A stretch of DNA of 64,000 nt, from assembly GCF_000016525.1 (NCBI RefSeq), contig NC_009515.1, forward strand, positions 1,762,501-1,826,500, given 5' to 3'. A model generated the notes under the pieces. The model ran no database searches, had not been told where the DNA came from, and was given only the letters and a program-made list of their open reading frames with translations. Source of the DNA: Methanobrevibacter smithii ATCC 35061. Lineage in GTDB: Archaea > Methanobacteriota > Methanobacteria > Methanobacteriales > Methanobacteriaceae. The position numbers were made by a program, and so were the translations under genes. Below, in pieces: positions 1 to 64,000 of the stretch. How positions within the stretch are numbered: position 1 is the stretch's first letter; every line of letters starts with the position of its first letter.

Positions 1-3000
1 TAAAGCTACTCTAAATGCATTGTCTAATAAGGAAACCTGGGTACTGTATAAATCCCTAAAGTTACCGCTTGTAATGACAACAATATCTATTCTTTTTTTA
101 GCCCATCCCTCAGGTCTGACCAAATCTTTTAACCCGACAAATTTTGGCATTATTTTAGTTTTGGTACCGACACTGTCACCATCTTCAGTTTTACCTCCGG
201 CACTTGGAGATGAAGTATAAACAGGTTGCATACCTAACAGATATAATACTACTGAAATCAATGCACCGTTATCTCTTGCTGTTTCAACACACCAAATTCC
301 CATTGCAATTTTTTGTGTTTTTTCATTAAGAGATGACAGTGTAAGCAATGTCAGTGTTTTGGCATAGTTATATGCTTCTTCTGTTGGCAGTTCCTGTGAT
401 TGATCATGGAAGAAATTCCCACCAGTTGGAAGTGAATTAATATTAATTACATCTCCATCAGATACAACAGGGATATATTTACCATTTAATCCATTAATAA
501 ATGATGTTAATTCATTGTTTATGGAAGCATAGATTAAAGAAATATAATACCTTGCATAATTCATTGCAGCAATTAAACTAGGGTTGTCTGAACCTAAAAC
601 ATTAGCTACTGTAGTACTGTTTGAGAATATTAATGCGGCTACTATTTGTTCACTTGTGTTTAATACTTTATCTCTTTCTAAGGCATTTAATTCAGAATAT
701 TTTTTAGAAAAGAGGTATTTTGCAACTTCATCAAATATTGTTGTGGTTATTCCATCATATGTAAACTCCTGGGACAGTGCAGCAACTACGCTACGACTGA
801 TGTCAGTTACTGTCCAATTTTGACCAATAGCATGCAAACCTAGTGGGTAAAGGGTATTTTGAACTTCAAATAAAAATTTATCTGCAGCTTTAACCACTTC
901 ATTTAAATTTAATTTTTCAAATTCCTCCTGAGTTAATCCCATAGATTGAATATAATTATTTTTTTCAATTAATAACTTAATGTTGGAAGCTATTGTATCT
1001 TTTTGAGTTTTATCGGTAGTATTTTCATATTTATTTATTAAATTAGCTATTGCAGTTAGGTTGCCGTAGAGACTGGTATAAGCTAAAGGTGAGGTTAAAT
1101 GAGTAATCATAACTGCAAATCCTCTTCTTTTTGCTTCTAATCCTTCTCCTAATCCGTCAGAAATATAGAAATATATCTGTGGAACGTCACCAACTACAAT
1201 TGATCCATAGTCAGTTGTTGACAGTAAAACTTCTTTTCCAGGTAACCATTCATGTGTTGCATGTCTTCCAATAAAAACCATAGCTGAGGAATATTCTTTT
1301 TGCATATAATAATATGCAGCCAGATACTGGTGTGTAGGTGCTACTGCAGAACTATGATATAGTAAATCTGATTTAGCTTCCCATCCTCTTTGAGGTTCTG
1401 GAGCTATGAATATGTTACCGAATTTTAAACCGGGAATTACAAAGTATGCTACTCCATTTTTTGTAACTGTCATAATGTTTCCAGGAGCTTTTCCCCATCC
1501 GTTTAATCCAGGAATATTCAATGCTTTCCATTGGGATTTAAGAGATAAATATTCCTGATAATCGCTATCATTTCCGCTTTGTAAGTATTTGTTTAAAGCT
1601 GCAACGATTTTATCTAGAAGCATGACTCCACTTTCAGTATAATTTTCAGGCAATAATGATTTGACGCCATTATACCAATCACTAATTATATCTTTCATTG
1701 GTGAGGTATAATTAATAGCTATTGCATTTCTAGCTAACTGACCAATATATGCAACAGGACCTTCAATAACTTGAACTTTAGAAATTGGTTCCAAACTATT
1801 AAACCAGTTTTCATATTCTGCAACTGGCAATAATACGATATTTGGCTGATTGGATAATTTTTCCAATTCTCCAGGAGCCCAGGTTGCTACATTAATACCG
1901 CTTTTAATCATCATGTCTTCAAGTTCCTTAACAGTTGTTGGGAGTTTTCCCACATTATATCCCTGTGATTTAAGTTCATATAATAGATTATAAACACTTG
2001 TAATTGAATCTAAATAACTTGATCCGATATTTTGTTTTCCTGGAGGATAGTTGAAGTAAACTAAAGAAATCTTTTTGTCACTGTTAACTGTATATTGTAA
2101 ATTTATCCAGGAAACAATTCTTTTAGTAAACAAATCAATATTTTTTTCATGAGCTTTAAAACCGCTTAACTGAGCTCCGGTTTTTGAAGAAATTTCATGG
2201 GTAACTCCTCCAACAAATGTAGCTTCAATAATACCCTGTGCTTCACCAATTGCTACATGCCACCATTTATCACTACGATTTCCAGGAAGTCCTGTAGCAC
2301 TTAATTCCCATTCTTCATTGCTGACATAATCAGAATGGACCGCACGAAATACTGGAACTCCAGCAGTTTCAAAGTACTTTGTTGTATTATCAAATAAATT
2401 TCCTCCAATACCATATGCCGGCATTGAAATTATTGCATTGACATTATTTGTATATTTCAACGGATTATTTAAATAGGCTTCATAACTTGGAGCATTGGTA
2501 AAGTATTTTACCATTACTTTTAACTGGTTTTCAGACCCGCCAGCTGCTACAACGGGAATAACATTACATCCTTTAGCTTCTAATGATTTGATTAATGCAT
2601 AGTATGGCTGTAATTGACCGTTGCTTACATACATATTACTTTCAAGTAAACCCACAGTATATGGTCTTGAGGAATCAAAATATTTCTTTTTATATTCTTC
2701 AAGTGTCATGTACTGTTCTCTAAATATTCCGTATTCATAGGTTTTACTAAAACGCGGATCGGAATATTTGCATTCGTATCCGGTAATATTTAAAGCCCAC
2801 AATATTTCATTTATTTGATTTTCTTTGTTATTGTAATTTTTATATAACACTGCTTTGTTAAATTCTGCATTAACTAATTTTCCATCTCCATTTGTAATAT
2901 ATTCATAATATATATCGTAATTTTGCCCTCTTTTAGTCATTGAAAAGTAATTGTTTAAAAATTCTTCAGTATATATGCTTTTATCTGAAAATATTTTTTC

Positions 3001-3594
3001 ATGATTTATTGTTGAATTTCTAACCAAGTGTAAATTCTTTGCTTGAGAGCTACTGGATGTTTCTAAAAATAAAAACAGTTCTTTATTTGATAGATTTGGA
3101 TATTTTAGTAGTAAATTAGTAAATACTGAATCAGCATCAGAAGTTAACCAGTTAATAATAACAATATCGCTAGTTTCAACAAGATTGTATAATTCATTTT
3201 CATTCATTTTACAAACTTGATTACAGCTTCTAACCTGTATATCTACATCTTTGTATGTGTTTAAGACATCACAGGCAGCATCATTTAATATGTTTGTCCC
3301 AGGATTATCGCTTATTAGCAATGCCTTTTTAGGAAGGTTATTTTCTTTAATTACATTACTATAAGATATTTTATAAGATGGGAAGCTGCATTCCTGAGAA
3401 TTATTTTCACAGATACTGTTTTCTTCCAAGTTGATTTCTATGTTATCAGCAGTTGTTTCAGTTATATTTTGAATTTCAGAGTTTGTTGCATTTTCCTGTG
3501 CAAATATTGCCGTTGGACTTAATGATATAATTATTGCTAATATTATTATAAATGGTATTATAGGTGAAAAATTTTTTTTATTACCTAAATTCAT
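1..3594 (-). CDS. Secreted CobN-like chelatase large-subunit homologue (3' end cut by window edge)
   Basis: The minus strand is open from ATG 3594 to the window edge, giving 1198 codons and no stop. A strong AGGAGGT site lies just upstream (plus strand 3598-3604). The first about 29 residues form a signal peptide (Lys-rich start, then a hydrophobic stretch ending PTAIFA). The rest matches the CobN/BchH/ChlH family, seen in the segments FIGRHATHEWLPGKE (plus strand about 1230-1275) and LPTGGNFFHDQ (about 405-440). CobN is classically the cytoplasmic large subunit of aerobic cobaltochelatase. An exported copy in an anaerobic methanogen, with no CobS/CobT seen nearby, argues for metal or corrinoid capture at the cell surface rather than chelation in biosynthesis; that role is inference. 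It is divergent from the DUF3344/DUF2162/ExbB/DUF2149 genes and shares their operator-rich intergenic region. Family confidence is high; function is unknown. Confidence 0.88.
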   Translation of the reverse strand, partial: MNLGNKKNFSPIIPFIIILAIIISLSPTAIFAQENATNSEIQNITETTADNIEINLEENSICENNSQECSFPSYKISYSNVIKENNLPKKALLISDNPGTNILNDAACDVLNTYKDVDIQVRSCNQVCKMNENELYNLVETSDIVIINWLTSDADSVFTNLLLKYPNLSNKELFLFLETSSSSQAKNLHLVRNSTINHEKIFSDKSIYTEEFLNNYFSMTKRGQNYDIYYEYITNGDGKLVNAEFNKAVLYKNYNNKENQINEILWALNITGYECKYSDPRFSKTYEYGIFREQYMTLEEYKKKYFDSSRPYTVGLLESNMYVSNGQLQPYYALIKSLEAKGCNVIPVVAAGGSENQLKVMVKYFTNAPSYEAYLNNPLKYTNNVNAIISMPAYGIGGNLFDNTTKYFETAGVPVFRAVHSDYVSNEEWELSATGLPGNRSDKWWHVAIGEAQGIIEATFVGGVTHEISSKTGAQLSGFKAHEKNIDLFTKRIVSWINLQYTVNSDKKISLVYFNYPPGKQNIGSSYLDSITSVYNLLYELKSQGYNVGKLPTTVKELEDMMIKSGINVATWAPGELEKLSNQPNIVLLPVAEYENWFNSLEPISKVQVIEGPVAYIGQLARNAIAINYTSPMKDIISDWYNGVKSLLPENYTESGVMLLDKIVAALNKYLQSGNDSDYQEYLSLKSQWKALNIPGLNGWGKAPGNIMTVTKNGVAYFVIPGLKFGNIFIAPEPQRGWEAKSDLLYHSSAVAPTHQYLAAYYYMQKEYSSAMVFIGRHATHEWLPGKEVLLSTTDYGSIVVGDVPQIYFYISDGLGEGLEAKRRGFAVMITHLTSPLAYTSLYGNLTAIANLINKYENTTDKTQKDTIASNIKLLIEKNNYIQSMGLTQEEFEKLNLNEVVKAADKFLFEVQNTLYPLGLHAIGQNWTVTDISRSVVAALSQEFTYDGITTTIFDEVAKYLFSKKYSELNALERDKVLNTSEQIVAALIFSNSTTVANVLGSDNPSLIAAMNYARYYISLIYASINNELTSFINGLNGKYIPVVSDGDVININSLPTGGNFFHDQSQELPTEEAYNYAKTLTLLTLSSLNEKTQKIAMGIWCVETARDNGALISVVLYLLGMQPVYTSSPSAGGKTEDGDSVGTKTKIMPKFVGLKDLVRPEGWAKKRIDIVVITSGNFRDLYSTQVSLLDNAFRVAL

Positions 3595-3940
3595 ATATTA
3601 CCTCCTATTGAAACATAATCAGCTTATTTGTTTAAATCACCATATTTCTATTCTTTTTTAATAAAAAATAAAAATTTTAAAAGTTCTGTTTCAATATTTA
3701 TTTTTATTGATTTAAAATTTAATAAATTTAACTATATTAGTATTACTTCTCTGATAAAAAAATAGATTTAAGTAATACTTTTATTTTAGCTAAATTTTAA
3801 GTATTACTTTTTTTGAAATTATTAATTTATAAGTAATACTTTAAATACCTATTTATATTACATTTTTTATAATAAAGTTCATTAAACAATTTTTTTCATT
3901 GTTTAATAAATTGAATCCTTATAAAAGAGGTTATAGAAAG
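3595..3940. promoter_or_regulatory. Divergent promoter region with four phased GTATTAC/GTAATAC operator sites
   Basis: This 346-bp AT-rich spacer separates the CobN-like gene from the DUF3344 gene. It holds GTATTAC at 3740-3746 and 3801-3807, and its reverse complement GTAATAC at 3772-3778 and 3833-3839. Both GTATTAC/GTAATAC pairs have a 25-nt spacer, and successive sites start 32, 29 and 32 nt apart, about three helical turns. Each site is embedded in AAGTATTACTT or AAGTAATACTT. This looks like a cooperative operator array for a metal- or corrinoid-responsive repressor such as a NikR-type protein (inference). A TATA-like ATTTATATTA at about 3850 would serve the rightward gene. Confidence 0.65.
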
Positions 3941-6900
3941 ATGAATGTTAAAAACAAATTTTTTTTTATATTGGTTGCATTGATTGTTGGTTTGTTAACA
4001 ATTAATGGTGCATTTGCAGAAACAGCTGATTCAATGCCTGAAATTGATCAGGGTACTGTTTCAGGTGATGCAGAATTAATAAGCACAAACCCTTGGAGTA
4101 CCACAGGAAGTCTTGAATATACAATTCCTGATGGTGTGCAGGAAATTACTTCTGCTAAGGTAATTGTAAATATCTATTCAGGTAGTGGAAATTCGGAAAC
4201 CTATGCTTTACACTCAAATACTACATTAAACACAGCAGGAAATAGTAAGGTATTGGGATATGAAAATTTAACTTATGTTGGTAATCAGGCTGGTGATCCG
4301 AATGTGTATGTGATTAATAATCATACTACAAAACAGTATTCTGATTATCAAATGGTTTATGATGTTTTAGGTGATTTAAAATATTTAGGTCCTAATTCAA
4401 AAATTAAAATAGATGTATCTAGCACTCCATTTGAAGGTAAAGCTTTTGATGGACGAATAAAAATGATTGGATTATTTATTGCATATAATGACGGGGACAG
4501 CGATAGTATCACATATTGGTTAAATGTAGGAATGTCATGGACTCAGGGCACTGTAAGCAATTTAATTTATACAAAAAATTACACTGGTGACATAGGGGAA
4601 GTTAACTTTGAAGCAATAATGTTGTCTAGCAATAACGGAGCATATAAGTTTAATGATAATCAACTGTTTATTCCAGAAGACACTATTGTGAAAGATTATT
4701 ATATATATAATAAATGGGATGTTACAGATTATTTCCAAAAAGGTGATAATAGTGATTTTACATATTCTGCATTATCTCAGGGATATGGTTCTATTAAATC
4801 AAGTGTTCAATTACTTAAAGTGATTAACAGAGAATCTCCTGTGGTTACTACTAATATTGCTTCAGAATATAAAAATTCTATTTATGCTGGTGTTACTAAT
4901 AATTTAACTATTACAGTTAACAGCATTAACAAGGATTTAACTAATGTAACTGTTTATGTTTATGATAATGGCCGTGTTGTTGGTTCTTATTTGGTTGATT
5001 TTGTAAAAGCTAATTCTTCCAAATCAGTAAATATAATAGATTCTTTTATTAGACCAATTGATGAAAATACTGTTTTAGGAAACAATAATACCAATGTTGT
5101 TTACAGAGTTATTGTTGAAGATAAAAACGGTATTTTAAATGACACCAACAGCAGTAATTTTATGGTGGTTTATAACGGTAATTTAGGAAAAGATTTGGCA
5201 TATCCTGCCATGAATGCTACAATTACACGTGTTTATGATATTACTGGTGATGTAATTATTTTAAATAAAGATGATTCATCATATTTAGGATCCAAAAGTA
5301 CAAATGGAAGCGACACATGGAATATTGATTTTAAAGGGGAGTTAAAAGAAGGATTGTTATATGTTTCATATAATTGGAATAAGCAAGCTGATGTAAGTGA
5401 TTGGATAGTTACTTTCAATAATAAAATCATTACACCAATTGCCCATTACCGTGACCAGTCTAATTTAGGAGCATACGGCAAACACGGCTACGGACTTGCA
5501 GTTTATAATGTTACAGATTTAATCAATAAAGGATTAAATACTTTTACTTTAAATAAAACAAGTGGTTTAACTGCTGTTTATCCAAGTTCTTTATTACTTT
5601 TAACTAATAATGAAAATGGTGCTAGTAAAACTGTTTATATGAGTGAAGGTGCAGATTTACTTTCTAAAACAAATAATAAAAATTTGGATGTCGGAGCTTA
5701 TACTAAATTTAACATTGACTCCACTTCAATGATTAACTCCACATTATATGTTTTTGCAGCAGGCGGACAAAAAAATGAAGGAAACATTGTTTTTAATGGT
5801 GAAATAAAAAGTGATGTATGGAATAAGACTTCAAATTCAATTGATTATTATACTTTCAACACCGATGGTTTAACTAAAGACAATAACACTGTATTTTTCC
5901 AGTCTACAGGTTCAACTATTCTTGCATTACATCAGATACTTGTTGTAGAACGTGAAAACATACAGTTAGCAGTTGAAGATCTTGAAAAATATTATGGCGG
6001 ATCAGAAAGACTTAATGCTACTTTAAAAGATGGTGCTGGAAATCCGATAGCTAATAAAACCATTACATTTACTGTAAATGGTAAAAAATACAATAAAACA
6101 ACTGATTCCAATGGATTTGCATCATTGGCAATTGGCCTAATGCCTGGAACATATGATGTAACAACAATGTACGGCAATATGTCTGTTTATTCAAAAGTTG
6201 TTGTTAAAACCACTATTGAAGGTAAAGACCTTGTTAAAATGTATAAAAATGAAACTCAATTCTTTGCAACTTTCTTAGGTACTGATGGCAAACCGTTATC
6301 TAACATTGATGTAACATTTAACATTAATGGTGTATTTTACACACGTCAAACAAATGAAAATGGTGTAGCTAGGTTAAATATTAATTTAAGACCTGATGTG
6401 TATATTTTAACTGCTATTAATTCAGTTACTGGTGAAAGTAAAGGATTTAATATAACTGTTAAATCTTTAATTGAGTCAAATGATTTAACCAAGTACTACA
6501 GAAATGATTCTAATTTTGAAGTAAAAATTTACAATAAAGACGGAACTCTTGCAATAAACAAAGAGGTTACATTTAATATTAATGGTGTATTCTATCAAAA
6601 AACCACAGACAGCAATGGTATAGCCAGGTTAGGCATTGCTTTAAGACCTGGAAATTATATAATCACCACTATCGTTGACGGTCTGGATATAGGTAATAAT
6701 ATAAATGTATTGCCGACTTTAGTAACAAGTGATCTTTCCATGAAATATCTTGACGGCAGCAACTTTACTGTGCAGACATTAGACGGTCGGGGCAATCCGT
6801 TAGCTAAGCAAAATATATCATTTAATATAAATGGTAGATTCTATTACAGAGTAACTGATGATGAAGGTATGGCGTCATTGAATATAAGATTAATGCCTGG

Positions 6901-6964
6901 AGAATATATCATTACTTCATATTGGAATGATTTCGAAGTTGGAAATACAGTAAAAGTAGATTAA
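3941..6964 (+). CDS. Exported DUF3344-type surface protein with four C-terminal Ig-like repeats
   Basis: ATG 3941 is chosen because GAGG (3927-3930) lies 10 nt upstream and the protein then starts with a clean signal peptide (Lys-rich start, hydrophobic core, cleavage after GAFA near residue 26). A start at 3899 would add 14 unlikely residues. The 1007-residue product has an N-terminal region resembling DUF3344 methanogen surface proteins (for example STNPWSTTGSLEYTIPDG), a middle region, and from about residue 677 four tandem repeats of about 83 residues. Each repeat has a core like GNPLAxxxxxFNINGxFYxxTT followed by GxASLxIxLxPGxYIIT, as in bacterial Ig-like or collagen-binding B-type domains. 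The same C-terminal module ends the protease protein at 21489-25850. It is the first gene of a likely DUF3344-DUF2162-ExbB-DUF2149 unit. A role in surface binding or uptake is inferred. Confidence 0.82.
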   Translation: MNVKNKFFFILVALIVGLLTINGAFAETADSMPEIDQGTVSGDAELISTNPWSTTGSLEYTIPDGVQEITSAKVIVNIYSGSGNSETYALHSNTTLNTAGNSKVLGYENLTYVGNQAGDPNVYVINNHTTKQYSDYQMVYDVLGDLKYLGPNSKIKIDVSSTPFEGKAFDGRIKMIGLFIAYNDGDSDSITYWLNVGMSWTQGTVSNLIYTKNYTGDIGEVNFEAIMLSSNNGAYKFNDNQLFIPEDTIVKDYYIYNKWDVTDYFQKGDNSDFTYSALSQGYGSIKSSVQLLKVINRESPVVTTNIASEYKNSIYAGVTNNLTITVNSINKDLTNVTVYVYDNGRVVGSYLVDFVKANSSKSVNIIDSFIRPIDENTVLGNNNTNVVYRVIVEDKNGILNDTNSSNFMVVYNGNLGKDLAYPAMNATITRVYDITGDVIILNKDDSSYLGSKSTNGSDTWNIDFKGELKEGLLYVSYNWNKQADVSDWIVTFNNKIITPIAHYRDQSNLGAYGKHGYGLAVYNVTDLINKGLNTFTLNKTSGLTAVYPSSLLLLTNNENGASKTVYMSEGADLLSKTNNKNLDVGAYTKFNIDSTSMINSTLYVFAAGGQKNEGNIVFNGEIKSDVWNKTSNSIDYYTFNTDGLTKDNNTVFFQSTGSTILALHQILVVERENIQLAVEDLEKYYGGSERLNATLKDGAGNPIANKTITFTVNGKKYNKTTDSNGFASLAIGLMPGTYDVTTMYGNMSVYSKVVVKTTIEGKDLVKMYKNETQFFATFLGTDGKPLSNIDVTFNINGVFYTRQTNENGVARLNINLRPDVYILTAINSVTGESKGFNITVKSLIESNDLTKYYRNDSNFEVKIYNKDGTLAINKEVTFNINGVFYQKTTDSNGIARLGIALRPGNYIITTIVDGLDIGNNINVLPTLVTSDLSMKYLDGSNFTVQTLDGRGNPLAKQNISFNINGRFYYRVTDDEGMASLNIRLMPGEYIITSYWNDFEVGNTVKVD

Positions 6965-6971
6965 AATTTAA

Positions 6972-7001
6972 AAGAGAATTTTACAATTCTCTTATTTTTT
7001 T
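6972..7001 (+). terminator. Hairpin plus T-run after the DUF3344 gene
   Basis: AAGAGAATT (6972-6980) pairs perfectly with AATTCTCTT (6985-6993) across a 4-nt loop and is followed by seven Ts. It begins 8 nt after the stop codon, so transcription of the surface protein may be partly separated from the downstream DUF2162 gene. Confidence 0.65.
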
Positions 7002-7080
7002 AAAATAAATTTTATATAGTTTAAAGTAGAAATGGTAAATACGTAATTAATGTATTATTGATTATATTGAGGAAATAAAT

Positions 7081-7791
7081 ATGGATATGATGAGTGTAAT
7101 GTGGCAATTTGGTGTACTGGCTGCCGTAATCATATTTGGAATAAAAATTGGTTTGGCGTCTGGTCTTGCTAACTTGTCAAAAAAATTATTTGCATGTATC
7201 TGTGTCGGTTATGGCGGTGGTGTTTTATTATGTACATATGTTGCATCATTCTTTGCTGAACAGATTACTGAAGCTATTTATAGTTATAATACTGTTTTTT
7301 ATATAATTATGGCATCTATCATGATTATCGCGGGATTGTTTACTATAAGAGAATGGAAAGTTCATGATAAAAATACAACTACTGCTACCTGTTTAGCGGT
7401 TGTTGCTCCTTGTCCATGTTGTTTTGGAGCGATTATTGCTTCTGTTTTAATTGTAGCACCTACTGTAGGTTTTTCATTTATGGGTTTAAGTAAATATGTT
7501 GCAGCAGCATTGTTAGTTGTTATGATTGTAACCTATTTTGTATCCAATACTATCATTAAATTTATAGATAAGCCTTATCCTATTGTATTGGGAAATTTCA
7601 TGTTATTTTTAGGTGCTTATTTCTTGCTGTCAGCTATTGTAATACCAAGTATTGCCCAAGCAATGCAGGGGCAATTTGGCGGAGTAACTATGATTGATTC
7701 TCAATCTTTAATTTTAATTTTAGTTGCTTTAGTTGCTTTAGTGATTGTAGGTGTAGTTTTATATAAAAGAAGTGATAATTTATTAAAATAA
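7081..7791 (+). CDS. DUF2162 family predicted membrane transporter
   Basis: This is a 236-residue polytopic membrane protein with about seven hydrophobic segments and short loops. It carries the Cys-rich CPCCFG motif (about residues 110-120) typical of the DUF2162 'predicted transporter' family in methanogens. It starts 6 nt after GAGGAA. The downstream MotA/ExbB-like and DUF2149 genes are closely spaced (19 and 5 nt), so the three likely form one operon. Its proximity to the CobN-like protein and operator array suggests a role in metal or corrinoid handling. The paired cysteines could bind a metal, but this has not been shown. No substrate can be assigned from sequence alone. Confidence 0.8.
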   Translation: MDMMSVMWQFGVLAAVIIFGIKIGLASGLANLSKKLFACICVGYGGGVLLCTYVASFFAEQITEAIYSYNTVFYIIMASIMIIAGLFTIREWKVHDKNTTTATCLAVVAPCPCCFGAIIASVLIVAPTVGFSFMGLSKYVAAALLVVMIVTYFVSNTIIKFIDKPYPIVLGNFMLFLGAYFLLSAIVIPSIAQAMQGQFGGVTMIDSQSLILILVALVALVIVGVVLYKRSDNLLK

Positions 7792-7809
7792 ATATTTAGG
7801 TGATATTAA

Positions 7810-8454
7810 ATGAGTTCAATACCTGGTACAGAATATTTAAGCGGAGCTTTAAATGTTATATCTCAAAGTTTAACAATTCCTGTAATGGTTTTATTATTAA
7901 TAATTGCTGTTGTTTCTGTTATTGCTTTAGGTGGATTCATATCTGAATACACATCAATGAAAAAAGTAGGTGTCGGAAAGATAAGGGATTTAATATTTAA
8001 AATTAATACAGCAGCTTCTGTTGATGATTTGATGAATGTTATATCTGGTTCCGATATTCCAAAATCTCAAAAGAAAGTTTTAACTGAGATTGCAAAATCA
8101 GAAGCACTAGATAGTGATTCTAGAGAAGCTTTAGCTCGTAAATTAGTAGAACATGAAGAAGAAAAAATTGATAAAAGTTTAAGAAATACAGATATTATTA
8201 CCCGTGTCGGACCAACATTAGGATTAATGGGTACTTTAATTCCATTAGGTCCGGGTCTTGCAGCATTAGGTGCTGGAGATGTAAATACCCTTGCAGATGC
8301 ATTAACTATTGCATTCGATACTACTGTTGTGGGTATCGGTTCCGGTGCTTTATGTTATTTTATTTCTAAAATTAGAAGAGGTTGGTATGACCAATATCTT
8401 TCTGATTTAGATGCGTTATCTGATGCAGTTCTTTTTTTCATGAATAAACAGTGA
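7810..8454 (+). CDS. MotA/TolQ/ExbB-family proton channel protein
   Basis: This 214-residue protein has an N-terminal transmembrane helix (about residues 22-45), a cytoplasmic helical domain (about 55-130) and the two-helix ExbB/TolQ channel core. The core begins with RVGPTLGLMGTLIPLGPGL and continues through the ALTIAFDTTVVGIGSG segment. ExbB and TolQ homologues turn proton-motive force into mechanical work with an ExbD/TolR-type partner. Here the partner is most likely the DUF2149 product encoded 5 nt downstream. GGTGAT stands 7 nt before the ATG. Archaea have no outer membrane, so the energised process would act across the cell membrane and pseudomurein wall; that is inference. Confidence 0.88.
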   Translation: MSSIPGTEYLSGALNVISQSLTIPVMVLLLIIAVVSVIALGGFISEYTSMKKVGVGKIRDLIFKINTAASVDDLMNVISGSDIPKSQKKVLTEIAKSEALDSDSREALARKLVEHEEEKIDKSLRNTDIITRVGPTLGLMGTLIPLGPGLAALGAGDVNTLADALTIAFDTTVVGIGSGALCYFISKIRRGWYDQYLSDLDALSDAVLFFMNKQ

Positions 8455-8458
8455 TTTT

Positions 8459-8797
8459 ATGGTTAGAAGAAAACAAAGAAGGAGAAAATCTTCTGATGAT
8501 GACATAGATCCTATGGCAGGTACAACAAACCTTGTTGATGCAATGCTGGTTCTTGCATTAGGTTTTTTAATATTTGTTGTAATTAGTTGGAATATGCAAA
8601 GCGTTATTTTTTCCGACATGAGCCAAGATCAAAAGCAGGCAGTTATGGAATCTATGAAACAGGTTTCAGAAGTTACACAAGGTCAAGAATTAAATGATAC
8701 TCCAGACACATCTCAAAGTTCTGGACAAGGTTTCACTGAGCTGGGAAAAGTTTATAAAGATCCATCGTCAGGGAAGCTGATTATGGTAGAGGGCTAA
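8459..8797 (+). CDS. DUF2149 protein, ExbD/TolR-like partner
   Basis: This is a 112-residue protein with a basic start (VRRKQRRRK), the motif DPMAGTTNLVDAMLVLALG leading into one transmembrane helix (about residues 28-47), and an outside domain ending in LGKVYKDPSSGKLIMVEG. The layout and the Asp at the head of the helix match DUF2149 and resemble ExbD/TolR, in which a membrane Asp carries protons. It starts 5 nt after the ExbB-like stop codon. I read it as the stator partner of that protein. The tail motif G-x-V-Y-x-D-P-x-S-G-K is characteristic of DUF2149, which gives good family confidence, although no function is established. Confidence 0.85.
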   Translation: MVRRKQRRRKSSDDDIDPMAGTTNLVDAMLVLALGFLIFVVISWNMQSVIFSDMSQDQKQAVMESMKQVSEVTQGQELNDTPDTSQSSGQGFTELGKVYKDPSSGKLIMVEG

Positions 8798-8965
8798 TCC
8801 TTCTACATTTAACTTCTTTTTTTTAAAATTTTAATTTATCAGTATTTCTTTAACATTTTTACATAAAAATTAAGCAATATTTTCTTCTTATTCTGTCAGT
8901 AGCATAAACATAATAAATTATAAATACTCAATCAATTAAATAAAATAAGATAAGGTGATTAAGTA

Positions 8966-9280
8966 ATGGAATTTTGTCCTGAATGTGGAGCTATATTACT
9001 TCCTATGAATAAAAAATTAAAATGCAAGTGCGGATATGAAAGATCTTTATCTGATGAAGTTAAAGACCAGTATGAAGTTAAGGGAGAAACAAATCCTAAA
9101 GCAGAAGTAATAGTTACTGATAATAAGAATGTAGCATTGCCTACTACAACAATTACATGTTATAAATGTGGCGGAACTAAAGGTTACTGGTGGACAGTAC
9201 AAACAAGGTCTGCAGATGAAGCTCCAACAAATTTTATCAGATGTGCAAAATGTGGAAACACATGGCGGTCATCTAACTAA
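8966..9280 (+). CDS. tfs: Transcription factor S (TFIIS/RPB9-like cleavage factor)
   Basis: This is a 104-residue archaeal TFS. The N-terminal zinc ribbon uses Cys4, Cys7, Cys20 and Cys22 (CPEC...CKC). The C-terminal TFIIS zinc ribbon uses CYKCGG and CAKCGN and carries the QTRSADEAPT loop, whose acidic Asp-Glu pair reaches into the RNA polymerase active site and stimulates cleavage of backtracked RNA. Length and motifs are canonical. GGTGATT lies 7 nt upstream of the ATG. It is a single gene, with about 170 nt of upstream spacer holding its promoter. Confidence 0.96.
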   Translation: MEFCPECGAILLPMNKKLKCKCGYERSLSDEVKDQYEVKGETNPKAEVIVTDNKNVALPTTTITCYKCGGTKGYWWTVQTRSADEAPTNFIRCAKCGNTWRSSN

Positions 9281-9315
9281 TTTTTTAAATATTATTAGGT
9301 ATAAAGTATTATACT

Positions 9316-10884
9316 ATGAAAATGCTTCAAAAGACATTAAGGTCAGTTGTAGATAATCCGAAACATATTTTCAAACTGGCTGTTCAGGGAATATTTGTAG
9401 GTATTTTTGCCGGAATAATGGTTTGTTTATATAGATTTCTTTTATACTCATCAGAAAGTATTTTAAGAAATTTTTTGGAATTCATCAACGGAAATATCTT
9501 TTTAATTATAGCATGGTTTATCATATTAGCTATTTTAGGATTATTTACAGCTTTTTTAGTAAAATGGGAACCTGATAGTATTGGCAGTGGTATTCCGCAA
9601 ATCAATGCAGAGGTTAAAGGTTTTTTAAACACTAACTGGTTGAAAATTTTAACAGCTAAGATTAGTGCCGGAGTCTTAACTGCACTGGGTGGTCTGTCTT
9701 TAGGTCCTGAAGGTCCTTCTGTTCAAATAGGAGGAATGGCCGGAAAGGGAATCTCCAGAATTTTTAAGGAATCAAGAACAGATGAACTGAGACTTATTTT
9801 AGCCGGTTCAACTGTAGGTATTACAGCGGCTTTTAATGCTCCGTTAGCTGGAGTGATTTTTATAATTGAAGAAATCAATCATAGTTTTGATAAAACACTA
9901 ATTTTTATAGCATTGACTGCATCAGTTGTTGCTGATTTTATATCCAAATCATTTTTTGGACAGGCAACAGTTCTGAATTTCCCATTACATAATCTTCCGC
10001 TGTCATCTTACTGGCTTTTGATTGTTTTAGGACTGCTTTTAGGTATTTTAGGTTATGTTTACAATGTTGGAATGATTAGGGCAAATGACAGATTGGCTAA
10101 AATGTCTAATATTCCACTTGAAATTAAATTCATATGTGTATTTTTAATATCTGGTGTTGTAGCACTATTTATTCCTGAAATTCTTGACGGAGGACATTTC
10201 ATGCTGGATATGCTTGATGTAGCTATTCCGCCATTAGGTATTTTGATATTTTTACTTGTAGCCAAATATCTCTTTTCAGTGGTGTCTTTTTCAGCAGGAA
10301 CTCCTGGAGGAATATTTTTGCCTCTACTGGTTTTAGGAGCATTTATTGGAGCTATTTTTGGTTCTGTTGTAATTCCTATTTTTGGTCTTGAAAGTTATTT
10401 GATATACAAGTTTATTGTTATTTCAATGGCCGGATTTTTTGCAGCTACCGTAAGGTCTCCGATTACAGGGGTTGTTTTGCTTTCTGAAATGTGCGGATCA
10501 ACAGAATCTCTGGTAGCTATGCTGATTGTAGCTATTATTGCATATGCTGTTCCTATGCTGCTGAATAACCGTCCGATTTATGAGTCTTTATTTGAAAGAT
10601 TACTGGCTAAAAATAATCATGATTTTATAAAAGACCATTCAAAGCATATTTTATCGGAATATGTTGTTCCTTCTGGCTGGAAGTATACAGGTAAGCCAAT
10701 TAAGGATATTCCTTTTCCTAAAGGATGTATTGTAGTTTCAATTACCAGAGGTGGAGATTATATACTGGCTGATGAGGATATTACTATAAATTATGCAGAT
10801 CAGATTCATATGCTGATGGACAGTAAAAATTATCCTTTTAAAAATGATGAAATGGGTGAATTAATGAGTAAGGTGATACAGTGA
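9316..10884 (+). CDS. CLC-family chloride channel/transporter with C-terminal TrkA-C domain
   Basis: The 522-residue protein has all the CLC signatures: GSGIPQI (chloride-binding Ser), GPEGPSVQIGG with the gating glutamate, AAFNAPLAGVIFIIEE with the inner proton glutamate, and FSAGTPGGIFLPLLVLG. Both key glutamates are present, which favours a chloride/proton exchanger over a channel. After about residue 430 a cytoplasmic domain (SGWKYTGKPIKDIPFPKG onward) matches the TrkA-C/RCK ligand-binding fold. ATG 9316 is used, with a weak AGGT upstream; a second ATG six bases downstream is equally possible. The nitroreductase gene starts 2 nt after the stop, so the two are probably co-transcribed. Confidence 0.93.
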   Translation: MKMLQKTLRSVVDNPKHIFKLAVQGIFVGIFAGIMVCLYRFLLYSSESILRNFLEFINGNIFLIIAWFIILAILGLFTAFLVKWEPDSIGSGIPQINAEVKGFLNTNWLKILTAKISAGVLTALGGLSLGPEGPSVQIGGMAGKGISRIFKESRTDELRLILAGSTVGITAAFNAPLAGVIFIIEEINHSFDKTLIFIALTASVVADFISKSFFGQATVLNFPLHNLPLSSYWLLIVLGLLLGILGYVYNVGMIRANDRLAKMSNIPLEIKFICVFLISGVVALFIPEILDGGHFMLDMLDVAIPPLGILIFLLVAKYLFSVVSFSAGTPGGIFLPLLVLGAFIGAIFGSVVIPIFGLESYLIYKFIVISMAGFFAATVRSPITGVVLLSEMCGSTESLVAMLIVAIIAYAVPMLLNNRPIYESLFERLLAKNNHDFIKDHSKHILSEYVVPSGWKYTGKPIKDIPFPKGCIVVSITRGGDYILADEDITINYADQIHMLMDSKNYPFKNDEMGELMSKVIQ

Positions 10885-10886
10885 AC

Positions 10887-11384
10887 ATGATATTTAAAAG
10901 AAAGAGCGTTAGAAGTTTTACTGATGAGAAAGTTAGTACAGATAAAATAAAAAATTTAATCAGGGCAGGAATGCAGGCTCCTTCAGCTTTCAACTCCCAG
11001 CCATGGGAATTCATTGTGGTATCTGATAAAAAGGATTTAAAAGCTGTTTCTAAAATGAGCAGATATGCAAGACCAGCTGAAAATGCTCAAAAACTGATTA
11101 TTGTTTTGGGAAATACGAAAAGGGATAATGTTGTTATGCCTATGATTCAGCAGGATCTGTCTGCCTGTACACAAAACATACTGCTTCAGGCAGTTGCTGA
11201 GGGTCTGGGTGCAGTATGGTTAGGATTTTACCCGATTGAAGATAGAGTAAATAGTTTAAGGCAGTATTTTAATATTCCAGAACATATTATTCCATTTTCA
11301 GTAATAGCTATTGGTTATCCTAAAGAAAATAAAGAACCTGAAAGCAGATATGATGAATCTAAGATTCATTTAGGTAAATATTAA
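10887..11384 (+). CDS. Nitroreductase-family FMN oxidoreductase
   Basis: The protein (165 residues) begins MIFKRKSVRSFTDEKV and has the nitroreductase-family hallmarks RKSVRSF (FMN phosphate contact), QAPSAFNSQPWEFIVV, a central QDLSACTQNILLQA helix and GLGAVWLGFYP. ATG 10887 is preferred over GTG 10881 because AGGTGAT (10871-10877) is 9 nt from the ATG and only 3 nt from the GTG. This family reduces varied electrophiles, or acts in cofactor metabolism, with FMN and NAD(P)H or ferredoxin. The physiological substrate cannot be deduced. It sits 2 nt after the CLC gene and upstream of mch. Confidence 0.9.
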   Translation: MIFKRKSVRSFTDEKVSTDKIKNLIRAGMQAPSAFNSQPWEFIVVSDKKDLKAVSKMSRYARPAENAQKLIIVLGNTKRDNVVMPMIQQDLSACTQNILLQAVAEGLGAVWLGFYPIEDRVNSLRQYFNIPEHIIPFSVIAIGYPKENKEPESRYDESKIHLGKY

Positions 11385-11430
11385 TAGTAATAAAAATATA
11401 TTTTATTTTAGTAAATTATGAGGTTAAATA

Positions 11431-12402
11431 ATGGTAAGTGTAAACTTAGAAGCTAAAAAAACCGTAGATGTAATGATTGAAAAACAAGATGAATTAAACA
11501 TTGCTGTTAGTCAATTGTCAAATGGTGCTACAATCATTGATTGTGGTGTAAATGTTGATGGAAGTTTTAAAGCAGGTGAACTTTACACTAAAGTTTGTCT
11601 TGGTGGTCTTGCTGATGTTGGAATTTCTATTCCTGGTGATTTATCTGAAAAATTCGCTCTTCCTTCAGTAAAAATTAAAACTGATTCTCCAGCTATTTCT
11701 ACATTAGGATCTCAAAAAGCAGGATGGTCTGTATCTGTAGGAGATTTCTTTGCACTTGGTTCTGGTCCTGCTAGAGCAATCTGTAAAAAACCGGCTGAAA
11801 CCTATGAAGAAATTGGTTATGAAGACACAGAAGCTGATTTAGCTATTTTAACTTTAGAAGCTGATGTATTGCCTGGTGAAGATGTTGCACAATACATTGC
11901 TGATGAATGTAATGTAGATGTTAAAGATGTTTACTTACTTGTAGCTCCTACCTCTTCTCTTGTTGGTTCTATCCAAATTTCCGGAAGAGTTGTTGAAAAC
12001 GGAACCTACAAAATGTTGGAAGCTATTAAATTTGATGTAACTAAAGTAAAACATGCTGCAGGTATTGCTCCTATTGCACCAATTGACCCGGACGGACTTA
12101 AAGCTATGGGTAAAACTAACGATGCAGTTTTATTTGGTGGAAGAACTTACTACTATGTTGAATCTGATGAAAATGATGATATAGCTGATGTTGCAGCTAA
12201 ATTACCTTCCTCTGCAGCTGACGGATATGGTAAACCATTCTTCGATGTATTTAAAGAAGCTGAATTTGACTTCTACAAAATCGATAAAGGAATGTTTGCT
12301 CCTGCAGAAGTAGTTATTAATGATTTAACTACTGGTAAAATCTACAAGGAAGGATATGTAAACGTGGATTTACTTAAAAAATCCTTTGGTGTAGACAACT
12401 AA
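11431..12402 (+). CDS. mch: Methenyltetrahydromethanopterin cyclohydrolase
   Basis: This 323-residue protein matches Mch over its whole length: MVSVNLEAKKTVDVMIEK at the start, DCGVNVDGSFKAGELYTKVCLGG, SPAISTLGSQKAGWSV and GSGPARAICKKP. Mch interconverts 5-formyl- and 5,10-methenyl-tetrahydromethanopterin in the cytoplasm, a core step in reducing CO2 to methane. GAGGTT is 7 nt before the ATG. Codon choice is more regular than in neighbouring genes (AAA, GAA, GGT, CCT), as expected for a highly expressed gene. A hairpin terminator follows. This gene is the strongest single marker that the organism is a methanogen. Confidence 0.97.
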   Translation: MVSVNLEAKKTVDVMIEKQDELNIAVSQLSNGATIIDCGVNVDGSFKAGELYTKVCLGGLADVGISIPGDLSEKFALPSVKIKTDSPAISTLGSQKAGWSVSVGDFFALGSGPARAICKKPAETYEEIGYEDTEADLAILTLEADVLPGEDVAQYIADECNVDVKDVYLLVAPTSSLVGSIQISGRVVENGTYKMLEAIKFDVTKVKHAAGIAPIAPIDPDGLKAMGKTNDAVLFGGRTYYYVESDENDDIADVAAKLPSSAADGYGKPFFDVFKEAEFDFYKIDKGMFAPAEVVINDLTTGKIYKEGYVNVDLLKKSFGVDN

Positions 12403-12408
12403 ATTTAA

Positions 12409-12450
12409 TTATCTTTTATCAGATAACTTTTCTTCTTTTTTTATTTTTTC
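12409..12450 (+). terminator. Terminator after mch
   Basis: TTATCT (12409-12414) pairs with AGATAA (12421-12426), followed by a long T-rich tract that includes TTTTTTTATTTTTT. This is consistent with archaeal U-tract termination. Confidence 0.5.
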
Positions 12451-12588
12451 TGGTTTGTTTGAGGCTTTTTTTAAGTTTTCCCGAATATTTTATACAATAT
12501 GTTTAAATACTTATTTTTCAATAAATAAATATTAACTCACAGTTTGAGTGATTTTTATTTAAATTAATTTAAAAAGGAGGACTTTAAA

Positions 12589-13362
12589 ATGAGTTTAACT
12601 GAGATTTTCAATGATTCTTTAAAATATCCATTTTCCGATATGACCAAATTTTGCATAATTGGTATTGTAATGGTTGTATCTTCATTAGGTTCTTTAGAAA
12701 TTGGAAATGCAATAATTTCTTCTGTTTTAGGTATTGTTGCTGCTGTAGCATCTATTATAACCTCAGGATATAGTGTAAGTGTTGTAAAAAAGGCTCTTGT
12801 AAAATCTGATGAAATTCCTGATTTGGATTTGCGGGAAAATATTATTGACGGGTTAAAAATGATAGTAATGCTTATTGTATACTACATTATTCCGATAATA
12901 ATAACTCTTATTGTAGCTTTTGCAACTGGTTTCTTTAATCAGTATATTGAAGTTGCAACTTATGCTTCCCAATATGGTTCTAATTTTGTAAATATGGTTT
13001 CTGAAGATTTAATGATGTCTTTAGTAAGTTCTGCAGCAATAACTATTATTATAGGTATAATATTGCTTGTTATTTTCTCATTATTATTTTATATGGGAAT
13101 TTGCAGACTTGCCAAGTATAACAGTTTGTCTGAAGGTGCTGATATTCCTGAAGCAGCTCGTGATTTAAAAAGGATTGGTATAGGTAAAGTTATTGGTTGG
13201 ATGATTTTATTATTTGTCATTGTAGCTATTCTTACCTTTATTGAAACATTTATTTCATCAATTCCATCTGTCGGTATTTTAATTTCAGCATTTTTAATTT
13301 CAACATATAATTTATTTATTGCATACAGATCAGTTGGTTTATTATATTCAGCTATTGAATAA
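12589..13362 (+). CDS. DUF4013 membrane protein (paralogue 1)
   Basis: This 257-residue integral membrane protein has about six hydrophobic segments. Its opening pattern, IFNDSLKYPFSDMTKFCIIG, is shared with the two genes that follow and with the minus-strand gene at 17055-17870. Other shared blocks are GYSVSVVKKAL...PDLDLRENIIDGLK and the closing AYRSVGLLYS. These features define the DUF4013 family found in Methanobacteriales. A strong AAGGAGG sits about 9 nt before the ATG. A CTCA-N5-TGAG inverted repeat lies in the 5' region (about 12535-12550). Function is unknown; a transport or envelope role is only a guess. Confidence 0.82.
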   Translation: MSLTEIFNDSLKYPFSDMTKFCIIGIVMVVSSLGSLEIGNAIISSVLGIVAAVASIITSGYSVSVVKKALVKSDEIPDLDLRENIIDGLKMIVMLIVYYIIPIIITLIVAFATGFFNQYIEVATYASQYGSNFVNMVSEDLMMSLVSSAAITIIIGIILLVIFSLLFYMGICRLAKYNSLSEGADIPEAARDLKRIGIGKVIGWMILLFVIVAILTFIETFISSIPSVGILISAFLISTYNLFIAYRSVGLLYSAIE

Positions 13363-13439
13363 AACCAATTTTTTTTCTTTTTTTTACGATTAATTTTAAA
13401 TAGTTAATTATCAATATTATTTCATTGAGAGTGTTTTAG

Positions 13440-14192
13440 ATGAATATAAGTGAGATTTTTAGTGATTCATTTAAATATCCGGTTAGTGATATTAAAAAAT
13501 TTGCAATATTCGGTATTGTTGTTGTTTTAGCTACTCTTAATGTTTCAATAGCTAACAGTTCAGTTTTACAGATAATTTTAAATGTTGTTTCATTTGTTGC
13601 AATTATTTTAATTTTAGGCTATGGGTTAGATGTTGTAAACTATGCTTTTAGGAAGTGTGATGATCTGCCTGATTTTGATTTTAAAACAGGCTTTGTCAAT
13701 GGTTTAAAATTATTTGTAATTCAGTTTTGCTACTTTATAGTTCCATTAATTCTTGTATATATTACAGCTTATTTTTCCGGATTTTTACAGTCTTTGGCAG
13801 GAATAATAAAATCATATTATGAAACTGGCATCTATTCAATTTCAAATTCATTTTTAACTTCCATGTCAATTACAGTTGTTACAGCAATTGTGCTTTTTGT
13901 AATTTTCATGTTGTTTTCCAGTATTGGAATGGCCAGATTATCTAAATATGATGATATTTTTGAGGCAGTAAATATTTCTAAAGTTTTTAAAGATTTAAAG
14001 AAAATAGGAATAGCTAAAAGCATCGGATGGTTAATTTTACTGATGATTGTTGGCTTTATCATAACTCTTGTCGGAGCTGGAATTTCAGTGATTATTCCAG
14101 TTGCAGGTTCTATTATTGCTTCATTTATTGTTATGTCCTATTTCTATCTGTTTTATTACAGATGTGTTGGTTTATTATATTCAAATATATAA
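13440..14192 (+). CDS. DUF4013 membrane protein (paralogue 2)
   Basis: This 250-residue polytopic membrane protein begins MNISEIFSDSFKYPVSDIKK and shares with paralogue 1 the block GYGLDVVNYAF...PDFDFKTGFVNGLK, the SIGMARLSKYDD segment and the closing YRCVGLLYS. About six hydrophobic segments are visible. The 77-nt gap from paralogue 1 includes a T-rich run and its own weak upstream site, so it may be transcribed separately. Tandem position and similarity point to gene duplication. No biochemical role is known. Confidence 0.8.
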   Translation: MNISEIFSDSFKYPVSDIKKFAIFGIVVVLATLNVSIANSSVLQIILNVVSFVAIILILGYGLDVVNYAFRKCDDLPDFDFKTGFVNGLKLFVIQFCYFIVPLILVYITAYFSGFLQSLAGIIKSYYETGIYSISNSFLTSMSITVVTAIVLFVIFMLFSSIGMARLSKYDDIFEAVNISKVFKDLKKIGIAKSIGWLILLMIVGFIITLVGAGISVIIPVAGSIIASFIVMSYFYLFYYRCVGLLYSNI

Positions 14193-14279
14193 ACCATTTC
14201 TTTTTTTAATCTAAAATTTAATATAGCTTTACTGTTAAATAGTTACATAGAATATTTTTATTTTTAGAGGTTGTTTAAT

Positions 14280-15200
14280 ATGGATTTGGGAGAAAATATT
14301 AAAAAATCATTTGCATATCCTTTATGTGACTATAACAAGTTTGCAATGATTGGAGTTTTGAGTGTTTTTTCTGTTTTGTATTCAGTTTGTTCTTCATTTG
14401 CAGGGAATAATCCTGGCGTAATTGTTATATCTGTTTTGATTAGCTCTATATTTTTCGTATATCTTATGGGATTTTCTGTTTCTGTAATTGAATGTGGGAT
14501 AAATCTTGAAGAAAAGATTCCTGATTTTAAAGTAGGCAGGGATATTTCAAACTTTTTTAAATATCTTGCTTTAAGTATTGTTTATGGGATTGTTCCTGGA
14601 ATTATTATTTTTATTACAATTCTTGGAAGCGGGATATTAAAAATATTTACTGATATCTCTCCTTATATTCAATATGGAAATACAGATATTCCTCCAGATT
14701 TGCTTTCCAGCTTCATGTTTGCTTTTTTGATTATTCTTTTAGTAACAGTTGTTGTAACAGTTATTCAGTCAATTTTTACTAATTTGGGAGTTGCAAGAAT
14801 GGCAGCTAATAACAGTTTTTCTGACGGATTGGACTTCTTTGAAGTTTTTAATGATATCGGAAAAATCGGCTGGTTTAAAACTGTTGGATGGTTTATTGTA
14901 TTATGTGTTTTAAATATGGTATTTTTCATGATTTCAATGGGAATTATGATGATTCCATATGTTGGAGTTATTCTAGCTGCATTTTTCATGATGACATTTA
15001 TGAAATTATTTAATTCATATTCAGTAGGATTATTATATTCTGATGCTTATAAAATCAGTAAAACTCAGGAAGATATTAAAGAAATTCCGAAAGCTGAAAA
15101 CATCAGTGAGGAAAGTGATGTTTTAGATGAATATGAAGAAATCAGCAAAGATAAAAAGGAAGATACAATAGACAGTATGTATGGTGAAAAAGATGAGTAA
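14280..15200 (+). CDS. DUF4013 membrane protein with acidic tail (paralogue 3)
   Basis: ATG 14280 is preferred because AGAGGTT (14266-14272) lies about 8 nt upstream; a TTG at 14271 would overlap it. The 306-residue protein starts MDLGENIKKSFAYPLCDYNK and keeps the DUF4013 blocks (GFSVSVIECGI, PDFKVGRD, YSVGLLYSDAY). It differs from its neighbours in an extra C-terminal cytoplasmic tail of about 45 residues rich in Glu, Asp and Lys. The tail end overlaps the start of the downstream flavoprotein gene by 8 nt, which implies translational coupling. Confidence 0.8.
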   Translation: MDLGENIKKSFAYPLCDYNKFAMIGVLSVFSVLYSVCSSFAGNNPGVIVISVLISSIFFVYLMGFSVSVIECGINLEEKIPDFKVGRDISNFFKYLALSIVYGIVPGIIIFITILGSGILKIFTDISPYIQYGNTDIPPDLLSSFMFAFLIILLVTVVVTVIQSIFTNLGVARMAANNSFSDGLDFFEVFNDIGKIGWFKTVGWFIVLCVLNMVFFMISMGIMMIPYVGVILAAFFMMTFMKLFNSYSVGLLYSDAYKISKTQEDIKEIPKAENISEESDVLDEYEEISKDKKEDTIDSMYGEKDE

Positions 15201-15732
15201 GAAAGTAGTTATATTGCACGGCAGTCCACGTGTAAGTGGAAATAGTGATATATTAGCTAAAGAATTTAAAAAAGGATCAGAAGATGCAGGAAATGAAGTT
15301 AAAAAAATTTCATTTCCAATGAGATTTATTAATTATTGTAAAGGCTGTTTAGGCTGTGTATCTTCTGGAGAATGTGTTATTCATGATGATATGTCAGGGA
15401 TTTTGGAAGATATGGTAGATGCAGATGTTATTGTATTTGCAAGTCCTATTTATTTTAATACAATTAGCGGACAAATGAAAACAATGATTGACAGATTAAC
15501 TCCAAAAGCCAGGCAGTTAAATGATAAGGATTATTATTTCTTATTTTCCGCAGCTAGTGATAATCAAAAATCATTGGAACCTGCAGTTTGTGAATTGAGA
15601 GGATTTTTAAATTGCATTGGTGTTGAATCTGAAAAAGGCATTGTTTTTGGTTTGAATGCTGAAAGTGAAGGTGAAATTAACCATAATGAAAATGCTTTAA
15701 ATCAGGCTTTTGAATTTGGAAAAAACAGTTAA
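15193..15732 (+). CDS. Flavodoxin-fold NADPH-dependent FMN reductase-like protein
   Basis: The protein (179 residues) begins MSKKVVILHGSPRVSGNSD, whose GSPRxSGNS loop binds the FMN phosphate in the FMN_red/iron-sulfur-flavoprotein superfamily. It continues with a Cys-rich YCKGCLGCVSSGECVIHDD segment and ASPIYFNTISGQMKTMIDR, typical of multimeric flavodoxin WrbA-like proteins. The two to four cysteines resemble the compact motif of iron-sulfur flavoproteins, but a complete 4Fe-4S motif is uncertain. ATG 15193 is used because GGTGA is 5 nt upstream. It overlaps the DUF4013 gene by 8 nt. It probably moves electrons to O2 or small oxidants, but the partner is unknown. Confidence 0.85.
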   Translation: MSKKVVILHGSPRVSGNSDILAKEFKKGSEDAGNEVKKISFPMRFINYCKGCLGCVSSGECVIHDDMSGILEDMVDADVIVFASPIYFNTISGQMKTMIDRLTPKARQLNDKDYYFLFSAASDNQKSLEPAVCELRGFLNCIGVESEKGIVFGLNAESEGEINHNENALNQAFEFGKNS

Positions 15733-15853
15733 TTTTACTGTGATTGATTTCACAATTTTTCACTCTTTTTTATAGTTAACTTCGCTTTAAATACTTTTTT
15801 TAAAGATAGTATTAAATATTGTTTAAAACATAATATATAATAAGGTGAAGTAA

Positions 15854-16210
15854 ATGAAATTTAAAATAACCATTAATGATAATGAGTATCATGCAGATAT
15901 GGTGGACTGTGATTTAGTAAATCAGATAGCTGATATGTGCCCTTTTGAAGTTACTTTCAAACAGCATCGCAATCAGGAGTACTTCACTAAATTGCCAAGT
16001 CAGGCTAATGATGATGGCTGTCCATTAACTACAACTATTTTAAAGAATAAATTATACTATTATCAGCAATGGAATGCATTTGTCATCGTTTATGAAGATA
16101 CAAATGTCAGTCCTTACGAATTAACCTATGTTGGTGAATTTGATGAGGATGTTAGTGAATATCTTCAGGAAGCAGGAAGAAACATTTTTGTTGAAATGGA
16201 TGCAGAATAA
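15854..16210 (+). CDS. Cyclophilin-like fold protein
   Basis: This 118-residue cytosolic protein has the short beta-rich pattern of the cyclophilin-like superfamily: ITINDNEYHADMVDCDLVNQ, a hydrophobic core strand, and the NAFVIVYEDTNVSPYELTYVG region followed by an acidic end. Such proteins are widespread in methanogens and lack the classic peptidyl-prolyl isomerase active site, so activity is unproven. AAGGTGAAG precedes the ATG. It has its own TATA-rich upstream spacer. Confidence 0.72.
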   Translation: MKFKITINDNEYHADMVDCDLVNQIADMCPFEVTFKQHRNQEYFTKLPSQANDDGCPLTTTILKNKLYYYQQWNAFVIVYEDTNVSPYELTYVGEFDEDVSEYLQEAGRNIFVEMDAE

Positions 16211-16275
16211 CTCTATTATTAAAAAGCTATATTACATATGTTGTATATAAATAGTATGTGATGTGGTGATTTTTT

Positions 16276-17025
16276 ATGGAGATTACTATAAATTTAAAAA
16301 CAGTTTCTACAATTGTAGCTATTGTAGCTGTAATTATTGGCATAATTGAAGGGTTAAATGTTTTTAGTTTATCTGGTCTGGTTCCGGATTTTGTATTTTA
16401 CGGATCTTTAGCAATAATTATAGCTATTTTAGGTCTTTTGGGAGTTTATATTTCTAAAATGGATATTAGAATAGCTGCAATTCAATATATAATTCTTGGT
16501 CTTGGTCTTTTTATAGCTATTGGCTATTATGGCGTGATTGGTTGTGTCATATTTATTGTTGCTGGTGTTTTAGCTATTGCTGAATATGTACAAACTAAAG
16601 AGGAAGTTACACCAGACAAAAAGCTTTTTTTAATTCCTGTTTTAACTATTGTCATAATTGTTTTGTTTTTGCTTGCCAGTGCAGGGTTAGGTGTTTTAGA
16701 TAGTATGGCTGCTTCAGATTCTGTATCTTTCAGTGGTTTGAGTGTTGCTATATCTAATGATTATGGTGTTACCTCCGGTGATTTGACAGGAACATTAAAT
16801 GTTGATAAGGATTTTGATTACTTGGAAGTTAAAGTTCGTTTTTATAATTCCAATAATTTAACATTATATGAATCATATGCATATACCGGAAGTAATGTTC
16901 ATCCTGGAAAATATTCAGTTGATGCATTTTATTATGGAAATGAAATGCCTACAAAAGCAGTAATTGAAGTATATAATGAGGTTAATGGTGACCCGATTCA
17001 TACCCAAAATGTAAATATTAATTAA
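16276..17025 (+). CDS. Membrane protein with soluble beta-rich C-terminal domain
   Basis: This 249-residue protein has four or five hydrophobic helices in the first 145 residues and then a beta-rich C-terminal domain of about 100 residues (GDLTGTLNVDKDFDYLEVKV, then YGNEMPTKAVIEVYNEVNG). The outer domain resembles the FxLyD-type fold common in methanogen surface proteins and echoes the C-terminal domain of the zinc-ribbon protein at 19022-19723. GGTGATT is the ribosome-binding site. Its promoter (TATA at about 16243-16254) is preceded by the palindrome ACATATGT (16234-16241), similar to sites upstream of the facing DUF4013 gene. Function is unknown. Confidence 0.65.
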   Translation: MEITINLKTVSTIVAIVAVIIGIIEGLNVFSLSGLVPDFVFYGSLAIIIAILGLLGVYISKMDIRIAAIQYIILGLGLFIAIGYYGVIGCVIFIVAGVLAIAEYVQTKEEVTPDKKLFLIPVLTIVIIVLFLLASAGLGVLDSMAASDSVSFSGLSVAISNDYGVTSGDLTGTLNVDKDFDYLEVKVRFYNSNNLTLYESYAYTGSNVHPGKYSVDAFYYGNEMPTKAVIEVYNEVNGDPIHTQNVNIN

Positions 17026-17027
17026 AT

Positions 17028-17056
17028 GTTATCCAAGTAGGATAACACTTTTTTTT
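17028..17056 (+). terminator. Terminator between convergent genes
   Basis: GTTATCC (17028-17034) pairs with GGATAAC (17040-17046) across a 5-nt loop; one more T-A pair extends the stem at each side. Eight Ts follow. It lies directly after the stop codon of the 16276 gene and abuts the stop codon of the opposing gene. Confidence 0.7.
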
Positions 17057-17870
17057 ATTCTTCAACTGGTTCATAAATCAGACCGATTCCGCGGGTTTTA
17101 AATAATTCGGCTAATGCAATTATCAATGAAAATATGAGGTTTGTAAGGAAAAACATTGCCCACCAGAGAGGTTCCGGTGATGTAAGTGTATTTATTCCTG
17201 AAGTTCCAATAATCATCATAGCTATCATGGTGATTGCAAACAGCACAAATGCAATTACACATTCTATTATCAGCAGTCCGATATAGAATAAAACATATCT
17301 TGCAGGGCCTATTGTCATGATTACTTCTTTTATTTCTTTAAAGTCAAATGCTTTTTTGAAGTTGTCATGAGCAGCCATATTTGATAGGCTTATGAAACTT
17401 ACAAAATATAATATGATTGCCAATATCAGGGATATTGTTGCTCCGGCAGTTTGGATTATTCCTCCGGAGATGTTGTCTAAAAATGGGGTAGTGGTAACAG
17501 CCAGTATTATTATGGGGACTGCAAAGTATACGAATTTAACAAGAAATATTTTTACTCCGTTTATTAGCATTTCTTTCAGGTTATTAAATTCAGGCACTTT
17601 ATCTGTTCCGTTAATCATTCCATGTGTTGAGATTTCCAGTATTCTGTATTCATATCCTAAAAATAAAAATATTGGTATTAATGTTAGTAATGAAGGTACA
17701 ATTAAACTGGCGAATTTTAAATTTAAATTAGCATCCTGATAATGGATTAATATTAAAATATATGCCATCCATATGATAAAAGTTGAAAATAATGTTAGTC
17801 CAAAGTAAAGTAATGATTTTGAGTTTTTAATTGAGTATTTAATGCTGTCATTGTATATGTCAAGTATCAT
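17055..17870 (-). CDS. DUF4013 membrane protein (paralogue 4)
   Basis: This 271-residue protein begins MILDIYNDSIKYSIKNSKSL, the same opening as the three DUF4013 genes at 12.6-15.2 kb, and ends TRGIGLIYEPVEE, which parallels their VGLLYS end. About six hydrophobic segments are seen. It is the most divergent paralogue and is separately placed on the other strand. GGAGGAAAAAA precedes the ATG. The promoter contains a perfect ATGTAAA-N6-TTTACAT inverted repeat, so it may have its own repressor. Function is unknown. Confidence 0.75.
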   Translation of the reverse strand: MILDIYNDSIKYSIKNSKSLLYFGLTLFSTFIIWMAYILILIHYQDANLNLKFASLIVPSLLTLIPIFLFLGYEYRILEISTHGMINGTDKVPEFNNLKEMLINGVKIFLVKFVYFAVPIIILAVTTTPFLDNISGGIIQTAGATISLILAIILYFVSFISLSNMAAHDNFKKAFDFKEIKEVIMTIGPARYVLFYIGLLIIECVIAFVLFAITMIAMMIIGTSGINTLTSPEPLWWAMFFLTNLIFSLIIALAELFKTRGIGLIYEPVEE

Positions 17871-17897
17871 TTTTTTCCTCCAGTATTTGCAGCAACT

Positions 17898-17966
17898 ATG
17901 TAAAATATATGTTACTTATGTAAAATTAAGTTTACATCATATATAAATGTATGGTTTATGTTACAT
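17898..17966 (-). promoter_or_regulatory. Promoter with ATGTAAA-N6-TTTACAT operator upstream of DUF4013 paralogue 4
   Basis: A perfect inverted repeat ATGTAAA (17918-17924) / TTTACAT (17931-17937) sits just downstream of a minus-strand TATA box (TTTATATATG, about 17938-17947), overlapping the expected transcription start. Extra copies occur at 17898-17904 (ATGTAAA) and 17958-17966 (ATGTTACAT). The position suggests repression (inference). Confidence 0.5.
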
Positions 17967-18027
17967 ATCTGGAGTAAAATTTTAATGTAGAAAAAAAGTT
18001 TTAAAAGAAAAGAAATGAATCTTTTCT

Positions 18028-18780
18028 TTATGGTCTTAAACCGGATCCGCCTTGGAGAGTTATTGTTTCTCCGGAGATATAGCTTGCAGCTTCAGATGCT
18101 AAAAATAAGCAGGTTCCACCAATATCTTTTTCAGCATCACCAAATCTTTGTAATGGTATGCCTTGTATTGTTTTTTCATAAATTTCAGGATATTCTTCCC
18201 TCCACTGTTCTAATTGGGCAGTCATTACAAGAGGACATACAACATTGATGTTGATTCCGTCGCAACCCCATTCTGTTGCAGCTACTCTTGACATACCTCT
18301 GATTCCTTCTTTTGCAGCAGCATATGATGACTGTCCGTCTCTTCCAAACAATCCTGCACCAGATGCAAAGTTGATTACAGAACCTTTGCTTTCTTTAAGA
18401 TATGGATAAGCATATTTCATAAAATTAAACACTGCATATAATCCGGAGTTAATTGCTAAATCAAAGTCTTCTTTTGTATGTTCTACAAGTTTTAATCCGG
18501 ATTTGGAAGCTTGTGCATTGTTTATTAATACGTCAATTCTTCCATATTCATCAGTAATCTGTTTGATTGCATCTTTTACCTGGTCTTCATATCCGCCGTC
18601 AGCTACAATAGGCAATACTTTTACATCATATTTGTCTTCAAGTTCTTCTTTTGCTTTTAAAAGTGTGGATTCAGTTCTACCTGTAATTGCAAGGTTTGAC
18701 CCTGCTTTTGCAAATGCTGTAGCTATACCAAATCCAATTCCTTTTCCTCCACCAGTTATTATTGTTACTTTTCCACTCAT
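18028..18780 (-). CDS. Short-chain dehydrogenase/reductase
   Basis: The 250-residue protein begins MSGKVTIITGGGKGIGFG, the NAD(P)-binding TGxxxGxG loop of classical SDRs. It carries the NNA motif (VLINNAQAS), catalytic Ser in INFASGAG and the YxxxK pair in SSYAAAKEG, and ends with the GETITLQGGSG motif common in FabG-like enzymes. ATG 18780 is chosen because the family starts there. The longer frame from GTG 18837 adds a basic 19-residue stretch with no homology to the fold. No clear ribosome-binding site is seen at either start. It is a single gene between convergent and divergent neighbours. The substrate is unknown. Confidence 0.88.
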   Translation of the reverse strand: MSGKVTIITGGGKGIGFGIATAFAKAGSNLAITGRTESTLLKAKEELEDKYDVKVLPIVADGGYEDQVKDAIKQITDEYGRIDVLINNAQASKSGLKLVEHTKEDFDLAINSGLYAVFNFMKYAYPYLKESKGSVINFASGAGLFGRDGQSSYAAAKEGIRGMSRVAATEWGCDGININVVCPLVMTAQLEQWREEYPEIYEKTIQGIPLQRFGDAEKDIGGTCLFLASEAASYISGETITLQGGSGLRP

Positions 18781-19021
18781 ATCGTTGTTAATAAATACTC
18801 GCCTCTTAACATAAATATAACGAAGTATATTTATCACGATTTATAATATGCTTTTTGTATTATATAAAATTTGCTTATTGATTTTTATTAAAAGGGATTG
18901 TACTGATTTATTTTCATCAGTGGCGGATTATGTGTCTTATTTAATTTTATAGGATAAAATTTAAACATATGTTTAAAAAAAGTAGAACAATTTTATAAAA
19001 AAGTAAATTAAAAGATTTCTA

Positions 19022-19723
19022 TTAAGACTGTGTGGTGTTGTTGTCATTTGAGAAATCTGCTTTGTTTCGGTCAAAATCACCTGTAGCTTCTTTTATGGCA
19101 TTGCCGTCATGTATGATTTCAACTTTGACATGATCTATTGCTAAATATTTGGGACTGTTGTAAAATGCAAAACAGGAACCGTATTCGCTGTTGTCTACAG
19201 TATTTAACCCTTCAGTTGTAGAAGCTAATGCATTTCCATTACTGTCATAATATGTTGTTTTCAGAAGGTAACCCTGGGTATTTGACGGAAGATTGCTAAA
19301 TATAGCATTTACATTGTAATAATAATCGCTTTCCTCACCGGTTGCTGAAATATCAGTAATGGTTATTGAGATGCTGTCGGGATTGTAAAATATATTGCTG
19401 CTGAAAATAGCCAGTCCTATAATTATAATAACTATAACTGCAACAGGAATTAATATTTTGTTTTTAGGAAGGTTAAATGAAGCTTTGTCGCTAAATATTT
19501 TAGAATCCATATCATTATTTGATTTAGTTTTATCTGGAGCTTCATTAAATAATATTTCATCTGCATCTTTTTTAGGAGTTTCAGCTTCTTCAGTTTTCAT
19601 AACTTCTTTGGGAGTTTCTTCATCTGTATGATTATTGTCAACTAAAACAGAATATCCGCATTCATTACAAAATTGTGCATCATCAGGCAGTTCATTTCCA
19701 CATTTCGGACAATATTTGCTCAT
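19022..19723 (-). CDS. Zinc-ribbon membrane protein with external domain
   Basis: This 233-residue protein has an N-terminal zinc ribbon (CPKCGNEL...CNECGY), an acidic, Lys/Glu-rich linker, one transmembrane helix (about residues 91-112, ILIPVAVIVIIIIGLAIF) and an external beta-rich domain of about 115 residues. GAGGTGA precedes the ATG. This layout (cytosolic zinc ribbon, one helix, outside domain) is a common uncharacterised family in Methanobrevibacter and recurs in this window at 29029-29643 and in shorter form at 59548 and 59806. No enzymatic motif is seen; sensing or envelope maintenance would be a guess. Confidence 0.72.
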   Translation of the reverse strand: MSKYCPKCGNELPDDAQFCNECGYSVLVDNNHTDEETPKEVMKTEEAETPKKDADEILFNEAPDKTKSNNDMDSKIFSDKASFNLPKNKILIPVAVIVIIIIGLAIFSSNIFYNPDSISITITDISATGEESDYYYNVNAIFSNLPSNTQGYLLKTTYYDSNGNALASTTEGLNTVDNSEYGSCFAFYNSPKYLAIDHVKVEIIHDGNAIKEATGDFDRNKADFSNDNNTTQS

Positions 19724-19854
19724 TTTGTTTTCACCTCTATTATAAATTGAATCTGTATTAATATGTATATAATTTGTTATTGATATTTGTTTTTAAAATT
19801 TTTCGAAAAATTTATTTATTATTAATGTTTATTTTTAATTAAGAGGTTTTTTAT

Positions 19855-20400
19855 ATGGTAGAATTAAAAGGAACAAAAACTGAGGCAAACTTGAAAGCAG
19901 CTTTTGCAGGAGAGTCACAGGCACATACTAAATATGAATACTATGCAAGTCAGGCAAAAAAAGATGGCTATGTTCAGATTTCCAATATTTTTTCAGAAAC
20001 TTCACACAATGAAAAGGAACATGCTAAAATCTGGTTTAAACTATTGCATGGAGGCAGTATTCAGGATACAGCATCCAATCTTAAAGATGCGGCAGAAGGT
20101 GAAAATCATGAATGGACAAGTATGTATCCGACTTTTGCAAAAGAAGCTAGAGAAGAAGGATTTGATGAAATAGCTTACTTATTTGATGCAGTAGGAGCTA
20201 TTGAAAAAGAACACAACGAACGTTACGATGTTTTACTCAAAAAAGTTGAGGAAGGCAGCGTATTTGTAAAAGAAGAAGAAATTATCTGGATTTGCGGAAA
20301 CTGCGGACATATTTTCAAAGGAAAAGAAGCACCTGAAAAATGTCCTGTCTGCGCTCATCCAAAAGCATACTTTGAAAAAAAGGCAGATAATTATCTCTAG
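19855..20400 (+). CDS. rbr: Rubrerythrin
   Basis: The 181-residue protein has the rubrerythrin diiron four-helix bundle, with ExxH-type ligands in [29 protein letters not shown] and [14 protein letters not shown]-terminal rubredoxin-like iron site follows, CGNCGH...CPVCAHP. Rubrerythrins reduce hydrogen peroxide in the cytoplasm of anaerobes and protect oxygen-sensitive methanogenesis enzymes. AAGAGGTT precedes the ATG. It is a single gene followed by a hairpin terminator. Confidence 0.96.
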
Positions 20401-20430
20401 ATTTTTAAAATCTGGACTTTTTTCTTCTTT
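20399..20430 (+). terminator. Terminator after rubrerythrin
   Basis: The palindrome AGATTTT-T-AAAATCT (20399-20413) overlaps the stop codon and is followed by a T-rich run (TTTTTTCTTCTTTTTTTT). Confidence 0.65.
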
Positions 20431-20477
20431 TTTTTATTGTAAAAAGGATTTAAATTTAAAAAAAAGTTAAAATTTAG

Positions 20478-21176
20478 CTATTTGTTAATAGCTATTAATT
20501 TTTTAGCAGCTTTCATATCATTGCTGTAGATATGGCCGCTGGTGGAGTGGTAATGGATTCCTCCGAAGTTTACTTTTTCACCTAATAACTCTTTATTAAG
20601 CTCTTCTTTCATTTTAATTCCGATATATGTTATAAAAAACATATTTGAATAGAAAGCTCCAAAGATGTCGTTGGACCTGAATAAGCAGTGGATTGTTAAT
20701 TCATTGTTACGGACAATACATTGCAGGAACTGTAAACATGGAATGTCTTCACGGTCCTGATCCAATTTAGGGTCATATGTAACAGCTACTGCACGGTTAC
20801 TTCCAATTGCATGCAACATTCTTTTTTTCATCACTTCAAACTGGTCAACATCAAAATGAGCCAATATTCGGTTTGGATAAGTGTATACAAAACCCTGATC
20901 GTCACTGTTTTCAAATGACTTAACATATTCATAGAGTGCATCACTTTTAATAGGACAGCCTTCAATATCGTACTTTCCTGATTTGATTTCGTTTAGCATC
21001 ATATCAGTAGTCATATGCTGGTATTTTGCCACAAATTTCAAGTTTAACGGATCATCAATTACGTAAAAATTACCTAAACTTTCTTTTAAATGGTGGTTGC
21101 TGTCTTTATATGTTTCCTTTCCCTGGTTTAAGATTTTTTTAACAAAATCCAAATAACATTGATTGATAGATAGCAT
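20478..21176 (-). CDS. thyA: Thymidylate synthase, methanogen type
   Basis: This 232-residue protein matches the short archaeal thymidylate synthase family. The probable catalytic Cys is Cys147 in DIPCLQFLQC, followed by the conserved LFRSNDIFGAFYSNMFF block (residues about 165-181) that positions dUMP, and a C-terminal GIHYHSTSGHIYSND segment. It would methylate dUMP to dTMP, possibly with tetrahydromethanopterin rather than folate as donor, as proposed for methanogens. It is shorter than bacterial ThyA (about 264) but normal for this archaeal group. The gene is single and faces away from the large surface-protein gene. Confidence 0.88.
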   Translation of the reverse strand: MLSINQCYLDFVKKILNQGKETYKDSNHHLKESLGNFYVIDDPLNLKFVAKYQHMTTDMMLNEIKSGKYDIEGCPIKSDALYEYVKSFENSDDQGFVYTYPNRILAHFDVDQFEVMKKRMLHAIGSNRAVAVTYDPKLDQDREDIPCLQFLQCIVRNNELTIHCLFRSNDIFGAFYSNMFFITYIGIKMKEELNKELLGEKVNFGGIHYHSTSGHIYSNDMKAAKKLIAINK

Positions 21177-21488
21177 AATAAAATAATTCCTTATAATTAG
21201 TTATTTTAATTTTAGTTTCTTTTATGATATAAATTTAAATATTTTTGTTTATAAATAAATTTATAATTAGATTTATTAAAATATGCTTAATTGAAATATA
21301 GTTTACATCGCTATTTTATTTATGATGGTACTTATGTAATTATATGATAATTTTTGTATATTGCCTTTATTTTCGAAATAAATGTTATATGTGTATTTAT
21401 ATTAGTAAATCTAATGTATTATTGTATAAAATTATATTCCATATATATTTATACGATATTATAAAATTAAATTTTGGAGGAACAAAAA
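21177..21488. promoter_or_regulatory. 312-bp divergent spacer
   Basis: This AT-rich spacer separates thyA (leftward) from the surface protease gene (rightward). A TATA-like ATATATTTATACGATATT at about 21440-21458 and GGAGG at 21476-21480 serve the rightward gene. No coding sequence or clear structured RNA is seen. Confidence 0.4.
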
Positions 21489-24400
21489 GTGGTCAAATGT
21501 GTTAATAAGTCAATTGTACTTTTTTCGGTATTTTTGTTATTATTAATGATTGTTCCATCTGCTTTTGCTAGTGATGCTGTTGATAACCAGACAGTCATTA
21601 GCAGTGATGAACAGATTGAAATTTCTGCTGTTGATGACGGTGGAGTTATTTACAGTCATGGTGAAGATACTAACGTTCTTACAGGTTCTAATGATATATA
21701 TTTCAATGCATCTGCTGAAAGTGACGGGAGAGGAACACAATCCAGTCCATACAAGTACCTGCAGTATAACAGATTAACTTCAGGCTGTACTGCCCATTTC
21801 GCAGACGGTACTTATGAGCTGGATTCTAAAAAAGGAATATATTCTTCCATGACTTTCATGGGTCAGAGTGCTCAAAATACTATCATTAAGTTTAATGGTA
21901 TTGCTTTTAATGTTGGAGATGGCTATACTTTAACTTTAAAAGATTTAACATTGGATCATGCAACTGTTAAGAATTTGGGTACTGTTAGTGCAACTAATGT
22001 AATATTTAAAAACGGTGTAGCTGTTGATGATACTTCTTACGGATATGATAATGCATACGGAGGAGCTATCTACAATTATGTCAGTACTGATTATTACGGT
22101 TATGTGACTAATGTGCCTAAAAATACATTGTATAATTGTACATTTCTAAATAACAGTGCGATGTATGGGGGAGCCATTTATCTGCCTTACGGGGAATTAT
22201 CTCTTTCAAATTGTAAGTTTATTAATAACTCTGCACATTGGTTTGGCGGAGCTATAGCTTCTGATAAGGATTCTAAAATTTCTGTTGTCGGCACTGTTTT
22301 TGAAAACTGCCGTTCTGTAGATGATGCAGGAGGAGCTATTTATGCATTTTCTACTGATCTGGAAGTTAGAGACAGTACTTTTAATAATTGTTCTGCAAAC
22401 TTTGCAGGAGCTATCTGTAGTTTAAATTCTGAAATTTTAATTTCTTATTCTAATTTTACAAATAATCTTGCAAGATATGAAGGTGGAGCAGTATATAAAA
22501 TGTATGGTTCAGGAACTGTTATAAAGTCCAACTTTACTAAAAATGCTGCTTTAAACGGAGGCGCATTATTTAGCGATAACTGTACTTCTTTTGAAATTAA
22601 AAACTCTGAATTTGCATCAAATGCAGCAACAGGATTTGGAGGAGCAATATTTTCCAATGCAAATCCTAAACTTACAGTTGATGGAGTTACATTTACTGAC
22701 AATAAAGCCAGTTACAATGCCAACATGTTAAATCAGTCTAATTTCAGTCCTATTGTATCAAGCACCAATAATTACTCATTATTTGTTTACAAATCATTAT
22801 TTAATGGTACATTGCCTGCAAGATATAATTTAGCTGAAAATGGTTTTGTAACTGATGTTAAAAATCAGCAGGATTCAGGTAACTGCTGGGCATTTGCAGC
22901 ACTTGCTTCACTTGAAACCTGTGTTTTAAAAGCAAGCAATAAAACATTTAATTTTTCTGTGGAAAACATGAAAAATTTAATTGAAATGTATTCTGCCTAC
23001 GGCTGGAAAATGGAAACTAACGAGGGTGGATATAACGGAATGCCGATGGGTTATTTGGCTAGCTGGTTAGGTCCGGTTAATGCTACTTTGGATCCATTTG
23101 ATGATAAGGGAACTTTATCTCCGCTTTTAGACAGTGAAATGCATATTCAAAACATTTATGTTTTGCCTGCACGTACAAGTTACACTGATAATGATGCTAT
23201 AAAAGAAGCTATTTTAAAATACGGCGGATTATATGCTTCATATTATCACTCAGCAGGTTATCTTAATTCTAAAACTAATGCTTATTATGATCCATACACA
23301 GGTAATGGAAACCATGCAATTACTGTAGTTGGCTGGGATGACGATTATTCAAAAAATAATTTCTATACTGCTCCTGCAGGTGATGGTGCATTTATAGTTA
23401 AAAACAGCTGGGGAAGTTCCTGGGGAGATAATGGTTACTTCTACATTTCTTACTATGATAGAGTTTTATTTGCTGTAAATAAAGATAATCAGGCATTTAC
23501 CTACATTTTAAATGATACTGTAAGATACACCAAAAACTATCAGTACGATGTTGCAGGAATGACTGATTACTTAATAACCGGTAAAAAAACTGTATGGTAT
23601 AAGAATATTTATAATGCAACAGGTAATGAGGCAATTGCTGCTGTATCAACATTCTTCAATACAACTGTTGATTACGAAATTTCTATTTATGTAAATGATG
23701 TATTGCAGCTTACCCAAAACGGCAGACATGAAGGAAGCGGGTATTATACTATTCCATTAAAAGAATATGTTCCTGTAGCTGTTGGGGATATCTTCAAAAT
23801 TGTTGTAAAACTTGCAAATCCTCAAAACGGATATGCTGCTGTTCCTATTTCAGAACAACTTTCAACAACCAGATGTTATTATGCTCCAGGTGTATCATAC
23901 TTCAGTAATGACGGTAAAAAATGGACAGATTTATATGATTACTCAGCTTCAGCTTATAGCCACACATATAATTCTCAGGTAGCCTGTCTTAAAGCATTTA
24001 CTGTTGCTGATATGCAGAATACAACAGTTACTTTAAATAACATTGCTCCTAAAGTTCAGGAGTTCAGTGAAATTATAGCTACTGTAACTGACGGTAAAGG
24101 CAAAATGGCTAAAATCGGTGAAGTTATTTTCAGCATTAACGGAACTAATTATACAGCTGGTGTAGTTGACGGTGTTGCAAAGATTAATGTATACTTTGAT
24201 GAAGTTGGAGATTATGTAATTTCAGCTAACTATAAAAATAACGGATTGTATAACGGATCTTTCGTTCAAAAAACCGTCAGCGTTACCAAAACCGATGTTA
24301 ATTTAACTGCTTATATTGGCGATATTGTTTATGGTGAAAACCCTATTGTCAGTATTAATGTAACTTCAGTAGCTGGTGTTAATGTAACAGGTGATGTTGT

Positions 24401-25850
24401 TTTAACAATCAGCGGCAAAAAATATATTGTTAATGTTGTCAACGCTTTGGCTGTATTTGAAATACCTGAAATGTTGGATGCCGGAGAATATCATATTGAT
24501 GTATCTTATTTGGGCAGTGAAAAATATAATACTGCTGATGGCACTGCTGATTTTACAGTAGCTAAAAAAGAAATCACCATGAATGTAACTATAGATAAAG
24601 ATTACAGAGACATAACAGTAAATGTTAACTTGTCTGAAAAACTTGATGGAAATTTAACAGTTCTTGTAAATAATACACCTTACACATTATCTTACACTAA
24701 TGGAACAGGTTCATTAATATTTAAAAACTTAACTTATGGAAATTATACAATCAGTGCAGTTTTCACAAAAGATAACTACCAGACAGTTAATGTATCTGAA
24801 AATGTTGAAATAAACTCCATCAAAACAGTTTTAGAAGCAGAAAATGTTGTAATGTATTATAAAGACGGCACAAGATTTGCAGTTGTCCTGAGAGATATTT
24901 ACGGCAATCCGTTAGCTAATATGAATGTAACCATTTCAATAAACGGCAGAAACTATGTTAAACAAAGCGATGAAAATGGTACTGCTTCTTTAGGCCTTAA
25001 TTTGGAGAGTAAAAATTATACTGTTGTTACCACATTTGGCGGAAATTCCAAATACTTCGGAACCCGTTCAAACAATACAGTATCTATTTTATCAACACTT
25101 ATCAGTAAGGATATAGTTAAATACTACAGAAACGGTACACAGTTCTATGCAACTGTTCTGGATTTCAAGGGAAATCCGTTAGCCAATACAACTGTTATGT
25201 TTAATATAAATGGTGTATTCTACAATAAAACCACTGATGAAAATGGTACTGCTAAATTAAATATCTGGCTAAGGCCTGGAAAATATATTATTACAATATT
25301 TAATTTGGTTACTGGTGAACAGGCAGGCAATAATGTCACTGTATTGTCTAAAATTGTTGAAAATTATGACCTGGTTAAATACTATAAAAATGCTTCAAAA
25401 TTCTCAGTTAAAATCTTAGACAGTCAGGGATATCCTGTTGAAGGAACTATTGTAACATTCAACATCAACGGTGTATTTTACTACAAAGAAACTGATGCAA
25501 ATGGTATAGCCAGTTTAGCTATTAATTTAAGACCTGGAAAATATGTAATTACTACTATGTATGGTCAGTATGATGTAGGAAACAATGTTACTGTTCTGCC
25601 GACATTACAAACTAGCGATTTAAAAATGAAGTATCTTGATGGTTCAGCATTCAATGCAAGAGTTGTAGACGGTCAGGGAAATCCATTAGCTAATCAGATT
25701 GTTACATTTAATGTAAATGGTGTGTTCTATAATAAAGTTACAAATGATGAGGGTATTGCATCCTTAAACATTAGGCTAATGAAAGGGGAATACATCATTA
25801 CTTCAATATACAATGGATTTGAAACCGGAAATACAATTAAAATTCAATAA
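21489..25850 (+). CDS. Giant surface protein with beta-helix, papain-like protease and Ig-like repeats
   Basis: GTG 21489 is chosen because GGAGG (21476-21480) is 8 nt upstream and the product then starts MVKCVNKS followed by a signal peptide ending PSAFA. The 1453-residue protein has: a parallel beta-helix of Pmp/pectate-lyase type (about residues 75-415, repeated GGAIY); a papain-family C1 protease with Gln460, Cys466 (SGNCWAF), His609 (NHAITVVGWDD) and Asn639 (KNSWGSSWG); a following lectin-like region; Ig-like domains; and, from about residue 1115, four tandem repeats nearly the same as those ending the DUF3344 protein. All catalytic residues are intact. It is probably an adhesin-like protein anchored at the pseudomurein wall. 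The protease target is unknown; processing of other surface proteins or host material is inference. Confidence 0.9.
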   Translation: MVKCVNKSIVLFSVFLLLLMIVPSAFASDAVDNQTVISSDEQIEISAVDDGGVIYSHGEDTNVLTGSNDIYFNASAESDGRGTQSSPYKYLQYNRLTSGCTAHFADGTYELDSKKGIYSSMTFMGQSAQNTIIKFNGIAFNVGDGYTLTLKDLTLDHATVKNLGTVSATNVIFKNGVAVDDTSYGYDNAYGGAIYNYVSTDYYGYVTNVPKNTLYNCTFLNNSAMYGGAIYLPYGELSLSNCKFINNSAHWFGGAIASDKDSKISVVGTVFENCRSVDDAGGAIYAFSTDLEVRDSTFNNCSANFAGAICSLNSEILISYSNFTNNLARYEGGAVYKMYGSGTVIKSNFTKNAALNGGALFSDNCTSFEIKNSEFASNAATGFGGAIFSNANPKLTVDGVTFTDNKASYNANMLNQSNFSPIVSSTNNYSLFVYKSLFNGTLPARYNLAENGFVTDVKNQQDSGNCWAFAALASLETCVLKASNKTFNFSVENMKNLIEMYSAYGWKMETNEGGYNGMPMGYLASWLGPVNATLDPFDDKGTLSPLLDSEMHIQNIYVLPARTSYTDNDAIKEAILKYGGLYASYYHSAGYLNSKTNAYYDPYTGNGNHAITVVGWDDDYSKNNFYTAPAGDGAFIVKNSWGSSWGDNGYFYISYYDRVLFAVNKDNQAFTYILNDTVRYTKNYQYDVAGMTDYLITGKKTVWYKNIYNATGNEAIAAVSTFFNTTVDYEISIYVNDVLQLTQNGRHEGSGYYTIPLKEYVPVAVGDIFKIVVKLANPQNGYAAVPISEQLSTTRCYYAPGVSYFSNDGKKWTDLYDYSASAYSHTYNSQVACLKAFTVADMQNTTVTLNNIAPKVQEFSEIIATVTDGKGKMAKIGEVIFSINGTNYTAGVVDGVAKINVYFDEVGDYVISANYKNNGLYNGSFVQKTVSVTKTDVNLTAYIGDIVYGENPIVSINVTSVAGVNVTGDVVLTISGKKYIVNVVNALAVFEIPEMLDAGEYHIDVSYLGSEKYNTADGTADFTVAKKEITMNVTIDKDYRDITVNVNLSEKLDGNLTVLVNNTPYTLSYTNGTGSLIFKNLTYGNYTISAVFTKDNYQTVNVSENVEINSIKTVLEAENVVMYYKDGTRFAVVLRDIYGNPLANMNVTISINGRNYVKQSDENGTASLGLNLESKNYTVVTTFGGNSKYFGTRSNNTVSILSTLISKDIVKYYRNGTQFYATVLDFKGNPLANTTVMFNINGVFYNKTTDENGTAKLNIWLRPGKYIITIFNLVTGEQAGNNVTVLSKIVENYDLVKYYKNASKFSVKILDSQGYPVEGTIVTFNINGVFYYKETDANGIASLAINLRPGKYVITTMYGQYDVGNNVTVLPTLQTSDLKMKYLDGSAFNARVVDGQGNPLANQIVTFNVNGVFYNKVTNDEGIASLNIRLMKGEYIITSIYNGFETGNTIKIQ

Positions 25851-25880
25851 GGTTTTTTAAATAAAACCTTTTTTTCTTTT
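25849..25880 (+). terminator. Terminator after the surface protease gene
   Basis: AAGGTTTT (25849-25856) pairs with AAAACCTT (25863-25870) across a 6-nt loop, followed by a T-rich run. It begins inside the stop codon. Confidence 0.75.
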
Positions 25881-26049
25881 TTTGTTATATAATTTATTTT
25901 AAATATATGTATTTGCAATAGGAATTATCTTATTTTCAACAGTTGCTTTAAAATATTTGCAATGTCTTTAATTAAATAAGCTAATTTTTTAATAACTTAT
26001 CATTTAATTAGCTGATTTTGCAATTTAATTAATAAAAAAATTTTGACAA

Positions 26050-26090
26050 AAAATAAAAAAAAGTTAGAGTTCTTACATTATGAACTCTAA
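26050..26090 (-). terminator. Terminator of the purine permease, overlapping its stop codon
   Basis: On the minus strand a 9-bp stem TTAGAGTTC/GAACTCTAA (plus strand 26064-26072 and 26082-26090) encloses a 9-nt loop that contains the stop codon, and eight Us follow. It is a compact hairpin-U-tract terminator overlapping the coding end. Confidence 0.75.
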
Positions 26091-27473
26091 AACCATATAA
26101 ATGAATAAAAGTGCAAATAAAATCCACATTGCTTTGGATATTTCTTTTGCTTTACCGAATAAGACTTTAACAATAACAAATGCAAATACACCTGCAATAA
26201 TACCTGTTGTAATACTTTGGGTAAGTGGAGTTACAATAATGGCAGCAAGTGCAGGAATCAGATCAGAAAGATTGCCTGTATCAAGGTTTTTGTACAGTCC
26301 GCACATTAAGATACCTACAACAACAAGTGCAGGAGCTACTGCAAAGGTTGGGATGATTGTAAATATCGGTGCAAACGGAATTGCAAGCAGGAATAAAATA
26401 CCAACTACAATAGCTGTAAGACCGGTTCTTCCTCCTTCCATAATACCTGTAGAACTTTCAATGTATGTAACTACAGGTGAAGTACCTAAAACGGACCCTA
26501 TAATAGGTCCGAGTGCATCTACACTTAAAACCTTTTTAAGTCTTGGCAGTTTGCCGTTTTCATCATATCCGTCAACTTTTGTTGTAAGTGCAGTTAAGGT
26601 TCCCATTGTATCAAATAAAGAGATTACCAGAAATGTGACGGCAATGATTATAAAGTCAATAAATGCTCTTACTCCGGTAAATACTCCGCTAGCTTCTCCG
26701 AATTTAAATGCAACATTACCAAGTGATCCGCCCAGATTGCTGTTGATTATAGCTGTTGGTATTAATGACTGGTCAGGTAAAACAGGACATCCTGCCAGTT
26801 CTAAAACAACTCCGATAATGTATGTTGCAATAATTCCGATTAGAATGTTTCCTTTTACATTTTTCTTCATTAAAACCATTATGATGACAAAACAGATTAA
26901 TGCCAAAAGGTTTCCGAGAGTAAAAATAGTTGAAGCGCTTCCAAGTCCTATTAGCTGTGTGGCCCAGTTTGCATCTCCGATATTTATTACCTGTGAAGAG
27001 TATGACAGGATTCCGAGGTTGCTTAAACCTAATGCAAGGATAAATAAACCTATACCTATTGATATACCGAATCTTAAAGAGTCAGGAATTGAATAGAATA
27101 ATTTTTCACGTAGGGAAGTAAGTGAGATAACCAGAAAGATTATACCTGAGACAAAGATAGCTAAAAGTGCATATTCCCAGCTGTATCCCATAGTAAGTAC
27201 TACGGTATATGTGAAAAATGCGTTAAGACCCATTCCTGCAGCCAGTGCATATGGGTAGTTTGCTATATATCCCATCAATATTGTAGCTATTGCAGCTGAA
27301 AGTGCAGTTGCAATAAATACTCCTTGTATGTCCATTCCAGTTTCACTTAACATTGCAGGGTTTACAATTAATATGTAAGCCATAGCCAGAAAAATTGTAA
27401 TACCTGCAATGATTTCAGTTTTCACGTCTGTATTATTTTCTTTAAATTTAAAAAAAGCATCTAACTTAGACAT
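26073..27473 (-). CDS. NCS2-family purine permease (AzgA/PbuG type)
   Basis: This 466-residue membrane protein has about 13 hydrophobic segments and AzgA-family signatures: an N-terminal TEIIAGITIFLAMAYILIVN, ISLFDTMGTLTALTTK in the middle, and VTYIESSTGIMEGGRTGL, which holds residues that bind purine in this family. AzgA-type NCS2 proteins import adenine, guanine or hypoxanthine with protons. Length is typical. The gene is single, with a hairpin terminator over its stop codon. It is likely a nucleobase salvage importer; exact specificity cannot be read from sequence. Confidence 0.93.
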   Translation of the reverse strand: MSKLDAFFKFKENNTDVKTEIIAGITIFLAMAYILIVNPAMLSETGMDIQGVFIATALSAAIATILMGYIANYPYALAAGMGLNAFFTYTVVLTMGYSWEYALLAIFVSGIIFLVISLTSLREKLFYSIPDSLRFGISIGIGLFILALGLSNLGILSYSSQVINIGDANWATQLIGLGSASTIFTLGNLLALICFVIIMVLMKKNVKGNILIGIIATYIIGVVLELAGCPVLPDQSLIPTAIINSNLGGSLGNVAFKFGEASGVFTGVRAFIDFIIIAVTFLVISLFDTMGTLTALTTKVDGYDENGKLPRLKKVLSVDALGPIIGSVLGTSPVVTYIESSTGIMEGGRTGLTAIVVGILFLLAIPFAPIFTIIPTFAVAPALVVVGILMCGLYKNLDTGNLSDLIPALAAIIVTPLTQSITTGIIAGVFAFVIVKVLFGKAKEISKAMWILFALLFIYMVLEFIM

Positions 27474-27954
27474 ATTATTATCTTTTTTAAATAATGCTTT
27501 ATAAGTTTTTATATTTAAGTTCAGTTTCTTTCGGTTTTTTTAGGCTGTATATTCAAATTGTAATTTATTTTTAGCATTTATATTCATTTTTAATTTGCTT
27601 ATTTAAAATTTGTTTCATTTTCTAATTTCTTCAAAATATTCTTCGGGTTTTGTCAAAGTATTACTGGCTTTTTTTGAACAGCTTCGGGAATTGTACAATT
27701 GTGTTAAAATTAATAGAATATATTGTGTTAATATAGAGATATTCTTGTAATATTCTAATTATTATATAGTTGTCTGCAAAAATAGTATTGTTTTGTTTAA
27801 TTTTACATTTTTTAGATAAAGCTTAAATTTGTTTATCATATCAGCAATTTTCAAATGAATTTTTAGTTGTTTTTATATAAATAATATCTAAAACATGGAC
27901 AATTTATCATATCTTATAAGACAATATTACCACAAAGTATATATTACATGCTAA
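27474..27954. other. AT-rich spacer without a recognised gene
   Basis: About 480 bp between the divergent permease and wHTH genes is non-coding by inspection. It carries T-rich stretches and two GCTTCGGG/TTCTTCGGG-like segments (27644-27692) but no ORF, tRNA, or clear box C/D or H/ACA RNA that I could identify. Confidence 0.4.
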
Positions 27955-27997
27955 TATAAAATATAAAGCAAGGTGCAGATTATTAAAAATTAGGTCT
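27955..27997 (+). promoter_or_regulatory. Promoter of the wHTH regulator with 16-bp motif
   Basis: A TATA-like TATAAAATATAAAG (27957-27968) is followed by GGTGCAGATTATTAAA (27972-27987) and AGGTCT (27992-27997). The motif lies where transcription should start. The same 16 bp and AGGTCT recur in the same orientation relative to transcription at 28907-28930, upstream of the facing gene. Confidence 0.55.
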
Positions 27998-28025
27998 TAT
28001 TTTTAAAAAGCAACTTTGAAAAAAT

Positions 28026-28313
28026 GTGGTAACTGTGAATAGCAATGATGAATTATTGAAAAAATGTAGCTATGTTGCAATTTCTAGCTACAGGCGAAAA
28101 GTACTGGAAACCTTAAAAAACGATGTCAAAATACCAACAAAAATCAGTGAAGAATCAGGAGTAGGAATAAAACATGTCAGCAATGTACTGACAGATTTAA
28201 AAGAACACAACCTAATAGTCTGCATTAATGAAGACGCCCACAAAGGTCGTCTGTATCGTCTGACTGATGAGGGTAAAAATGTTGTCAGTATGATTGGAGA
28301 AATGGGATGGTAA
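28026..28313 (+). CDS. Small winged-helix transcriptional regulator
   Basis: This 95-residue protein (GTG start at 28026; GTG 28035 is an alternative) is almost entirely one winged helix-turn-helix domain of ArsR/MarR type. A SSYRRKVLETLKN helix is followed by the recognition-helix region ISEESGVGIKHVSNVLTDLK and the wing NEDAHKGRLYRLTDEGKNVV. There is no effector domain, so it may sense by dimer changes, a Cys pair (Cys11, Cys62) or DNA competition. It is convergent with an exported Ig-like protein whose promoter carries the same 16-bp motif as its own, so it may regulate itself and that gene (inference). Confidence 0.82.
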   Translation: MVTVNSNDELLKKCSYVAISSYRRKVLETLKNDVKIPTKISEESGVGIKHVSNVLTDLKEHNLIVCINEDAHKGRLYRLTDEGKNVVSMIGEMGW

Positions 28314-28323
28314 ACTCCTTTTT

Positions 28324-28841
28324 TTAAACAGATGTAAACCCGTCTCCGCCCATTATCCATTTTTTACCATTTGAATCTTCAACCAGTGCAGATTCCATGT
28401 CTCCCATATAATTGTATTCAACAATTCTGTATTTTTTTCTTTGAAGAATTTCATCTAAACTTTGGGTTTCTCCGGTTTTCAGGATAAAAGTATGATGAGC
28501 AGCTGAAGTATTTTTATGGTGAATGTTTATTTCATACCTGATTTTAATGCCATACTCTCCTGCAGGAACATTGCTGGTTTTCAGGACAGCTATTCCATTT
28601 TCATCAGTTGTAAGGTTAAAGGAATTTGATCCAAATGAAATGGAAATGTTCTGATTAGCTATCGGATTTCCTTTGGAGTCACATAACTCTACACTGTATG
28701 CATCACCGTCTTTAAGAGTGTCTGATGATTTTACACTGAAGCCGGTGCTTTCATGAGTATCTATGCAAATAACTGATATAAATACAATCCCCAAGATAAT
28801 TGCAGCAGCTGCTAATATTTTTACCAGGTTTTTTCATTCAT
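28324..28841 (-). CDS. Exported Ig-like protein with a frameshift in the signal peptide (A-run)
   Basis: The frame from 28794 down encodes an Ig-like domain (SKGNPIANQNISISFG, then NLTTDENGIAVLKT...PAGEYGIKIRYE) like those in the surface proteins of this window, plus an unrelated C-terminal tail of about 50 residues. Upstream the same frame reads KNLVKILAAAAIILGIVFIS, an ideal signal peptide, but has no start codon before a stop. An ATG at 28841 opens MNEK and is one base out of frame because the minus-strand A-run (plus strand T6, 28829-28834) has six bases. Seven would fuse the two frames into MNEKNLVKILAAAAIIL. This is either a true or phase-variable frameshift, or a sequencing error. Initiation at TTG 28794 would remove most of the signal peptide. 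Confidence 0.6.
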
Positions 28842-28906
28842 GCTTGTTATTTTTATACTTTTTAATAACAATATTTAAATACTAATTAAACACAATATTA
28901 TAACAT

Positions 28907-28930
28907 AGACCTGATTTAATAATCTGCACC
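28907..28930 (-). promoter_or_regulatory. Second copy of the 16-bp motif, upstream of the exported Ig-like gene
   Basis: On the minus strand GGTGCAGATTATTAAA (28930-28915) is followed by TCAGGTCT. Sixteen bases are identical to 27972-27987. It lies about 25-50 nt upstream of a TATA-like GTATTTAAATATTG (about 28868-28881), as expected for an upstream activator site. Confidence 0.55.
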
Positions 28931-29028
28931 AAAATTATTAAAGTTATGGCAGGTCTTTGTAGGAAGTATGTTTCTAAAAATGTACTCCTACTTAAAATTC
29001 AACAATAAATGAATAACTGATTATAATT

Positions 29029-29643
29029 TTAATCATAACCTTCTGATTCCAGATAATCATCAATATCAGGATTGTCTCCGTATTCATAGTGGTCATAATA
29101 CCAGTCTGGATCATTTTTGGCAAGTGTATCGGGTGATGTATCCACTCCTCTGTAATGTGATGAAGGGCTCTCATAGCTGTAGCTTACATAGTTGGATGTG
29201 TCTGAATCATCTGAAGGATAGCTGTCTGTTGATGAAAAGCTGATGAGACTGTTGAGGGTTAGGATTAAAATTGCACATATTATTAAAATAGCTATTATCT
29301 TATTTTGCTGATTCCAGTTTTTAAAATCATTAATCGGATTCGGACTGGAATTTCTGTTGGCAATTTGAACATCGTTATATACTTCATAAAATCCGTAAAC
29401 CCAAACCAAAACGGATAAAATGCCAAATATATTTGAAAAAAATGCCAAAGCAGCAAAAAGTACTCTGAGTATCAGTAATGTTAATCCTTTTTTGGTATTT
29501 CCTGCATAGATTGAACCAAGTCCTGTCAGTATAAATGTCAGTACCAGTGCAATGTATATGTTTTTGTTTTTTATTTTCTTTCCGCATTTGGAACAGAAAG
29601 TTGCATTATCTGCAAGTTCACATCCGCAGTTATTACAAATCAT
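29029..29643 (-). CDS. Zinc-ribbon membrane protein
   Basis: This 204-residue protein has an N-terminal zinc ribbon (CNNCGCEL...CSKCGK, Cys3/Cys6/Cys17/Cys20), about four hydrophobic segments (residues about 29-85 and 117-135) with a LTGLGSIYAGNTKKG turn resembling the TM2-domain motif, and an acidic, Tyr/Asp/Ser-rich tail of about 70 residues (WYYDHYEYGDNPDIDDYLES). AAGGAGTT precedes the ATG. Function is unknown; it shares the zinc-ribbon-plus-membrane design with other genes here. A hairpin at 28959-28991 (GTAGGAAGTA/TACTCCTAC) may end its transcript, although no U-tract follows. Confidence 0.72.
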   Translation of the reverse strand: MICNNCGCELADNATFCSKCGKKIKNKNIYIALVLTFILTGLGSIYAGNTKKGLTLLILRVLFAALAFFSNIFGILSVLVWVYGFYEVYNDVQIANRNSSPNPINDFKNWNQQNKIIAILIICAILILTLNSLISFSSTDSYPSDDSDTSNYVSYSYESPSSHYRGVDTSPDTLAKNDPDWYYDHYEYGDNPDIDDYLESEGYD

Positions 29644-29875
29644 CTTTTTAACTCCTTATGGTGATTATTCAATTTTTGATATATAACTTTTTTTAAATAA
29701 TTTTAGTAATATTTATATACAATAAAGATACATAATTGTTATTAACGTGTTAGAATTAATGGATTATATAATGTTTTAATTAATTTCTGAATTGCTGAAA
29801 AGTTATTATCGGTCCTTAAAATCAATTAAAAAAATTTATATGTTTATTAATAAAAAGTTGATTAGCTTTAACATT

Positions 29876-29980
29876 GCAGAAAACCATCTATTAAAATAAG
29901 GATTGTGACTCTTTTTCATTATTATGATAATCTTGGAAAGATGAATCGCAAAAAACCATCTACTAAAACAAGGCTTAAAT
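29876..29980 (+). repeat. Two degenerate CRISPR-like repeats
   Basis: GCAGAAAACCATCTATTAAA (29876 onward, continuing TAAGGATTGTGAC to 29909) and GCAAAAAACCATCTACTAAA (29948 onward, continuing ACAAGGCTTAAAT) match at 23 of the first 26 bases and are separated by 38 nt, a period of 72. The first ends GGATTGTGAC, close to the GGATTGAAAC end of many archaeal CRISPR repeats. No cas genes are in the window. It may be a relic or an unrelated repeat. Confidence 0.35.
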
Positions 29981-30067
29981 GAGTTTTTATCATAACCAAC
30001 TATTTCCAGTTGATTTTTATAAAGTGAATTCTAAAAAGATTATTAACAAATTGTTGCAGTGTTATAT

Positions 30068-30937
30068 ATGAATGTTGAAAGTTTACAAATCATTTCTAAA
30101 TTTATGAATGATTATGAATATGAAAAAGCTATGAAATTATGTGATGAGCTTTTAAAAAAAGATAATGAAAACACCCATCTCTGGGCTTTAAAAGGATGCT
30201 GTTTAAATCATTTTGAAAAGTATGTTGAAGCAATGGAGTGTTACAACAGATCCCTAAGTGTGGATGATGAAAACCCTTTTATCTGGTTTCATGTAGGTAA
30301 AATTTTAATGGAATATGATTTATTTGATGATGCTCTGGAGTGTTTTAACAATTCATTGGAAATTAATCCTGCTGATGATATGGCGCTGTATTCAAAAGGT
30401 GAGTGCTTAATGTTTAAAAAATCATATACTGAAGCAATTATCTGTTTTGATTTGGCTATTGGTTTTAATCCCAAATATTTGAATGCATGGTTAAACAAAG
30501 GTCTTGCTTTAAAATTGTCAAATAATTTTAAAGAGGCTTTAGAATGCTTTGATAAAGTTTTGTTTATTGATCATAAATCAAAAGATGCACTTTATTTTAA
30601 AGCAGACTGCTATTTTAATTTGGGAGATTTAAACTCAGCATTGAAATGTTGTAATGAAGCATTAAGTATTGACGGGGATTATTTAAATTCTGAAATCTTA
30701 TTGATAAAATCAGTTGTTTTAATGGATCTTGGAGAATATGGTAGTGTCATTGAAGCAGCAGATATTGCACTGGAAAATAATCCTGATGATTACGATTTAA
30801 AAATGTTGAAAGCACAGGCACTAGCTTTTGCCGGAGAATATGCGGAAGCTCTATGGCTTGTTGAGGAACTTGCAGATGAAAATCATGGAGATATGGAATT
30901 GTGGAAATTAATTGAGTATATTAAAATGCATATTTGA
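30068..30937 (+). CDS. TPR-repeat protein
   Basis: This 289-residue soluble protein consists of about eight tetratricopeptide repeats. Typical units include ENTHLWALKGCCLNHFEKYV, NPFIWFHVGKILMEYDLFDD and NPKYLNAWLNKGLALKLSNN, with the family pattern of Trp, Gly, Ala and Asn-Pro at the usual places. TPR arrays serve as protein-binding scaffolds. ATG 30068 is chosen over GTG 30059; neither has a good ribosome-binding site. It is a single gene. Its long upstream region (29644-30067) holds the CRISPR-like repeats. A specific partner cannot be identified. Confidence 0.8.
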   Translation: MNVESLQIISKFMNDYEYEKAMKLCDELLKKDNENTHLWALKGCCLNHFEKYVEAMECYNRSLSVDDENPFIWFHVGKILMEYDLFDDALECFNNSLEINPADDMALYSKGECLMFKKSYTEAIICFDLAIGFNPKYLNAWLNKGLALKLSNNFKEALECFDKVLFIDHKSKDALYFKADCYFNLGDLNSALKCCNEALSIDGDYLNSEILLIKSVVLMDLGEYGSVIEAADIALENNPDDYDLKMLKAQALAFAGEYAEALWLVEELADENHGDMELWKLIEYIKMHI

Positions 30938-30963
30938 GAAGAATTTGTTTATTTAAGTAAATT

Positions 30964-31878
30964 TCATAATTTCTCTTTGTATGCTTGCTTAAATAAGCTT
31001 ATAAAGTAATCAATATCTTCATCATTAGCTATTTTCATTTCATAATCACCAATACCATGGTGGCCAATATTGGAAACATCTCGGGTTTTGTTAAATGGAT
31101 CTATGAGTTTAGTATTTTTTAAATTAATCCAACCTTTTAATTGTCCTTTAAATGCTTCAATTGAAATTATAATTTTATTACTGGTTTTAAATACAATATA
31201 TAATTTAGTTGTAACAATTTCAATATCTTCAAATTCATTTAAGATTCTTTCTTTTAAGTTTTCGTATAATTCTTTTATATTATCAGGTTTATTATTAAAA
31301 CACATTTCTTCAGTGTATTTAATAATTTCTTTATTAACATCTTCTTTTTTATTCGTTGTTTTAACTTCTTTAATTGATGCTTTATTCTCAGAAATATTTA
31401 ATTTATCATATAATACTGTATTATTTGAATATTTGGTTACCTTCCATAATTCAAAAGCCAAATCATTAAATTCTATTGATTTTAATTGGTATGTGGTGTA
31501 GTTTGGTGCTATAAACATTATTTTAGATTGTGTAAAATCAATATCTTCTTTTCCATAATTAGTATTGAATTTCTGATTGTATTTTAGGACAAATTCAGCT
31601 TTATTATTTAAAAGTAGTGATAGATAACTGTAACCCTGGTCAATAACACTGTAATTTTTACTTTTTTTATATTCAATAATTACAAATGAGTTAGTTTCTT
31701 CATTGAAAGCTAGTGTATCAATTCTTAAGTTATCCAGTTGAAATTCACTAGCTACAAATTTTAGGTTAAATACTTCTTCCATATTATTTTCAGTTAACTT
31801 TTGAAGGTCTCTTTCGTATTTAAACTCAGTTTTCTTAATAGGTTTTAGATTATTGGCATCAATTTGATAAAGTGGCAT
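30964..31878 (-). CDS. PD-(D/E)XK-type nuclease domain protein with C-terminal DUF5655
   Basis: This 304-residue protein's N-terminal half has the restriction-like core of the NucS/DUF91 type: RIDTLAF (Asp54), then VIIEYKK (Glu69 and Lys71), and a following YSVIDQGYSYL helix. The C-terminal region (about residues 205-304: YENLKERILNEFEDIEI, KGQLKGWINLKN, GHHGIGDYEMKIAND) matches DUF5655. Such proteins occur next to restriction and phage-defence genes and are presumed DNA-binding or DNA-cutting. It borders the BREX island and faces away from its recombinase. I infer an accessory defence or repair role; its target is unknown. Confidence 0.78.
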   Translation of the reverse strand: MPLYQIDANNLKPIKKTEFKYERDLQKLTENNMEEVFNLKFVASEFQLDNLRIDTLAFNEETNSFVIIEYKKSKNYSVIDQGYSYLSLLLNNKAEFVLKYNQKFNTNYGKEDIDFTQSKIMFIAPNYTTYQLKSIEFNDLAFELWKVTKYSNNTVLYDKLNISENKASIKEVKTTNKKEDVNKEIIKYTEEMCFNNKPDNIKELYENLKERILNEFEDIEIVTTKLYIVFKTSNKIIISIEAFKGQLKGWINLKNTKLIDPFNKTRDVSNIGHHGIGDYEMKIANDEDIDYFISLFKQAYKEKL

Positions 31879-32058
31879 GGTTAATATTATATTTTATCTT
31901 AATTTAAATTTTTAGATAAAAAGAGTCTGTAAAATTTTACAAACTTATATGTTTTTTGTCCAATTTTGCATTGGGTAGTCTAAGGTTATTGGATAGGGAT
32001 GGTTTACTTTGTTTCAACTTGTAAATTTTCTTTTTAATAATTAATTAAAATAGAATAT

Positions 32059-33096
32059 ATGAATTATAATGATATATTCCAAAAATTTTGTAGAAATCGT
32101 AATATTAAATCCAGTACCAAAAAAGGTTATGATTCTGCTTTAAGGTTATATGAAAATTTTCAAGGAAAATCTATTGAAGATTTATTTGATGAAGCACGTT
32201 TAGAAGAAAATGAAAGAATTCCTCTTAAAGATAGAAAAATAAAAAAGAGATTAATTGAATTTAGAACTTTTTTACTTAATAGTAATTTATCTCCTAATAC
32301 TTCAAAAACATATTTTTCAAAAGTAAAGACATTTTACTTACACTTTGAGTTTGAACTACCTCATTTACCTCAAGCTAAATATGATAAAATTTATGAGACC
32401 AATTATTTAGACTTACCAACTCGAGAACATATACATGAATCACTACTTATTTCATCAATTGACTTAAAAGCAGTGATACTTTTCATGTCCAGCTCAGGAA
32501 CTGCAAAAGCTGAAACTTTAAGTTTGACTGTAGAACATTTTATTCAAGGTACTCAGGAGTATCACCATGGAGGATCCATTAAATTTATTCTAGAAACTCT
32601 TGATAAAAAAACAAATGTTGTTCCAACATTTTATTTGAAAAGAATTAAAACAGATAAATATTATTATACATTTTGCTCTCCAGAAGCTAGTTTAGCTATT
32701 GTCAAATATTTAAAGACACGTGAGAATTTAAAATTGGAGGATAAATTATTTGATTTTACATCCTCATTATTGTTAACCCGATTTCAAGAAATAAATGATA
32801 AAATGGAGTGGGGATTTAAAGGAAAATATAGATTTTTTAGAAGCCATACCCTACGCAAGTTTCATGCATCAAATATTGGCCTTTCTGCTGAATATATTGA
32901 CAGTCTGCAGGGACGCAGTAAAAACGAAGTTCATGAAACATATATTAAAACAAATCCTAAAAAACTAAAAGAAATCTATAAATCAGCTATGAAAAATGTG
33001 ATGATTTATGAAAATAAAGGTCCAGAGATAAAAAAACAAGAATTTAATATAATAATTAATGTTTTTTTATCTGGAAAGGAATATAATATTATTTAA
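32059..33096 (+). CDS. Tyrosine recombinase of the BREX pglX shufflon
   Basis: This 345-residue protein has an N-terminal SAM-like core-binding domain (about 1-105, ending NSNLSPNTSKTYFSKVKTF) and a tyrosine-recombinase catalytic domain. The box II motif is SHTLRKFHASN (His-x-x-Arg) and the nucleophile is the Tyr of HETYIKTNP. Box I reads SSGTAKAETLSL, so the usual Arg looks replaced by Lys or displaced, and the usual box II His is an Arg (LQGRSK). The gene ends 4 nt inside the oppositely oriented pglX cassette C1 and is immediately upstream of the whole pglX array. No tRNA or att site is visible, so it is better read as a DNA invertase than as an integrating-element integrase (inference). 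Confidence 0.85.
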   Translation: MNYNDIFQKFCRNRNIKSSTKKGYDSALRLYENFQGKSIEDLFDEARLEENERIPLKDRKIKKRLIEFRTFLLNSNLSPNTSKTYFSKVKTFYLHFEFELPHLPQAKYDKIYETNYLDLPTREHIHESLLISSIDLKAVILFMSSSGTAKAETLSLTVEHFIQGTQEYHHGGSIKFILETLDKKTNVVPTFYLKRIKTDKYYYTFCSPEASLAIVKYLKTRENLKLEDKLFDFTSSLLLTRFQEINDKMEWGFKGKYRFFRSHTLRKFHASNIGLSAEYIDSLQGRSKNEVHETYIKTNPKKLKEIYKSAMKNVMIYENKGPEIKKQEFNIIINVFLSGKEYNII

Positions 33097-36000
33097 ATCT
33101 TTTTAAGAAGGTTTATCTTTTTGGTTTTGGAACCTTCTTTTTTAATTTCAATATTTTGGAATTTTGCATAGTTTACTTTAACACCATCATCTAAATCTAT
33201 TTCAATATTTTGGTTTGCAATGTGTGCTAGAACTTCATCATATTCTTGTGTTTCTTTTAATTGTTTTTGAAGTTTAGCTTTTTCTTTAGTTGCACGGGTT
33301 ACTTCTTGTTTTGATGTAGAATTGTTAATGATATTGTCATTATTGGTTATTTTCTGTTCTATTGCTTTTTGGGTTTTATGTAAGTAGTCTGTTCTGATTC
33401 TTGCAACTAATGATGGTTCGTATCTGTGCATATAAACTAAACAGTTGAAACCGTTATGTTTGCCGCTTGAGAATTGCCAGTATATTGGGCATTTTTTGTA
33501 TGTCCTTTTGTGGTCGTTAAAGAAGTTTTTAAGTAAGTATTGTCTTATGATTTCTCTTGATGGTTTTTTTGATTTTGATAGTGCTCCTGCAATGAAATCT
33601 AAGTTTTCTTCTAGGGTTTTTTTACCAAAACAGGTTTCAACAAATTTAGTAAAATATCCTACAATATCATCATCGAAATACGCAGTGTCTAAAACTGGAA
33701 TTATGTTGTCATCATCTGGAATAAATTTATTGTAGTTAGTGATGTTAAATTTACCTCCAGCGAATTGTAGTCCTTTTTTATCTAGTGAGTAACGTCCAAA
33801 CATGCATCCTACTGCAAAAGATATAAAAGATGTAATTAAATCATTCTTTGATAACAGATTCATTGAAATTGAATCTTTGGATATATTATAATCTAATTCA
33901 TTGGTTAACTTGTATAGTTTTATAAAGTATTTATTTAAATATTCTTCATTGCTTTTCAATTTATTAAAATCAACTTTTTGTAACTTATTAAATTTTACAA
34001 TTGATTTTTCAATTTTTCTTTCACCAAATATTAAAAGAGGATGGATTGTATAATTCCAACTTATTTCATGATTATCCCAGTTATTTTTTTGAATGATTAT
34101 ATTTTCGGATACAATTTTGTTGATTTTATTTAAATTTGAATTATCAAGTATGATGGGTATATTACTAATTGATCCTATTCCAAAATCTAACGTTGGGGAT
34201 AAAAAGGATAATACTTCCATTGTTACTTTTGAATTTAATAATGCAAATAAATAATTAAAGTAAATTTCATTTTTTATAATGCAGTTTGCTCCTTTTGAAT
34301 CAAATAAAAATCCTTGTTCATTATATCTAAAAGAGATATCACTACTACTTAATGTAGACCATGTTAATGATTTTTTAAAATGAAATTTTGGATTTCTTAT
34401 TGTTGAATGTTTAAAATTACGTATTTTATATCCATTATTTTTCCAATTAATTATTAATTCATTATTTCCAAACCATTTTCTAAACTTCCCTCCTTTATTG
34501 TAAGGAAACCATTTTTCTTTAACATTTTTGGTTTCTTCCATAGAATTACAATTAAAATTTATATTATTGAATTCCACTTCAAACCATTTTCTTAAAAATT
34601 TATCATTATTTCCAGTGGAAATTCCTGCTTTTGGATATGCATATTCAATTAATTTTTTATTTTTAAATGAATTTGTAACATTTAAACTAGCCCAATAAGC
34701 TATAGGGGAAGTTGGAATGTTAGAATATTTTTTACTATTTGAGATATATTTGTAATCAACAGGATTAGATATGGCTTTTAAAACTTTATTTCTTTGTGTA
34801 TCCATGTTTCCTTTAAAATTAGATAATTTTATATATATTCCATTGTATAAACCATTAGTTTTATTTTCATTACAAAAGATATATGTTGCTACTGGGACCA
34901 TTGCAACTTCTGTAAATGCATTATATTCTAGTTGAATTAATGAAGAAATTTCAAGATTTTTCAAAATGTATTCTCTTAATTTTTCATAAGTTTTTATGAA
35001 CATCCAATTAAAAGGAGTAATAAATCCTAAATATGCATTTGATTTTGTGAATTTAGTGTTTCTATAAATAAACATGGAAAATAAATCTTTTGAATAATCT
35101 TTGTAGTATTTTTTAGCAAAATCTTTTAAATTTTTCTCAAATTTATTCATGTAAGGAGGATTAGTCACTACAGCTGAATATTTTTTAGATAATAATTCTG
35201 CTTGATTAATTAAAGCCATTAAATCATTACTAATTATATTTGTAATATTGATATCAGTGAGTGTTGATTTAGAATTATCAATTATTTCATTTAATGATGT
35301 TCTTAAGTTGTTAAAATCAATATTTTTCACTTGAATTAAAGAACCAAATTCTTTTCCAGACTCAAATATTTCTTTTAAATAAATTACATCATTAACAATT
35401 TTTTCATCATGTTTTTGTATAAACTCAATTATTGAATCAGTGATATTTCCAGATTCCTGAATAGCATAAACATTAGGAACAATACCTTTTTGAAGTATTT
35501 TTCTATCATATTTTCTAGCTTTCATTAACACTGCAAAATAAGCTAGTTGATATGCTCTATCATCAATATCCAAACCAAAAATATTATTTTTTAAAATTAA
35601 TTCAGGAATATCTCGTTCTAAATAACCTAACTCTTTATAAATTTCAAAAAATAGATCGAATGCATAAACTAGAATGTGTCCAGATCCCATACATGGATCA
35701 AAGAATGTTAATTCTTCAACAGAAATATTCTCAGATCTTATTTCATCAAGTTTGCTTTGAGTTTCTTCATCTTGTTGTGCTTCTCCAAGATAATATTCTA
35801 AATGTTCTTTTAATGAACTGTTTGGATTTCTTTCTATCCAATATCTACCTAAAGAGTTATCAACCATATATTTAACAACCCAATCAGTTGTAAATAACTG
35901 AGTAGCAGCAGGAATATCCTCTTTTTTAATATTGCTTTTGTTAATGTTAATTACTTGATTTTTTTTCTCTGAAATATAATACTGATATAACCAACCAATA

Positions 36001-36217
36001 ATTTCAACCTGTTTTGTGAAGTCCTCTTCTGGAATTGTGTCAATTAATTGTCTTACAACACCTTCTTCACTTGTAAATGAAATATTTAACAGTAACTCTA
36101 AAGAATCATCTGTTGTTTTAAATAAACCTGGGAGAATTTCATTTAATTTATTACTTTGCTTAATAAATAAAAATCGGAATAATTCATCTAATTTATTTTC
36201 ATCTTTCAACTTGAAAA
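33093..36217 (-). pseudogene. pglX C-terminal cassette C1 (silent in this orientation)
   Basis: This minus-strand frame starts inside the repeat TTTTCAAGTTG at 36217 and reads FKLKDENKLDELF, matching residue about 144 onward of the intact PglX. It keeps the N6-adenine methyltransferase motifs DPCMGSGH and NPPYMN and the conserved end, but lacks the first about 140 residues, a promoter and a start codon. The missing N-terminal part lies just to its right, on the opposite strand (36229-36663). Inversion of segment A would join them in frame as an 1181-residue PglX. Its stop codon overlaps that of the recombinase gene by 4 nt, tail to tail. It also contains one copy of repeat B (35058-35070). 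Confidence 0.88.
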
Positions 36218-36660
36218 CTGGTGAAACTATGGATAAAACTATTTTAAAGAATTTTGCGGTAAATTCAAGAAATAAACTTATTGAAGATACAATTTATAGA
36301 TTAAGTCTACTTGGAATAACTGAAGATGAAATTCAAGACCCTATTGAAGCTGATGGGATGCAAACATTCCAAATAGGTGGCACAAATTTTAGTATTTATG
36401 ATGATGACATAAATAAACGAAAAGAGATTATTGAAGATATTGAATCTAAAGGTTTCAATAATTTTGTTGAAGAAGTTGCATACACATGGTTTAATCGTAT
36501 AATAGCTATTCGTTATATGGAAGTGAATAATTATCTACCAACTAAAACAAGAGTTTTATCCAGTGAAACAGCAGGTAAAATAGAACCAGATATTTTAACA
36601 GATGCATTAGATATTGATTTAGATTACACTCAAGAAGAAAAAGAATTAATTTTCAAGTTG
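36207..36660. other. Predicted invertible segment A (ON/OFF switch of PglX-1)
   Basis: TTTTCAAGTTG (11 bp) is at 36650-36660 on plus and, inverted, at 36207-36217. The 432-bp segment between them carries the ATG, ribosome-binding site and first 144 codons of PglX-1. Both copies have the same codon phase. Inversion yields ELIFKLKDENK, exactly the sequence of the intact PglX at that point, and places the N-terminal part behind the TATA box at 36664-36680. Confidence 0.72.
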
Positions 36661-36663
36661 TAA
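36229..36663 (+). pseudogene. pglX N-terminal fragment (promoterless, OFF orientation)
   Basis: ATG 36229 follows GGTGAAAC and gives 144 residues: MDKTILKNFAVNSRNKLIED through EVAYTWFNRIIAIRYME to EKELIFKL. They align with residues 1-144 of the intact PglX with clear but moderate identity (NYLPTKTRVLSSETAGKIEP is almost the same in both). The frame stops at TAA directly after the repeat TTTTCAAGTTG. Upstream on this strand is antisense C1 coding sequence with no promoter. It is therefore the detached head of PglX-1, silent until segment A inverts. It is not a simple decay product, because the reading frame and ribosome-binding site are intact. Confidence 0.85.
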
Positions 36664-36680
36664 CATTTTATATACAATTA
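36664..36680 (-). promoter_or_regulatory. Fixed promoter of PglX-1 facing segment A
   Basis: On the minus strand TTGTATATAAAATG forms a TATA box just outside segment A. After inversion the ATG would be at 36638, about 32 nt from the TATA centre, much like the intact pglX (about 29 nt). In the current orientation it would transcribe antisense to the N-terminal fragment. Confidence 0.5.
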
Positions 36681-36715
36681 TGTTTTTGTAAAAAATCATT
36701 TTTATAATTATCTCT

Positions 36716-38704
36716 ATTTATAGAAACTTTGATTTTTGTAATGAATACGGATATAATGCATTAATGACCCCCTTTGTATGGATGTTTATTAAAAACTATG
36801 AGAATCTAAGGAAATTTATCATTAACAATAAATCAATTTCATCATTAATTCAATTAGAATACTCAGCATTTTCAGAAGCTACTGTACCAATATGTACTTT
36901 TGTATTATCTAATTTTGATGAAAATTATGCAGGAACATATTTGAAATTATCTGAGTTTACTGGTGGAATGGATGTTCAAAAAGAAAAAGTTCTTCAGATT
37001 ATTAATGGTGATGAAATTCTTAATGATAAAAACAAGTTTATAATGAAAAAAGAAAACTTTAATTCAATTCCTGGAAATCCAATTTCATATTGGGTAAATG
37101 ATTCGATTATAGATATATTTAAGAATTCTAAGAAATTAGGGAAAATAGTAGCTCCAAAATGTGGTTTAAAAACTGGTATTACTGAAAAATATGTCCGAAA
37201 GTGGTTTGAAGTTGATTATAATAATATTGGTTTTGACATACCAAATAGAGAAATGGCTAAAAAATCTATGTTAAAATGGTTTCCTGCATCCAATGGAGGA
37301 CAATATAGAAAATGGTATGGGAATATCGAAGATGTTGTTTTTTGGTATGATGATGGTTATGAAATTAGAAATTTATTTAATCCTAATGGTAAACTTAAAT
37401 CTAGACCTCAAAACATGCAATATTATTTTAAAAAAGGGTTAACTTGGTCTGCATTAACTAGTAAAAAACTTTCATTAAGACTTTCACCAATTGGAAATAT
37501 AATAACTGGTGCAGGTTATGGATTATTTAATAATGAATTTAGTTTATTAACAATTATGGGGTTTCTTAATTCAAAGATAGCAACTTATTTTAGCAGTATT
37601 TTCTCAGAAACATTAAATTTTGAAGTGGGGATATTAAATAGAATGCCTATTCTTATTAAAGAAAATTCTGAAATAAATAAGTTAGTCTCAGATAATATAA
37701 CAATATCTAAAGAAAATTGGGATAATTATGAATTTTCATTTGATTTTATAAAACATCCTTTTATGAATTTTAATTCTGATTTGTTAAAAGAATGTTATGA
37801 GATGTACGCTTCTGATTTTAAGTTAAAATTCAATGAATTGAAAAAAAATGAAGAACAAATAAATGTATTCTTTATTCAAGAATACGATTTAAAAAACCAT
37901 ATTAAAAAAAATGTTCCTAATGAAGATATTACACTTTTTAAACCTAATTTAACTGAAGATATTAAATCTTTTATTTCTTATGCTGTTGGTTGTATGTTTG
38001 GACGTTATTCTTTAGATAATGAAGGTTTACAATTTGCAGGAGGAGAATTTAATATTGATAATTATCATAAATTCATTCCAGATGAGGATAATATTATCCC
38101 AGTTTTAGATTCTGAATATTTTGAAGATGATATTGTTAATCGTTTCGTGGAATTTGTAAAAATATGCTTTGGAGAAGAAACCTTGGAAGAAAACCTTGAT
38201 TTTATAGCTAATGCACTAGCTAAAAATAAAAAACCTTCAAGAGAAAAAATCAGAGAGTATATGCTTAAAAATTTCTTCAATGACCACAAAAAAACATACA
38301 AAAAATGCCCAATATACTGGCAGTTCTCAAGTGGGAAAGAAAATGGTTTCAATTGTCTTGTTTACATGCACCGATATGAACCAAGCTTAGTTGCAAGAAT
38401 CAGAACAGACTACTTACATAAAACACAAAAAGCTATTGAACAAGCAATAGCTAACTGTGATAATATTATAAATCACTCATCATCTAATACTGAGGTTACA
38501 AAAGCAACTAAAGAAAAATCTAAACTTCAAAAGCAATTAAAAGAAACACAAGAATATGATGAAGCTCTTGCACACATAGCAAATCAAAACATCAAAATTA
38601 ACTTAGATGATGGTGTTAAAGTAAACTATGCAAAATTCCAAAACATAGAAGTTTCAAAAGAAGGAAAGAAATCTAAAAAAATTAATTTGCTTAAAAAATT
38701 GTAA
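36716..38704 (+). pseudogene. pglX C-terminal cassette C2 (silent)
   Basis: The open frame begins within repeat B and reads IYRNFDFCNEYGYNALMTPF, aligning with PglX just after the NPPY motif. It continues through the target-recognition region to the conserved C-terminus (FSSGKENGFNCLVYMHRYEP and KKINLLKKL). It lacks the catalytic half, a promoter and a good start codon; ATG 36764 lies within the frame but without a convincing ribosome-binding site. The last about 240 residues are almost identical to C4. It ends at 38704 and C3 begins at 38705, so the cassettes abut. Confidence 0.85.
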
Positions 38705-40288
38705 CTTTATAATACAAAATTGGAATCACTAGCGAATGTTAAACAAGGTTTAGCTACTGCAGATAATAACAGATTCCTAAGATATTGGTGGGAAGTTGAT
38801 TTTAATAATATTGGGTTTTCTTCAATAAACTGCGAAGATTCAAAAAACACTAATAAAAAATGGTTTCCCTACAACAAAGGTGGGGATTATCGTAAATGGT
38901 GGGGTAATCAAGAATTTGTTGTTAACTGGGAAAACGATGGATATGAAATAAGAAATATCATAGGTCCTAATGGTAGAGTTAGATCAAGAGCCCAGAATAC
39001 TCAATTTTATTTCCATAAGTCATTAAGTTGGTCTAAAATTTCTAGTGGAAAAGTTGCATTTAGATATTACCCAAATGGATTTATTTTTGATGTAGCAGGA
39101 TGTTCTGTATTCTTAGATAAAAAAAATATAAATTATATATTTGGGTTTTTAAATTCTAATATTTGTGGAGATATTTTAGATTTAATATCTCCAACATTAA
39201 ATTACGAAGTCGGTCATGTCGCTTCACTTCCAATAATATTTGATGAATCTAAACAAAATGAAATAGAAAACTTAGTTATAACCAATATAAATATTGAAAA
39301 AGAAGATTGGGATGAAAATGAAACAAGTTGGAACTTTAAATCACATCCATTTGTTTTTTTCAAAGGAGATTCATTATCTGAAAAGTATAATTTCTGGCAA
39401 AAATACAAAACGAACCAATTTAATTATTTAAAAACAAATGAAGAAAAATTAAATAAACTATTTTATGATATATACAATGTTGATGGTGATCATGAAATTG
39501 AAGATAAATATATATCCCTTAATAAAAATGATTTAAAAAAAGATATTGAATCCATAATATCTTATTCAGTTGGATGCATGTTTGGTCGTTATAATTTAAA
39601 TCAAGGAGGCTTATGTTTCGCAGGAGGTGAATTTGATTTAAATAAGTATCATAATTTCATTCCAGATGATGATAACATTATTCCCGTATTAGACACAGCA
39701 TACTTTGATGATGATATTGTCGGATATTTCACAAAGTTTATTGAAAAATGCTTTGGTAAAGAAAAACTAGAAGAAAACTTAGATTTCATTGCAAAAGTAT
39801 TATCAAACTCATCTAAACCTTCAAGAGAAGTATTAAGAGACTATTTTTTAAAGAATTTCTTTAATAGTCATAAAAAAATCTATAAAAAACATCCTATTTA
39901 TTGGCAGTTCTCAAGTGGTAAAGAAAACGGTTTCAATTGTCTAATTTACATGCACAGATACGAGCCAAGTTTAGTTGCAAAAATAAGAACTGATTACCTG
40001 CATAAAACTCAAAAAGCTATTGAACAAAGAATAGCTAACACTAACACTATCATTAATAATTCCACTTCAAAACAAGAGGTTGCTAATATAACTAAGGAAA
40101 AAGTTAAACTTCAAAAGCAATTAAAAGAAACTCAAGAATATGATGAACTTTTAGCACATATTGCAAATCAGAACATTGAAATAGATTTGGATAACGGGGT
40201 TAAATTTAATTATGAATTATTCCAGAATATAGAAATTAAAAAAGAAGGTAAAAAATCTAAAAAATTAAATTTGCTTAAAAAGATATAA
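38705..40288 (+). pseudogene. pglX C-terminal cassette C3 (silent)
   Basis: This 527-residue open frame (LYNTKLESLANVKQGLATAD onward) begins exactly at repeat C and aligns with residue about 652 onward of the intact PglX, including the block RFLRYWWEVDFNNIGFSS that the two share. It supplies an alternative distal target-recognition region and C-terminus. It has no promoter or start of its own. Its stop codon is 2 nt from that of the intact pglX on the other strand, tail to tail, the classical arrangement of an invertible specificity cassette. Confidence 0.86.
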
Positions 40289-41849
40289 AATTAAATCTTT
40301 TTTAGAAGATTAATTTTTTTATTTTTCATTCCTTCTCTTGAAATAATAATATCTTGAAGCATTGAATAATTTTCTTTTATTCCATCATCTAAATTAAAAG
40401 ATAAATTTAAATTTGAAACATGGTTTAATGCTTCATCATATCCAATTGTTTCTTCAAGTTGTTTAATTAATTTATTTTTTTCTTTTGTGATAATTGCTTT
40501 TTCAGAACTTGAATCAGAAGTATTTAGCAAATTTTCACAATCTAATAATCTCTGTTCAATTGCTTTTTGGGTTTTATGTAAATATTCTGTTCTAATTCTA
40601 GCAATTATTTGTGAATCAATTCTATGAGAATAGATTAAACAGTTAAATGCATTATTACTTCCACTAGAAAATTGCCAGTAGATTGGGCATTTTTTATATA
40701 ATTTCTTATGGTCATTGAAAAAATGTTTAAGTAAATATTCTCTTATTTTTTCTCTACTTGTTTTATTATTCTTAATTAATGCATTAGCTATAAACTCCAA
40801 GTTTTCTTCAAGAGTTTCTTCTCCAAAGCAAATTTTTACAAATTCAACAAAACGACCAACCATGTCGTCTTCAAAATATTCAGTATCCAATATTGGAATA
40901 ATATTGTCATCATCAGGAATAAACCTAGAATAATTCTCAATATTAAAATTTGAATTTGTAGATATTAAACAATCATCATCTAAACTATATCTACCAAACA
41001 TACATCCAATTGCATATGAAACAAATGATTTTATATCCATTTCATAATTTGAACTATTTATTGAAACATGTTTATCCTCAACATTATAATTTGAATCAAT
41101 ATCATATATTTCACTAAAAATATTATTTAATTTTGTTTCATTTGATTTAAGTTGATTAAATTGTTCTTTTTTATAAGATTCCCAAGATTTAAATGAGTTC
41201 TTAAGATTATTTTCATTAAATTTTAATAATGGATGTTTCTTAAAGTTCCATGAAGTTTCATAATCATCCCAATCATCTTTACAAATCTTAATATTTTCCA
41301 AAACAATATTATTTATCTCTTCAACTTTATTTTCATCAATAATAATGGGTAATGAAGCAATATGGCCTATTTCATAGTTTAATGTTGGTGAAATTAAGTC
41401 TAAAATATTTCCACAAACATTTGAATTTAAAAAACCAAAAATATAATTCAAATAATCATCAACAAATACAGAACATCCTGCTACATCAAAAAGAAATCCA
41501 TTTGGATAATATCTAAATGCAATTTTTCCGCTTGAAATCTTAGACCAACTTAATGATTGATGAAAATAAAATTGGGAATTTCTTAAAACAGATTTTTTAA
41601 AGTTTCTTAATTCCTCACCATCATTTTCCCAATTGATAATAAATTCTTGATTTCCCCACCATTTTCTAAATGATCCACCTTTATTATAAGGAAACCATTT
41701 TTTATTAGTGTTTTTTGAATCTTCGCAGTTTATTGAAGAAAACCCAATATTATTAAAATCAACTTCCCACCAATATCTTAGGAATCTTGTATTTTCACCA
41801 GTTTGTAATCCAACTTTAATATCTCCTAATGAACTTAAGTTTGTATTAT
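38709..41849. other. Predicted invertible segment C (swaps distal PglX-2 with C3)
   Basis: ATAATACAAA (10 bp) at 38709-38718 on plus is inverted at 41840-41849 inside the intact pglX. Both begin at the second codon position (FNNTNLSS in pglX, LYNTKLES in C3). Inversion would replace PglX residues from about 655 to the end with those of C3 without disturbing the frame. Confidence 0.65.
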
Positions 41850-43809
41850 TAAAACAAGCTATTAAATTATCATCAATCCAATATGCTATTGGACTTCCAG
41901 GGATTTTATCAAAATTAAATTGTTTTATTATGTACTTGTTTTTATCATTAAAAAACAATGGATTCACAATATCATTTTCAACATCAGATAATTTCACATG
42001 ATAAAAAGTACTGTTGTAGTTCATCAAGTTTATTTTTCTAAATACTGTTGCTGATGTTCCAAATGCAATTTTCATTACCATATTATCCATGTGCAATAAA
42101 TTTGAAATGGTTGTTGTTTCAATTAATTTCTTTCTGAACTTCTCAAAACTTGACAAAAACATCCATGATTGCATTGTAACCATACAATTAAATCCATAAT
42201 CTTTTATCATTTCTAAACCTTTTTCTAAAAATACAGCAAATAAATCTGTTTTAGTTAAAGGAAATTTAGATTTAATATAATCTTTTAAATTTGGATTCAT
42301 ACCATTATTTCCCATATAAGGAGGATTTGTTACTACAACATCATATTTTTTAGATAATAATATGGATTGATTAATAATATTTTTCAAAAGATTAATTTCA
42401 TCTAAATACTTAAGTTTAGTTAAATTATTATTTGATTCAAATTTAGAAATTAAATTATTTATTTTTTCAAAATCAATAGGTTTTATAGTTAATATGCTTC
42501 CAAATTCTTTTCCATTTTTAAAAGAAGATATTAGATAATTGAAAGCATCTTCAATTGTTCTGTCTTGTGAAATCAATTCTTCAATAAACTCTTTAGAAAT
42601 TGAATTTGTCTCTTCAATTGAGCATAATAATGGTGAAATACCTTTTGTTAATATTCTACGATTATATTTTCTAGCTTTCATTAAAACTGCAAAATAAGCT
42701 AGTTGATATGCTCTTTTATCAATATCTAAACCATAAATATTGTTTTTTAAGATTGATTCACAAGCATCTTTTTCTGTGAATCCTTCTGAAACATATATGT
42801 CCATAAGAACTTCAAAAACATAAACTAAAATATGGCCTGAACCCATACAAGGATCAATAACAGTAATATCTTCTGGTTTTAATATTTCAGATTCTTTTCT
42901 AATTGTAATTAATTGTTGTTCAACTTCTGGCTCTTGTTTCGCTTCATCAACATAATATTTCCATTTTGATTTTAATTCATTATTAGGATGGCCTTCTAAC
43001 CACAATCTTCCTACAGAATTTTCAACCATATATTTTACAATCCAATCAGGTGTAAATAATTGTGTTGCAGCAGGAATTCTCTCTTTAGAAATCTTTATTC
43101 GTTTTTTAAGATTTGCAAAAGTTTCATCTTTTAATTCTGTGTTATAAAATTGATATAACCATCCTATTACTTCAACTTGACTTTCAAAGTCTTTTTCAGG
43201 AATTGTATCAATTAATTGTCTTACAACCCCATCTTCATTGGTAAATGAAATGTTTAATAATAGTTCTAAATAGTCATCGGTTTTTTCAAATAAACCTGGA
43301 AGTATTTCATTTAATTTATTACATTGTTTTATAAATAAGAATCTGAATAATTCATCTAATTTATTTTCATCTTTAAGTTTAAAAATTAACTCTTTATCTT
43401 CTTGAGTGTAATCCAAATCAACATCAAATGCTTCAGTTATTATATCAGGTTCTATTTTACCTGCAGTTTCAGAGGATAAAACTCTTGTTTTAGTTGGTAG
43501 GAAATTATTAATTTCCATAAATCTTATAGCAATTATACGATTAAACCATGTATAAGCTACCTCTTCAACAACATTTTCAAAACCTTTTTGCTTAACTTCT
43601 TTTACTAATCTTTCTCTTTTTGAAATATCATTATCATATATACTATTAGTTGATCCACCAAGTTGATATGTTTCTATTCCATTGGCTGAGCTTATTGGTT
43701 CATAAATGTTATCTTTATCAATTCCAACTAAACTCATTTTATATTCTACATCTTCCATTAACTTCTTACGAGAATTAATGGCAAATGTTTTAATTGCAGT
43801 TTTATCCAT
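40291..43809 (-). CDS. pglX: BREX adenine-specific DNA methyltransferase PglX (intact)
   Basis: This is a 1172-residue PglX, the full family length. It has an N-terminal helical region (MDKTAIKTFAINSRKKLMED), SAM motif I DPCMGSGH (about residue 319) and catalytic motif NPPY (about residue 495, TNPPYMGNNG), then a long target-recognition region and a conserved C-terminus ending KKINLLKKI. PglX methylates a specific non-palindromic site at N6-adenine and marks self DNA for BREX. It is transcribed leftward from a promoter at 43831-43846, away from the brxABC operon. It holds two internal recombination repeats: D at residue about 414 and C at about 654. The state shown is therefore 'own C-terminus' ON. 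Confidence 0.95.
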   Translation of the reverse strand: MDKTAIKTFAINSRKKLMEDVEYKMSLVGIDKDNIYEPISSANGIETYQLGGSTNSIYDNDISKRERLVKEVKQKGFENVVEEVAYTWFNRIIAIRFMEINNFLPTKTRVLSSETAGKIEPDIITEAFDVDLDYTQEDKELIFKLKDENKLDELFRFLFIKQCNKLNEILPGLFEKTDDYLELLLNISFTNEDGVVRQLIDTIPEKDFESQVEVIGWLYQFYNTELKDETFANLKKRIKISKERIPAATQLFTPDWIVKYMVENSVGRLWLEGHPNNELKSKWKYYVDEAKQEPEVEQQLITIRKESEILKPEDITVIDPCMGSGHILVYVFEVLMDIYVSEGFTEKDACESILKNNIYGLDIDKRAYQLAYFAVLMKARKYNRRILTKGISPLLCSIEETNSISKEFIEELISQDRTIEDAFNYLISSFKNGKEFGSILTIKPIDFEKINNLISKFESNNNLTKLKYLDEINLLKNIINQSILLSKKYDVVVTNPPYMGNNGMNPNLKDYIKSKFPLTKTDLFAVFLEKGLEMIKDYGFNCMVTMQSWMFLSSFEKFRKKLIETTTISNLLHMDNMVMKIAFGTSATVFRKINLMNYNSTFYHVKLSDVENDIVNPLFFNDKNKYIIKQFNFDKIPGSPIAYWIDDNLIACFNNTNLSSLGDIKVGLQTGENTRFLRYWWEVDFNNIGFSSINCEDSKNTNKKWFPYNKGGSFRKWWGNQEFIINWENDGEELRNFKKSVLRNSQFYFHQSLSWSKISSGKIAFRYYPNGFLFDVAGCSVFVDDYLNYIFGFLNSNVCGNILDLISPTLNYEIGHIASLPIIIDENKVEEINNIVLENIKICKDDWDDYETSWNFKKHPLLKFNENNLKNSFKSWESYKKEQFNQLKSNETKLNNIFSEIYDIDSNYNVEDKHVSINSSNYEMDIKSFVSYAIGCMFGRYSLDDDCLISTNSNFNIENYSRFIPDDDNIIPILDTEYFEDDMVGRFVEFVKICFGEETLEENLEFIANALIKNNKTSREKIREYLLKHFFNDHKKLYKKCPIYWQFSSGSNNAFNCLIYSHRIDSQIIARIRTEYLHKTQKAIEQRLLDCENLLNTSDSSSEKAIITKEKNKLIKQLEETIGYDEALNHVSNLNLSFNLDDGIKENYSMLQDIIISREGMKNKKINLLKKI

Positions 43810-43921
43810 AATTTCACCAAGTTTAATTAAAACTATATATATCTATTTGGTGATATTAAATTGTTGCTATGTTTATCGGGAAATTCAAAACAGTCAAATA
43901 ATATTTTGAATTAACAAGACA
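42561..43921. other. Predicted invertible segment D (PglX-2 expression unit)
   Basis: ACAAGACA (8 bp; 12 bp with one mismatch, ACAAGACANAAC) is at 43914-43921 on plus at the left edge of C4 and inverted at 42561-42568 within pglX. Codon phase is the same (SQDRT in pglX, QDKTN in C4). Inversion would turn the promoter and first 414 residues of PglX around to read into C4. Confidence 0.55.
43810..43850 (-). promoter_or_regulatory. Promoter and ribosome-binding site of pglX
   Basis: On the minus strand an AT-rich TATA box (AGATATATATAGTT, about 43831-43846) stands about 29 nt upstream of ATG 43809, with GGTGAAATT directly before the start. The short leader fits archaeal promoters. Confidence 0.55.
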
Positions 43922-46221
43922 AAACCAATGAAAAAGATTGGAATTATTTATATAATATATTTAAAAATGCAAAAGAATATGGTAGTATTTTAGATATTAA
44001 AAATATTAATTTTGATGAATTATTTAATGATATAGGTACTTATGAATCAGATAAAAATAATTTAAATCAATATAAATACCAAAATGAAATTCAATTAATG
44101 AAAAATATTATCCAACAATCAAAATTTCTTGTTAAAAATTATGATATTGTTGCCACAAATCCTCCATACATGGGAAATAGTGGTATGAATCCAAATTTAA
44201 AAGATTATTTAAAGAAAAATTATCCAAATTCAAAATCAGATTTGTTTGCAGTATTTATTGAAAAATGTCATGATTTCTGTAATGAAAAAGGTTTTGTTGC
44301 AATGATTACTCAACAATCATTCATGTTTTTATCAACATTTGAAAAATTAAGGGTTGAATTAATTAATAATCACACCATAATTAATATGGCTCATTTAGGA
44401 GCTCATGCATTTGAAGAAATTGGTGGTGAAGTTGTACAAGCAACAACTTTTGTTAATAAAAATAATTTAATTGAAAATTACAAATCAACATTTCACAGAT
44501 TAACTGAGTTTAATTCAGAAAGCAAAAAAGAAGAAGAGTTTCATAATGATGAAAATAAATTTATATTATCACAAAGTATTTTCAATTTAGCACCTTCTTT
44601 TGAATTTATTTTTTGGGAAAATCACAATATCTTAAATTCATTTAAATTATATCCTCCATTAAGTAAGTATGGTAAACCTTCAAGAGGTTTAGCAACATAT
44701 AATGACAATAAATTCTTACGATATTGGTATGAAGTATCTTTTAATAAAATAGGTTTTGGGTGTTCTTCTGTTGATGATTCTATAAAATCTAAAAAAAAAT
44801 GGTTCCCTTACAATAAAGGTGGGGATTATAAAAAATGGTATGGAAACAATAACTTTGTTGTTAATTTCTATAATGGAGGTGAAGAAATTAAAAAATCTGG
44901 AAAGGGTGCTTTTAGTAATATTAATTATTATTTTAAAAAAGGATTAACATGGTCAAGAATTTCTAGTAGTTATTTTGGAGTGAGATATCATGATGTTGGT
45001 TTTATAATTGGTGATGCTGGACCGTCTGTTTTAATGAATGATGATTCAAATATTTTTTATATTTTTGGAATATTATTGTCTAATTTTACATTAAGAATAA
45101 TATCTGCTTTAAATTCAACAATGACTTTTCAAGTTGGTGATTTAAATAAAGTTCCAATCAATATGAATAACCATGAAAAAGAAAATATTGAAAAATTAGT
45201 AAAATCCTGTATTTATATTTCAAAAGAGGAATGGGATGAATTTGAATTATCATGGGACTTTAAAAACCATTATGCAATAAAATTTAGTCAAGATTCATTT
45301 GAAAATACTTTTTTTAAATATATGGATTTTAAAAATAATCAATATAATAAATTAAAGAAAAATGAGTTTATATTGAATAATTTAATTAATAAAATTTATA
45401 ATATTACTGATATTCAAGATAGTGTAGTGTCTATTAAAAATGAAATTACATTAACTAAAATACATTTAGAAGAATTTGTAAAATCATTTATTTCATATGC
45501 TGTTGGTTGTATGTTTGGTCGTTACTCTTTAGACAATGAAGGTTTACAATTTGCTGGAGGTGAATTTAATATTAATAATTACTCTAAATTCATTCCAGAT
45601 GATGATAATATTATTCCAGTCTTAGATTCTGAATACTTTGAAGATGATATTGTTAATCGTTTTGTAGAATTTGTAAAAACATGCTTTGGAGAAGAAACCT
45701 TAGAAGAAAACCTTGATTTTATAGCTAATGCACTAGCTAAAAATAAAAAACCTTCAAGAGAAAAAATAAGAGATTATCTCCTTAAAAACTTTTTCAATGA
45801 CCACAAAAAAACATACAAAAAATGTCCAATTTACTGGCAATTTTCAAGCGGCAAAGAAAACGGATTCAATTGTCTAGTTTATATGCACAGATATGAACCA
45901 AGTTTAGTTGCAAGAATCAGAACAGATTACTTGCATAAAACTCAAAAAGCTATTGAGCAGGCAATAGCTAACTGTGATAATATAATTAATCACTCATCAT
46001 CAAAACAAGAAGTTGTAAAAGCAACAAAAGATAAAGCTAAACTTCAAAAACAATTAAAAGAAACACAGGAGTATGATGAAGCACTATCTCACATAGCTAA
46101 TCGAAATATAGAAATTGACCTAGATGATGGTGTTAAAGTTAATTATGCTAAGTTCCAAAATGTCCAGGTTTCAAAAGAAGGTAAAAAATCTAAAAAAATT
46201 AACCTTCTAAAGAAACTTTAA
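43915..46221 (+). pseudogene. pglX C-terminal cassette C4 (silent)
   Basis: The frame is open from 43915 (QDKTNEKDWNYLYNIFKNAK) to the TAA at 46219-46221, 768 residues. It aligns with PglX from about residue 414, so it includes the NPPY motif (ATNPPYMGNSG) but not SAM motif I. It is an alternative second half of PglX with its own target-recognition region. ATG 44098 inside it is unlikely to be used. It ends about 70 nt before brxA. Its C-terminal quarter is nearly identical to that of C2, which could also allow homologous recombination. Confidence 0.86.
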
Positions 46222-46294
46222 TTTTACATTTTCCGGGCAATACTTCAAAACTTTTATTATTAATTCAACACATACTAATAACAGTGATTATATT

Positions 46295-46888
46295 ATGAAG
46301 TATAGTGCTGGAATTATGAGTCATTCATTTTGGTATCTTGAAACAAAAAACACTGCTGAATATCTAGCTGAAGATATTTCAAAAAAAGAGTTAATGGAGT
46401 TATCTTTAACTGAAAATATTTATCAGGTAGATAGTGAACGTAGAGCACGTGAATTGACTAATGTATGTTATCGTCGATTAAATGGATTTTCTAATGATTT
46501 ATTAATATATTTATCAACTTGTGATCAAAATTCAGGTAAATTATTAGTTTTAATTTCAATTTTAAGAAATGATAAATTATTTTTTGAGTTTATGCATGAA
46601 GTCTTCAGAGAGCATATTATTTTAGGAAATTACACTATAAAAGATTCAGATTTAGATATTTTTTTCATGAATAAATCTAACCAAAGTGAAGTAATTGAAA
46701 ATTGGAAAGATACAACTCTTCGAAAGGTTAAAACTAATTATAAAAATTTTTTAATTGAAGCAGACCTTTTAGAAAAAGAAGAAGGGAATTATAAAATTAT
46801 TTTACCATTTGTAGATTTTAAATTAAAAGAATTATTAACTCAAAATAATTTAACACCATTTTTAAATGCTATATCTGGAGGAATCTGA
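46295..46888 (+). CDS. brxA: BREX protein BrxA
   Basis: This 197-residue protein matches BrxA (DUF1819): MKYSAGIMSHSFWYLETKNT at the N-terminus, then SERRARELTNVCYRRLNGFS. BrxA is a small, conserved, helical DNA-binding component of type 1 BREX and is essential in some systems. It is the first gene of a tightly packed brxA-brxB-brxC-DUF1802-pglZ-brxL operon. A weak AGTGAT site precedes the ATG and the upstream 73 nt carry the promoter. The stop codon overlaps the brxB start by 1 nt. Confidence 0.9.
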   Translation: MKYSAGIMSHSFWYLETKNTAEYLAEDISKKELMELSLTENIYQVDSERRARELTNVCYRRLNGFSNDLLIYLSTCDQNSGKLLVLISILRNDKLFFEFMHEVFREHIILGNYTIKDSDLDIFFMNKSNQSEVIENWKDTTLRKVKTNYKNFLIEADLLEKEEGNYKIILPFVDFKLKELLTQNNLTPFLNAISGGI

Positions 46889-47466
46889 TGAATATTGATG
46901 AGAAGCTTAGTAAAATTGAACCAAAAATTAAAGAGCCTTCATTTCTTGAGAATAAAGGTTTAAGTAATGAAGTAGGTTATTATATTTTTGATTATGATCC
47001 GAAATATGAACTTAAAGTTCGTGAAGAAGTTTCAAGGATTAAAAATAAAATCAATAATTCAAGTTATGCATTTACTATTAAAGAATTTGATTTATATGAA
47101 ATTATCATTGATATTTTAAATGAAAGAGGTTATTTAGAAAAAGTTTTTAATTTTGAAGAAAAAAAAGGGATAGAATTTACAACTAAAGCAATTATCAGTC
47201 TTTTAAAATTAAATTCAGATAACAATAATGTTATTGTAAACTATATTTTAGAGAGAACTCCAGATAACTGTGTTGTATTTTTAACTGGTGTTGGAAAGGC
47301 TTATCCAATATTAAGATCACATAATGTTTTAAATAACTTACATCAAAAGTTAGACGAGGTTCCAGTTGTTTTATTTTTCCCAGGACAATATTCTGGTAGA
47401 GAATTAGTTTTATTTAATACTATTGAAGGAAGTAACTATTATCGAGCATTTCCATTGATTAGGTGA
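46888..47466 (+). CDS. brxB: BREX protein BrxB
   Basis: This 192-residue protein matches BrxB (DUF1788): helical start, YYIFDYDPKYELKVREEVSR, and a conserved second half with VVFLTGVGKAYPILRSHNVL and VPVVLFFPGQYSGRELVLFN. The latter motif (FPG.Y.G..L.LF) is the family hallmark. BrxB is a small essential BREX subunit of unknown mechanism that associates with BrxC and PglZ. It overlaps brxA by 1 nt and ends 4 nt before brxC. Confidence 0.92.
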   Translation: MNIDEKLSKIEPKIKEPSFLENKGLSNEVGYYIFDYDPKYELKVREEVSRIKNKINNSSYAFTIKEFDLYEIIIDILNERGYLEKVFNFEEKKGIEFTTKAIISLLKLNSDNNNVIVNYILERTPDNCVVFLTGVGKAYPILRSHNVLNNLHQKLDEVPVVLFFPGQYSGRELVLFNTIEGSNYYRAFPLIR

Positions 47467-47470
47467 ACAT

Positions 47471-50400
47471 ATGCAAATAAAAAACATGTTTGAAAAGGAT
47501 ATCGACAGGGATATCAAAGGAGTAATTAAAGTCGGTCAAAATGATGATGAAAATATTTATCAGGAACTGGATGAATATGTTGTTACAAATGAACTATTGA
47601 AACATTTTACTAAGTTTTTTTCAAGTTATAATAAGGGAATACAAAGTCCCACTGATGATATTGGTGTTTGGATTTCAGGGTTCTTTGGAAGCGGTAAATC
47701 TCACTTTTTAAAAATTTTATCATATATTCTAGATAGTAATCTTAAAGTTCATGGAAGAAGACCAATTGATTTTTTCAAGGAAGATGGAAAAATCAAAGAT
47801 TCAATGGTTATTGGAGATATGGAAGCTGCAACAAATGTTAGTTCTGATGTAGTTTTATTTAATATAGATTCTAAATCATCATCACAATCAAGTTCAAATA
47901 AAGATGATATTTTAAATGTATTTGTAAAAGTTTTTAATGAAATGCAGGGCTATTGCGGAGGAATGCCCTTTTTAGCAGATTTTGAAAAAAAATTAGATGC
48001 AAAAAATAAATTTGAAGAGTTTAAAACAGAATTTGAAAATATCAATGGAATGGATTGGGAAGAATCAAGAGATGAATTCTACTTTATAAGTGATGATATT
48101 ATACAAAGTGTTGTAAATATTGGATTCATGAGTGAAAACGAAGCTAACAATTGGGCTTCAAAAGCAGAAGAAAACTTTAAGTATTCAATTGAAGATTTTG
48201 CAAATGAAGTAAATGAATACTGTATCAATAAAGGAAATAATCATCATGTAATATTTTTAGTAGATGAAGTTGGACAATATATAGCAGATGATACTAAATT
48301 AATGCTAAACTTACAAACTATAGTTGAAGAATTAGGAATTAAATGTCATGGAAAGGCTTGGGTTGTTGTTACAAGCCAACAAAACATTGATGACATCACC
48401 AGAGACATAAAAGGAATGGATTTTTCTAAAATTCAGGGAAGATTTAAAACACGTTTATCCCTATCCTCTTCAAATGTAGATGAAGTAATTAGGAGACGGA
48501 TTCTAGCAAAAACTGATGTTGCCCAACAAACTTTAGAAGCAGAATATCCAAGCTTTGAGCCTATTTTAAAAAATATTTTAACTTTTGAAAAATCTGCAGA
48601 AATGAAAACATATGAAAATGCAAGAGACTTTGCAAATATCTATCCATTTGTTCCTTATCAATTCAATCGTGTTCAGGATGTTTTAACATCAATAAGGGAA
48701 CATTCCTCATCAGGAAAGCATATGGCTGATGGTGAGCGTTCAATGCTTGCACTCTTCCAAGAATCTGCAATTGAAATTAAAAATGGTTCTGAGGGCCAAT
48801 TAGTTCCATTCAATATATTTTATAATGCTATTGAACAATTTATTGATCATACTAACAGTCAGGTAATTAATAAAGCACGGGACAATAAGGAATTGTATCC
48901 TTTTGATGTTGAAGTTTTAAAAGTACTTTTCATGATTAAATATGTAAAAGAAATTAAATCTACATCTAAAAATTTAACCACATTGTTAATTTCTAACATT
49001 AATGAAGACAGACTGGAGTTACAAAATAAAGTAGATAAATCATTATCCAGATTACTTGAACAAACTTTAATCCAAAAAAATGGGGAGGTTTATTCATTTT
49101 TAACAAATGAAGAACAAGACATTAATCGTGAAATTAAAAATCAGATAGTTGATAATGGTGAAGTTTTAGATAATGCTGCAAATAGGATTTTCCAAGAAAT
49201 TTACCCTAAAAACAAATATCGTTATAGCAATAGATATAATTTCCAATTTAATCAATCAATTGATAATAAAAAGATTAATAATAGAGAATTTGATATTGGA
49301 ATGAGAATAATTACTCCGTTTTATACATCAGATTTAAGTGATTGCTCTCAAGCTACTTTTGAAGAAAGTAATATGCATAATATTTTAAAAGGATTATCAG
49401 AATCTAACAATGAAGTTGTTGTACATTTACTTTCTGATTTAACAGTATTTGATGAAATAAAAGAAGCACTGCAAATTCAAAAATATTTAACTAAAAAAAG
49501 TGCTGAAATGAAGGTTGAACTCAGAAGCAGAAAACAAGAGGAATATAATGATAAAATAGAAAGAATCAAATTATTCCTTGAATCTTCTATTAAAGATGCA
49601 ATAATTTATATTAAAGGAGATAAAGTAGATATTGCTGAAAAAAATGTTGAATCAAGACTTGATGAATCAATGGGCAAGTTAGTTGATAAAGTTTATAATA
49701 AATTAAGTTATATGGACTTTGCACCTGATAAAAGTGATATTAAAAAAGAATTAACAAATGAATATCAGCAGACACTGATAGCTAGTGAAACAAAAGCTAT
49801 GAATGCAGTAAATGATATGGACAGTTATATTTCAGATCAGTCAAAACTACATAATACTCTTACACTAAAAAGTCTAATAAACAGATATTCAAAAGCTCCT
49901 TATGGTTTTGTCAATTTGGATGTGCAATGGTTACTTGCTTCATTATTTGCACAAAAAAGAATTGTCTTAACAATTAATAGTGATGAAATTTCTTTAAGAA
50001 ATACTGATGCCTCCAAAATTTTAGATTATTTAACAAAAAATGAATACTTAGAAAAACTATTAGTATCTGAAAAAGAAGTTATTGATAGTAGTAAAATTAG
50101 GAAAGTTAAAGAAGTTTTAAAAGAGGTTTACAGTTTGAATTTAACTCATGATAATGATGAAAGAATCATGGATGAATTTAAACGTGTTAATACATCTAAA
50201 ATTGAAGAAATTGATAAATGTCTTTTAGAATTTAGAATATCAAATAAATATCCTGGCAAATCAATATTGGAAGAATCAAAAGAATTATTTAATGATGCTA
50301 ACAATAAGAAAAACACATTGCAATTCTATAACTATGTGTCTGATAATGATGAAGAATTTTTGGATTTGGCTGATGATTTAGATCCTGTTTTAGCATTCTT

Positions 50401-51055
50401 TAATGGAAGTCAAAAAGCTATTTTCGATGAATCCTGTGAAGTATATAAAGTTTATGAAGAAAATATTAACTTAATCAATGATTCTGATTTATCAGATGTT
50501 GCATCTGAAATTTACAGAATTATTTCAATGCCAAACCCTTATTCAAATATTAGAAAACTACCTGAATTAAACAATAAATTCACTACACATTTTGATGAAA
50601 TATTAGAAGATAAAAAAACAATTATTTTAAATGGAATAAAGGAAGATTATGAAAGTATCAAATTAAGACTAAATACTGATGAGTTGAAAGCTAAATTTGA
50701 AAATAAATTTATATCTGAATTTGATTCACTTAAAAATAAATTGGATTCAGAAAAAAATATTGCTATTATTGATGGAATCACAATGGAATCAGAAAATCTT
50801 AAAAACAATTGCATCCATGAAATTGATTTATTTATTAATTCTATAACTCCTATTTATCCTCCAGAAGGTGCAATAAATAAACCAGTATCTCCACAACCAA
50901 TTCCTGTGGAAGTGGATGTGGACATTAAAACAATAACATTATCACCTAAGGTTAAAATCGAATCTGAAGATCAAATTGATGAATTCTTACAAAAAGTAAA
51001 AACAGAACTTAAAAATAAATTAGAAAATGCAGATATTATTAATTTAAAACTATGA
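47471..51055 (+). CDS. brxC: BREX ATPase BrxC
   Basis: This 1194-residue protein begins MQIKNMFEKDIDRDIKGVIK and has a P-loop ATPase domain with Walker A at about residues 71-81 (GFFGSGKSHFL), followed by VIFLVDEVGQYIA as Walker B. The long C-terminal half is rich in charged coiled-coil-like helices and ends with a helical tail. Type 1 BREX BrxC is about 1200 residues, so it is full length. It is thought to power or regulate the methyltransferase-PglZ complex on DNA. It is 4 nt after brxB. Confidence 0.94.
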   Translation: MQIKNMFEKDIDRDIKGVIKVGQNDDENIYQELDEYVVTNELLKHFTKFFSSYNKGIQSPTDDIGVWISGFFGSGKSHFLKILSYILDSNLKVHGRRPIDFFKEDGKIKDSMVIGDMEAATNVSSDVVLFNIDSKSSSQSSSNKDDILNVFVKVFNEMQGYCGGMPFLADFEKKLDAKNKFEEFKTEFENINGMDWEESRDEFYFISDDIIQSVVNIGFMSENEANNWASKAEENFKYSIEDFANEVNEYCINKGNNHHVIFLVDEVGQYIADDTKLMLNLQTIVEELGIKCHGKAWVVVTSQQNIDDITRDIKGMDFSKIQGRFKTRLSLSSSNVDEVIRRRILAKTDVAQQTLEAEYPSFEPILKNILTFEKSAEMKTYENARDFANIYPFVPYQFNRVQDVLTSIREHSSSGKHMADGERSMLALFQESAIEIKNGSEGQLVPFNIFYNAIEQFIDHTNSQVINKARDNKELYPFDVEVLKVLFMIKYVKEIKSTSKNLTTLLISNINEDRLELQNKVDKSLSRLLEQTLIQKNGEVYSFLTNEEQDINREIKNQIVDNGEVLDNAANRIFQEIYPKNKYRYSNRYNFQFNQSIDNKKINNREFDIGMRIITPFYTSDLSDCSQATFEESNMHNILKGLSESNNEVVVHLLSDLTVFDEIKEALQIQKYLTKKSAEMKVELRSRKQEEYNDKIERIKLFLESSIKDAIIYIKGDKVDIAEKNVESRLDESMGKLVDKVYNKLSYMDFAPDKSDIKKELTNEYQQTLIASETKAMNAVNDMDSYISDQSKLHNTLTLKSLINRYSKAPYGFVNLDVQWLLASLFAQKRIVLTINSDEISLRNTDASKILDYLTKNEYLEKLLVSEKEVIDSSKIRKVKEVLKEVYSLNLTHDNDERIMDEFKRVNTSKIEEIDKCLLEFRISNKYPGKSILEESKELFNDANNKKNTLQFYNYVSDNDEEFLDLADDLDPVLAFFNGSQKAIFDESCEVYKVYEENINLINDSDLSDVASEIYRIISMPNPYSNIRKLPELNNKFTTHFDEILEDKKTIILNGIKEDYESIKLRLNTDELKAKFENKFISEFDSLKNKLDSEKNIAIIDGITMESENLKNNCIHEIDLFINSITPIYPPEGAINKPVSPQPIPVEVDVDIKTITLSPKVKIESEDQIDEFLQKVKTELKNKLENADIINLKL

Positions 51056-51065
51056 GGTTATTTAA

Positions 51066-51581
51066 ATGTCAGAATCAATAACTAAATGTTTAAATGAATG
51101 GAATGCAACAATTGAAGCATTAGGTCAAGGAAAACAATCAATTTTAATTAGAAAATATGGTACAAATGTTGATGACTTTCTTTTATTTCCAACAGTAAGT
51201 TATGCCCTTAAAGATAATTATTTAGATAGTTTCCAAGAAGATTATAAAGATTTTGTTAGAGAAAATGCACTTCCAAATAAAAAGGATTCTAAATTTGAAG
51301 TAAAATATTATGCAAAAGTTGAAAAAGTTGTAGAAAAATCCTCAACTAGAATTGGTTCTTTAAATAATTATCATATCTGGACAAGAGACCATGTAAAATC
51401 ATACTTAGGTAATTCAAAGGCACAAGTTTGGATTTTAAGAGTATATGAACTTGAAAGTCCCCAATATTTAAACAGGACCCGTGGAATGAGATATGCTAAT
51501 GTAGATATGGAAGTTAAATTGGATGATTTAAAACCTGTATTGTCTGATAGTGAATTTGAAAGTATTTTAAAAGGGATTTAA
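51066..51581 (+). CDS. DUF1802 protein in the BREX operon
   Basis: This 171-residue protein shows DUF1802 features: ECLN-type helix then NEWNATIEALGQGKQSILIR, FLLFPTVSYALK, a tyrosine-rich middle, QVWILRVYELESPQ and a closing VLSDSEFESIL. DUF1802 occurs near restriction and other defence genes, but no activity is established. Here it sits between brxC and pglZ, the place that pglX holds in canonical type 1 BREX, 10 nt after brxC and abutting pglZ directly. It is therefore probably co-expressed and may be a core or regulatory subunit of this variant (inference). Confidence 0.78.
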   Translation: MSESITKCLNEWNATIEALGQGKQSILIRKYGTNVDDFLLFPTVSYALKDNYLDSFQEDYKDFVRENALPNKKDSKFEVKYYAKVEKVVEKSSTRIGSLNNYHIWTRDHVKSYLGNSKAQVWILRVYELESPQYLNRTRGMRYANVDMEVKLDDLKPVLSDSEFESILKGI

Positions 51582-54086
51582 ATGAATCTTGAGGAAATTG
51601 AAAACCGGATAAATTCAATTATTGATGAGGCATATCATCGCCAAATTGTCTTTTGGTATGATGAAAATCAGGAATTTATAGAAGATATTAATAATATTCA
51701 ATTAAATAATGCTAAGTTACATATCTTGAAAGACAATAATTTGATTAAAACTAAATATCAAATAGAATTTGAAGATAAAAATTCTAATTATCTTGTTTAT
51801 GCTCCATTCTCCCAACCTGATGATAATGAAAATTATTTAGCGGATTTAATCCATTATGCAGTTCCATTTTCTGCTGATAAGATTGAAATGATTGGACAAG
51901 AATTAGGGATTTCTCCTGAGTTTTATCATTTGCTTAAGAAGTATTCTTTATTTTGGAATGCTAAATCAAGAGTTAATGCATTTAAAGATTTGAATGTTTC
52001 TTTTACTGAATTAAATATTAAACAAGCTATTTTAGCAGTTTTATCTAATCAGAAAACTTTAAATTTTGATTATATTGTTCGTGAAGTGATTATCAATAAT
52101 TTTAATGAAGAAAATGAAATTATAAAAAACTTTGAAAAATATAATATCTTAGAAGATTTCTGGGAGTTAATTTCAAGGAAATTTAAATACTCAGAAGACA
52201 ATCCATCTGTGAAAAGACTTGTTAGATTCTTAATTTTAAATTATACTGCAAATTCATATCGAGGATCAACTCCAAAATCATGGGATGAATATTTAGTTTC
52301 TGATAAAAACAATGCTTCCATATTTATTAGTGAATTTATGAATAATGCAAATTATTCTGAATATTATGATAGGATAGCTAGAGAATTAGAATCAAAACTT
52401 AATATTACAAGCTTAAGTAAAACAAACATTGATTCTTATATAAATTGCGATTCATTTGAAAGATTCGATGAAAATATAATTAATCATTACACTGAATTAT
52501 TATTTGAAACTAAAGTGGACTTAGGTGCTGAATTTAAAGAGATTTTAGAAAACAGAAAGAAAACTCATTTTTATTTAAAATATGAGGATAATTATGAAGT
52601 TTTAAAATATGCAAATTTATTTATTTCTTTAATTAATGAGTTTATGCGAAGTGAACTTCCAGAAAAACCTGAAGAAATTATTAAAGAATATTCTGAAAAA
52701 TGGGTTTACTTAGATTCATATTATAGGAAATTCTATTATTTCTATGATAAATTAGATGATACTGAGTATCTTGAAGATTTAAGGCAATTAGTTGAAAATT
52801 TATATGTAAACCGTTTTTTAAGTGTAATTAATCCTAAATTTACTAAAAAATTAGCTGAAAAACCAATTTCTGAGTTAGACATTCCAAAACAATGGAAGTT
52901 CTTCAAACAACATATTCCAACTTCAATTAGGAAACATAAAACTGCAGTTATTATTTCAGATGCATTTAGATATGGCTGTGCAGTTGAATTATTCGCAGAG
53001 CTTGAAAAAGATCCAACAAGAACTCCTGAGATTAAACCAATGTTATCTACTATTCCATCATATACTGCATTAGGTATGGCATCACTTTTACCTAATAAAG
53101 AAATTGTTTATGAAGGTGATACAATATTAGTTGATGGAATGAATTGCAGGTCAACTGATGAGAGGAATAATATTTTAAGTTCAAATGTTAATGAAGTAAT
53201 TGCCATATCTTACGAAGATGTGGATAAATTAAAATCTAAGGAATTTAAAGAATTAACAAAAGGATTAAACTTAATTTATATTTACCACAATAAAATTGAT
53301 GCTAGAGGAGACCATGCTCCTTCTGAAAATGAAGTGTTTAATGCGGCTCAAGAAACAATTGAAGATTTAGAAGTATTAATTAAAAGATTAAGAAATCAAG
53401 GTAATTTTGCTAAAATCTTTATTACAGCAGATCATGGATTTATTTATAAACGTGACAAATTAAAAGAGCATGATAAAGTTAATTTAGATAAATTCCCAGA
53501 AAAAAAACATAAACGTTTTATTTTATCTGAAAAACCTTTAAAAATAGATGGTGCAGTTTCCTTATCTATGGAATATCTAAACATGGATAAGTATGTTAAT
53601 GTTCCGATAGGTGCAGATGTATTTAAAGCACAGGGTGCTGGACTTAATTTTGTTCATGGTGGAGCTAGTTTAGAAGAATGTATTGTTCCATTGCTGGAAG
53701 TTAAAGCAGGAAAAGGTGCTAAAAACCAAAGGACTGTAGAACTTCAATTAATTTCAACTAAAAATACTATTACAAATTATGATGTAATGTTAACATTTTT
53801 CCAAAAAGAAAATGTTTCACAAGATGTTTTACCATTGGAAGCTTCAGTTTACTTCATTGATGAGGAAAATAATAAAATATCTGGTGAACAAATAATCTTT
53901 GCTGATAAAAACTCTGATTCAGCAGAAGATAGGGAATTTAAAGAAAAATTCAGATTGTTACAAAAACAATATGATAAATCTAAAAATTATTATTTAATTA
54001 TTAGAGATTTAAAAGAGGATGTTGAAGTTGATAGAATTCCATTTACAATAGATATGGCTTTTCAAGATGGATTTGATTTTTTTTAG
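51582..54086 (+). CDS. pglZ: BREX phosphatase-like protein PglZ
   Basis: This 834-residue protein is PglZ. It has an N-terminal domain (QIVFWYDENQEFIEDINNIQ), a central helical part, and the alkaline-phosphatase-superfamily core with metal-binding motifs AVIISDAFRYG (about residue 458) and FITADHGFIYKRDK (about residue 615). The C-terminal beta-rich domain ends VEVDRIPFTIDMAFQDGF. PglZ-type BREX proteins form complexes with PglX and BrxB. The gene starts immediately after the DUF1802 gene, with its ribosome-binding site inside that gene, implying coupled translation. Confidence 0.94.
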   Translation: MNLEEIENRINSIIDEAYHRQIVFWYDENQEFIEDINNIQLNNAKLHILKDNNLIKTKYQIEFEDKNSNYLVYAPFSQPDDNENYLADLIHYAVPFSADKIEMIGQELGISPEFYHLLKKYSLFWNAKSRVNAFKDLNVSFTELNIKQAILAVLSNQKTLNFDYIVREVIINNFNEENEIIKNFEKYNILEDFWELISRKFKYSEDNPSVKRLVRFLILNYTANSYRGSTPKSWDEYLVSDKNNASIFISEFMNNANYSEYYDRIARELESKLNITSLSKTNIDSYINCDSFERFDENIINHYTELLFETKVDLGAEFKEILENRKKTHFYLKYEDNYEVLKYANLFISLINEFMRSELPEKPEEIIKEYSEKWVYLDSYYRKFYYFYDKLDDTEYLEDLRQLVENLYVNRFLSVINPKFTKKLAEKPISELDIPKQWKFFKQHIPTSIRKHKTAVIISDAFRYGCAVELFAELEKDPTRTPEIKPMLSTIPSYTALGMASLLPNKEIVYEGDTILVDGMNCRSTDERNNILSSNVNEVIAISYEDVDKLKSKEFKELTKGLNLIYIYHNKIDARGDHAPSENEVFNAAQETIEDLEVLIKRLRNQGNFAKIFITADHGFIYKRDKLKEHDKVNLDKFPEKKHKRFILSEKPLKIDGAVSLSMEYLNMDKYVNVPIGADVFKAQGAGLNFVHGGASLEECIVPLLEVKAGKGAKNQRTVELQLISTKNTITNYDVMLTFFQKENVSQDVLPLEASVYFIDEENNKISGEQIIFADKNSDSAEDREFKEKFRLLQKQYDKSKNYYLIIRDLKEDVEVDRIPFTIDMAFQDGFDFF

Positions 54087-54098
54087 GAGTGATATTCA

Positions 54099-56147
54099 AT
54101 GACTGAAGAATATGATTTACAAGATGATTTGAATACAAAGTTAAAACATTACTTTGAGGGTAAAATTGTAAGAAAAGATTTGACAAAAAGAGTTAAAGAA
54201 GGTGCTAATGTACCGGTTTATGTTTTAGAATATTTATTGGGTAAATATTGTTCTCAGGATGATGCATTAGTTGAACAAGGGGTGCAAACTGTTAAAAATA
54301 TTCTTGCAAATAATTATGTAAGACCTGATGAGGCACAAAAGATTTTATCTAAATTAAAGGAATTAGGTTCTTATTCAATCATTGATGTTGTAACTGTGAA
54401 ATTAGATTATAAAACAGATACATATTATGCGTCATTTTCTAATTTAGGTCTTAATGATATTCCAATTAATCCAGAGTTCCCACAAAGATATGAAAGACTT
54501 TTGGGAGGAAATCTTTGGTGCATGGTAAATTTAGAATACGATTTTGATGAAGCGGATTTTAGATCACAAACTATTAAAATTAGGAATTTACAACCAATAC
54601 AATTACCGAATATTGATTTAGCGGACATATTATCAAATAGAAAAAATTTCACTAAAGAAGAATGGATTGATATTCTTTTAAGGTCTTGTGGTATGGAACC
54701 AACACAATTTGATAAGCGGGTTAAATGGTTATTAATAGCTAGATTAATTCCTTTAGTTGAAAATAACTTTAACTTATGTGAATTGGGTCCTAGAGGAACT
54801 GGTAAATCACATATTTATAAAGAAATCTCACCAAATTCCATATTAGTTTCTGGAGGTCAGACAACTGTAGCAAACTTGTTTTATAATATGCGTGATAAAC
54901 AAATAGGTCTTGTTGGAATGTGGGACTGTGTTGCTTTTGACGAAGTGGCAGGAATTAAATTCAAAGACCAAGATGGAATAGCTATTATGAAAGATTTTAT
55001 GGCATCAGGTTCGTTTTCACGTGGTAAAGAAGAAAAGAATGCAAATGCATCTATGGTGTTTGTTGGAAATATTAATCAGAGTGTTGAATCATTATTAAAG
55101 ACTTCTAGTTTATTTGATCCATTTCCTTCAGAGATGGGTACTGATACAGCTTTCTTTGATAGGATGCATTGTTATATTCCAGGTTGGGAAATACCTAAAT
55201 ATAGGCCTGAGTTTTTTACAGATGATTTTGGATTTATTACAGATTATTTGTCTGAATTTTTCCGTGAAATGAGAAAACGTTCATTTACTGATGCATATCA
55301 AGAATATTTCAGATTAGGTCGTGATTTAAACCAAAGAGATACAATTGCTGTAAATCGTATGGTATCTGGACTTGTTAAATTAGTATATCCTGATGGTAAC
55401 TTTGATAAAGAAGATATTCGTGAAATATTAACATTTGCACTTGAATCTAGAAGAAGAGTAAAAGAACAACTTAAAAAAATTGGTGGAATGGAATTTTATG
55501 ATGTAAACTTCTCATATATTGATTTAGAAGAAAATAGAGATTGTCCAGTAGGTGTTGAAGAACAAGCCAGCAGCACTTTGATTCCAGAAGGTGACTTAAA
55601 ACCAGGACATTTGTATTCTGTTGGACCATCTGAAAATGGAAAACTTGGTGTTTATAAATTTGAAACTGAAATGATGAAAGGCAATGGTAAATTTACACCA
55701 AATGGAATAGGTTCTAAAAAAGATGTAAATGAAGCAGTTAAAATAGCTTATCAATATTTCAAGTCAAATGCAGGTTCAATTAGTGGACAGATTTCATACA
55801 AGGATAAAGATTATGTAATGCAGGTTAAAGATTTACATGGAGTTGGCATGACAAGATATTTAACTTTAGCTACTTTTATAGCATTATGTAGTGTTGCAAC
55901 AAATCGTAAAGTTTTACCTTCACTAGCTATATTGGGTAACTTCTCTTTAGGTGGGACTGTTGATAAAATACAAAATTTAGCAGATACATTACAAGTTTGT
56001 TTAGATAATGGTGCTAAAAAATTATTAATTCCAATGAGTTCTTATGTAGATATTGGATTAGTGCCTTCAGATTTGCTTGTTAAATTTACATTGATTCCAT
56101 ATAATACGCCTGAAGAAGCTGTAATGAAGGCATTTGGAATTGAATAA
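54099..56147 (+). CDS. brxL: BREX Lon-like protein BrxL
   Basis: This 682-residue protein has the BrxL plan: an N-terminal domain (DLNTKLKHYFEGKIVRKDLT), an AAA+ core with Walker A GPRGTGKSH (about residue 230) and AFDEVAGIKF as Walker B, and a C-terminal Lon-like fold with LGNFSLGGTV and GAKKLLIPMS holding Ser-Lys dyad positions. BrxL is the effector-type ATPase of type 1 BREX, and this gene's presence makes the system type 1. It is the last gene of the operon, 12 nt after pglZ, and is full length. Confidence 0.95.
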   Translation: MTEEYDLQDDLNTKLKHYFEGKIVRKDLTKRVKEGANVPVYVLEYLLGKYCSQDDALVEQGVQTVKNILANNYVRPDEAQKILSKLKELGSYSIIDVVTVKLDYKTDTYYASFSNLGLNDIPINPEFPQRYERLLGGNLWCMVNLEYDFDEADFRSQTIKIRNLQPIQLPNIDLADILSNRKNFTKEEWIDILLRSCGMEPTQFDKRVKWLLIARLIPLVENNFNLCELGPRGTGKSHIYKEISPNSILVSGGQTTVANLFYNMRDKQIGLVGMWDCVAFDEVAGIKFKDQDGIAIMKDFMASGSFSRGKEEKNANASMVFVGNINQSVESLLKTSSLFDPFPSEMGTDTAFFDRMHCYIPGWEIPKYRPEFFTDDFGFITDYLSEFFREMRKRSFTDAYQEYFRLGRDLNQRDTIAVNRMVSGLVKLVYPDGNFDKEDIREILTFALESRRRVKEQLKKIGGMEFYDVNFSYIDLEENRDCPVGVEEQASSTLIPEGDLKPGHLYSVGPSENGKLGVYKFETEMMKGNGKFTPNGIGSKKDVNEAVKIAYQYFKSNAGSISGQISYKDKDYVMQVKDLHGVGMTRYLTLATFIALCSVATNRKVLPSLAILGNFSLGGTVDKIQNLADTLQVCLDNGAKKLLIPMSSYVDIGLVPSDLLVKFTLIPYNTPEEAVMKAFGIE

Positions 56148-56367
56148 GTGTATTATGATTTAAAATCAGATATTTTTGCAATTATTATCAAATCATTTAT
56201 AAAAATATTTATAATATCATAAACACAATTTATTATTATCATCTGTGTTTATTGTTATTTACAATAAAATTGTGTAATTTATTATTCATGGAAAAACAAA
56301 AACAAAGTTATAATTCTGTTGAATATTTAAAAAAATTAGATGATTAACGATTCTGCCAGGTAAAAAA

Positions 56368-57417
56368 ATGTCAAACATCAATCTTTATTCAAAAATATGT
56401 GAATATCATATAACTAATAATGGAAAGTTTACTCAGAAATTTAATGATGAATTATCTAAGCATAACTTAAAAAAGCACGAAGGATGGTTGATTATTAAAG
56501 AATTATTATATGAAGTTTCAATAAATGAATTAATTAATGAAAATGATATTTTCAATAGAAAAAAAGAGTTAATTAATTTATTAGAAAATATTTATAAATG
56601 TGAAAACGGATTATATGATTGGCAAAATGAGTGTTTATTTAAGTTTCAAGAAGATTTTACAAGTATTTTTAATAATAAAAGTTTTTCAGAAGAAAATAAA
56701 ATCATTTCTAATTATATTAATAAAATTTTTTTAAAAATTTTTATTTCAAATAATAACCAAGAAATTTATTATTTACATAACTATTTGCCTAAAAACTGTT
56801 ATAATAAGTTGCCCCCTATCTGGCTGGAAGATGATTTAATAATTGATTATAAAGAACTTTCTGATAAAGTATTAATTTATAAAAATGATACAAATCCAGA
56901 AGTTAATAATATTTTTACAAATGAATTAATGGAAGCTATTGTTATATTATCAGATAGTGTGTTTAAAAATCTTGATAAAATTGTCTTGATTTCTGTGCCT
57001 TCTTCTAAAGTTAATGTTACTCCACAAACTAAAAAATCAGTTGAAATGATTGAAAATGATTTTAAGAAAGGCCTATTTGAGTTTTCTTCTAAAAAACTTC
57101 TTGATTTAAAGTATAATAATATCCTTAAGAGAACTAAAAATATAGTTTCACAAAAGGATTGTGGCGCTTATTATAGAAATGTTAAAAATAGGCATTTAAA
57201 AACAATATCTTGTAGCTATGATCTTCCTAATTCTACAGGTTTTATTATATTAGATGATATAGTTACTAGTGGAACTACTATGGACTCATGTAAAGAAATT
57301 TTAATTAATCACGGAGCAAAGGAGAAAAATATAATATGTCTTGCAATTGCAAAAACAATTGATTGTAGACATTTAAAATATCATAATGGAAAAGTTGTTT
57401 TATGTGAAGATATTTAA
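56368..57417 (+). CDS. Phosphoribosyltransferase-domain protein paired with DprA
   Basis: This 349-residue protein has a helical, unrecognised N-terminal part (about residues 1-185) and a C-terminal type I phosphoribosyltransferase domain. The PRPP-binding loop is GFIILDDIVTSGTTMDS (residues about 290-306). The region around SVPSSKVNVTPQTKKSVEMI resembles ComF-type proteins. It stands 220 nt after brxL and 10 nt before a DprA-like gene. The pairing and island context suggest a nucleotide- or DNA-handling defence module, not competence, because no competence pilus or ComEC homologue is in the window. The function is inferred. Confidence 0.75.
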   Translation: MSNINLYSKICEYHITNNGKFTQKFNDELSKHNLKKHEGWLIIKELLYEVSINELINENDIFNRKKELINLLENIYKCENGLYDWQNECLFKFQEDFTSIFNNKSFSEENKIISNYINKIFLKIFISNNNQEIYYLHNYLPKNCYNKLPPIWLEDDLIIDYKELSDKVLIYKNDTNPEVNNIFTNELMEAIVILSDSVFKNLDKIVLISVPSSKVNVTPQTKKSVEMIENDFKKGLFEFSSKKLLDLKYNNILKRTKNIVSQKDCGAYYRNVKNRHLKTISCSYDLPNSTGFIILDDIVTSGTTMDSCKEILINHGAKEKNIICLAIAKTIDCRHLKYHNGKVVLCEDI

Positions 57418-57427
57418 GAGGGATAAC

Positions 57428-58366
57428 ATGATTAAATATAAAGAATTACTCTTTTTAAATAAAATAAATCGAGTTGGGAAAGTAACAATATATACAAAGT
57501 ACTGGGATATGTTAATTAATTCTAAGGACATGGATGATTTATTTAATAAGCTTCATAAGAGTAATAAAATTAGTGAAGATAAATTAATTAAAGCAAAAAA
57601 TGAAGCTGAAAAGATATATGATTCTGTAGTAAATGATTCTGAAATAAATGTTATTACAGTTTTTGATAAAGAATATCCTAAAAAATTATTTGACATGGAA
57701 AATCAAAAACCTCTTTATCTATATGTAAAAGGCAGTATGGATGCTTTGTCTAAATCTAATATTGCAATTATTGGAACAAGAAAACCATCAAATAATACTG
57801 AAATTTTTGAAAAAAAATTAGTTAAAAGAATTTTAGATGTTTCTAAAAGGGTGGTTGTTAGTGGTTTGGCATTAGGTTGTGATAAAATAGCTCATGAAAC
57901 TACAGTTAATGAAAATAAAATCACAATTGCTTTTTTACCATGTGGATTAAATGTTATAAGTCCCAGTAGTAATAAAAAATTAGCAAAATCAATTATTGAA
58001 CAGGGTGGATGTTTAGTTTCCGAGTATGAACCTGATAAAAAGGTATTTAAAAGAAGCTATGTTGAAAGAGATAAGATTGTAGCTGCATTTTCAGATATAG
58101 TTTTTGTTCTACAGTGTGGGGAAAAAAGCGGAACAATGCATACTGTTAATGCTACTATCGATTTTAAAAAAGTAAATCATAGAGATTTATATGTTTATCT
58201 TCCAGAAGACATGTCTGATGGAGATTATAGTGGAAATATTTCTATATTAAAAAGTAATAATGGAACAAAAGTGTCTGATATTGATGAATTTTGCGAAGAA
58301 ATTGTTATTTTAGAAAAAGACAATAATTTAAATAAAAATGCTGATTATCAAAGTAAATTAATTTAA
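57428..58366 (+). CDS. DprA/SMF-family Rossmann-fold protein
   Basis: ATG 57428 is used because GAGGGATAAC stands before it; an earlier frame from 57386 overlaps the upstream gene. The 312-residue protein has the DprA Rossmann motifs: IGTRKPS, VVVSGLALGCDKIAHETT, IAFLPCGLNVISPSSN, GCLVSEYEP and VERDKIVAAFSD...SGTMHTVNAT. DprA proteins load RecA on single-stranded DNA in bacterial transformation, but related SMF proteins also occur in defence islands, and archaea generally lack the competence pathway. It follows the phosphoribosyltransferase gene by 10 nt. It probably binds a nucleotide or single-stranded DNA; the exact role is unknown. Confidence 0.8.
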   Translation: MIKYKELLFLNKINRVGKVTIYTKYWDMLINSKDMDDLFNKLHKSNKISEDKLIKAKNEAEKIYDSVVNDSEINVITVFDKEYPKKLFDMENQKPLYLYVKGSMDALSKSNIAIIGTRKPSNNTEIFEKKLVKRILDVSKRVVVSGLALGCDKIAHETTVNENKITIAFLPCGLNVISPSSNKKLAKSIIEQGGCLVSEYEPDKKVFKRSYVERDKIVAAFSDIVFVLQCGEKSGTMHTVNATIDFKKVNHRDLYVYLPEDMSDGDYSGNISILKSNNGTKVSDIDEFCEEIVILEKDNNLNKNADYQSKLI

Positions 58367-58541
58367 ATGTTTGATTAATTCAAGTTTGAAAGTTATATTA
58401 TTATTCCTCCACCTAATTATGAATATTTTTTTAGGTTTATTAATATAATAAACAAAAAAGGAATTTGAATTTAAAAAAATCTTTAAAATTTTATAATCCT
58501 AATAAAAATAATTATATACTATTTTAAACATATCATAATAC

Positions 58542-58720
58542 ATGGCTGAAGAAAGTTAGTAAAAGCAGTTATACTACTAACTGAAGATAAACCTAAAAAA
58601 GGCTCTTAAAATTGGTAATAAAGTTTTAGCTAAAAATCCGATGGTCTTACAAATCTTAACAAGACTGACTGAACCTTCTTAACAGCACACTAAACTATTA
58701 TACAGATAAAAAAGAGCTAA
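58542..58720 (+). pseudogene. Decayed small ORF
   Basis: Within a 396-nt gap (58367-58762) a possible ORF begins ATGGCTGAAGAA at 58542 but reaches two stops at once. Two bases off, the frame reads RKLVKAVILLTEDKPKKGS, and after a further shift KIGNKVLAKNPMVLQILTRL. Joining the three pieces needs at least two frameshifts, which suggests a degenerate gene. AGTTAGTA/TACTAACT (about 58554-58582) could alternatively form an RNA hairpin. The rest of the gap is AT-rich with nothing recognised. Confidence 0.3.
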
Positions 58721-58762
58721 TATATATTAAAAATGATATTTAAAGTAGTTGGCAGGTTTTTT

Positions 58763-59383
58763 ATGGAAAAAAGAAGAAACACCATTCATGGATATGATGA
58801 AAAAGACAACACAGAAAATAATGAAAATTTATTAAAACTTAAAAATTTAAAAGAAAGCTGTCAAAGTAATGTTTTAAAAGATTTTATGGATGATTATTTA
58901 ATAAGTGGTTTCAAAAATGAATTTATTGATGTGGACATGATTATTAAAGAAATAGATAATCATTCTAAAAATCAAGATTTAATAAAAATTATATATATTG
59001 TTCATTTAATCTTTGAACAAATGAATGTAAATTCTAATGAGTTTCCAATTGATGAATTATGTGATTATAAATATGAAAGTGTCAATGGTGAATTATTTAT
59101 TAAATTTTTAACTCGTGAATCTGAAAATCAGTTTTCTAAAATGTATGAAATTGTTTTATTTAATAATCATAAAGATAAAAAAATTGGAGAAAAAATAATC
59201 AAATCTTTTGAAAATAAAGGTTCCATAATGGTTATGAATATACTTAGTTTATTAAATATGCAAATAATTGGAAAAAAACAACAAAAAGAAAATAAAGAGG
59301 AGAAATTTGATACTGTAGGTGCGTTATATTCTTCTGATGCATTTATGGATTCTTATGACTGGACAAAACGTGATTGGGGTTAA
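58763..59383 (+). CDS. Hypothetical protein
   Basis: ATG 58763 (MEKRRNTIHGYDEKDNTENN) is preferred over an upstream in-frame ATG at 58733; AGGTTTT is just before it. The 206-residue protein is mainly helical and charged, with a central segment LIKIIYIVHLIFEQMN and a C-terminal KKQQKENKEEKFDTVGALYS. I recognise no domain and see no transmembrane or signal segment. It stands alone after the DprA-like gene in accessory DNA. Confidence 0.55.
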   Translation: MEKRRNTIHGYDEKDNTENNENLLKLKNLKESCQSNVLKDFMDDYLISGFKNEFIDVDMIIKEIDNHSKNQDLIKIIYIVHLIFEQMNVNSNEFPIDELCDYKYESVNGELFIKFLTRESENQFSKMYEIVLFNNHKDKKIGEKIIKSFENKGSIMVMNILSLLNMQIIGKKQQKENKEEKFDTVGALYSSDAFMDSYDWTKRDWG

Positions 59384-59547
59384 AATAGTTTTTATTATTA
59401 AAAGTTTCTAAATAGGACAAATATTTCTAAAAACAATTTAATATAAAAAAAATCTGTTATACTATTAATAAAAACAATTATGTGCTATTTTACACGCATT
59501 ATTTTATATGTCGAAAAAAAGAAGAAATTATTTAAAAAGGTCATAAA

Positions 59548-59793
59548 ATGAACAGAGATCAGAGAGATAGAATAGAAGGTAACTGCTGCTGGGCATGCGG
59601 CGCATATTTAAATGACGGCAGAGACAGATACTGTCCTGTTTGCGGATGTCCCAATGACAATTACATGCCTCCGTTAAGGAATGTCAAACCTCCCAAATCC
59701 AAAGAACAGGAAGATAAGGAATGGAACAGATGCTGTATGCTGATGTTTGTTGTTTTTCTGATTTTATGTATTTTAGGTAAAGCTATGCAATAA
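59548..59793 (+). CDS. Small zinc-ribbon membrane protein (copy 1)
   Basis: This 81-residue protein has a zinc ribbon CWACGAYL...CPVCGCPND (CxxC-x16-CxxC) and a C-terminal hydrophobic segment (MLMFVVFLILCILG, about residues 65-78). It is preceded by AAAGGTCATAAA and followed 12 nt later by a paralogue with the same layout. The pair is probably co-transcribed with 60066-60530. There are no catalytic motifs. The soluble ribbon would face the cytosol, as a tether or sensor (inference). Confidence 0.7.
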   Translation: MNRDQRDRIEGNCCWACGAYLNDGRDRYCPVCGCPNDNYMPPLRNVKPPKSKEQEDKEWNRCCMLMFVVFLILCILGKAMQ

Positions 59794-59805
59794 GGAGTTT
59801 TTAAA

Positions 59806-60057
59806 ATGAATTCAATTCAAAAAGCGTTTATGTCAAACTGTTGTGAAAGGTGTGGAAGAACTTTGGATTTCAGCAAGGATAAGTATTGTCCTTACTGCGG
59901 TCATCCCAATTTTAATTATCATCCTGCCACGGGGGTTTCACACAGCTCTTCTAAAACAACAAAACGCAAAAAACAGGATAATACTTCTACCTGCTGTATT
60001 CTGATTGCAGTTTTTTTCATAATTGCATATATCTACAGCTTTTTTGTTTCTGGTTAG
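59806..60057 (+). CDS. Small zinc-ribbon membrane protein (copy 2)
   Basis: This 83-residue paralogue of the preceding gene has CERCGRTLDFSKDKYCPYCGHPN, then a Ser/Lys-rich linker and the closing hydrophobic segment CCILIAVFFIIAYIYSFF. The ribbon spacing (CxxC-x14-CxxC) is nearly the same, and both keep a Cys-Cys pair at the head of the helix, possibly for lipidation or a disulfide. GGAGTTTT is the ribosome-binding site. Function is unknown. Confidence 0.7.
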   Translation: MNSIQKAFMSNCCERCGRTLDFSKDKYCPYCGHPNFNYHPATGVSHSSSKTTKRKKQDNTSTCCILIAVFFIIAYIYSFFVSG

Positions 60058-60065
60058 GTGATACT

Positions 60066-60530
60066 ATGAAAAGAGAAATTGATTTTGAAATACTTGCCGA
60101 AAAGATAAATGATTCAGACTTGTATGAATTTGTCGCATTCAGTAATGATGTTCCTGTAAGAGCAATTAACAGGGATTTGGATTCCATTAAAGAGGCCCTA
60201 AACAGTCATGATAAAATATTTTTAGAAATCGGATTTTACGGATATGATGATGAGTATTGTGATGAACCTTATTTCATGTTTGATGCAAATGAATCCATAG
60301 ATGATTTAAAAGATGATTACTATGACAAATATAAATTCATGGTTGGAGGATATGGAATTTATCTTGACAAGGATTTGAATGTGGAATACGGGTATTATAC
60401 AACAGAAGCTCCTGCATGCGGTCATGGTGCAGGATATACTGAATTTTATGATTTTAAAGATGCCAGAGATGATGATATTATTAAAGAAAAAATATATTCC
60501 CTTTTGGACAGCAGCGGTATCTGGAAGTAA
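60066..60530 (+). CDS. Hypothetical acidic protein
   Basis: This 154-residue soluble protein is acidic and Tyr-rich (GYDDEYCDEPYFMFDANESI; YGYYTTEAPACGHGAGYTEF). I do not recognise a family. AGGTGAT precedes the ATG and it follows the small zinc-ribbon gene by 8 nt, so the three are likely one operon. The Cys/His-rich ACGHGAG stretch might bind metal, but this is speculative. Confidence 0.6.
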   Translation: MKREIDFEILAEKINDSDLYEFVAFSNDVPVRAINRDLDSIKEALNSHDKIFLEIGFYGYDDEYCDEPYFMFDANESIDDLKDDYYDKYKFMVGGYGIYLDKDLNVEYGYYTTEAPACGHGAGYTEFYDFKDARDDDIIKEKIYSLLDSSGIWK

Positions 60531-60684
60531 TATTTTTAAGCTTTAGAGAATTTCCTAATTAACCGTCCCATTTTTTTAACTAACTTTTTGTATACATTAT
60601 AGCAACATTTATATATCAACTCCAACAGAATAATATTTACTTGTGTTTATCTTGATTAAAAGATATACAAACTAGGTGAAAATT

Positions 60685-63246
60685 ATGAAGAATTTTGAAT
60701 TTTTAAAAGATTTTGACAGTGACATGTATGCTCTTCTTAGTGAATTTGAAAGGGAAGCCGTAAAAAATCCAAAAATAACAGAATCATATGTTACTCCTTT
60801 TTTGGAAAAGGTGGTAAATGATATACTCCAAAGAAACAATAATGCAATTGATGATCCATATGTTGGATTTTCTAAAAGAGTCGATAAATTATATGAATTA
60901 AAAATTATTGACTATAAGTTTAAATGTATGTTGCTTGAAGCATATCAGATGAGAAATGCAATCACCCACAAGTCAATTGAAGATTTTCTGAAATCCGACA
61001 ATAAAATACCCTTCCAGCTCCACAGAAGCCTTTTTGACATTGCATGGAAATACTTCCAGCTGTGCAATGAAAATTACTATTATCCCGGAAAACCTGAATA
61101 CACACCGATTTACAATCTTAACTCAAAAACAATAAAATCCACACCAAAACCATCAGATAACAGAAATTTCAGCCGCTGCATAATATGCGGCAGAGCTAAT
61201 GATTCCAAAAACTCCAATTTTTGCATAAGCTGCAACAATGAACTTGAATATCAAAATGAAATCATCAATCTGAAAAACAATTTAAACATCAGTCATTTTA
61301 CTAAAGAGGAAGTTAACCAGATCCATTCCAGCATGTATACCAGTCAGCTGCTTATTGAACTTACAACAAAAAAGCTTCTTAAAAAAACAAACAGATACTA
61401 CAGTCTAAATGAATCAGAATATGAAAAGCTTATTGAATTTACATATGAGTGCTATGATATGGAAAAGACTTTAACTGAATTTTTAAATGGCAAATACACA
61501 TCAAAACAGATTAAACAGTCAAAATATTATAAATGCGGTCAAAAAGGCATCCGCCCCTTTGTGGAGTTTTATAAAATTGTTGAAAATCAGATATTCAAGG
61601 ATTTTCTAAACCAGATTTCAATGAAAATCCCTATTGGTGAAATTCTTGAAAATACACAGATAAATAAATCCCAGATAAACAACTGGTATGACAAAAACAA
61701 AGACAGTTTCATAAAAGGAGAGCACAACTCAGAATTCATAACATATAATAAGCTTCTGATGGAGCAGTACTTAACCTTAAAAAGAAAACAGTATTTAAAT
61801 GATGATATTAAAGCTGAACTGCAGATAAATGATGAAATTATCAGTTTCTGGATGGATTCATTTGATATGGAATCAGCACTCTTTAAAAATAGTCTTAATG
61901 AAATCAGAATGAACATCTTTTTAAACAACCTGAAGGAAGGCAAATCAAAAGAAGAAGCACTTGAAATAGCTGAAATCACCGATTTTGAAGAACTGCTTAA
62001 AGATAAGGATTTTGAAAACGAATATAAAACAGAATACTATGAAAATCGTGTAGACAAGCTTATAAAATCTCTAAAAACAATGAGTTTTGATAAAGCTCTT
62101 AAAAGATCAGGCATATCTGAAGACGACTATAACAGATGGTATGCCACAGGCAAAAAGCAGTGCCTGCTTAAAAAGGATGAGGATGAATTCTGTCTGAACT
62201 TTTACATCAATGTAACCCGTGTACTGATGAACAGGTATCTGAAGCTGAGAAGTGAAGGCAAAACAAAAACTGAAGCCTGCAAAAAAATAAACACTGACTT
62301 AAATGAAGTTAAAAGATGGTGCAACTGGAATGAAAGCGGCTTATTTATAGATTTCAAAGAAAACAACAAGAAAATTACCGCTAAATTAATAATTGATGCA
62401 ATTAAAGATGGGAAATCCAAAGACAAAATAGCTGAAAGCTCAGATATAACAGTCAATGAATTAAATAAAATCATTGATTTAGGATCACAAAACGATAGAA
62501 TCTACAGAGAAGTATATGAAGAATATGAATCAGTTTATCTTTCAAAACACCTGGAAGTCTTTTTAAAGGAAATTAAAAATAAAAACTTGAAAAAAGCACT
62601 TAAAACTTCAGGAATTGAAAAATCAGAACTGGACAGTGCATATAATTCAGGCAAAAACGGAGATGAACGCTTCACTAAATTTTACAATGACTACCTGAAT
62701 TTTAAAATAAGCTGTTATATCACACAGATTATCAGGGGAAAAACTGTCAGTAAAGCTTTAAAAAATTCTAACTTAACAGATGAAGAACTTAAAGACAATT
62801 TAAAAGAAATTGAAAGCAGAATCCTTGATAAACAGATGAACAGTGTTATTGGTGAAATTGCAAAAAACAGAACTACAAGACAGGCAGCTAAAAAAGCCAG
62901 AATCAGAATTGATGAAATTTACAGATGGTATCTTGAAGGCAAAAAAGGCAATGAGAAATTTAAAGACTTTGCAGACATCTATCATGAACTTTATGTTGAA
63001 GTGGGATGTGAAATTTTCCAGAATTTCTTAAACAAGGGAAAAACCCCAAAACAGATTCTTAAAATCATGAATGAAGACATAACCAGAGAAGATTATGAGT
63101 TCTGGATTAAAAACAATCTGATAAGTGATAAAAATGTTGAAGCTAAACTCTACACAGAAGATGAAATTAAAGAAAAAATCGAAAATGAAGGATTCAGACA
63201 AAAAGATGAGAAATCTCTTTCAGGTTTAAGTATAATAGGTTGTTAG
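60685..63246 (+). CDS. HEPN-like / zinc-ribbon protein with about ten HTH-like repeats
   Basis: ATG 60685 is chosen because AGGTGA (60674-60679) is 5 nt upstream; GTG 60676 is inside that site. The 853-residue protein has a helical N-terminal domain (about 1-140) with the HEPN RX4H signature at Arg90-His95 (MRNAITHKS), a zinc ribbon at about 163-183 (CIICGRAN...CISCNNEL), and from about residue 250 to the end roughly ten repeats of about 50 residues. Each has a HTH-like core, KSKEEALEIAEI- or TSKQIKQSKYYK-like, often followed by W/Y-x3-GKxG (RWYATGKKQ, RWYLEGKKGNEKFKDF). The repeats may bind DNA or RNA. HEPN RX4H proteins are often RNases in defence systems. The gene ends 2 nt before a TPR-like gene. 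The function is inferred. Confidence 0.6.
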   Translation: MKNFEFLKDFDSDMYALLSEFEREAVKNPKITESYVTPFLEKVVNDILQRNNNAIDDPYVGFSKRVDKLYELKIIDYKFKCMLLEAYQMRNAITHKSIEDFLKSDNKIPFQLHRSLFDIAWKYFQLCNENYYYPGKPEYTPIYNLNSKTIKSTPKPSDNRNFSRCIICGRANDSKNSNFCISCNNELEYQNEIINLKNNLNISHFTKEEVNQIHSSMYTSQLLIELTTKKLLKKTNRYYSLNESEYEKLIEFTYECYDMEKTLTEFLNGKYTSKQIKQSKYYKCGQKGIRPFVEFYKIVENQIFKDFLNQISMKIPIGEILENTQINKSQINNWYDKNKDSFIKGEHNSEFITYNKLLMEQYLTLKRKQYLNDDIKAELQINDEIISFWMDSFDMESALFKNSLNEIRMNIFLNNLKEGKSKEEALEIAEITDFEELLKDKDFENEYKTEYYENRVDKLIKSLKTMSFDKALKRSGISEDDYNRWYATGKKQCLLKKDEDEFCLNFYINVTRVLMNRYLKLRSEGKTKTEACKKINTDLNEVKRWCNWNESGLFIDFKENNKKITAKLIIDAIKDGKSKDKIAESSDITVNELNKIIDLGSQNDRIYREVYEEYESVYLSKHLEVFLKEIKNKNLKKALKTSGIEKSELDSAYNSGKNGDERFTKFYNDYLNFKISCYITQIIRGKTVSKALKNSNLTDEELKDNLKEIESRILDKQMNSVIGEIAKNRTTRQAAKKARIRIDEIYRWYLEGKKGNEKFKDFADIYHELYVEVGCEIFQNFLNKGKTPKQILKIMNEDITREDYEFWIKNNLISDKNVEAKLYTEDEIKEKIENEGFRQKDEKSLSGLSIIGC

Positions 63247-63248
63247 TT

Positions 63249-64000
63249 ATGGTTATAAAAGAATTGAACAATGCAAAAAAAGCATATCAGAGAAAAGACT
63301 TTAAAGCAGCTGATGAAATTTACTCTAAAATCTATGATAATCATCAGAAAGATTTCAGCAGATGGGATAAAAAATTTTATGCATTAACATTATACAGATG
63401 TTATGTTCAAAATCCAGTTAATCAGAATAAACTTTTAGATGCAGGCAAACTGATTACCAAATTAGTTAAACAGTCAAATCACTCCAAAAAAGATGCAATG
63501 TGTCCGTATACATTAGCAGTGCTTAAAATAATGAAAACCCTTGAAGATCCTGAAGCTGTTTTGGAATGGTCATCTAAACTTAATCCTGAATTATTAAATG
63601 GAGATATTTCAGGAAATTATTCATCTAAAAAAGAAACATGGTATAAATTAACAACAAAAGCACTGCTGGATACCTGCCAGTATGATGAATGCATAAGCCT
63701 GTCAACTGAAGCACTGCTTAATTTAAGCGAATTTACACATGATAATGAGGTCTGGTTTAAATGGAGAATAGCTAAATCATTTAATCAGTTAGGTGAATAT
63801 GACCAGTCTGTAGACTATCTGAATGACATTAAACAGTTTAAAAATGACTGGTTTATAGATAATCTGATGGCTGAAAATTATTTCTTTAAAAATGATTGGG
63901 ACAATGCCTTAAAGTATGCCTCATCTGCAGCACTTGCCAAAGGCGACACTGATAAAAAAGTCAATTTATATTCACTGATTGAAGATATTCTAAATATAAA
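63249..64000 (+). CDS. TPR-like helical repeat protein (partial, cut by window edge)
   Basis: The frame begins ATG 63249, 2 nt after the preceding stop codon, and is open to the edge (250 codons). It has the TPR-like pattern ELNNAKKAYQRKDFKAADEI, KWFYALTLYRCYVQ-type helices, then DPEAVLEWSSKLNPELLNG and YDECISLSTEALLNLSE. The layout resembles DUF7017-type helical proteins (tentative recall). With the HEPN-like gene it probably forms an operon and may be its partner (inference). Confidence 0.7.
   Translation, partial: MVIKELNNAKKAYQRKDFKAADEIYSKIYDNHQKDFSRWDKKFYALTLYRCYVQNPVNQNKLLDAGKLITKLVKQSNHSKKDAMCPYTLAVLKIMKTLEDPEAVLEWSSKLNPELLNGDISGNYSSKKETWYKLTTKALLDTCQYDECISLSTEALLNLSEFTHDNEVWFKWRIAKSFNQLGEYDQSVDYLNDIKQFKNDWFIDNLMAENYFFKNDWDNALKYASSAALAKGDTDKKVNLYSLIEDILNI

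What the first reader, a model, noticed from the sequence alone, without database searches (positions are those of the whole stretch)
32059..33096. Shufflon recombinase with altered catalytic boxes and unrelated target repeats
The tyrosine recombinase keeps HxxR and the nucleophilic Tyr, but box I reads SSGTAKAETLSL (Lys or Ala where Arg is expected) and the second-box His is replaced (LQGRSK). The four repeat pairs are identical within each pair but share no clear consensus between pairs. If this one enzyme makes all inversions it must accept diverse short core sequences, needing mainly identity between partners.
Basis: partly seen in the sequence, partly recalled or inferred. Interest (0 to 1): 0.6.

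Follow-up and report, generated by a model that had tools for sequence, protein, structure and literature searches.

The report
Archaeal BREX shufflon with rewired recombinase
A gut methane-making archaeon carries a set of flippable gene pieces that can swap the DNA-recognition part of its anti-virus BREX system, next to a recombinase that lacks one standard catalytic arginine and seems to use a different one instead.

Summary
The ORF at 32059-33096 is a tyrosine recombinase (AlphaFold pLDDT 86; XerA, Cre and SSV1 folds). Box I has Ala149 where Arg is expected, and the second His is Arg286. These changes mark the whole family: Arg I is absent from all 47 aligned homologs. The enzyme is probably active. 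Arg195, two residues before the catalytic Lys197, is invariant in those 47, and across 100 homologs Arg I and this Arg never co-occur (86 Arg195 only, 11 Arg I only, 3 neither; one event on a tree). The MSTV1 provirus integrase, whose provirus is reported to excise, shares the pattern. CTnDOT integrase is the published precedent.

The locus is a type 1 BREX whose pglX is split into two genes and silent cassettes. Four short inverted repeats (11, 13, 10, 8 bp) sit at cassette edges. Inverting each in silico keeps or restores full-length frames: 16 states, five proteins, one gene ON/OFF. Crossover junctions for repeats I and II occur in other species.

The repeats are not wholly unrelated: they weakly fit an A-rich dyad seen at invertible segments beside sister recombinases. 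Pure identity-driven recombination is unproven. New variant of a known kind (pglX/hsdS shufflons).

The parts
32059..33096 (+). Tyrosine recombinase (345 aa): Ala149 in Arg-I column, Arg195/Lys197 hairpin, His263-x-x-Arg266, Arg286 in second-His column, Tyr295
   Evidence: ORF; 47-homolog columns; AlphaFold pLDDT 86.3; XerA Z 16.9, Cre Z 14.6, SSV1 Z 13.5
33093..36218 (-). pglX gene 1 body (residues 142-1172), cut off from its start in this assembly
   Evidence: tblastn; BREX_1_MTaseX 1221.7 bits
36229..36660 (+). N1: pglX gene 1 start segment (residues 1-145), in the OFF orientation here
   Evidence: tblastn; inversion at repeat I gives an 1181-aa ORF
36207..36217 (-). Repeat I, copy at gene 1 body
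   Evidence: exact TTTTCAAGTTG
36650..36660 (+). Repeat I, copy at N1 end
   Evidence: exact match; recombinant junction in another species, L103:45
35058..35070 (-). Repeat II, copy inside gene 1 body (residue ~524)
   Evidence: exact TATTTATAGAAAC
36715..36727 (+). Repeat II, copy at start of cassette P2
   Evidence: recombinant junction in L104:166 with one mismatch
36722..38704 (+). P2: silent pglX cassette (residues 530-1160)
   Evidence: tblastn; inversions I+II give an 1185-aa ORF
38709..38718 (+). Repeat III, copy at start of cassette P3
   Evidence: ATAATACAAA
41840..41849 (-). Repeat III, copy in gene 2 (residue ~654)
38711..40288 (+). P3: silent pglX cassette (residues 655-1156)
   Evidence: tblastn; inversion III gives a 1179-aa ORF
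40291..43809 (-). pglX gene 2, intact 1172 aa in this assembly
   Evidence: PglX 1524.6 bits PADLOC; BREX_1_MTaseX 1362.8 bits
42561..42568 (-). Repeat IV, copy in gene 2 (residue 414)
   Evidence: ACAAGACA; same place in L101
43914..43921 (+). Repeat IV, copy at start of cassette P4
   Evidence: G066 contig C19 ends exactly at this sequence (L183)
43915..46221 (+). P4: silent pglX cassette (residues 415-1160)
   Evidence: tblastn; inversion IV gives a 1182-aa ORF
46295..46888 (+). BrxA
   Evidence: PADLOC 255.1 bits
46888..47466 (+). BrxB
   Evidence: PADLOC 238.1 bits
47471..51055 (+). BrxC
   Evidence: PADLOC 1435.3 bits
51582..54086 (+). PglZ
   Evidence: PADLOC 1040.1 bits
54099..56147 (+). 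BrxL
   Evidence: PADLOC 1090.9 bits

Best explanation
The gene encodes the invertase of a type 1 BREX specificity shufflon in a Methanobrevibacter genome. It is a tyrosine recombinase that has lost box-I Arg; Arg195, two residues before the catalytic Lys197, takes over that role (inferred), with His263, Arg266 and Tyr295 kept and Arg286 replacing the second His. It recombines short inverted repeats at the edges of pglX pieces. Repeat I flips the start segment of pglX gene 1 (ON/OFF); repeat II swaps its C-terminal part; repeats III and IV give gene 2 alternative C-terminal parts, which should hold the target-recognition region. Sixteen arrangements yield five PglX proteins, so a clone would become a mixture of methylation/defence specificities. 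Shown: gene anatomy, in-frame outcomes, crossover junctions for I and II in other species, family-wide residue swap. Inferred: that this enzyme makes the inversions, that Arg195 is catalytic, that specificity changes.
For: Four repeats at cassette edges. In-silico inversion keeps full-length frames: 16 states, 5 proteins of 1172-1185 aa. Recombinant junction of I in L103 (G066) and of II in L104 (G089), plus FIYRN-FDFC proteins in L101, L102, L104, L106 against FIYRN-TKFT in the window. 7 of 7 genomes whose recombinase is at least 87% identical have pglX next to it. Sister recombinases at 80-81% lie between two hsdS genes sharing 16-17-bp inverted repeats (L039) or just after BrxL (L036, L037). 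R195 and K197 47/47, Arg I 0/47; 86 / 11 / 3 / 0 table. Fold. The provirus integrase relative (40% identical) lies about 0.1 kb inside the published provirus edge; excision reported (PMC12134362); an 11-bp repeat found at both provirus ends, the att length given in PMC8371274.
Against: No inversion seen within one strain: junctions compared are from different species. No junction of the other state was found for III or IV. A 98-bp perfect inverted identity lies 52 bp past repeat III, which homologous recombination could use. The Arg swap is a single event on the tree, so the 100-sequence table is not independent evidence. No coordinates were available, so Arg195 was not placed in an active site. 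L181 (G071) has a pglX shufflon with no recombinase on its contig, but the contig ends inside the array.
Confidence: 0.74

Rival explanations
1. The recombinase accepts nearly any short sequence and needs only identity between partners, as CTnDOT and Tn916-type enzymes tolerate little homology.
For: Cores I-IV differ; one homologous locus appears to break at another core, TAAAATTC, that fails the motif test (p about 0.87). Precedents for low homology need: Tn1549/Tn916 and CTnDOT (PMC5871717, passages).
Against: Window pairs weakly fit a dyad learned from other loci (Fisher 4.5e-4); sister invertible segments and viral arrays use well-conserved sites, so the family is not generally indiscriminate.
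Confidence: 0.25
2. Inversions arise by homologous recombination between the related pglX pieces; the recombinase is a bystander.
For: 98-bp perfect inverted identity next to repeat III and several 27-41-bp identities between pieces. In pneumococcus a paper reports hsdS rearrangement without known recombinases (PMC6620402, abstract).
Against: Repeats I, II and IV are 8-13 bp, with unrelated flanks at I; crossovers in other species fall exactly within I and II; the gene stays next to pglX in 7 of 7 close relatives.
Confidence: 0.15
3. The recombinase is a degenerate, inactive remnant; present arrangements are frozen.
For: Arg I and second His replaced.
Against: Open in orthologs down to 56% identity with catalytic residues invariant in 47 of 47; a relative with the same substitutions belongs to an excising provirus.
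Confidence: 0.06
4. Another enzyme, such as the MSTV1 integrase or a chromosomal XerA, makes some of the inversions in trans.
For: The genome holds one further family member; its 11-bp att shares 7 of 11 bases with repeat IV by eye.
Against: The provirus is not part of the conserved linkage; other species with the shufflon carry the linked gene.
Confidence: 0.08

Closest known systems
Lactobacillus rhamnosus BREX-1 with full and partial pglX separated by an integrase (PMC7513527, passages)
   Same: Type 1 BREX, intact plus partial pglX, adjacent site-specific recombinase, phase variation of PglX
   Different: Archaeon; two pglX start segments, three silent C-terminal cassettes, an ON/OFF start segment; short repeats with unlike cores; Arg-I-less recombinase
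Pneumococcal cod/spnIII hsdS locus with PsrA (PMC7096588, passages)
   Same: One tyrosine recombinase reported to invert three different repeat pairs (15, 298, 85 bp) of a specificity gene; the longer repeats contain an IR1-like sequence
   Different: Type I RM, not BREX; repeats partly long; relation of PsrA to this family not tested here
CTnDOT integrase subgroup (PMC8138268, passages)
   Same: Arg I missing in some members and replaced by an Arg further downstream
   Different: Mobile-element integrases, mainly of Bacteroidetes, with an arm-binding domain; that the substitute (Arg285) also lies two before the Lys (Lys287) is recalled, not read
MSTV1 / Msmi-Pro1 integrase of the same genome (PMC12134362, PMC8371274, passages)
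   Same: 40% identical; SSGCARRETLNL box I, R-x-K, LQGK; 11-bp att
   Different: Integrates and excises a provirus; not an invertase
XerA
   Same: Best fold match, 4a8e Z 16.9 over 244 residues, rmsd 9.5
   Different: NCBIfam XerA model 27 bits against a cut-off of 220; canonical pentad absent

Membership tests
Tyrosine recombinase superfamily | Catalytic fold | tested here: met
   Foldseek and VIA-align to XerA, Cre, lambda Int, SSV1
Tyrosine recombinase superfamily | Lys, HxxR and Tyr | tested here: met
   K197, H263, R266, Y295 in 47 of 47
Tyrosine recombinase superfamily | Arg I in box I | tested here: not met
   A149; 0 of 47 Arg. Not decisive: CTnDOT integrase lacks it too
IntCTnDOT subgroup | Arg I lost with alternative conserved Arg downstream | tested here: met
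   R195 47 of 47; 86/11/3/0
IntCTnDOT subgroup | N-terminal arm-binding domain | tested here: inconclusive
   Pfam Phage_int_SAM_5 at 4-93; no separate arm domain searched
IntCTnDOT subgroup | Common descent | not tested
   No CTnDOT sequence was compared
XerA | NCBIfam XerA cut-off | tested here: not met
   27 of 220 bits
Type 1 BREX | brxA, brxB, brxC, pglX, pglZ, brxL together | tested here: met
   PADLOC and NCBIfam
Specificity-gene shufflon | Inverted repeats whose inversion yields intact alternative genes | tested here: met
   16 states, 5 proteins
Specificity-gene shufflon | Inversion seen in a population and dependent on the recombinase | not testable with these tools
   Only cross-species junctions

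The most novel reading that the evidence does not exclude
A whole family of archaeal recombinases moved its catalytic Arg I onto the lysine hairpin, as CTnDOT integrase may have done independently, and with it gained relaxed site use: a single enzyme recombines unlike short cores guided by a loose A-rich dyad and partner identity, and the family has been adopted again and again in gut methanogens and their viruses to shuffle BREX, restriction, adhesin and viral cassette genes.
Probability: 0.3. Interest if true: 0.72.

Novelty: new variant of a known kind. Interest (0 to 1): 0.57.

Why it matters
It would be a case of programmed switching of BREX specificity in an archaeon, a major methanogen of the human gut, and it offers an explanation of how a recombinase without box-I Arg can work. 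It gives a testable site-directed prediction (R195) and a set of natural target sites to ask how specific such enzymes are. The wider family links defence, surface-protein and viral cassette loci in gut methanogens through one recombinase type.

Tried and rejected
Rejected or weak: (1) Lys150 as the Arg-I substitute: not kept in 3 of 47. (2) Sequence search of PDB chains with the family profile: the four hits at E<1 are unrelated proteins. (3) First dyad test used a null that did not share the repeat between copies and overstated significance (p 0.0005-0.022); replaced by the shared-core null. In that test the spacing was not resolved: gaps 3, 4, 5, 6, 7, 8 gave Fisher 0.0087, 0.0016, 4.5e-4, 8.6e-6, 3.4e-4, 6.1e-5; complement and reversed controls 0.76 and 0.27; six column shuffles 0.34, 0.042, 0.15, 0.0042, 0.13, 0.014, so three of six fell below 0.05. 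The external sites were aligned to a 5-base centre by me before scoring. (4) L101 site TAAAATTC and the L039 hsdS start sites do not fit the dyad (p 0.83-0.92 and 0.27-0.58); the L039 central site does (0.008-0.011). (5) L101 repeat IV fits at gap 6 (0.0015), not gap 5 (0.15). (6) Pattern count of repeat I in 67 genus genomes: 25 have a match, and the backward-read control also matches often, so the count alone says nothing. (7) G071 (L181) as a shufflon without recombinase: inconclusive, contig ends in the array. (8) Inverted-repeat scans near the other recombinases found nothing convincing in most of the loci scanned.

Full report
What the window is. The window lies in a single-contig archaeal genome of 1,853,160 bases. 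A paper on Methanobrevibacter smithii PS gives provirus MSTV1 at 1,693,231-1,732,055 (PMC12134362, passages read). The genome's second family member lies at 1,693,339, and an 11-bp direct repeat lies at 1,693,232 and 1,732,045. I therefore take the genome to be M. smithii PS; that its size matches is recalled.

The locus. BrxA, BrxB, BrxC, PglZ and BrxL lie in order at 46295-56147. Before them lie six pglX pieces: gene 1 body (residues 142-1172, minus strand), its start segment N1 (1-145, plus strand), P2 (530-1160), P3 (655-1156), intact gene 2 (minus strand, 1172 aa) and P4 (415-1160). The best NCBIfam match is BREX-1 PglX. The recombinase sits at the outer end, convergent with gene 1.

The repeats. 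Exact inverted repeats lie where each piece begins to be homologous to its partner: I 11 bp, II 13 bp, III 10 bp, IV 8 bp. I inverted the region in silico at each pair and in all combinations. Sixteen arrangements are reachable. Gene 2 is full length in all 16 (three alternative proteins of 1172, 1179 and 1182 aa); gene 1 becomes full length (1181 or 1185 aa) in the eight states with repeat I inverted. So repeat I is an ON/OFF switch for gene 1, and II, III and IV exchange C-terminal parts. That the reading frames are kept is the strongest internal evidence that these are real crossover sites.

Junctions in other species. At repeat I the window shows ...caccagTTTTCAAGTTGaaagatg and ...aattaaTTTTCAAGTTGtaacatt; L103 (G066) shows ...caccagTTTTCAAGTTGtaacact, the cross product. 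Its contig begins 44 bases before the repeat, inside the start of N1. At repeat II the window has FIYRN-TKFTKSN in gene 1 and silent YRN-FDFCNEY in P2; four of the six other loci examined (L101, L102, L104, L106) have FIYRN-FDFC in one frame, and L104 shows the DNA junction with one mismatch in the repeat. L103 shows only the silent form; L105 gave no match. For III and IV no cross product was found. Repeat IV recurs at the same residue in L101, and a G066 contig (L183) ends exactly at it, as expected if the population is mixed; repeats alone can also break assemblies. Between-species comparison cannot prove inversion within a strain.

The enzyme. The AlphaFold model has mean pLDDT 86.3. Structural matches: XerA 4a8e Z 16.9 (rmsd 9.5, 244 residues), Cre 1crx Z 14.6 (rmsd 3.4, 246), SSV1 catalytic domain 3vcf Z 13.5 (rmsd 2.9, 151). 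In alignment A2 (47 sequences) Lys197, His263, Arg266 and Tyr295 are invariant, Arg I is never Arg (A 42, G 3, V 1, S 1), and the second-His column is R 45 / K 2. Arg195 is invariant and lies two residues before Lys197, at the end of a hairpin strand in the model (E190-195). Among all homologs in the loci held (107 hits, 100 distinct with both columns), 86 have Arg195 only, 11 Arg I only, 3 neither and 0 both. The three exceptions are L066 (its gene is broken into two blast pieces), L145 (its His and Lys columns are also changed) and L147 (a fragment). The Arg-I clade is monophyletic (11 of 11 tips, support 0.994, 99 sequences), so this is one swap, not many. In the CTnDOT subgroup the catalytic Arg sits in one of two alternative places, with biochemical support cited there (PMC8138268, passages). 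That its substitute is Arg285, two before Lys287, is my recollection and would make the two cases positionally the same.

Activity of the family. The MSTV1 integrase has the same layout (SSGCARRETLNL, R-x-K-T, LQGK), and the provirus is reported to excise at its attachment sites. So lack of Arg I does not mean lack of activity. The review of archaeal recombinases gives 11 bp for the att of this provirus (PMC8371274, passages).

What sister enzymes sit next to. Relatives occur in 111 of 138 family genomes. At 87-100% identity, 7 of 7 sit by pglX. At 80-81%, two follow BrxL and one lies between two hsdS genes with 16-17-bp inverted repeats. Further out (55-68%), five loci have a segment of about 280-440 bp bounded by inverted repeats right after the recombinase (L046, L055, L059, L061, L063). 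Three large ORFs that I scanned beside such or similar recombinases (L046, L058, L059) are Big-domain adhesin-like proteins. Two viral contigs carry 10 and 8 direct or inverted copies of GTGAAAGAT upstream of the recombinase (L091, L093; a ninth L093 match lies elsewhere).

Is there a common site? The five bounded segments share a dyad, about TTATGTGTTTC-N5-GAAACACATAA. A matrix from these ten copies scored the four window pairs against a null that keeps the shared repeat: p 0.004, 0.076, 0.072, 0.036 for I-IV, Fisher 4.5e-4. Other spacings also score, some better, and three of six shuffled matrices fall below 0.05, so I regard this as modest evidence for loose A-rich arms. One L101 site and the L039 hsdS start sites do not fit.

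Novelty. pglX phase variation beside an integrase is known in Lactobacillus (PMC7513527, passages), and one recombinase acting on three repeat pairs is known for PsrA (PMC7096588, passages). Searches for M. smithii with BREX (0 papers) and for related combinations (listings seen) showed no report of an archaeal pglX shufflon in the held open-access library. A survey of archaeal RM systems has no occurrence of Methanobrevibacter, 'inver' or recombinase in its main text (PMC10609329, term search), and a 2026 BREX survey none of recombinase or inversion (PMC12839542, term search). Subscription papers were not searched.

Noticed in passing
L091 3090-7974; L093 1196-5660: Viral contigs with 10 and 8 copies of GTGAAAGAT at the start of repeated cassettes (about 150 aa in L093), some inverted, upstream of a related recombinase: a likely archaeal-virus shufflon.
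   Followed up: partly
L046 4107-4384, L055 11198-11604, L059 11137-11576, L061 11077-11353, L063 11156-11591: Segments bounded by inverted repeats right after the recombinase, invertible-promoter-like; large ORFs scanned nearby are adhesin-like.
   Followed up: partly
L039 8137-12350: Two inverted hsdS genes flank a recombinase 80% identical to the window's, sharing CRDEPELRFPE and LLEKK repeat segments.
   Followed up: partly
window 38771-38868 / 41690-41787: 98-bp perfect inverted identity between P3 and gene 2, a sign of recent exchange beyond the 10-bp repeat.
   Followed up: no
window 56368-58366: ShosT/ShosA-like defence pair next to BrxL.
   Followed up: no
window 30964-31878: PADLOC PDC-S18 candidate defence protein beside the recombinase.
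   Followed up: no
L183 end (G066:C19:35058): Assembly contig ends exactly at the first base of repeat IV.
   Followed up: yes
G000 C1 1693232 and 1732045: Provirus att GTAGACACGAC shares 7 of 11 bases by eye with CAAGACAGAAC of repeat IV; may be chance.
   Followed up: no

Follow-up and report, generated by a model that had tools for sequence, protein, structure and literature searches.

The 454-bp segment A in the pglX array of Methanobrevibacter smithii ATCC 35061 is, with a probability that we put at about 0.73, an invertible element that, flipped by a recombinase, turns a type I BREX system's second PglX on or off, and it would be nested in a shufflon of recognition specificity. The inversion concerns the head of pglX-1, i.e., one of two PglX proteins, and not BREX as a whole. 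We examined a window of 64,000 nucleotides of the source genome (contig NC_009515.1, positions 1,762,501 to 1,826,500 of the forward strand), and all positions below are counted from its first letter. The features are collected in Table 1.

Using PADLOC, we find brxA, brxB, brxC, pglX, pglZ, and brxL, the complete gene set by which a type I BREX is recognised. The pglX array lies upstream of brxA in the order recombinase (+), C1 body (-), head (+), promoter (-), C2 (+), C3 (+), pglX-2 (-), and C4 (+). Over residues 4-1156, the product of pglX-2 matches two crystal structures of BrxX/PglX (8c45 and 9ewz). Because this gene is intact and has its own TATA box, BREX itself is probably on, and the present state would be OFF for PglX-1 only. 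A DUF1802 gene (51066-51581) sits between brxC and pglZ; to our knowledge, it does not belong to the canonical type I BREX order.

Table 1. Features of the pglX array and the adjoining BREX genes, in window coordinates.
Feature	Position	Strand	Remark
Tyrosine recombinase, likely invertase	32059-33096	+	gene end overlaps the 3′ end of pglX-1
pglX-1 body (C1), residues 141-1181, startless	33093-36218	-	overlaps the recombinase stop at its 3′ end
Site B copy in C1 (TATTTATAGAAAC, coding sense, near residue 525)	35058-35070	-	13-bp exact inverted match to 36715-36727
Invertible segment A, OFF orientation	36207-36660	.	perfect 11-bp inverted repeat at both ends, 454 bp
Site A, left copy CAACTTGAAAA	36207-36217	-	5′ side of the head; in the leader when ON; identical in the ON junction of G066 (L059)
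Detached pglX-1 head, codons 1-144	36229-36660	+	tblastn of PglX-1 1-144; open ORF; part of the N-terminal helical bundle
Site A, right copy TTTTCAAGTTG	36650-36660	+	exact reverse complement of CAACTTGAAAA; codes F-K-L, residues 142-144
Fixed TATA box TATATAAA	36667-36674	-	would drive pglX-1 after inversion; conserved in L059
Site B copy opening cassette C2	36715-36727	+	1185-aa PglX after B inversion
Cassette C2, headless PglX from residue ~525 (MTase domain end, TRD, C-terminus)	36715-38704	+	tblastn
Cassette C3, headless PglX from residue ~650 (TRD start)	38709-40288	+	opens with site D ATAATACAAA (38709-38718)
Intact pglX-2, 1172 aa	40291-43809	-	PADLOC PglX, full length
Site D partner within pglX-2	41840-41849	-	D inversion gives a 1179-aa PglX
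Site C partner within pglX-2 (ACAAGACA, coding sense)	42561-42568	-	C inversion gives a 1182-aa PglX
Cassette C4, headless PglX from residue ~414	43914-46221	+	opens with site C (43914-43921)
BREX type I genes brxA, brxB, brxC, DUF1802 gene, pglZ, brxL	46295-56147	+	PADLOC, Pfam

The original prediction had described a 454-bp segment between 11-bp inverted repeats that holds the ATG, the ribosome-binding site, and 144 codons of PglX-1, and this description is confirmed. The repeats are exact reverse complements; GGTG, then the ATG (36229), and then the 144 codons sit between the site-A copies on the + strand, and the body lies on the opposite strand. Flipping segment A in silico, we obtained a single open 1181-aa PglX ORF that is 53% identical to the intact pglX-2 over its length. 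The head/body join of this ON form (DNA GAATTAATTTTCAAGTTGAAAGATGAAAAT) reads ELIFKLKDENK, the residue string of the intact copy that inversion had been expected to restore, and GAATTAATTTTCAAGTTGAAAGATGAA is the sequence expected in reads from the ON orientation. The distance from the TATA centre to the ATG becomes 31-33 nt in the ON form versus 27-29 nt in pglX-2; about 32 nt, close to the spacing of pglX-2, had been foreseen. The head was also said to be promoterless at present, and the 100 nt that precede it in this orientation hold no TATA element. In its anatomy, that is, in the flanking repeats, the restored ORF, and the TATA position, segment A has the form of a phase-variable inverton, in which inversion of a segment between repeats alters expression. 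The feature is real and well formed, and it is very likely a phase switch.

In the present orientation, the fixed promoter would still read into segment A, antisense to the head, and continue into the body, which is therefore not necessarily deprived of transcription. What the body is missing is its first residues, together with start codon and ribosome-binding site. In the Salmonella PglX, residues 1-227 form an N-terminal helical bundle, residues 227-661 the methyltransferase, and residues 662-849 the recognition domain (PMC11341690). Placed on this map, the OFF body is without more than half of the bundle, whereas motif I (residue 314) and motif IV (NPPY, residue 493) are retained. If the detached head and the headless body were both expressed and complemented each other as a split PglX, the present state would not be OFF. 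The head ORF ends within one codon of site A, which would give a clean 144-aa product, and the promoter still faces the body; the missing TATA element upstream of the head and the missing start signal near the 5′ end of the body speak against it. We know of no precedent for a split PglX and hold this explanation to be highly improbable.

The 11-bp repeat by itself is not significant and proves nothing, because such repeats are common in this AT-rich locus. At a spacing of 200-2000 bp, we counted 128 pairs of 11-bp inverted repeats, against 76 ± 14 in Markov shuffles, and rejected the repeat as stand-alone statistical evidence. The 11-mer occurs a third time at 45126, within C4, in ordinary coding sequence, and this occurrence was taken as chance. 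What carries weight is that the repeat coincides with both breakpoints of the gene, that the frame fits, and that a relative, G066, has the predicted junction with few differences. An exact 11-bp match at two fixed breakpoints has a chance of ~3e-6 per register. The coding copy spells F-K-L as TTC-AAG-TTG, which are minority codons here (frequency product, 0.3%); seen post hoc, this choice is suggestive only.

G066 is another Methanobrevibacter, with a recombinase 93% identical to that of the window, and it carries the predicted promoter-site-head ON junction. The junction runs from the promoter through TTACAACTTGAAAA to CTGGTGAAAyTATGGATAAAACTATTTTAAAG and is near-identical over ~100 bp. The contig in question (C31) reads AATTGTATATAAAGTGTTACAACTTGAAAACTGGTGAAATTATGGATAAAACTATTTTAAAG, a few bases off the junction predicted for the ON form; it stops 44 nt from site A, inside the head, and thus covers only the first site-A copy. 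The remaining head and the core were not found in the G066 assembly. Searching 67 genomes of the genus for a 23-base site-plus-TATA pattern, we obtained exact matches in the source genome and G066 only. The ON and OFF junctions were also sought in viral contigs, where neither had a match. The closest intact gene is that of G056, in which pglX-1 is uninterrupted and without either site-A copy; therefore, the switch would be confined to a narrow lineage. In yet another genome (L063; G041 C59, ~4970-8530), pglX-1 is split by ~3.5 kb of sequence that, judged by eye, resembles transposon remnants.

Compared with G056, the head has a dN/dS of 0.12 and the core (residues 145-525) one of 0.10, which denotes strong purifying selection, and both pglX-1 fragments are fully open. 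From these low values, it follows that the broken gene stayed functional until recently. Such recent functionality would be expected of a switch and equally of a very young break. A one-off inversion at a chance 11-bp repeat could indeed have broken pglX-1 and left a young pseudogene with no switch. The frequency of such repeats here would allow it, OFF is the sole form known for the source genome, the site is missing from most relatives, and the intact pglX-2 could relax selection. We nevertheless consider a single accident unlikely. Both pieces are open and were formerly under strong constraint, a tyrosine recombinase gene abuts pglX-1, the ON junction with an identical site occurs in G066, and the same locus holds more inverted cassettes with in-frame junctions. 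The restored junction had been put forward as what separates this case from random gene breakage; it points in the right direction, while leaving a one-off inversion at the repeat its small share of probability.

The further cassettes place the switch of PglX-1 within a larger arrangement. With segment A in ON, an in-silico inversion at site B fuses the core to C2, and the resulting 1185-aa PglX contains ...DLFSMFIYRNFDFCNEYGYN... at the join. As this inversion predicts, the B-type fusion DLFSMFIYRN-FDFC is found naturally in G041, G056, G058, and G089, in contrast to the source genome, whose core is fused to a different cassette. Comparing PglX-1 with the G056 protein, we see the identity fall from 88% to 55% at site B and return to 87% in the C-terminus. 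In G066, site B, next to the promoter, forms the start of the cassette adjoining the recombinase, which is the arrangement produced by a B inversion. C4 opens with an 8-bp match to pglX-2 at residue ~414 and C3 with a 10-bp match at residue ~650, which lies approximately at the start of the recognition domain. As in an hsdS-type shufflon, silent inverted cassettes share in-frame junctions, and the B, C, and D inversions yield ORFs of 1179-1185 aa. Junctions C and D carry less weight in our view than A and B, since between homologous cassettes any junction at an equivalent position can be expected to keep the reading frame. A second contig of G066 (C19; L113/L164) ends exactly where the C4 homology begins, at site C; this end might resemble an assembly break in a heterogeneous region.

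In their C-terminal parts, the cassettes share 78-88% identity over ~740 bp, and no motif common to sites A-D and the hsdS repeats of relatives was found. Both observations would suit ordinary homologous recombination among diverged pglX copies as the process that rearranges the array, with the recombinase acting elsewhere and segment A as a by-product. However, the breakpoints of segment A share 11 bp only and their flanks are non-homologous, a situation that homologous recombination could rarely use, and the recombinase family tracks pglX/hsdS loci. We therefore judge this route to be distinctly unlikely.

In the adjoining recombinase, Pfam recognises a SAM-like integrase domain only, and no sequence match for the catalytic part was found in Pfam or PDB; for this reason, the fold was used for the assignment. 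The AlphaFold model (mean pLDDT 79) matches the archaeal XerA, Cre, and the integron integrase IntI, with low TM-scores, and the best Foldseek match is XerA 5hxy (E 1.5e-5). K197, H263, R266 (H-x-x-R), and Y295 are invariant in 25 homologues. An XerA/Cre-like fold together with the catalytic K, H-x-x-R, and Y identifies the protein as a tyrosine recombinase. Where the first catalytic arginine usually stands, the sequence reads GTAKAET, and residue 150 is K, R, or M across the family, a point that we count against the proposed switch. Unlike the serine recombinase of a Hin/Gin invertase system, the adjacent recombinase has the tyrosine-recombinase fold.

Homologues with at least 87% identity adjoin pglX in six of six cases, and two near 80% identity adjoin another BREX locus. 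Type I hsdS/hsdM genes are the neighbours of ten more-distant homologues, several of which are placed between inverted hsdS pairs; the searched 5 kb held no such neighbour of any kind at 22 of the 40 homologue loci, many of which are at contig ends. We assign the recombinase as an invertase mainly because its family associates with pglX/hsdS loci, and the adjoining gene likely encodes the enzyme that flips segment A. The unrelated sites A-D would be odd for a single recombinase and count against this assignment. The two ~80%-identity recombinases (L064, L065) lie directly downstream of brxL in their different BREX locus, where this pglX type is absent within 5 kb. In other Methanobacteriaceae, relatives with 59-80% identity sit between inverted type I hsdS pairs (L066 7205-11418, L039 8008-11582, L067 6994-11043, and L047 8367-11984), and these pairs are probable archaeal hsdS shufflons. 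One short contig (L023; G091 C117, 3373 bp) carries three tandem recombinase genes, one 68% and two ~43% identical to the window's enzyme.

The original prediction of an ON/OFF switch thus gains from the ON junction of G066, the purifying selection, and the overlapping recombinase. It is narrowed to one PglX and set within the B, C, and D exchanges; its reversibility is what we infer. The mechanism that we propose leaves the promoter and the body fixed, and the leader, the start codon, and the first 144 codons would flip. In the OFF state of the source genome, the promoter would transcribe the head backwards, and the body would be startless with part of the N-terminal bundle missing. In the ON state, promoter, leader, head, and body would be aligned to give the 1181-aa PglX, whose DNA-recognition domain is unlike that of PglX-2. 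The module of core, head, and promoter would itself flip at site B between the recognition cassettes C1 and C2, and pglX-2 would exchange with C3 at site D and with C4 at site C. Inversion of A would add a second methylation/defence specificity, while exchanges at B, C, and D would change which specificity it is. As the outcome, cells of one population would differ in the number and identity of the DNA motifs that BREX marks and defends. More tentatively, one recombinase that tolerates several unrelated short sites may both flip the start codon and shuffle recognition domains among at least five cassettes, a nested two-level archaeal switch for which we see clearly less than an even chance.

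If the switch of PglX-1 is real, anti-virus methylation in the main human gut methanogen is phase-variable through DNA inversion, and BREX specificity switching becomes directly testable in a cultured archaeon. It could account for strain-to-strain variation in virus susceptibility and methylomes, and a single archaeal recombinase family would be connected with shuffled DNA-recognition domains in BREX as well as in type I restriction systems. Should the two-level switch hold as well, the gut methanogen would gain a combinatorial, phase-variable defence.

Several known systems resemble this locus. Invertible elements of the fimS type are flipped by the tyrosine recombinases FimB/FimE. Like segment A, fimS is a segment of a few hundred bp with inverted repeats of ~9-11 bp; it carries the promoter within the segment, whereas at pglX-1 the promoter would stay in place and the coding head would turn. 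Intragenic invertons, which Chanin et al. reportedly described in 2024 (cited in PMC11868660), likewise have an inversion partly inside coding sequence. Unlike in those, the start codon and N-terminus move here, so that the full protein would be present or absent. The hsdS shufflons of type I restriction-modification, e.g., the pneumococcal SpnIII (PMC11868660), share the headless inverted recognition cassettes beside a recombinase, and relatives of the M. smithii recombinase lie between inverted hsdS pairs. Instead of a type I HsdS subunit, the protein to be shuffled here is PglX, which combines methyltransferase and recognition domain in a single chain, and a start-codon switch is added.

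The closest likeness is to phase-variable pglX in bacterial type 1 BREX, sometimes with an adjacent recombinase, which Goldfarb et al. are said to have described in 2015. Phase variation confined to pglX among the BREX genes is described as common, citing earlier work (PMC11341690), and frequent pglX disruptions from earlier work are cited as possible phase variation (PMC9122589). Our literature search found no paper connecting Methanobrevibacter with phase-variable BREX. The bacterial loci and this one have in common a type I BREX, inverted and truncated pglX copies, and a recombinase gene beside them. In contrast to the bacterial cases, the present locus is archaeal, has a separate 454-bp head ON/OFF segment within a cassette-exchange module, and contains four different short junctions. 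Recombinase-linked phase variation of pglX is thus already known, and the archaeal nested head switch with its recognition shufflon is a variant of it.
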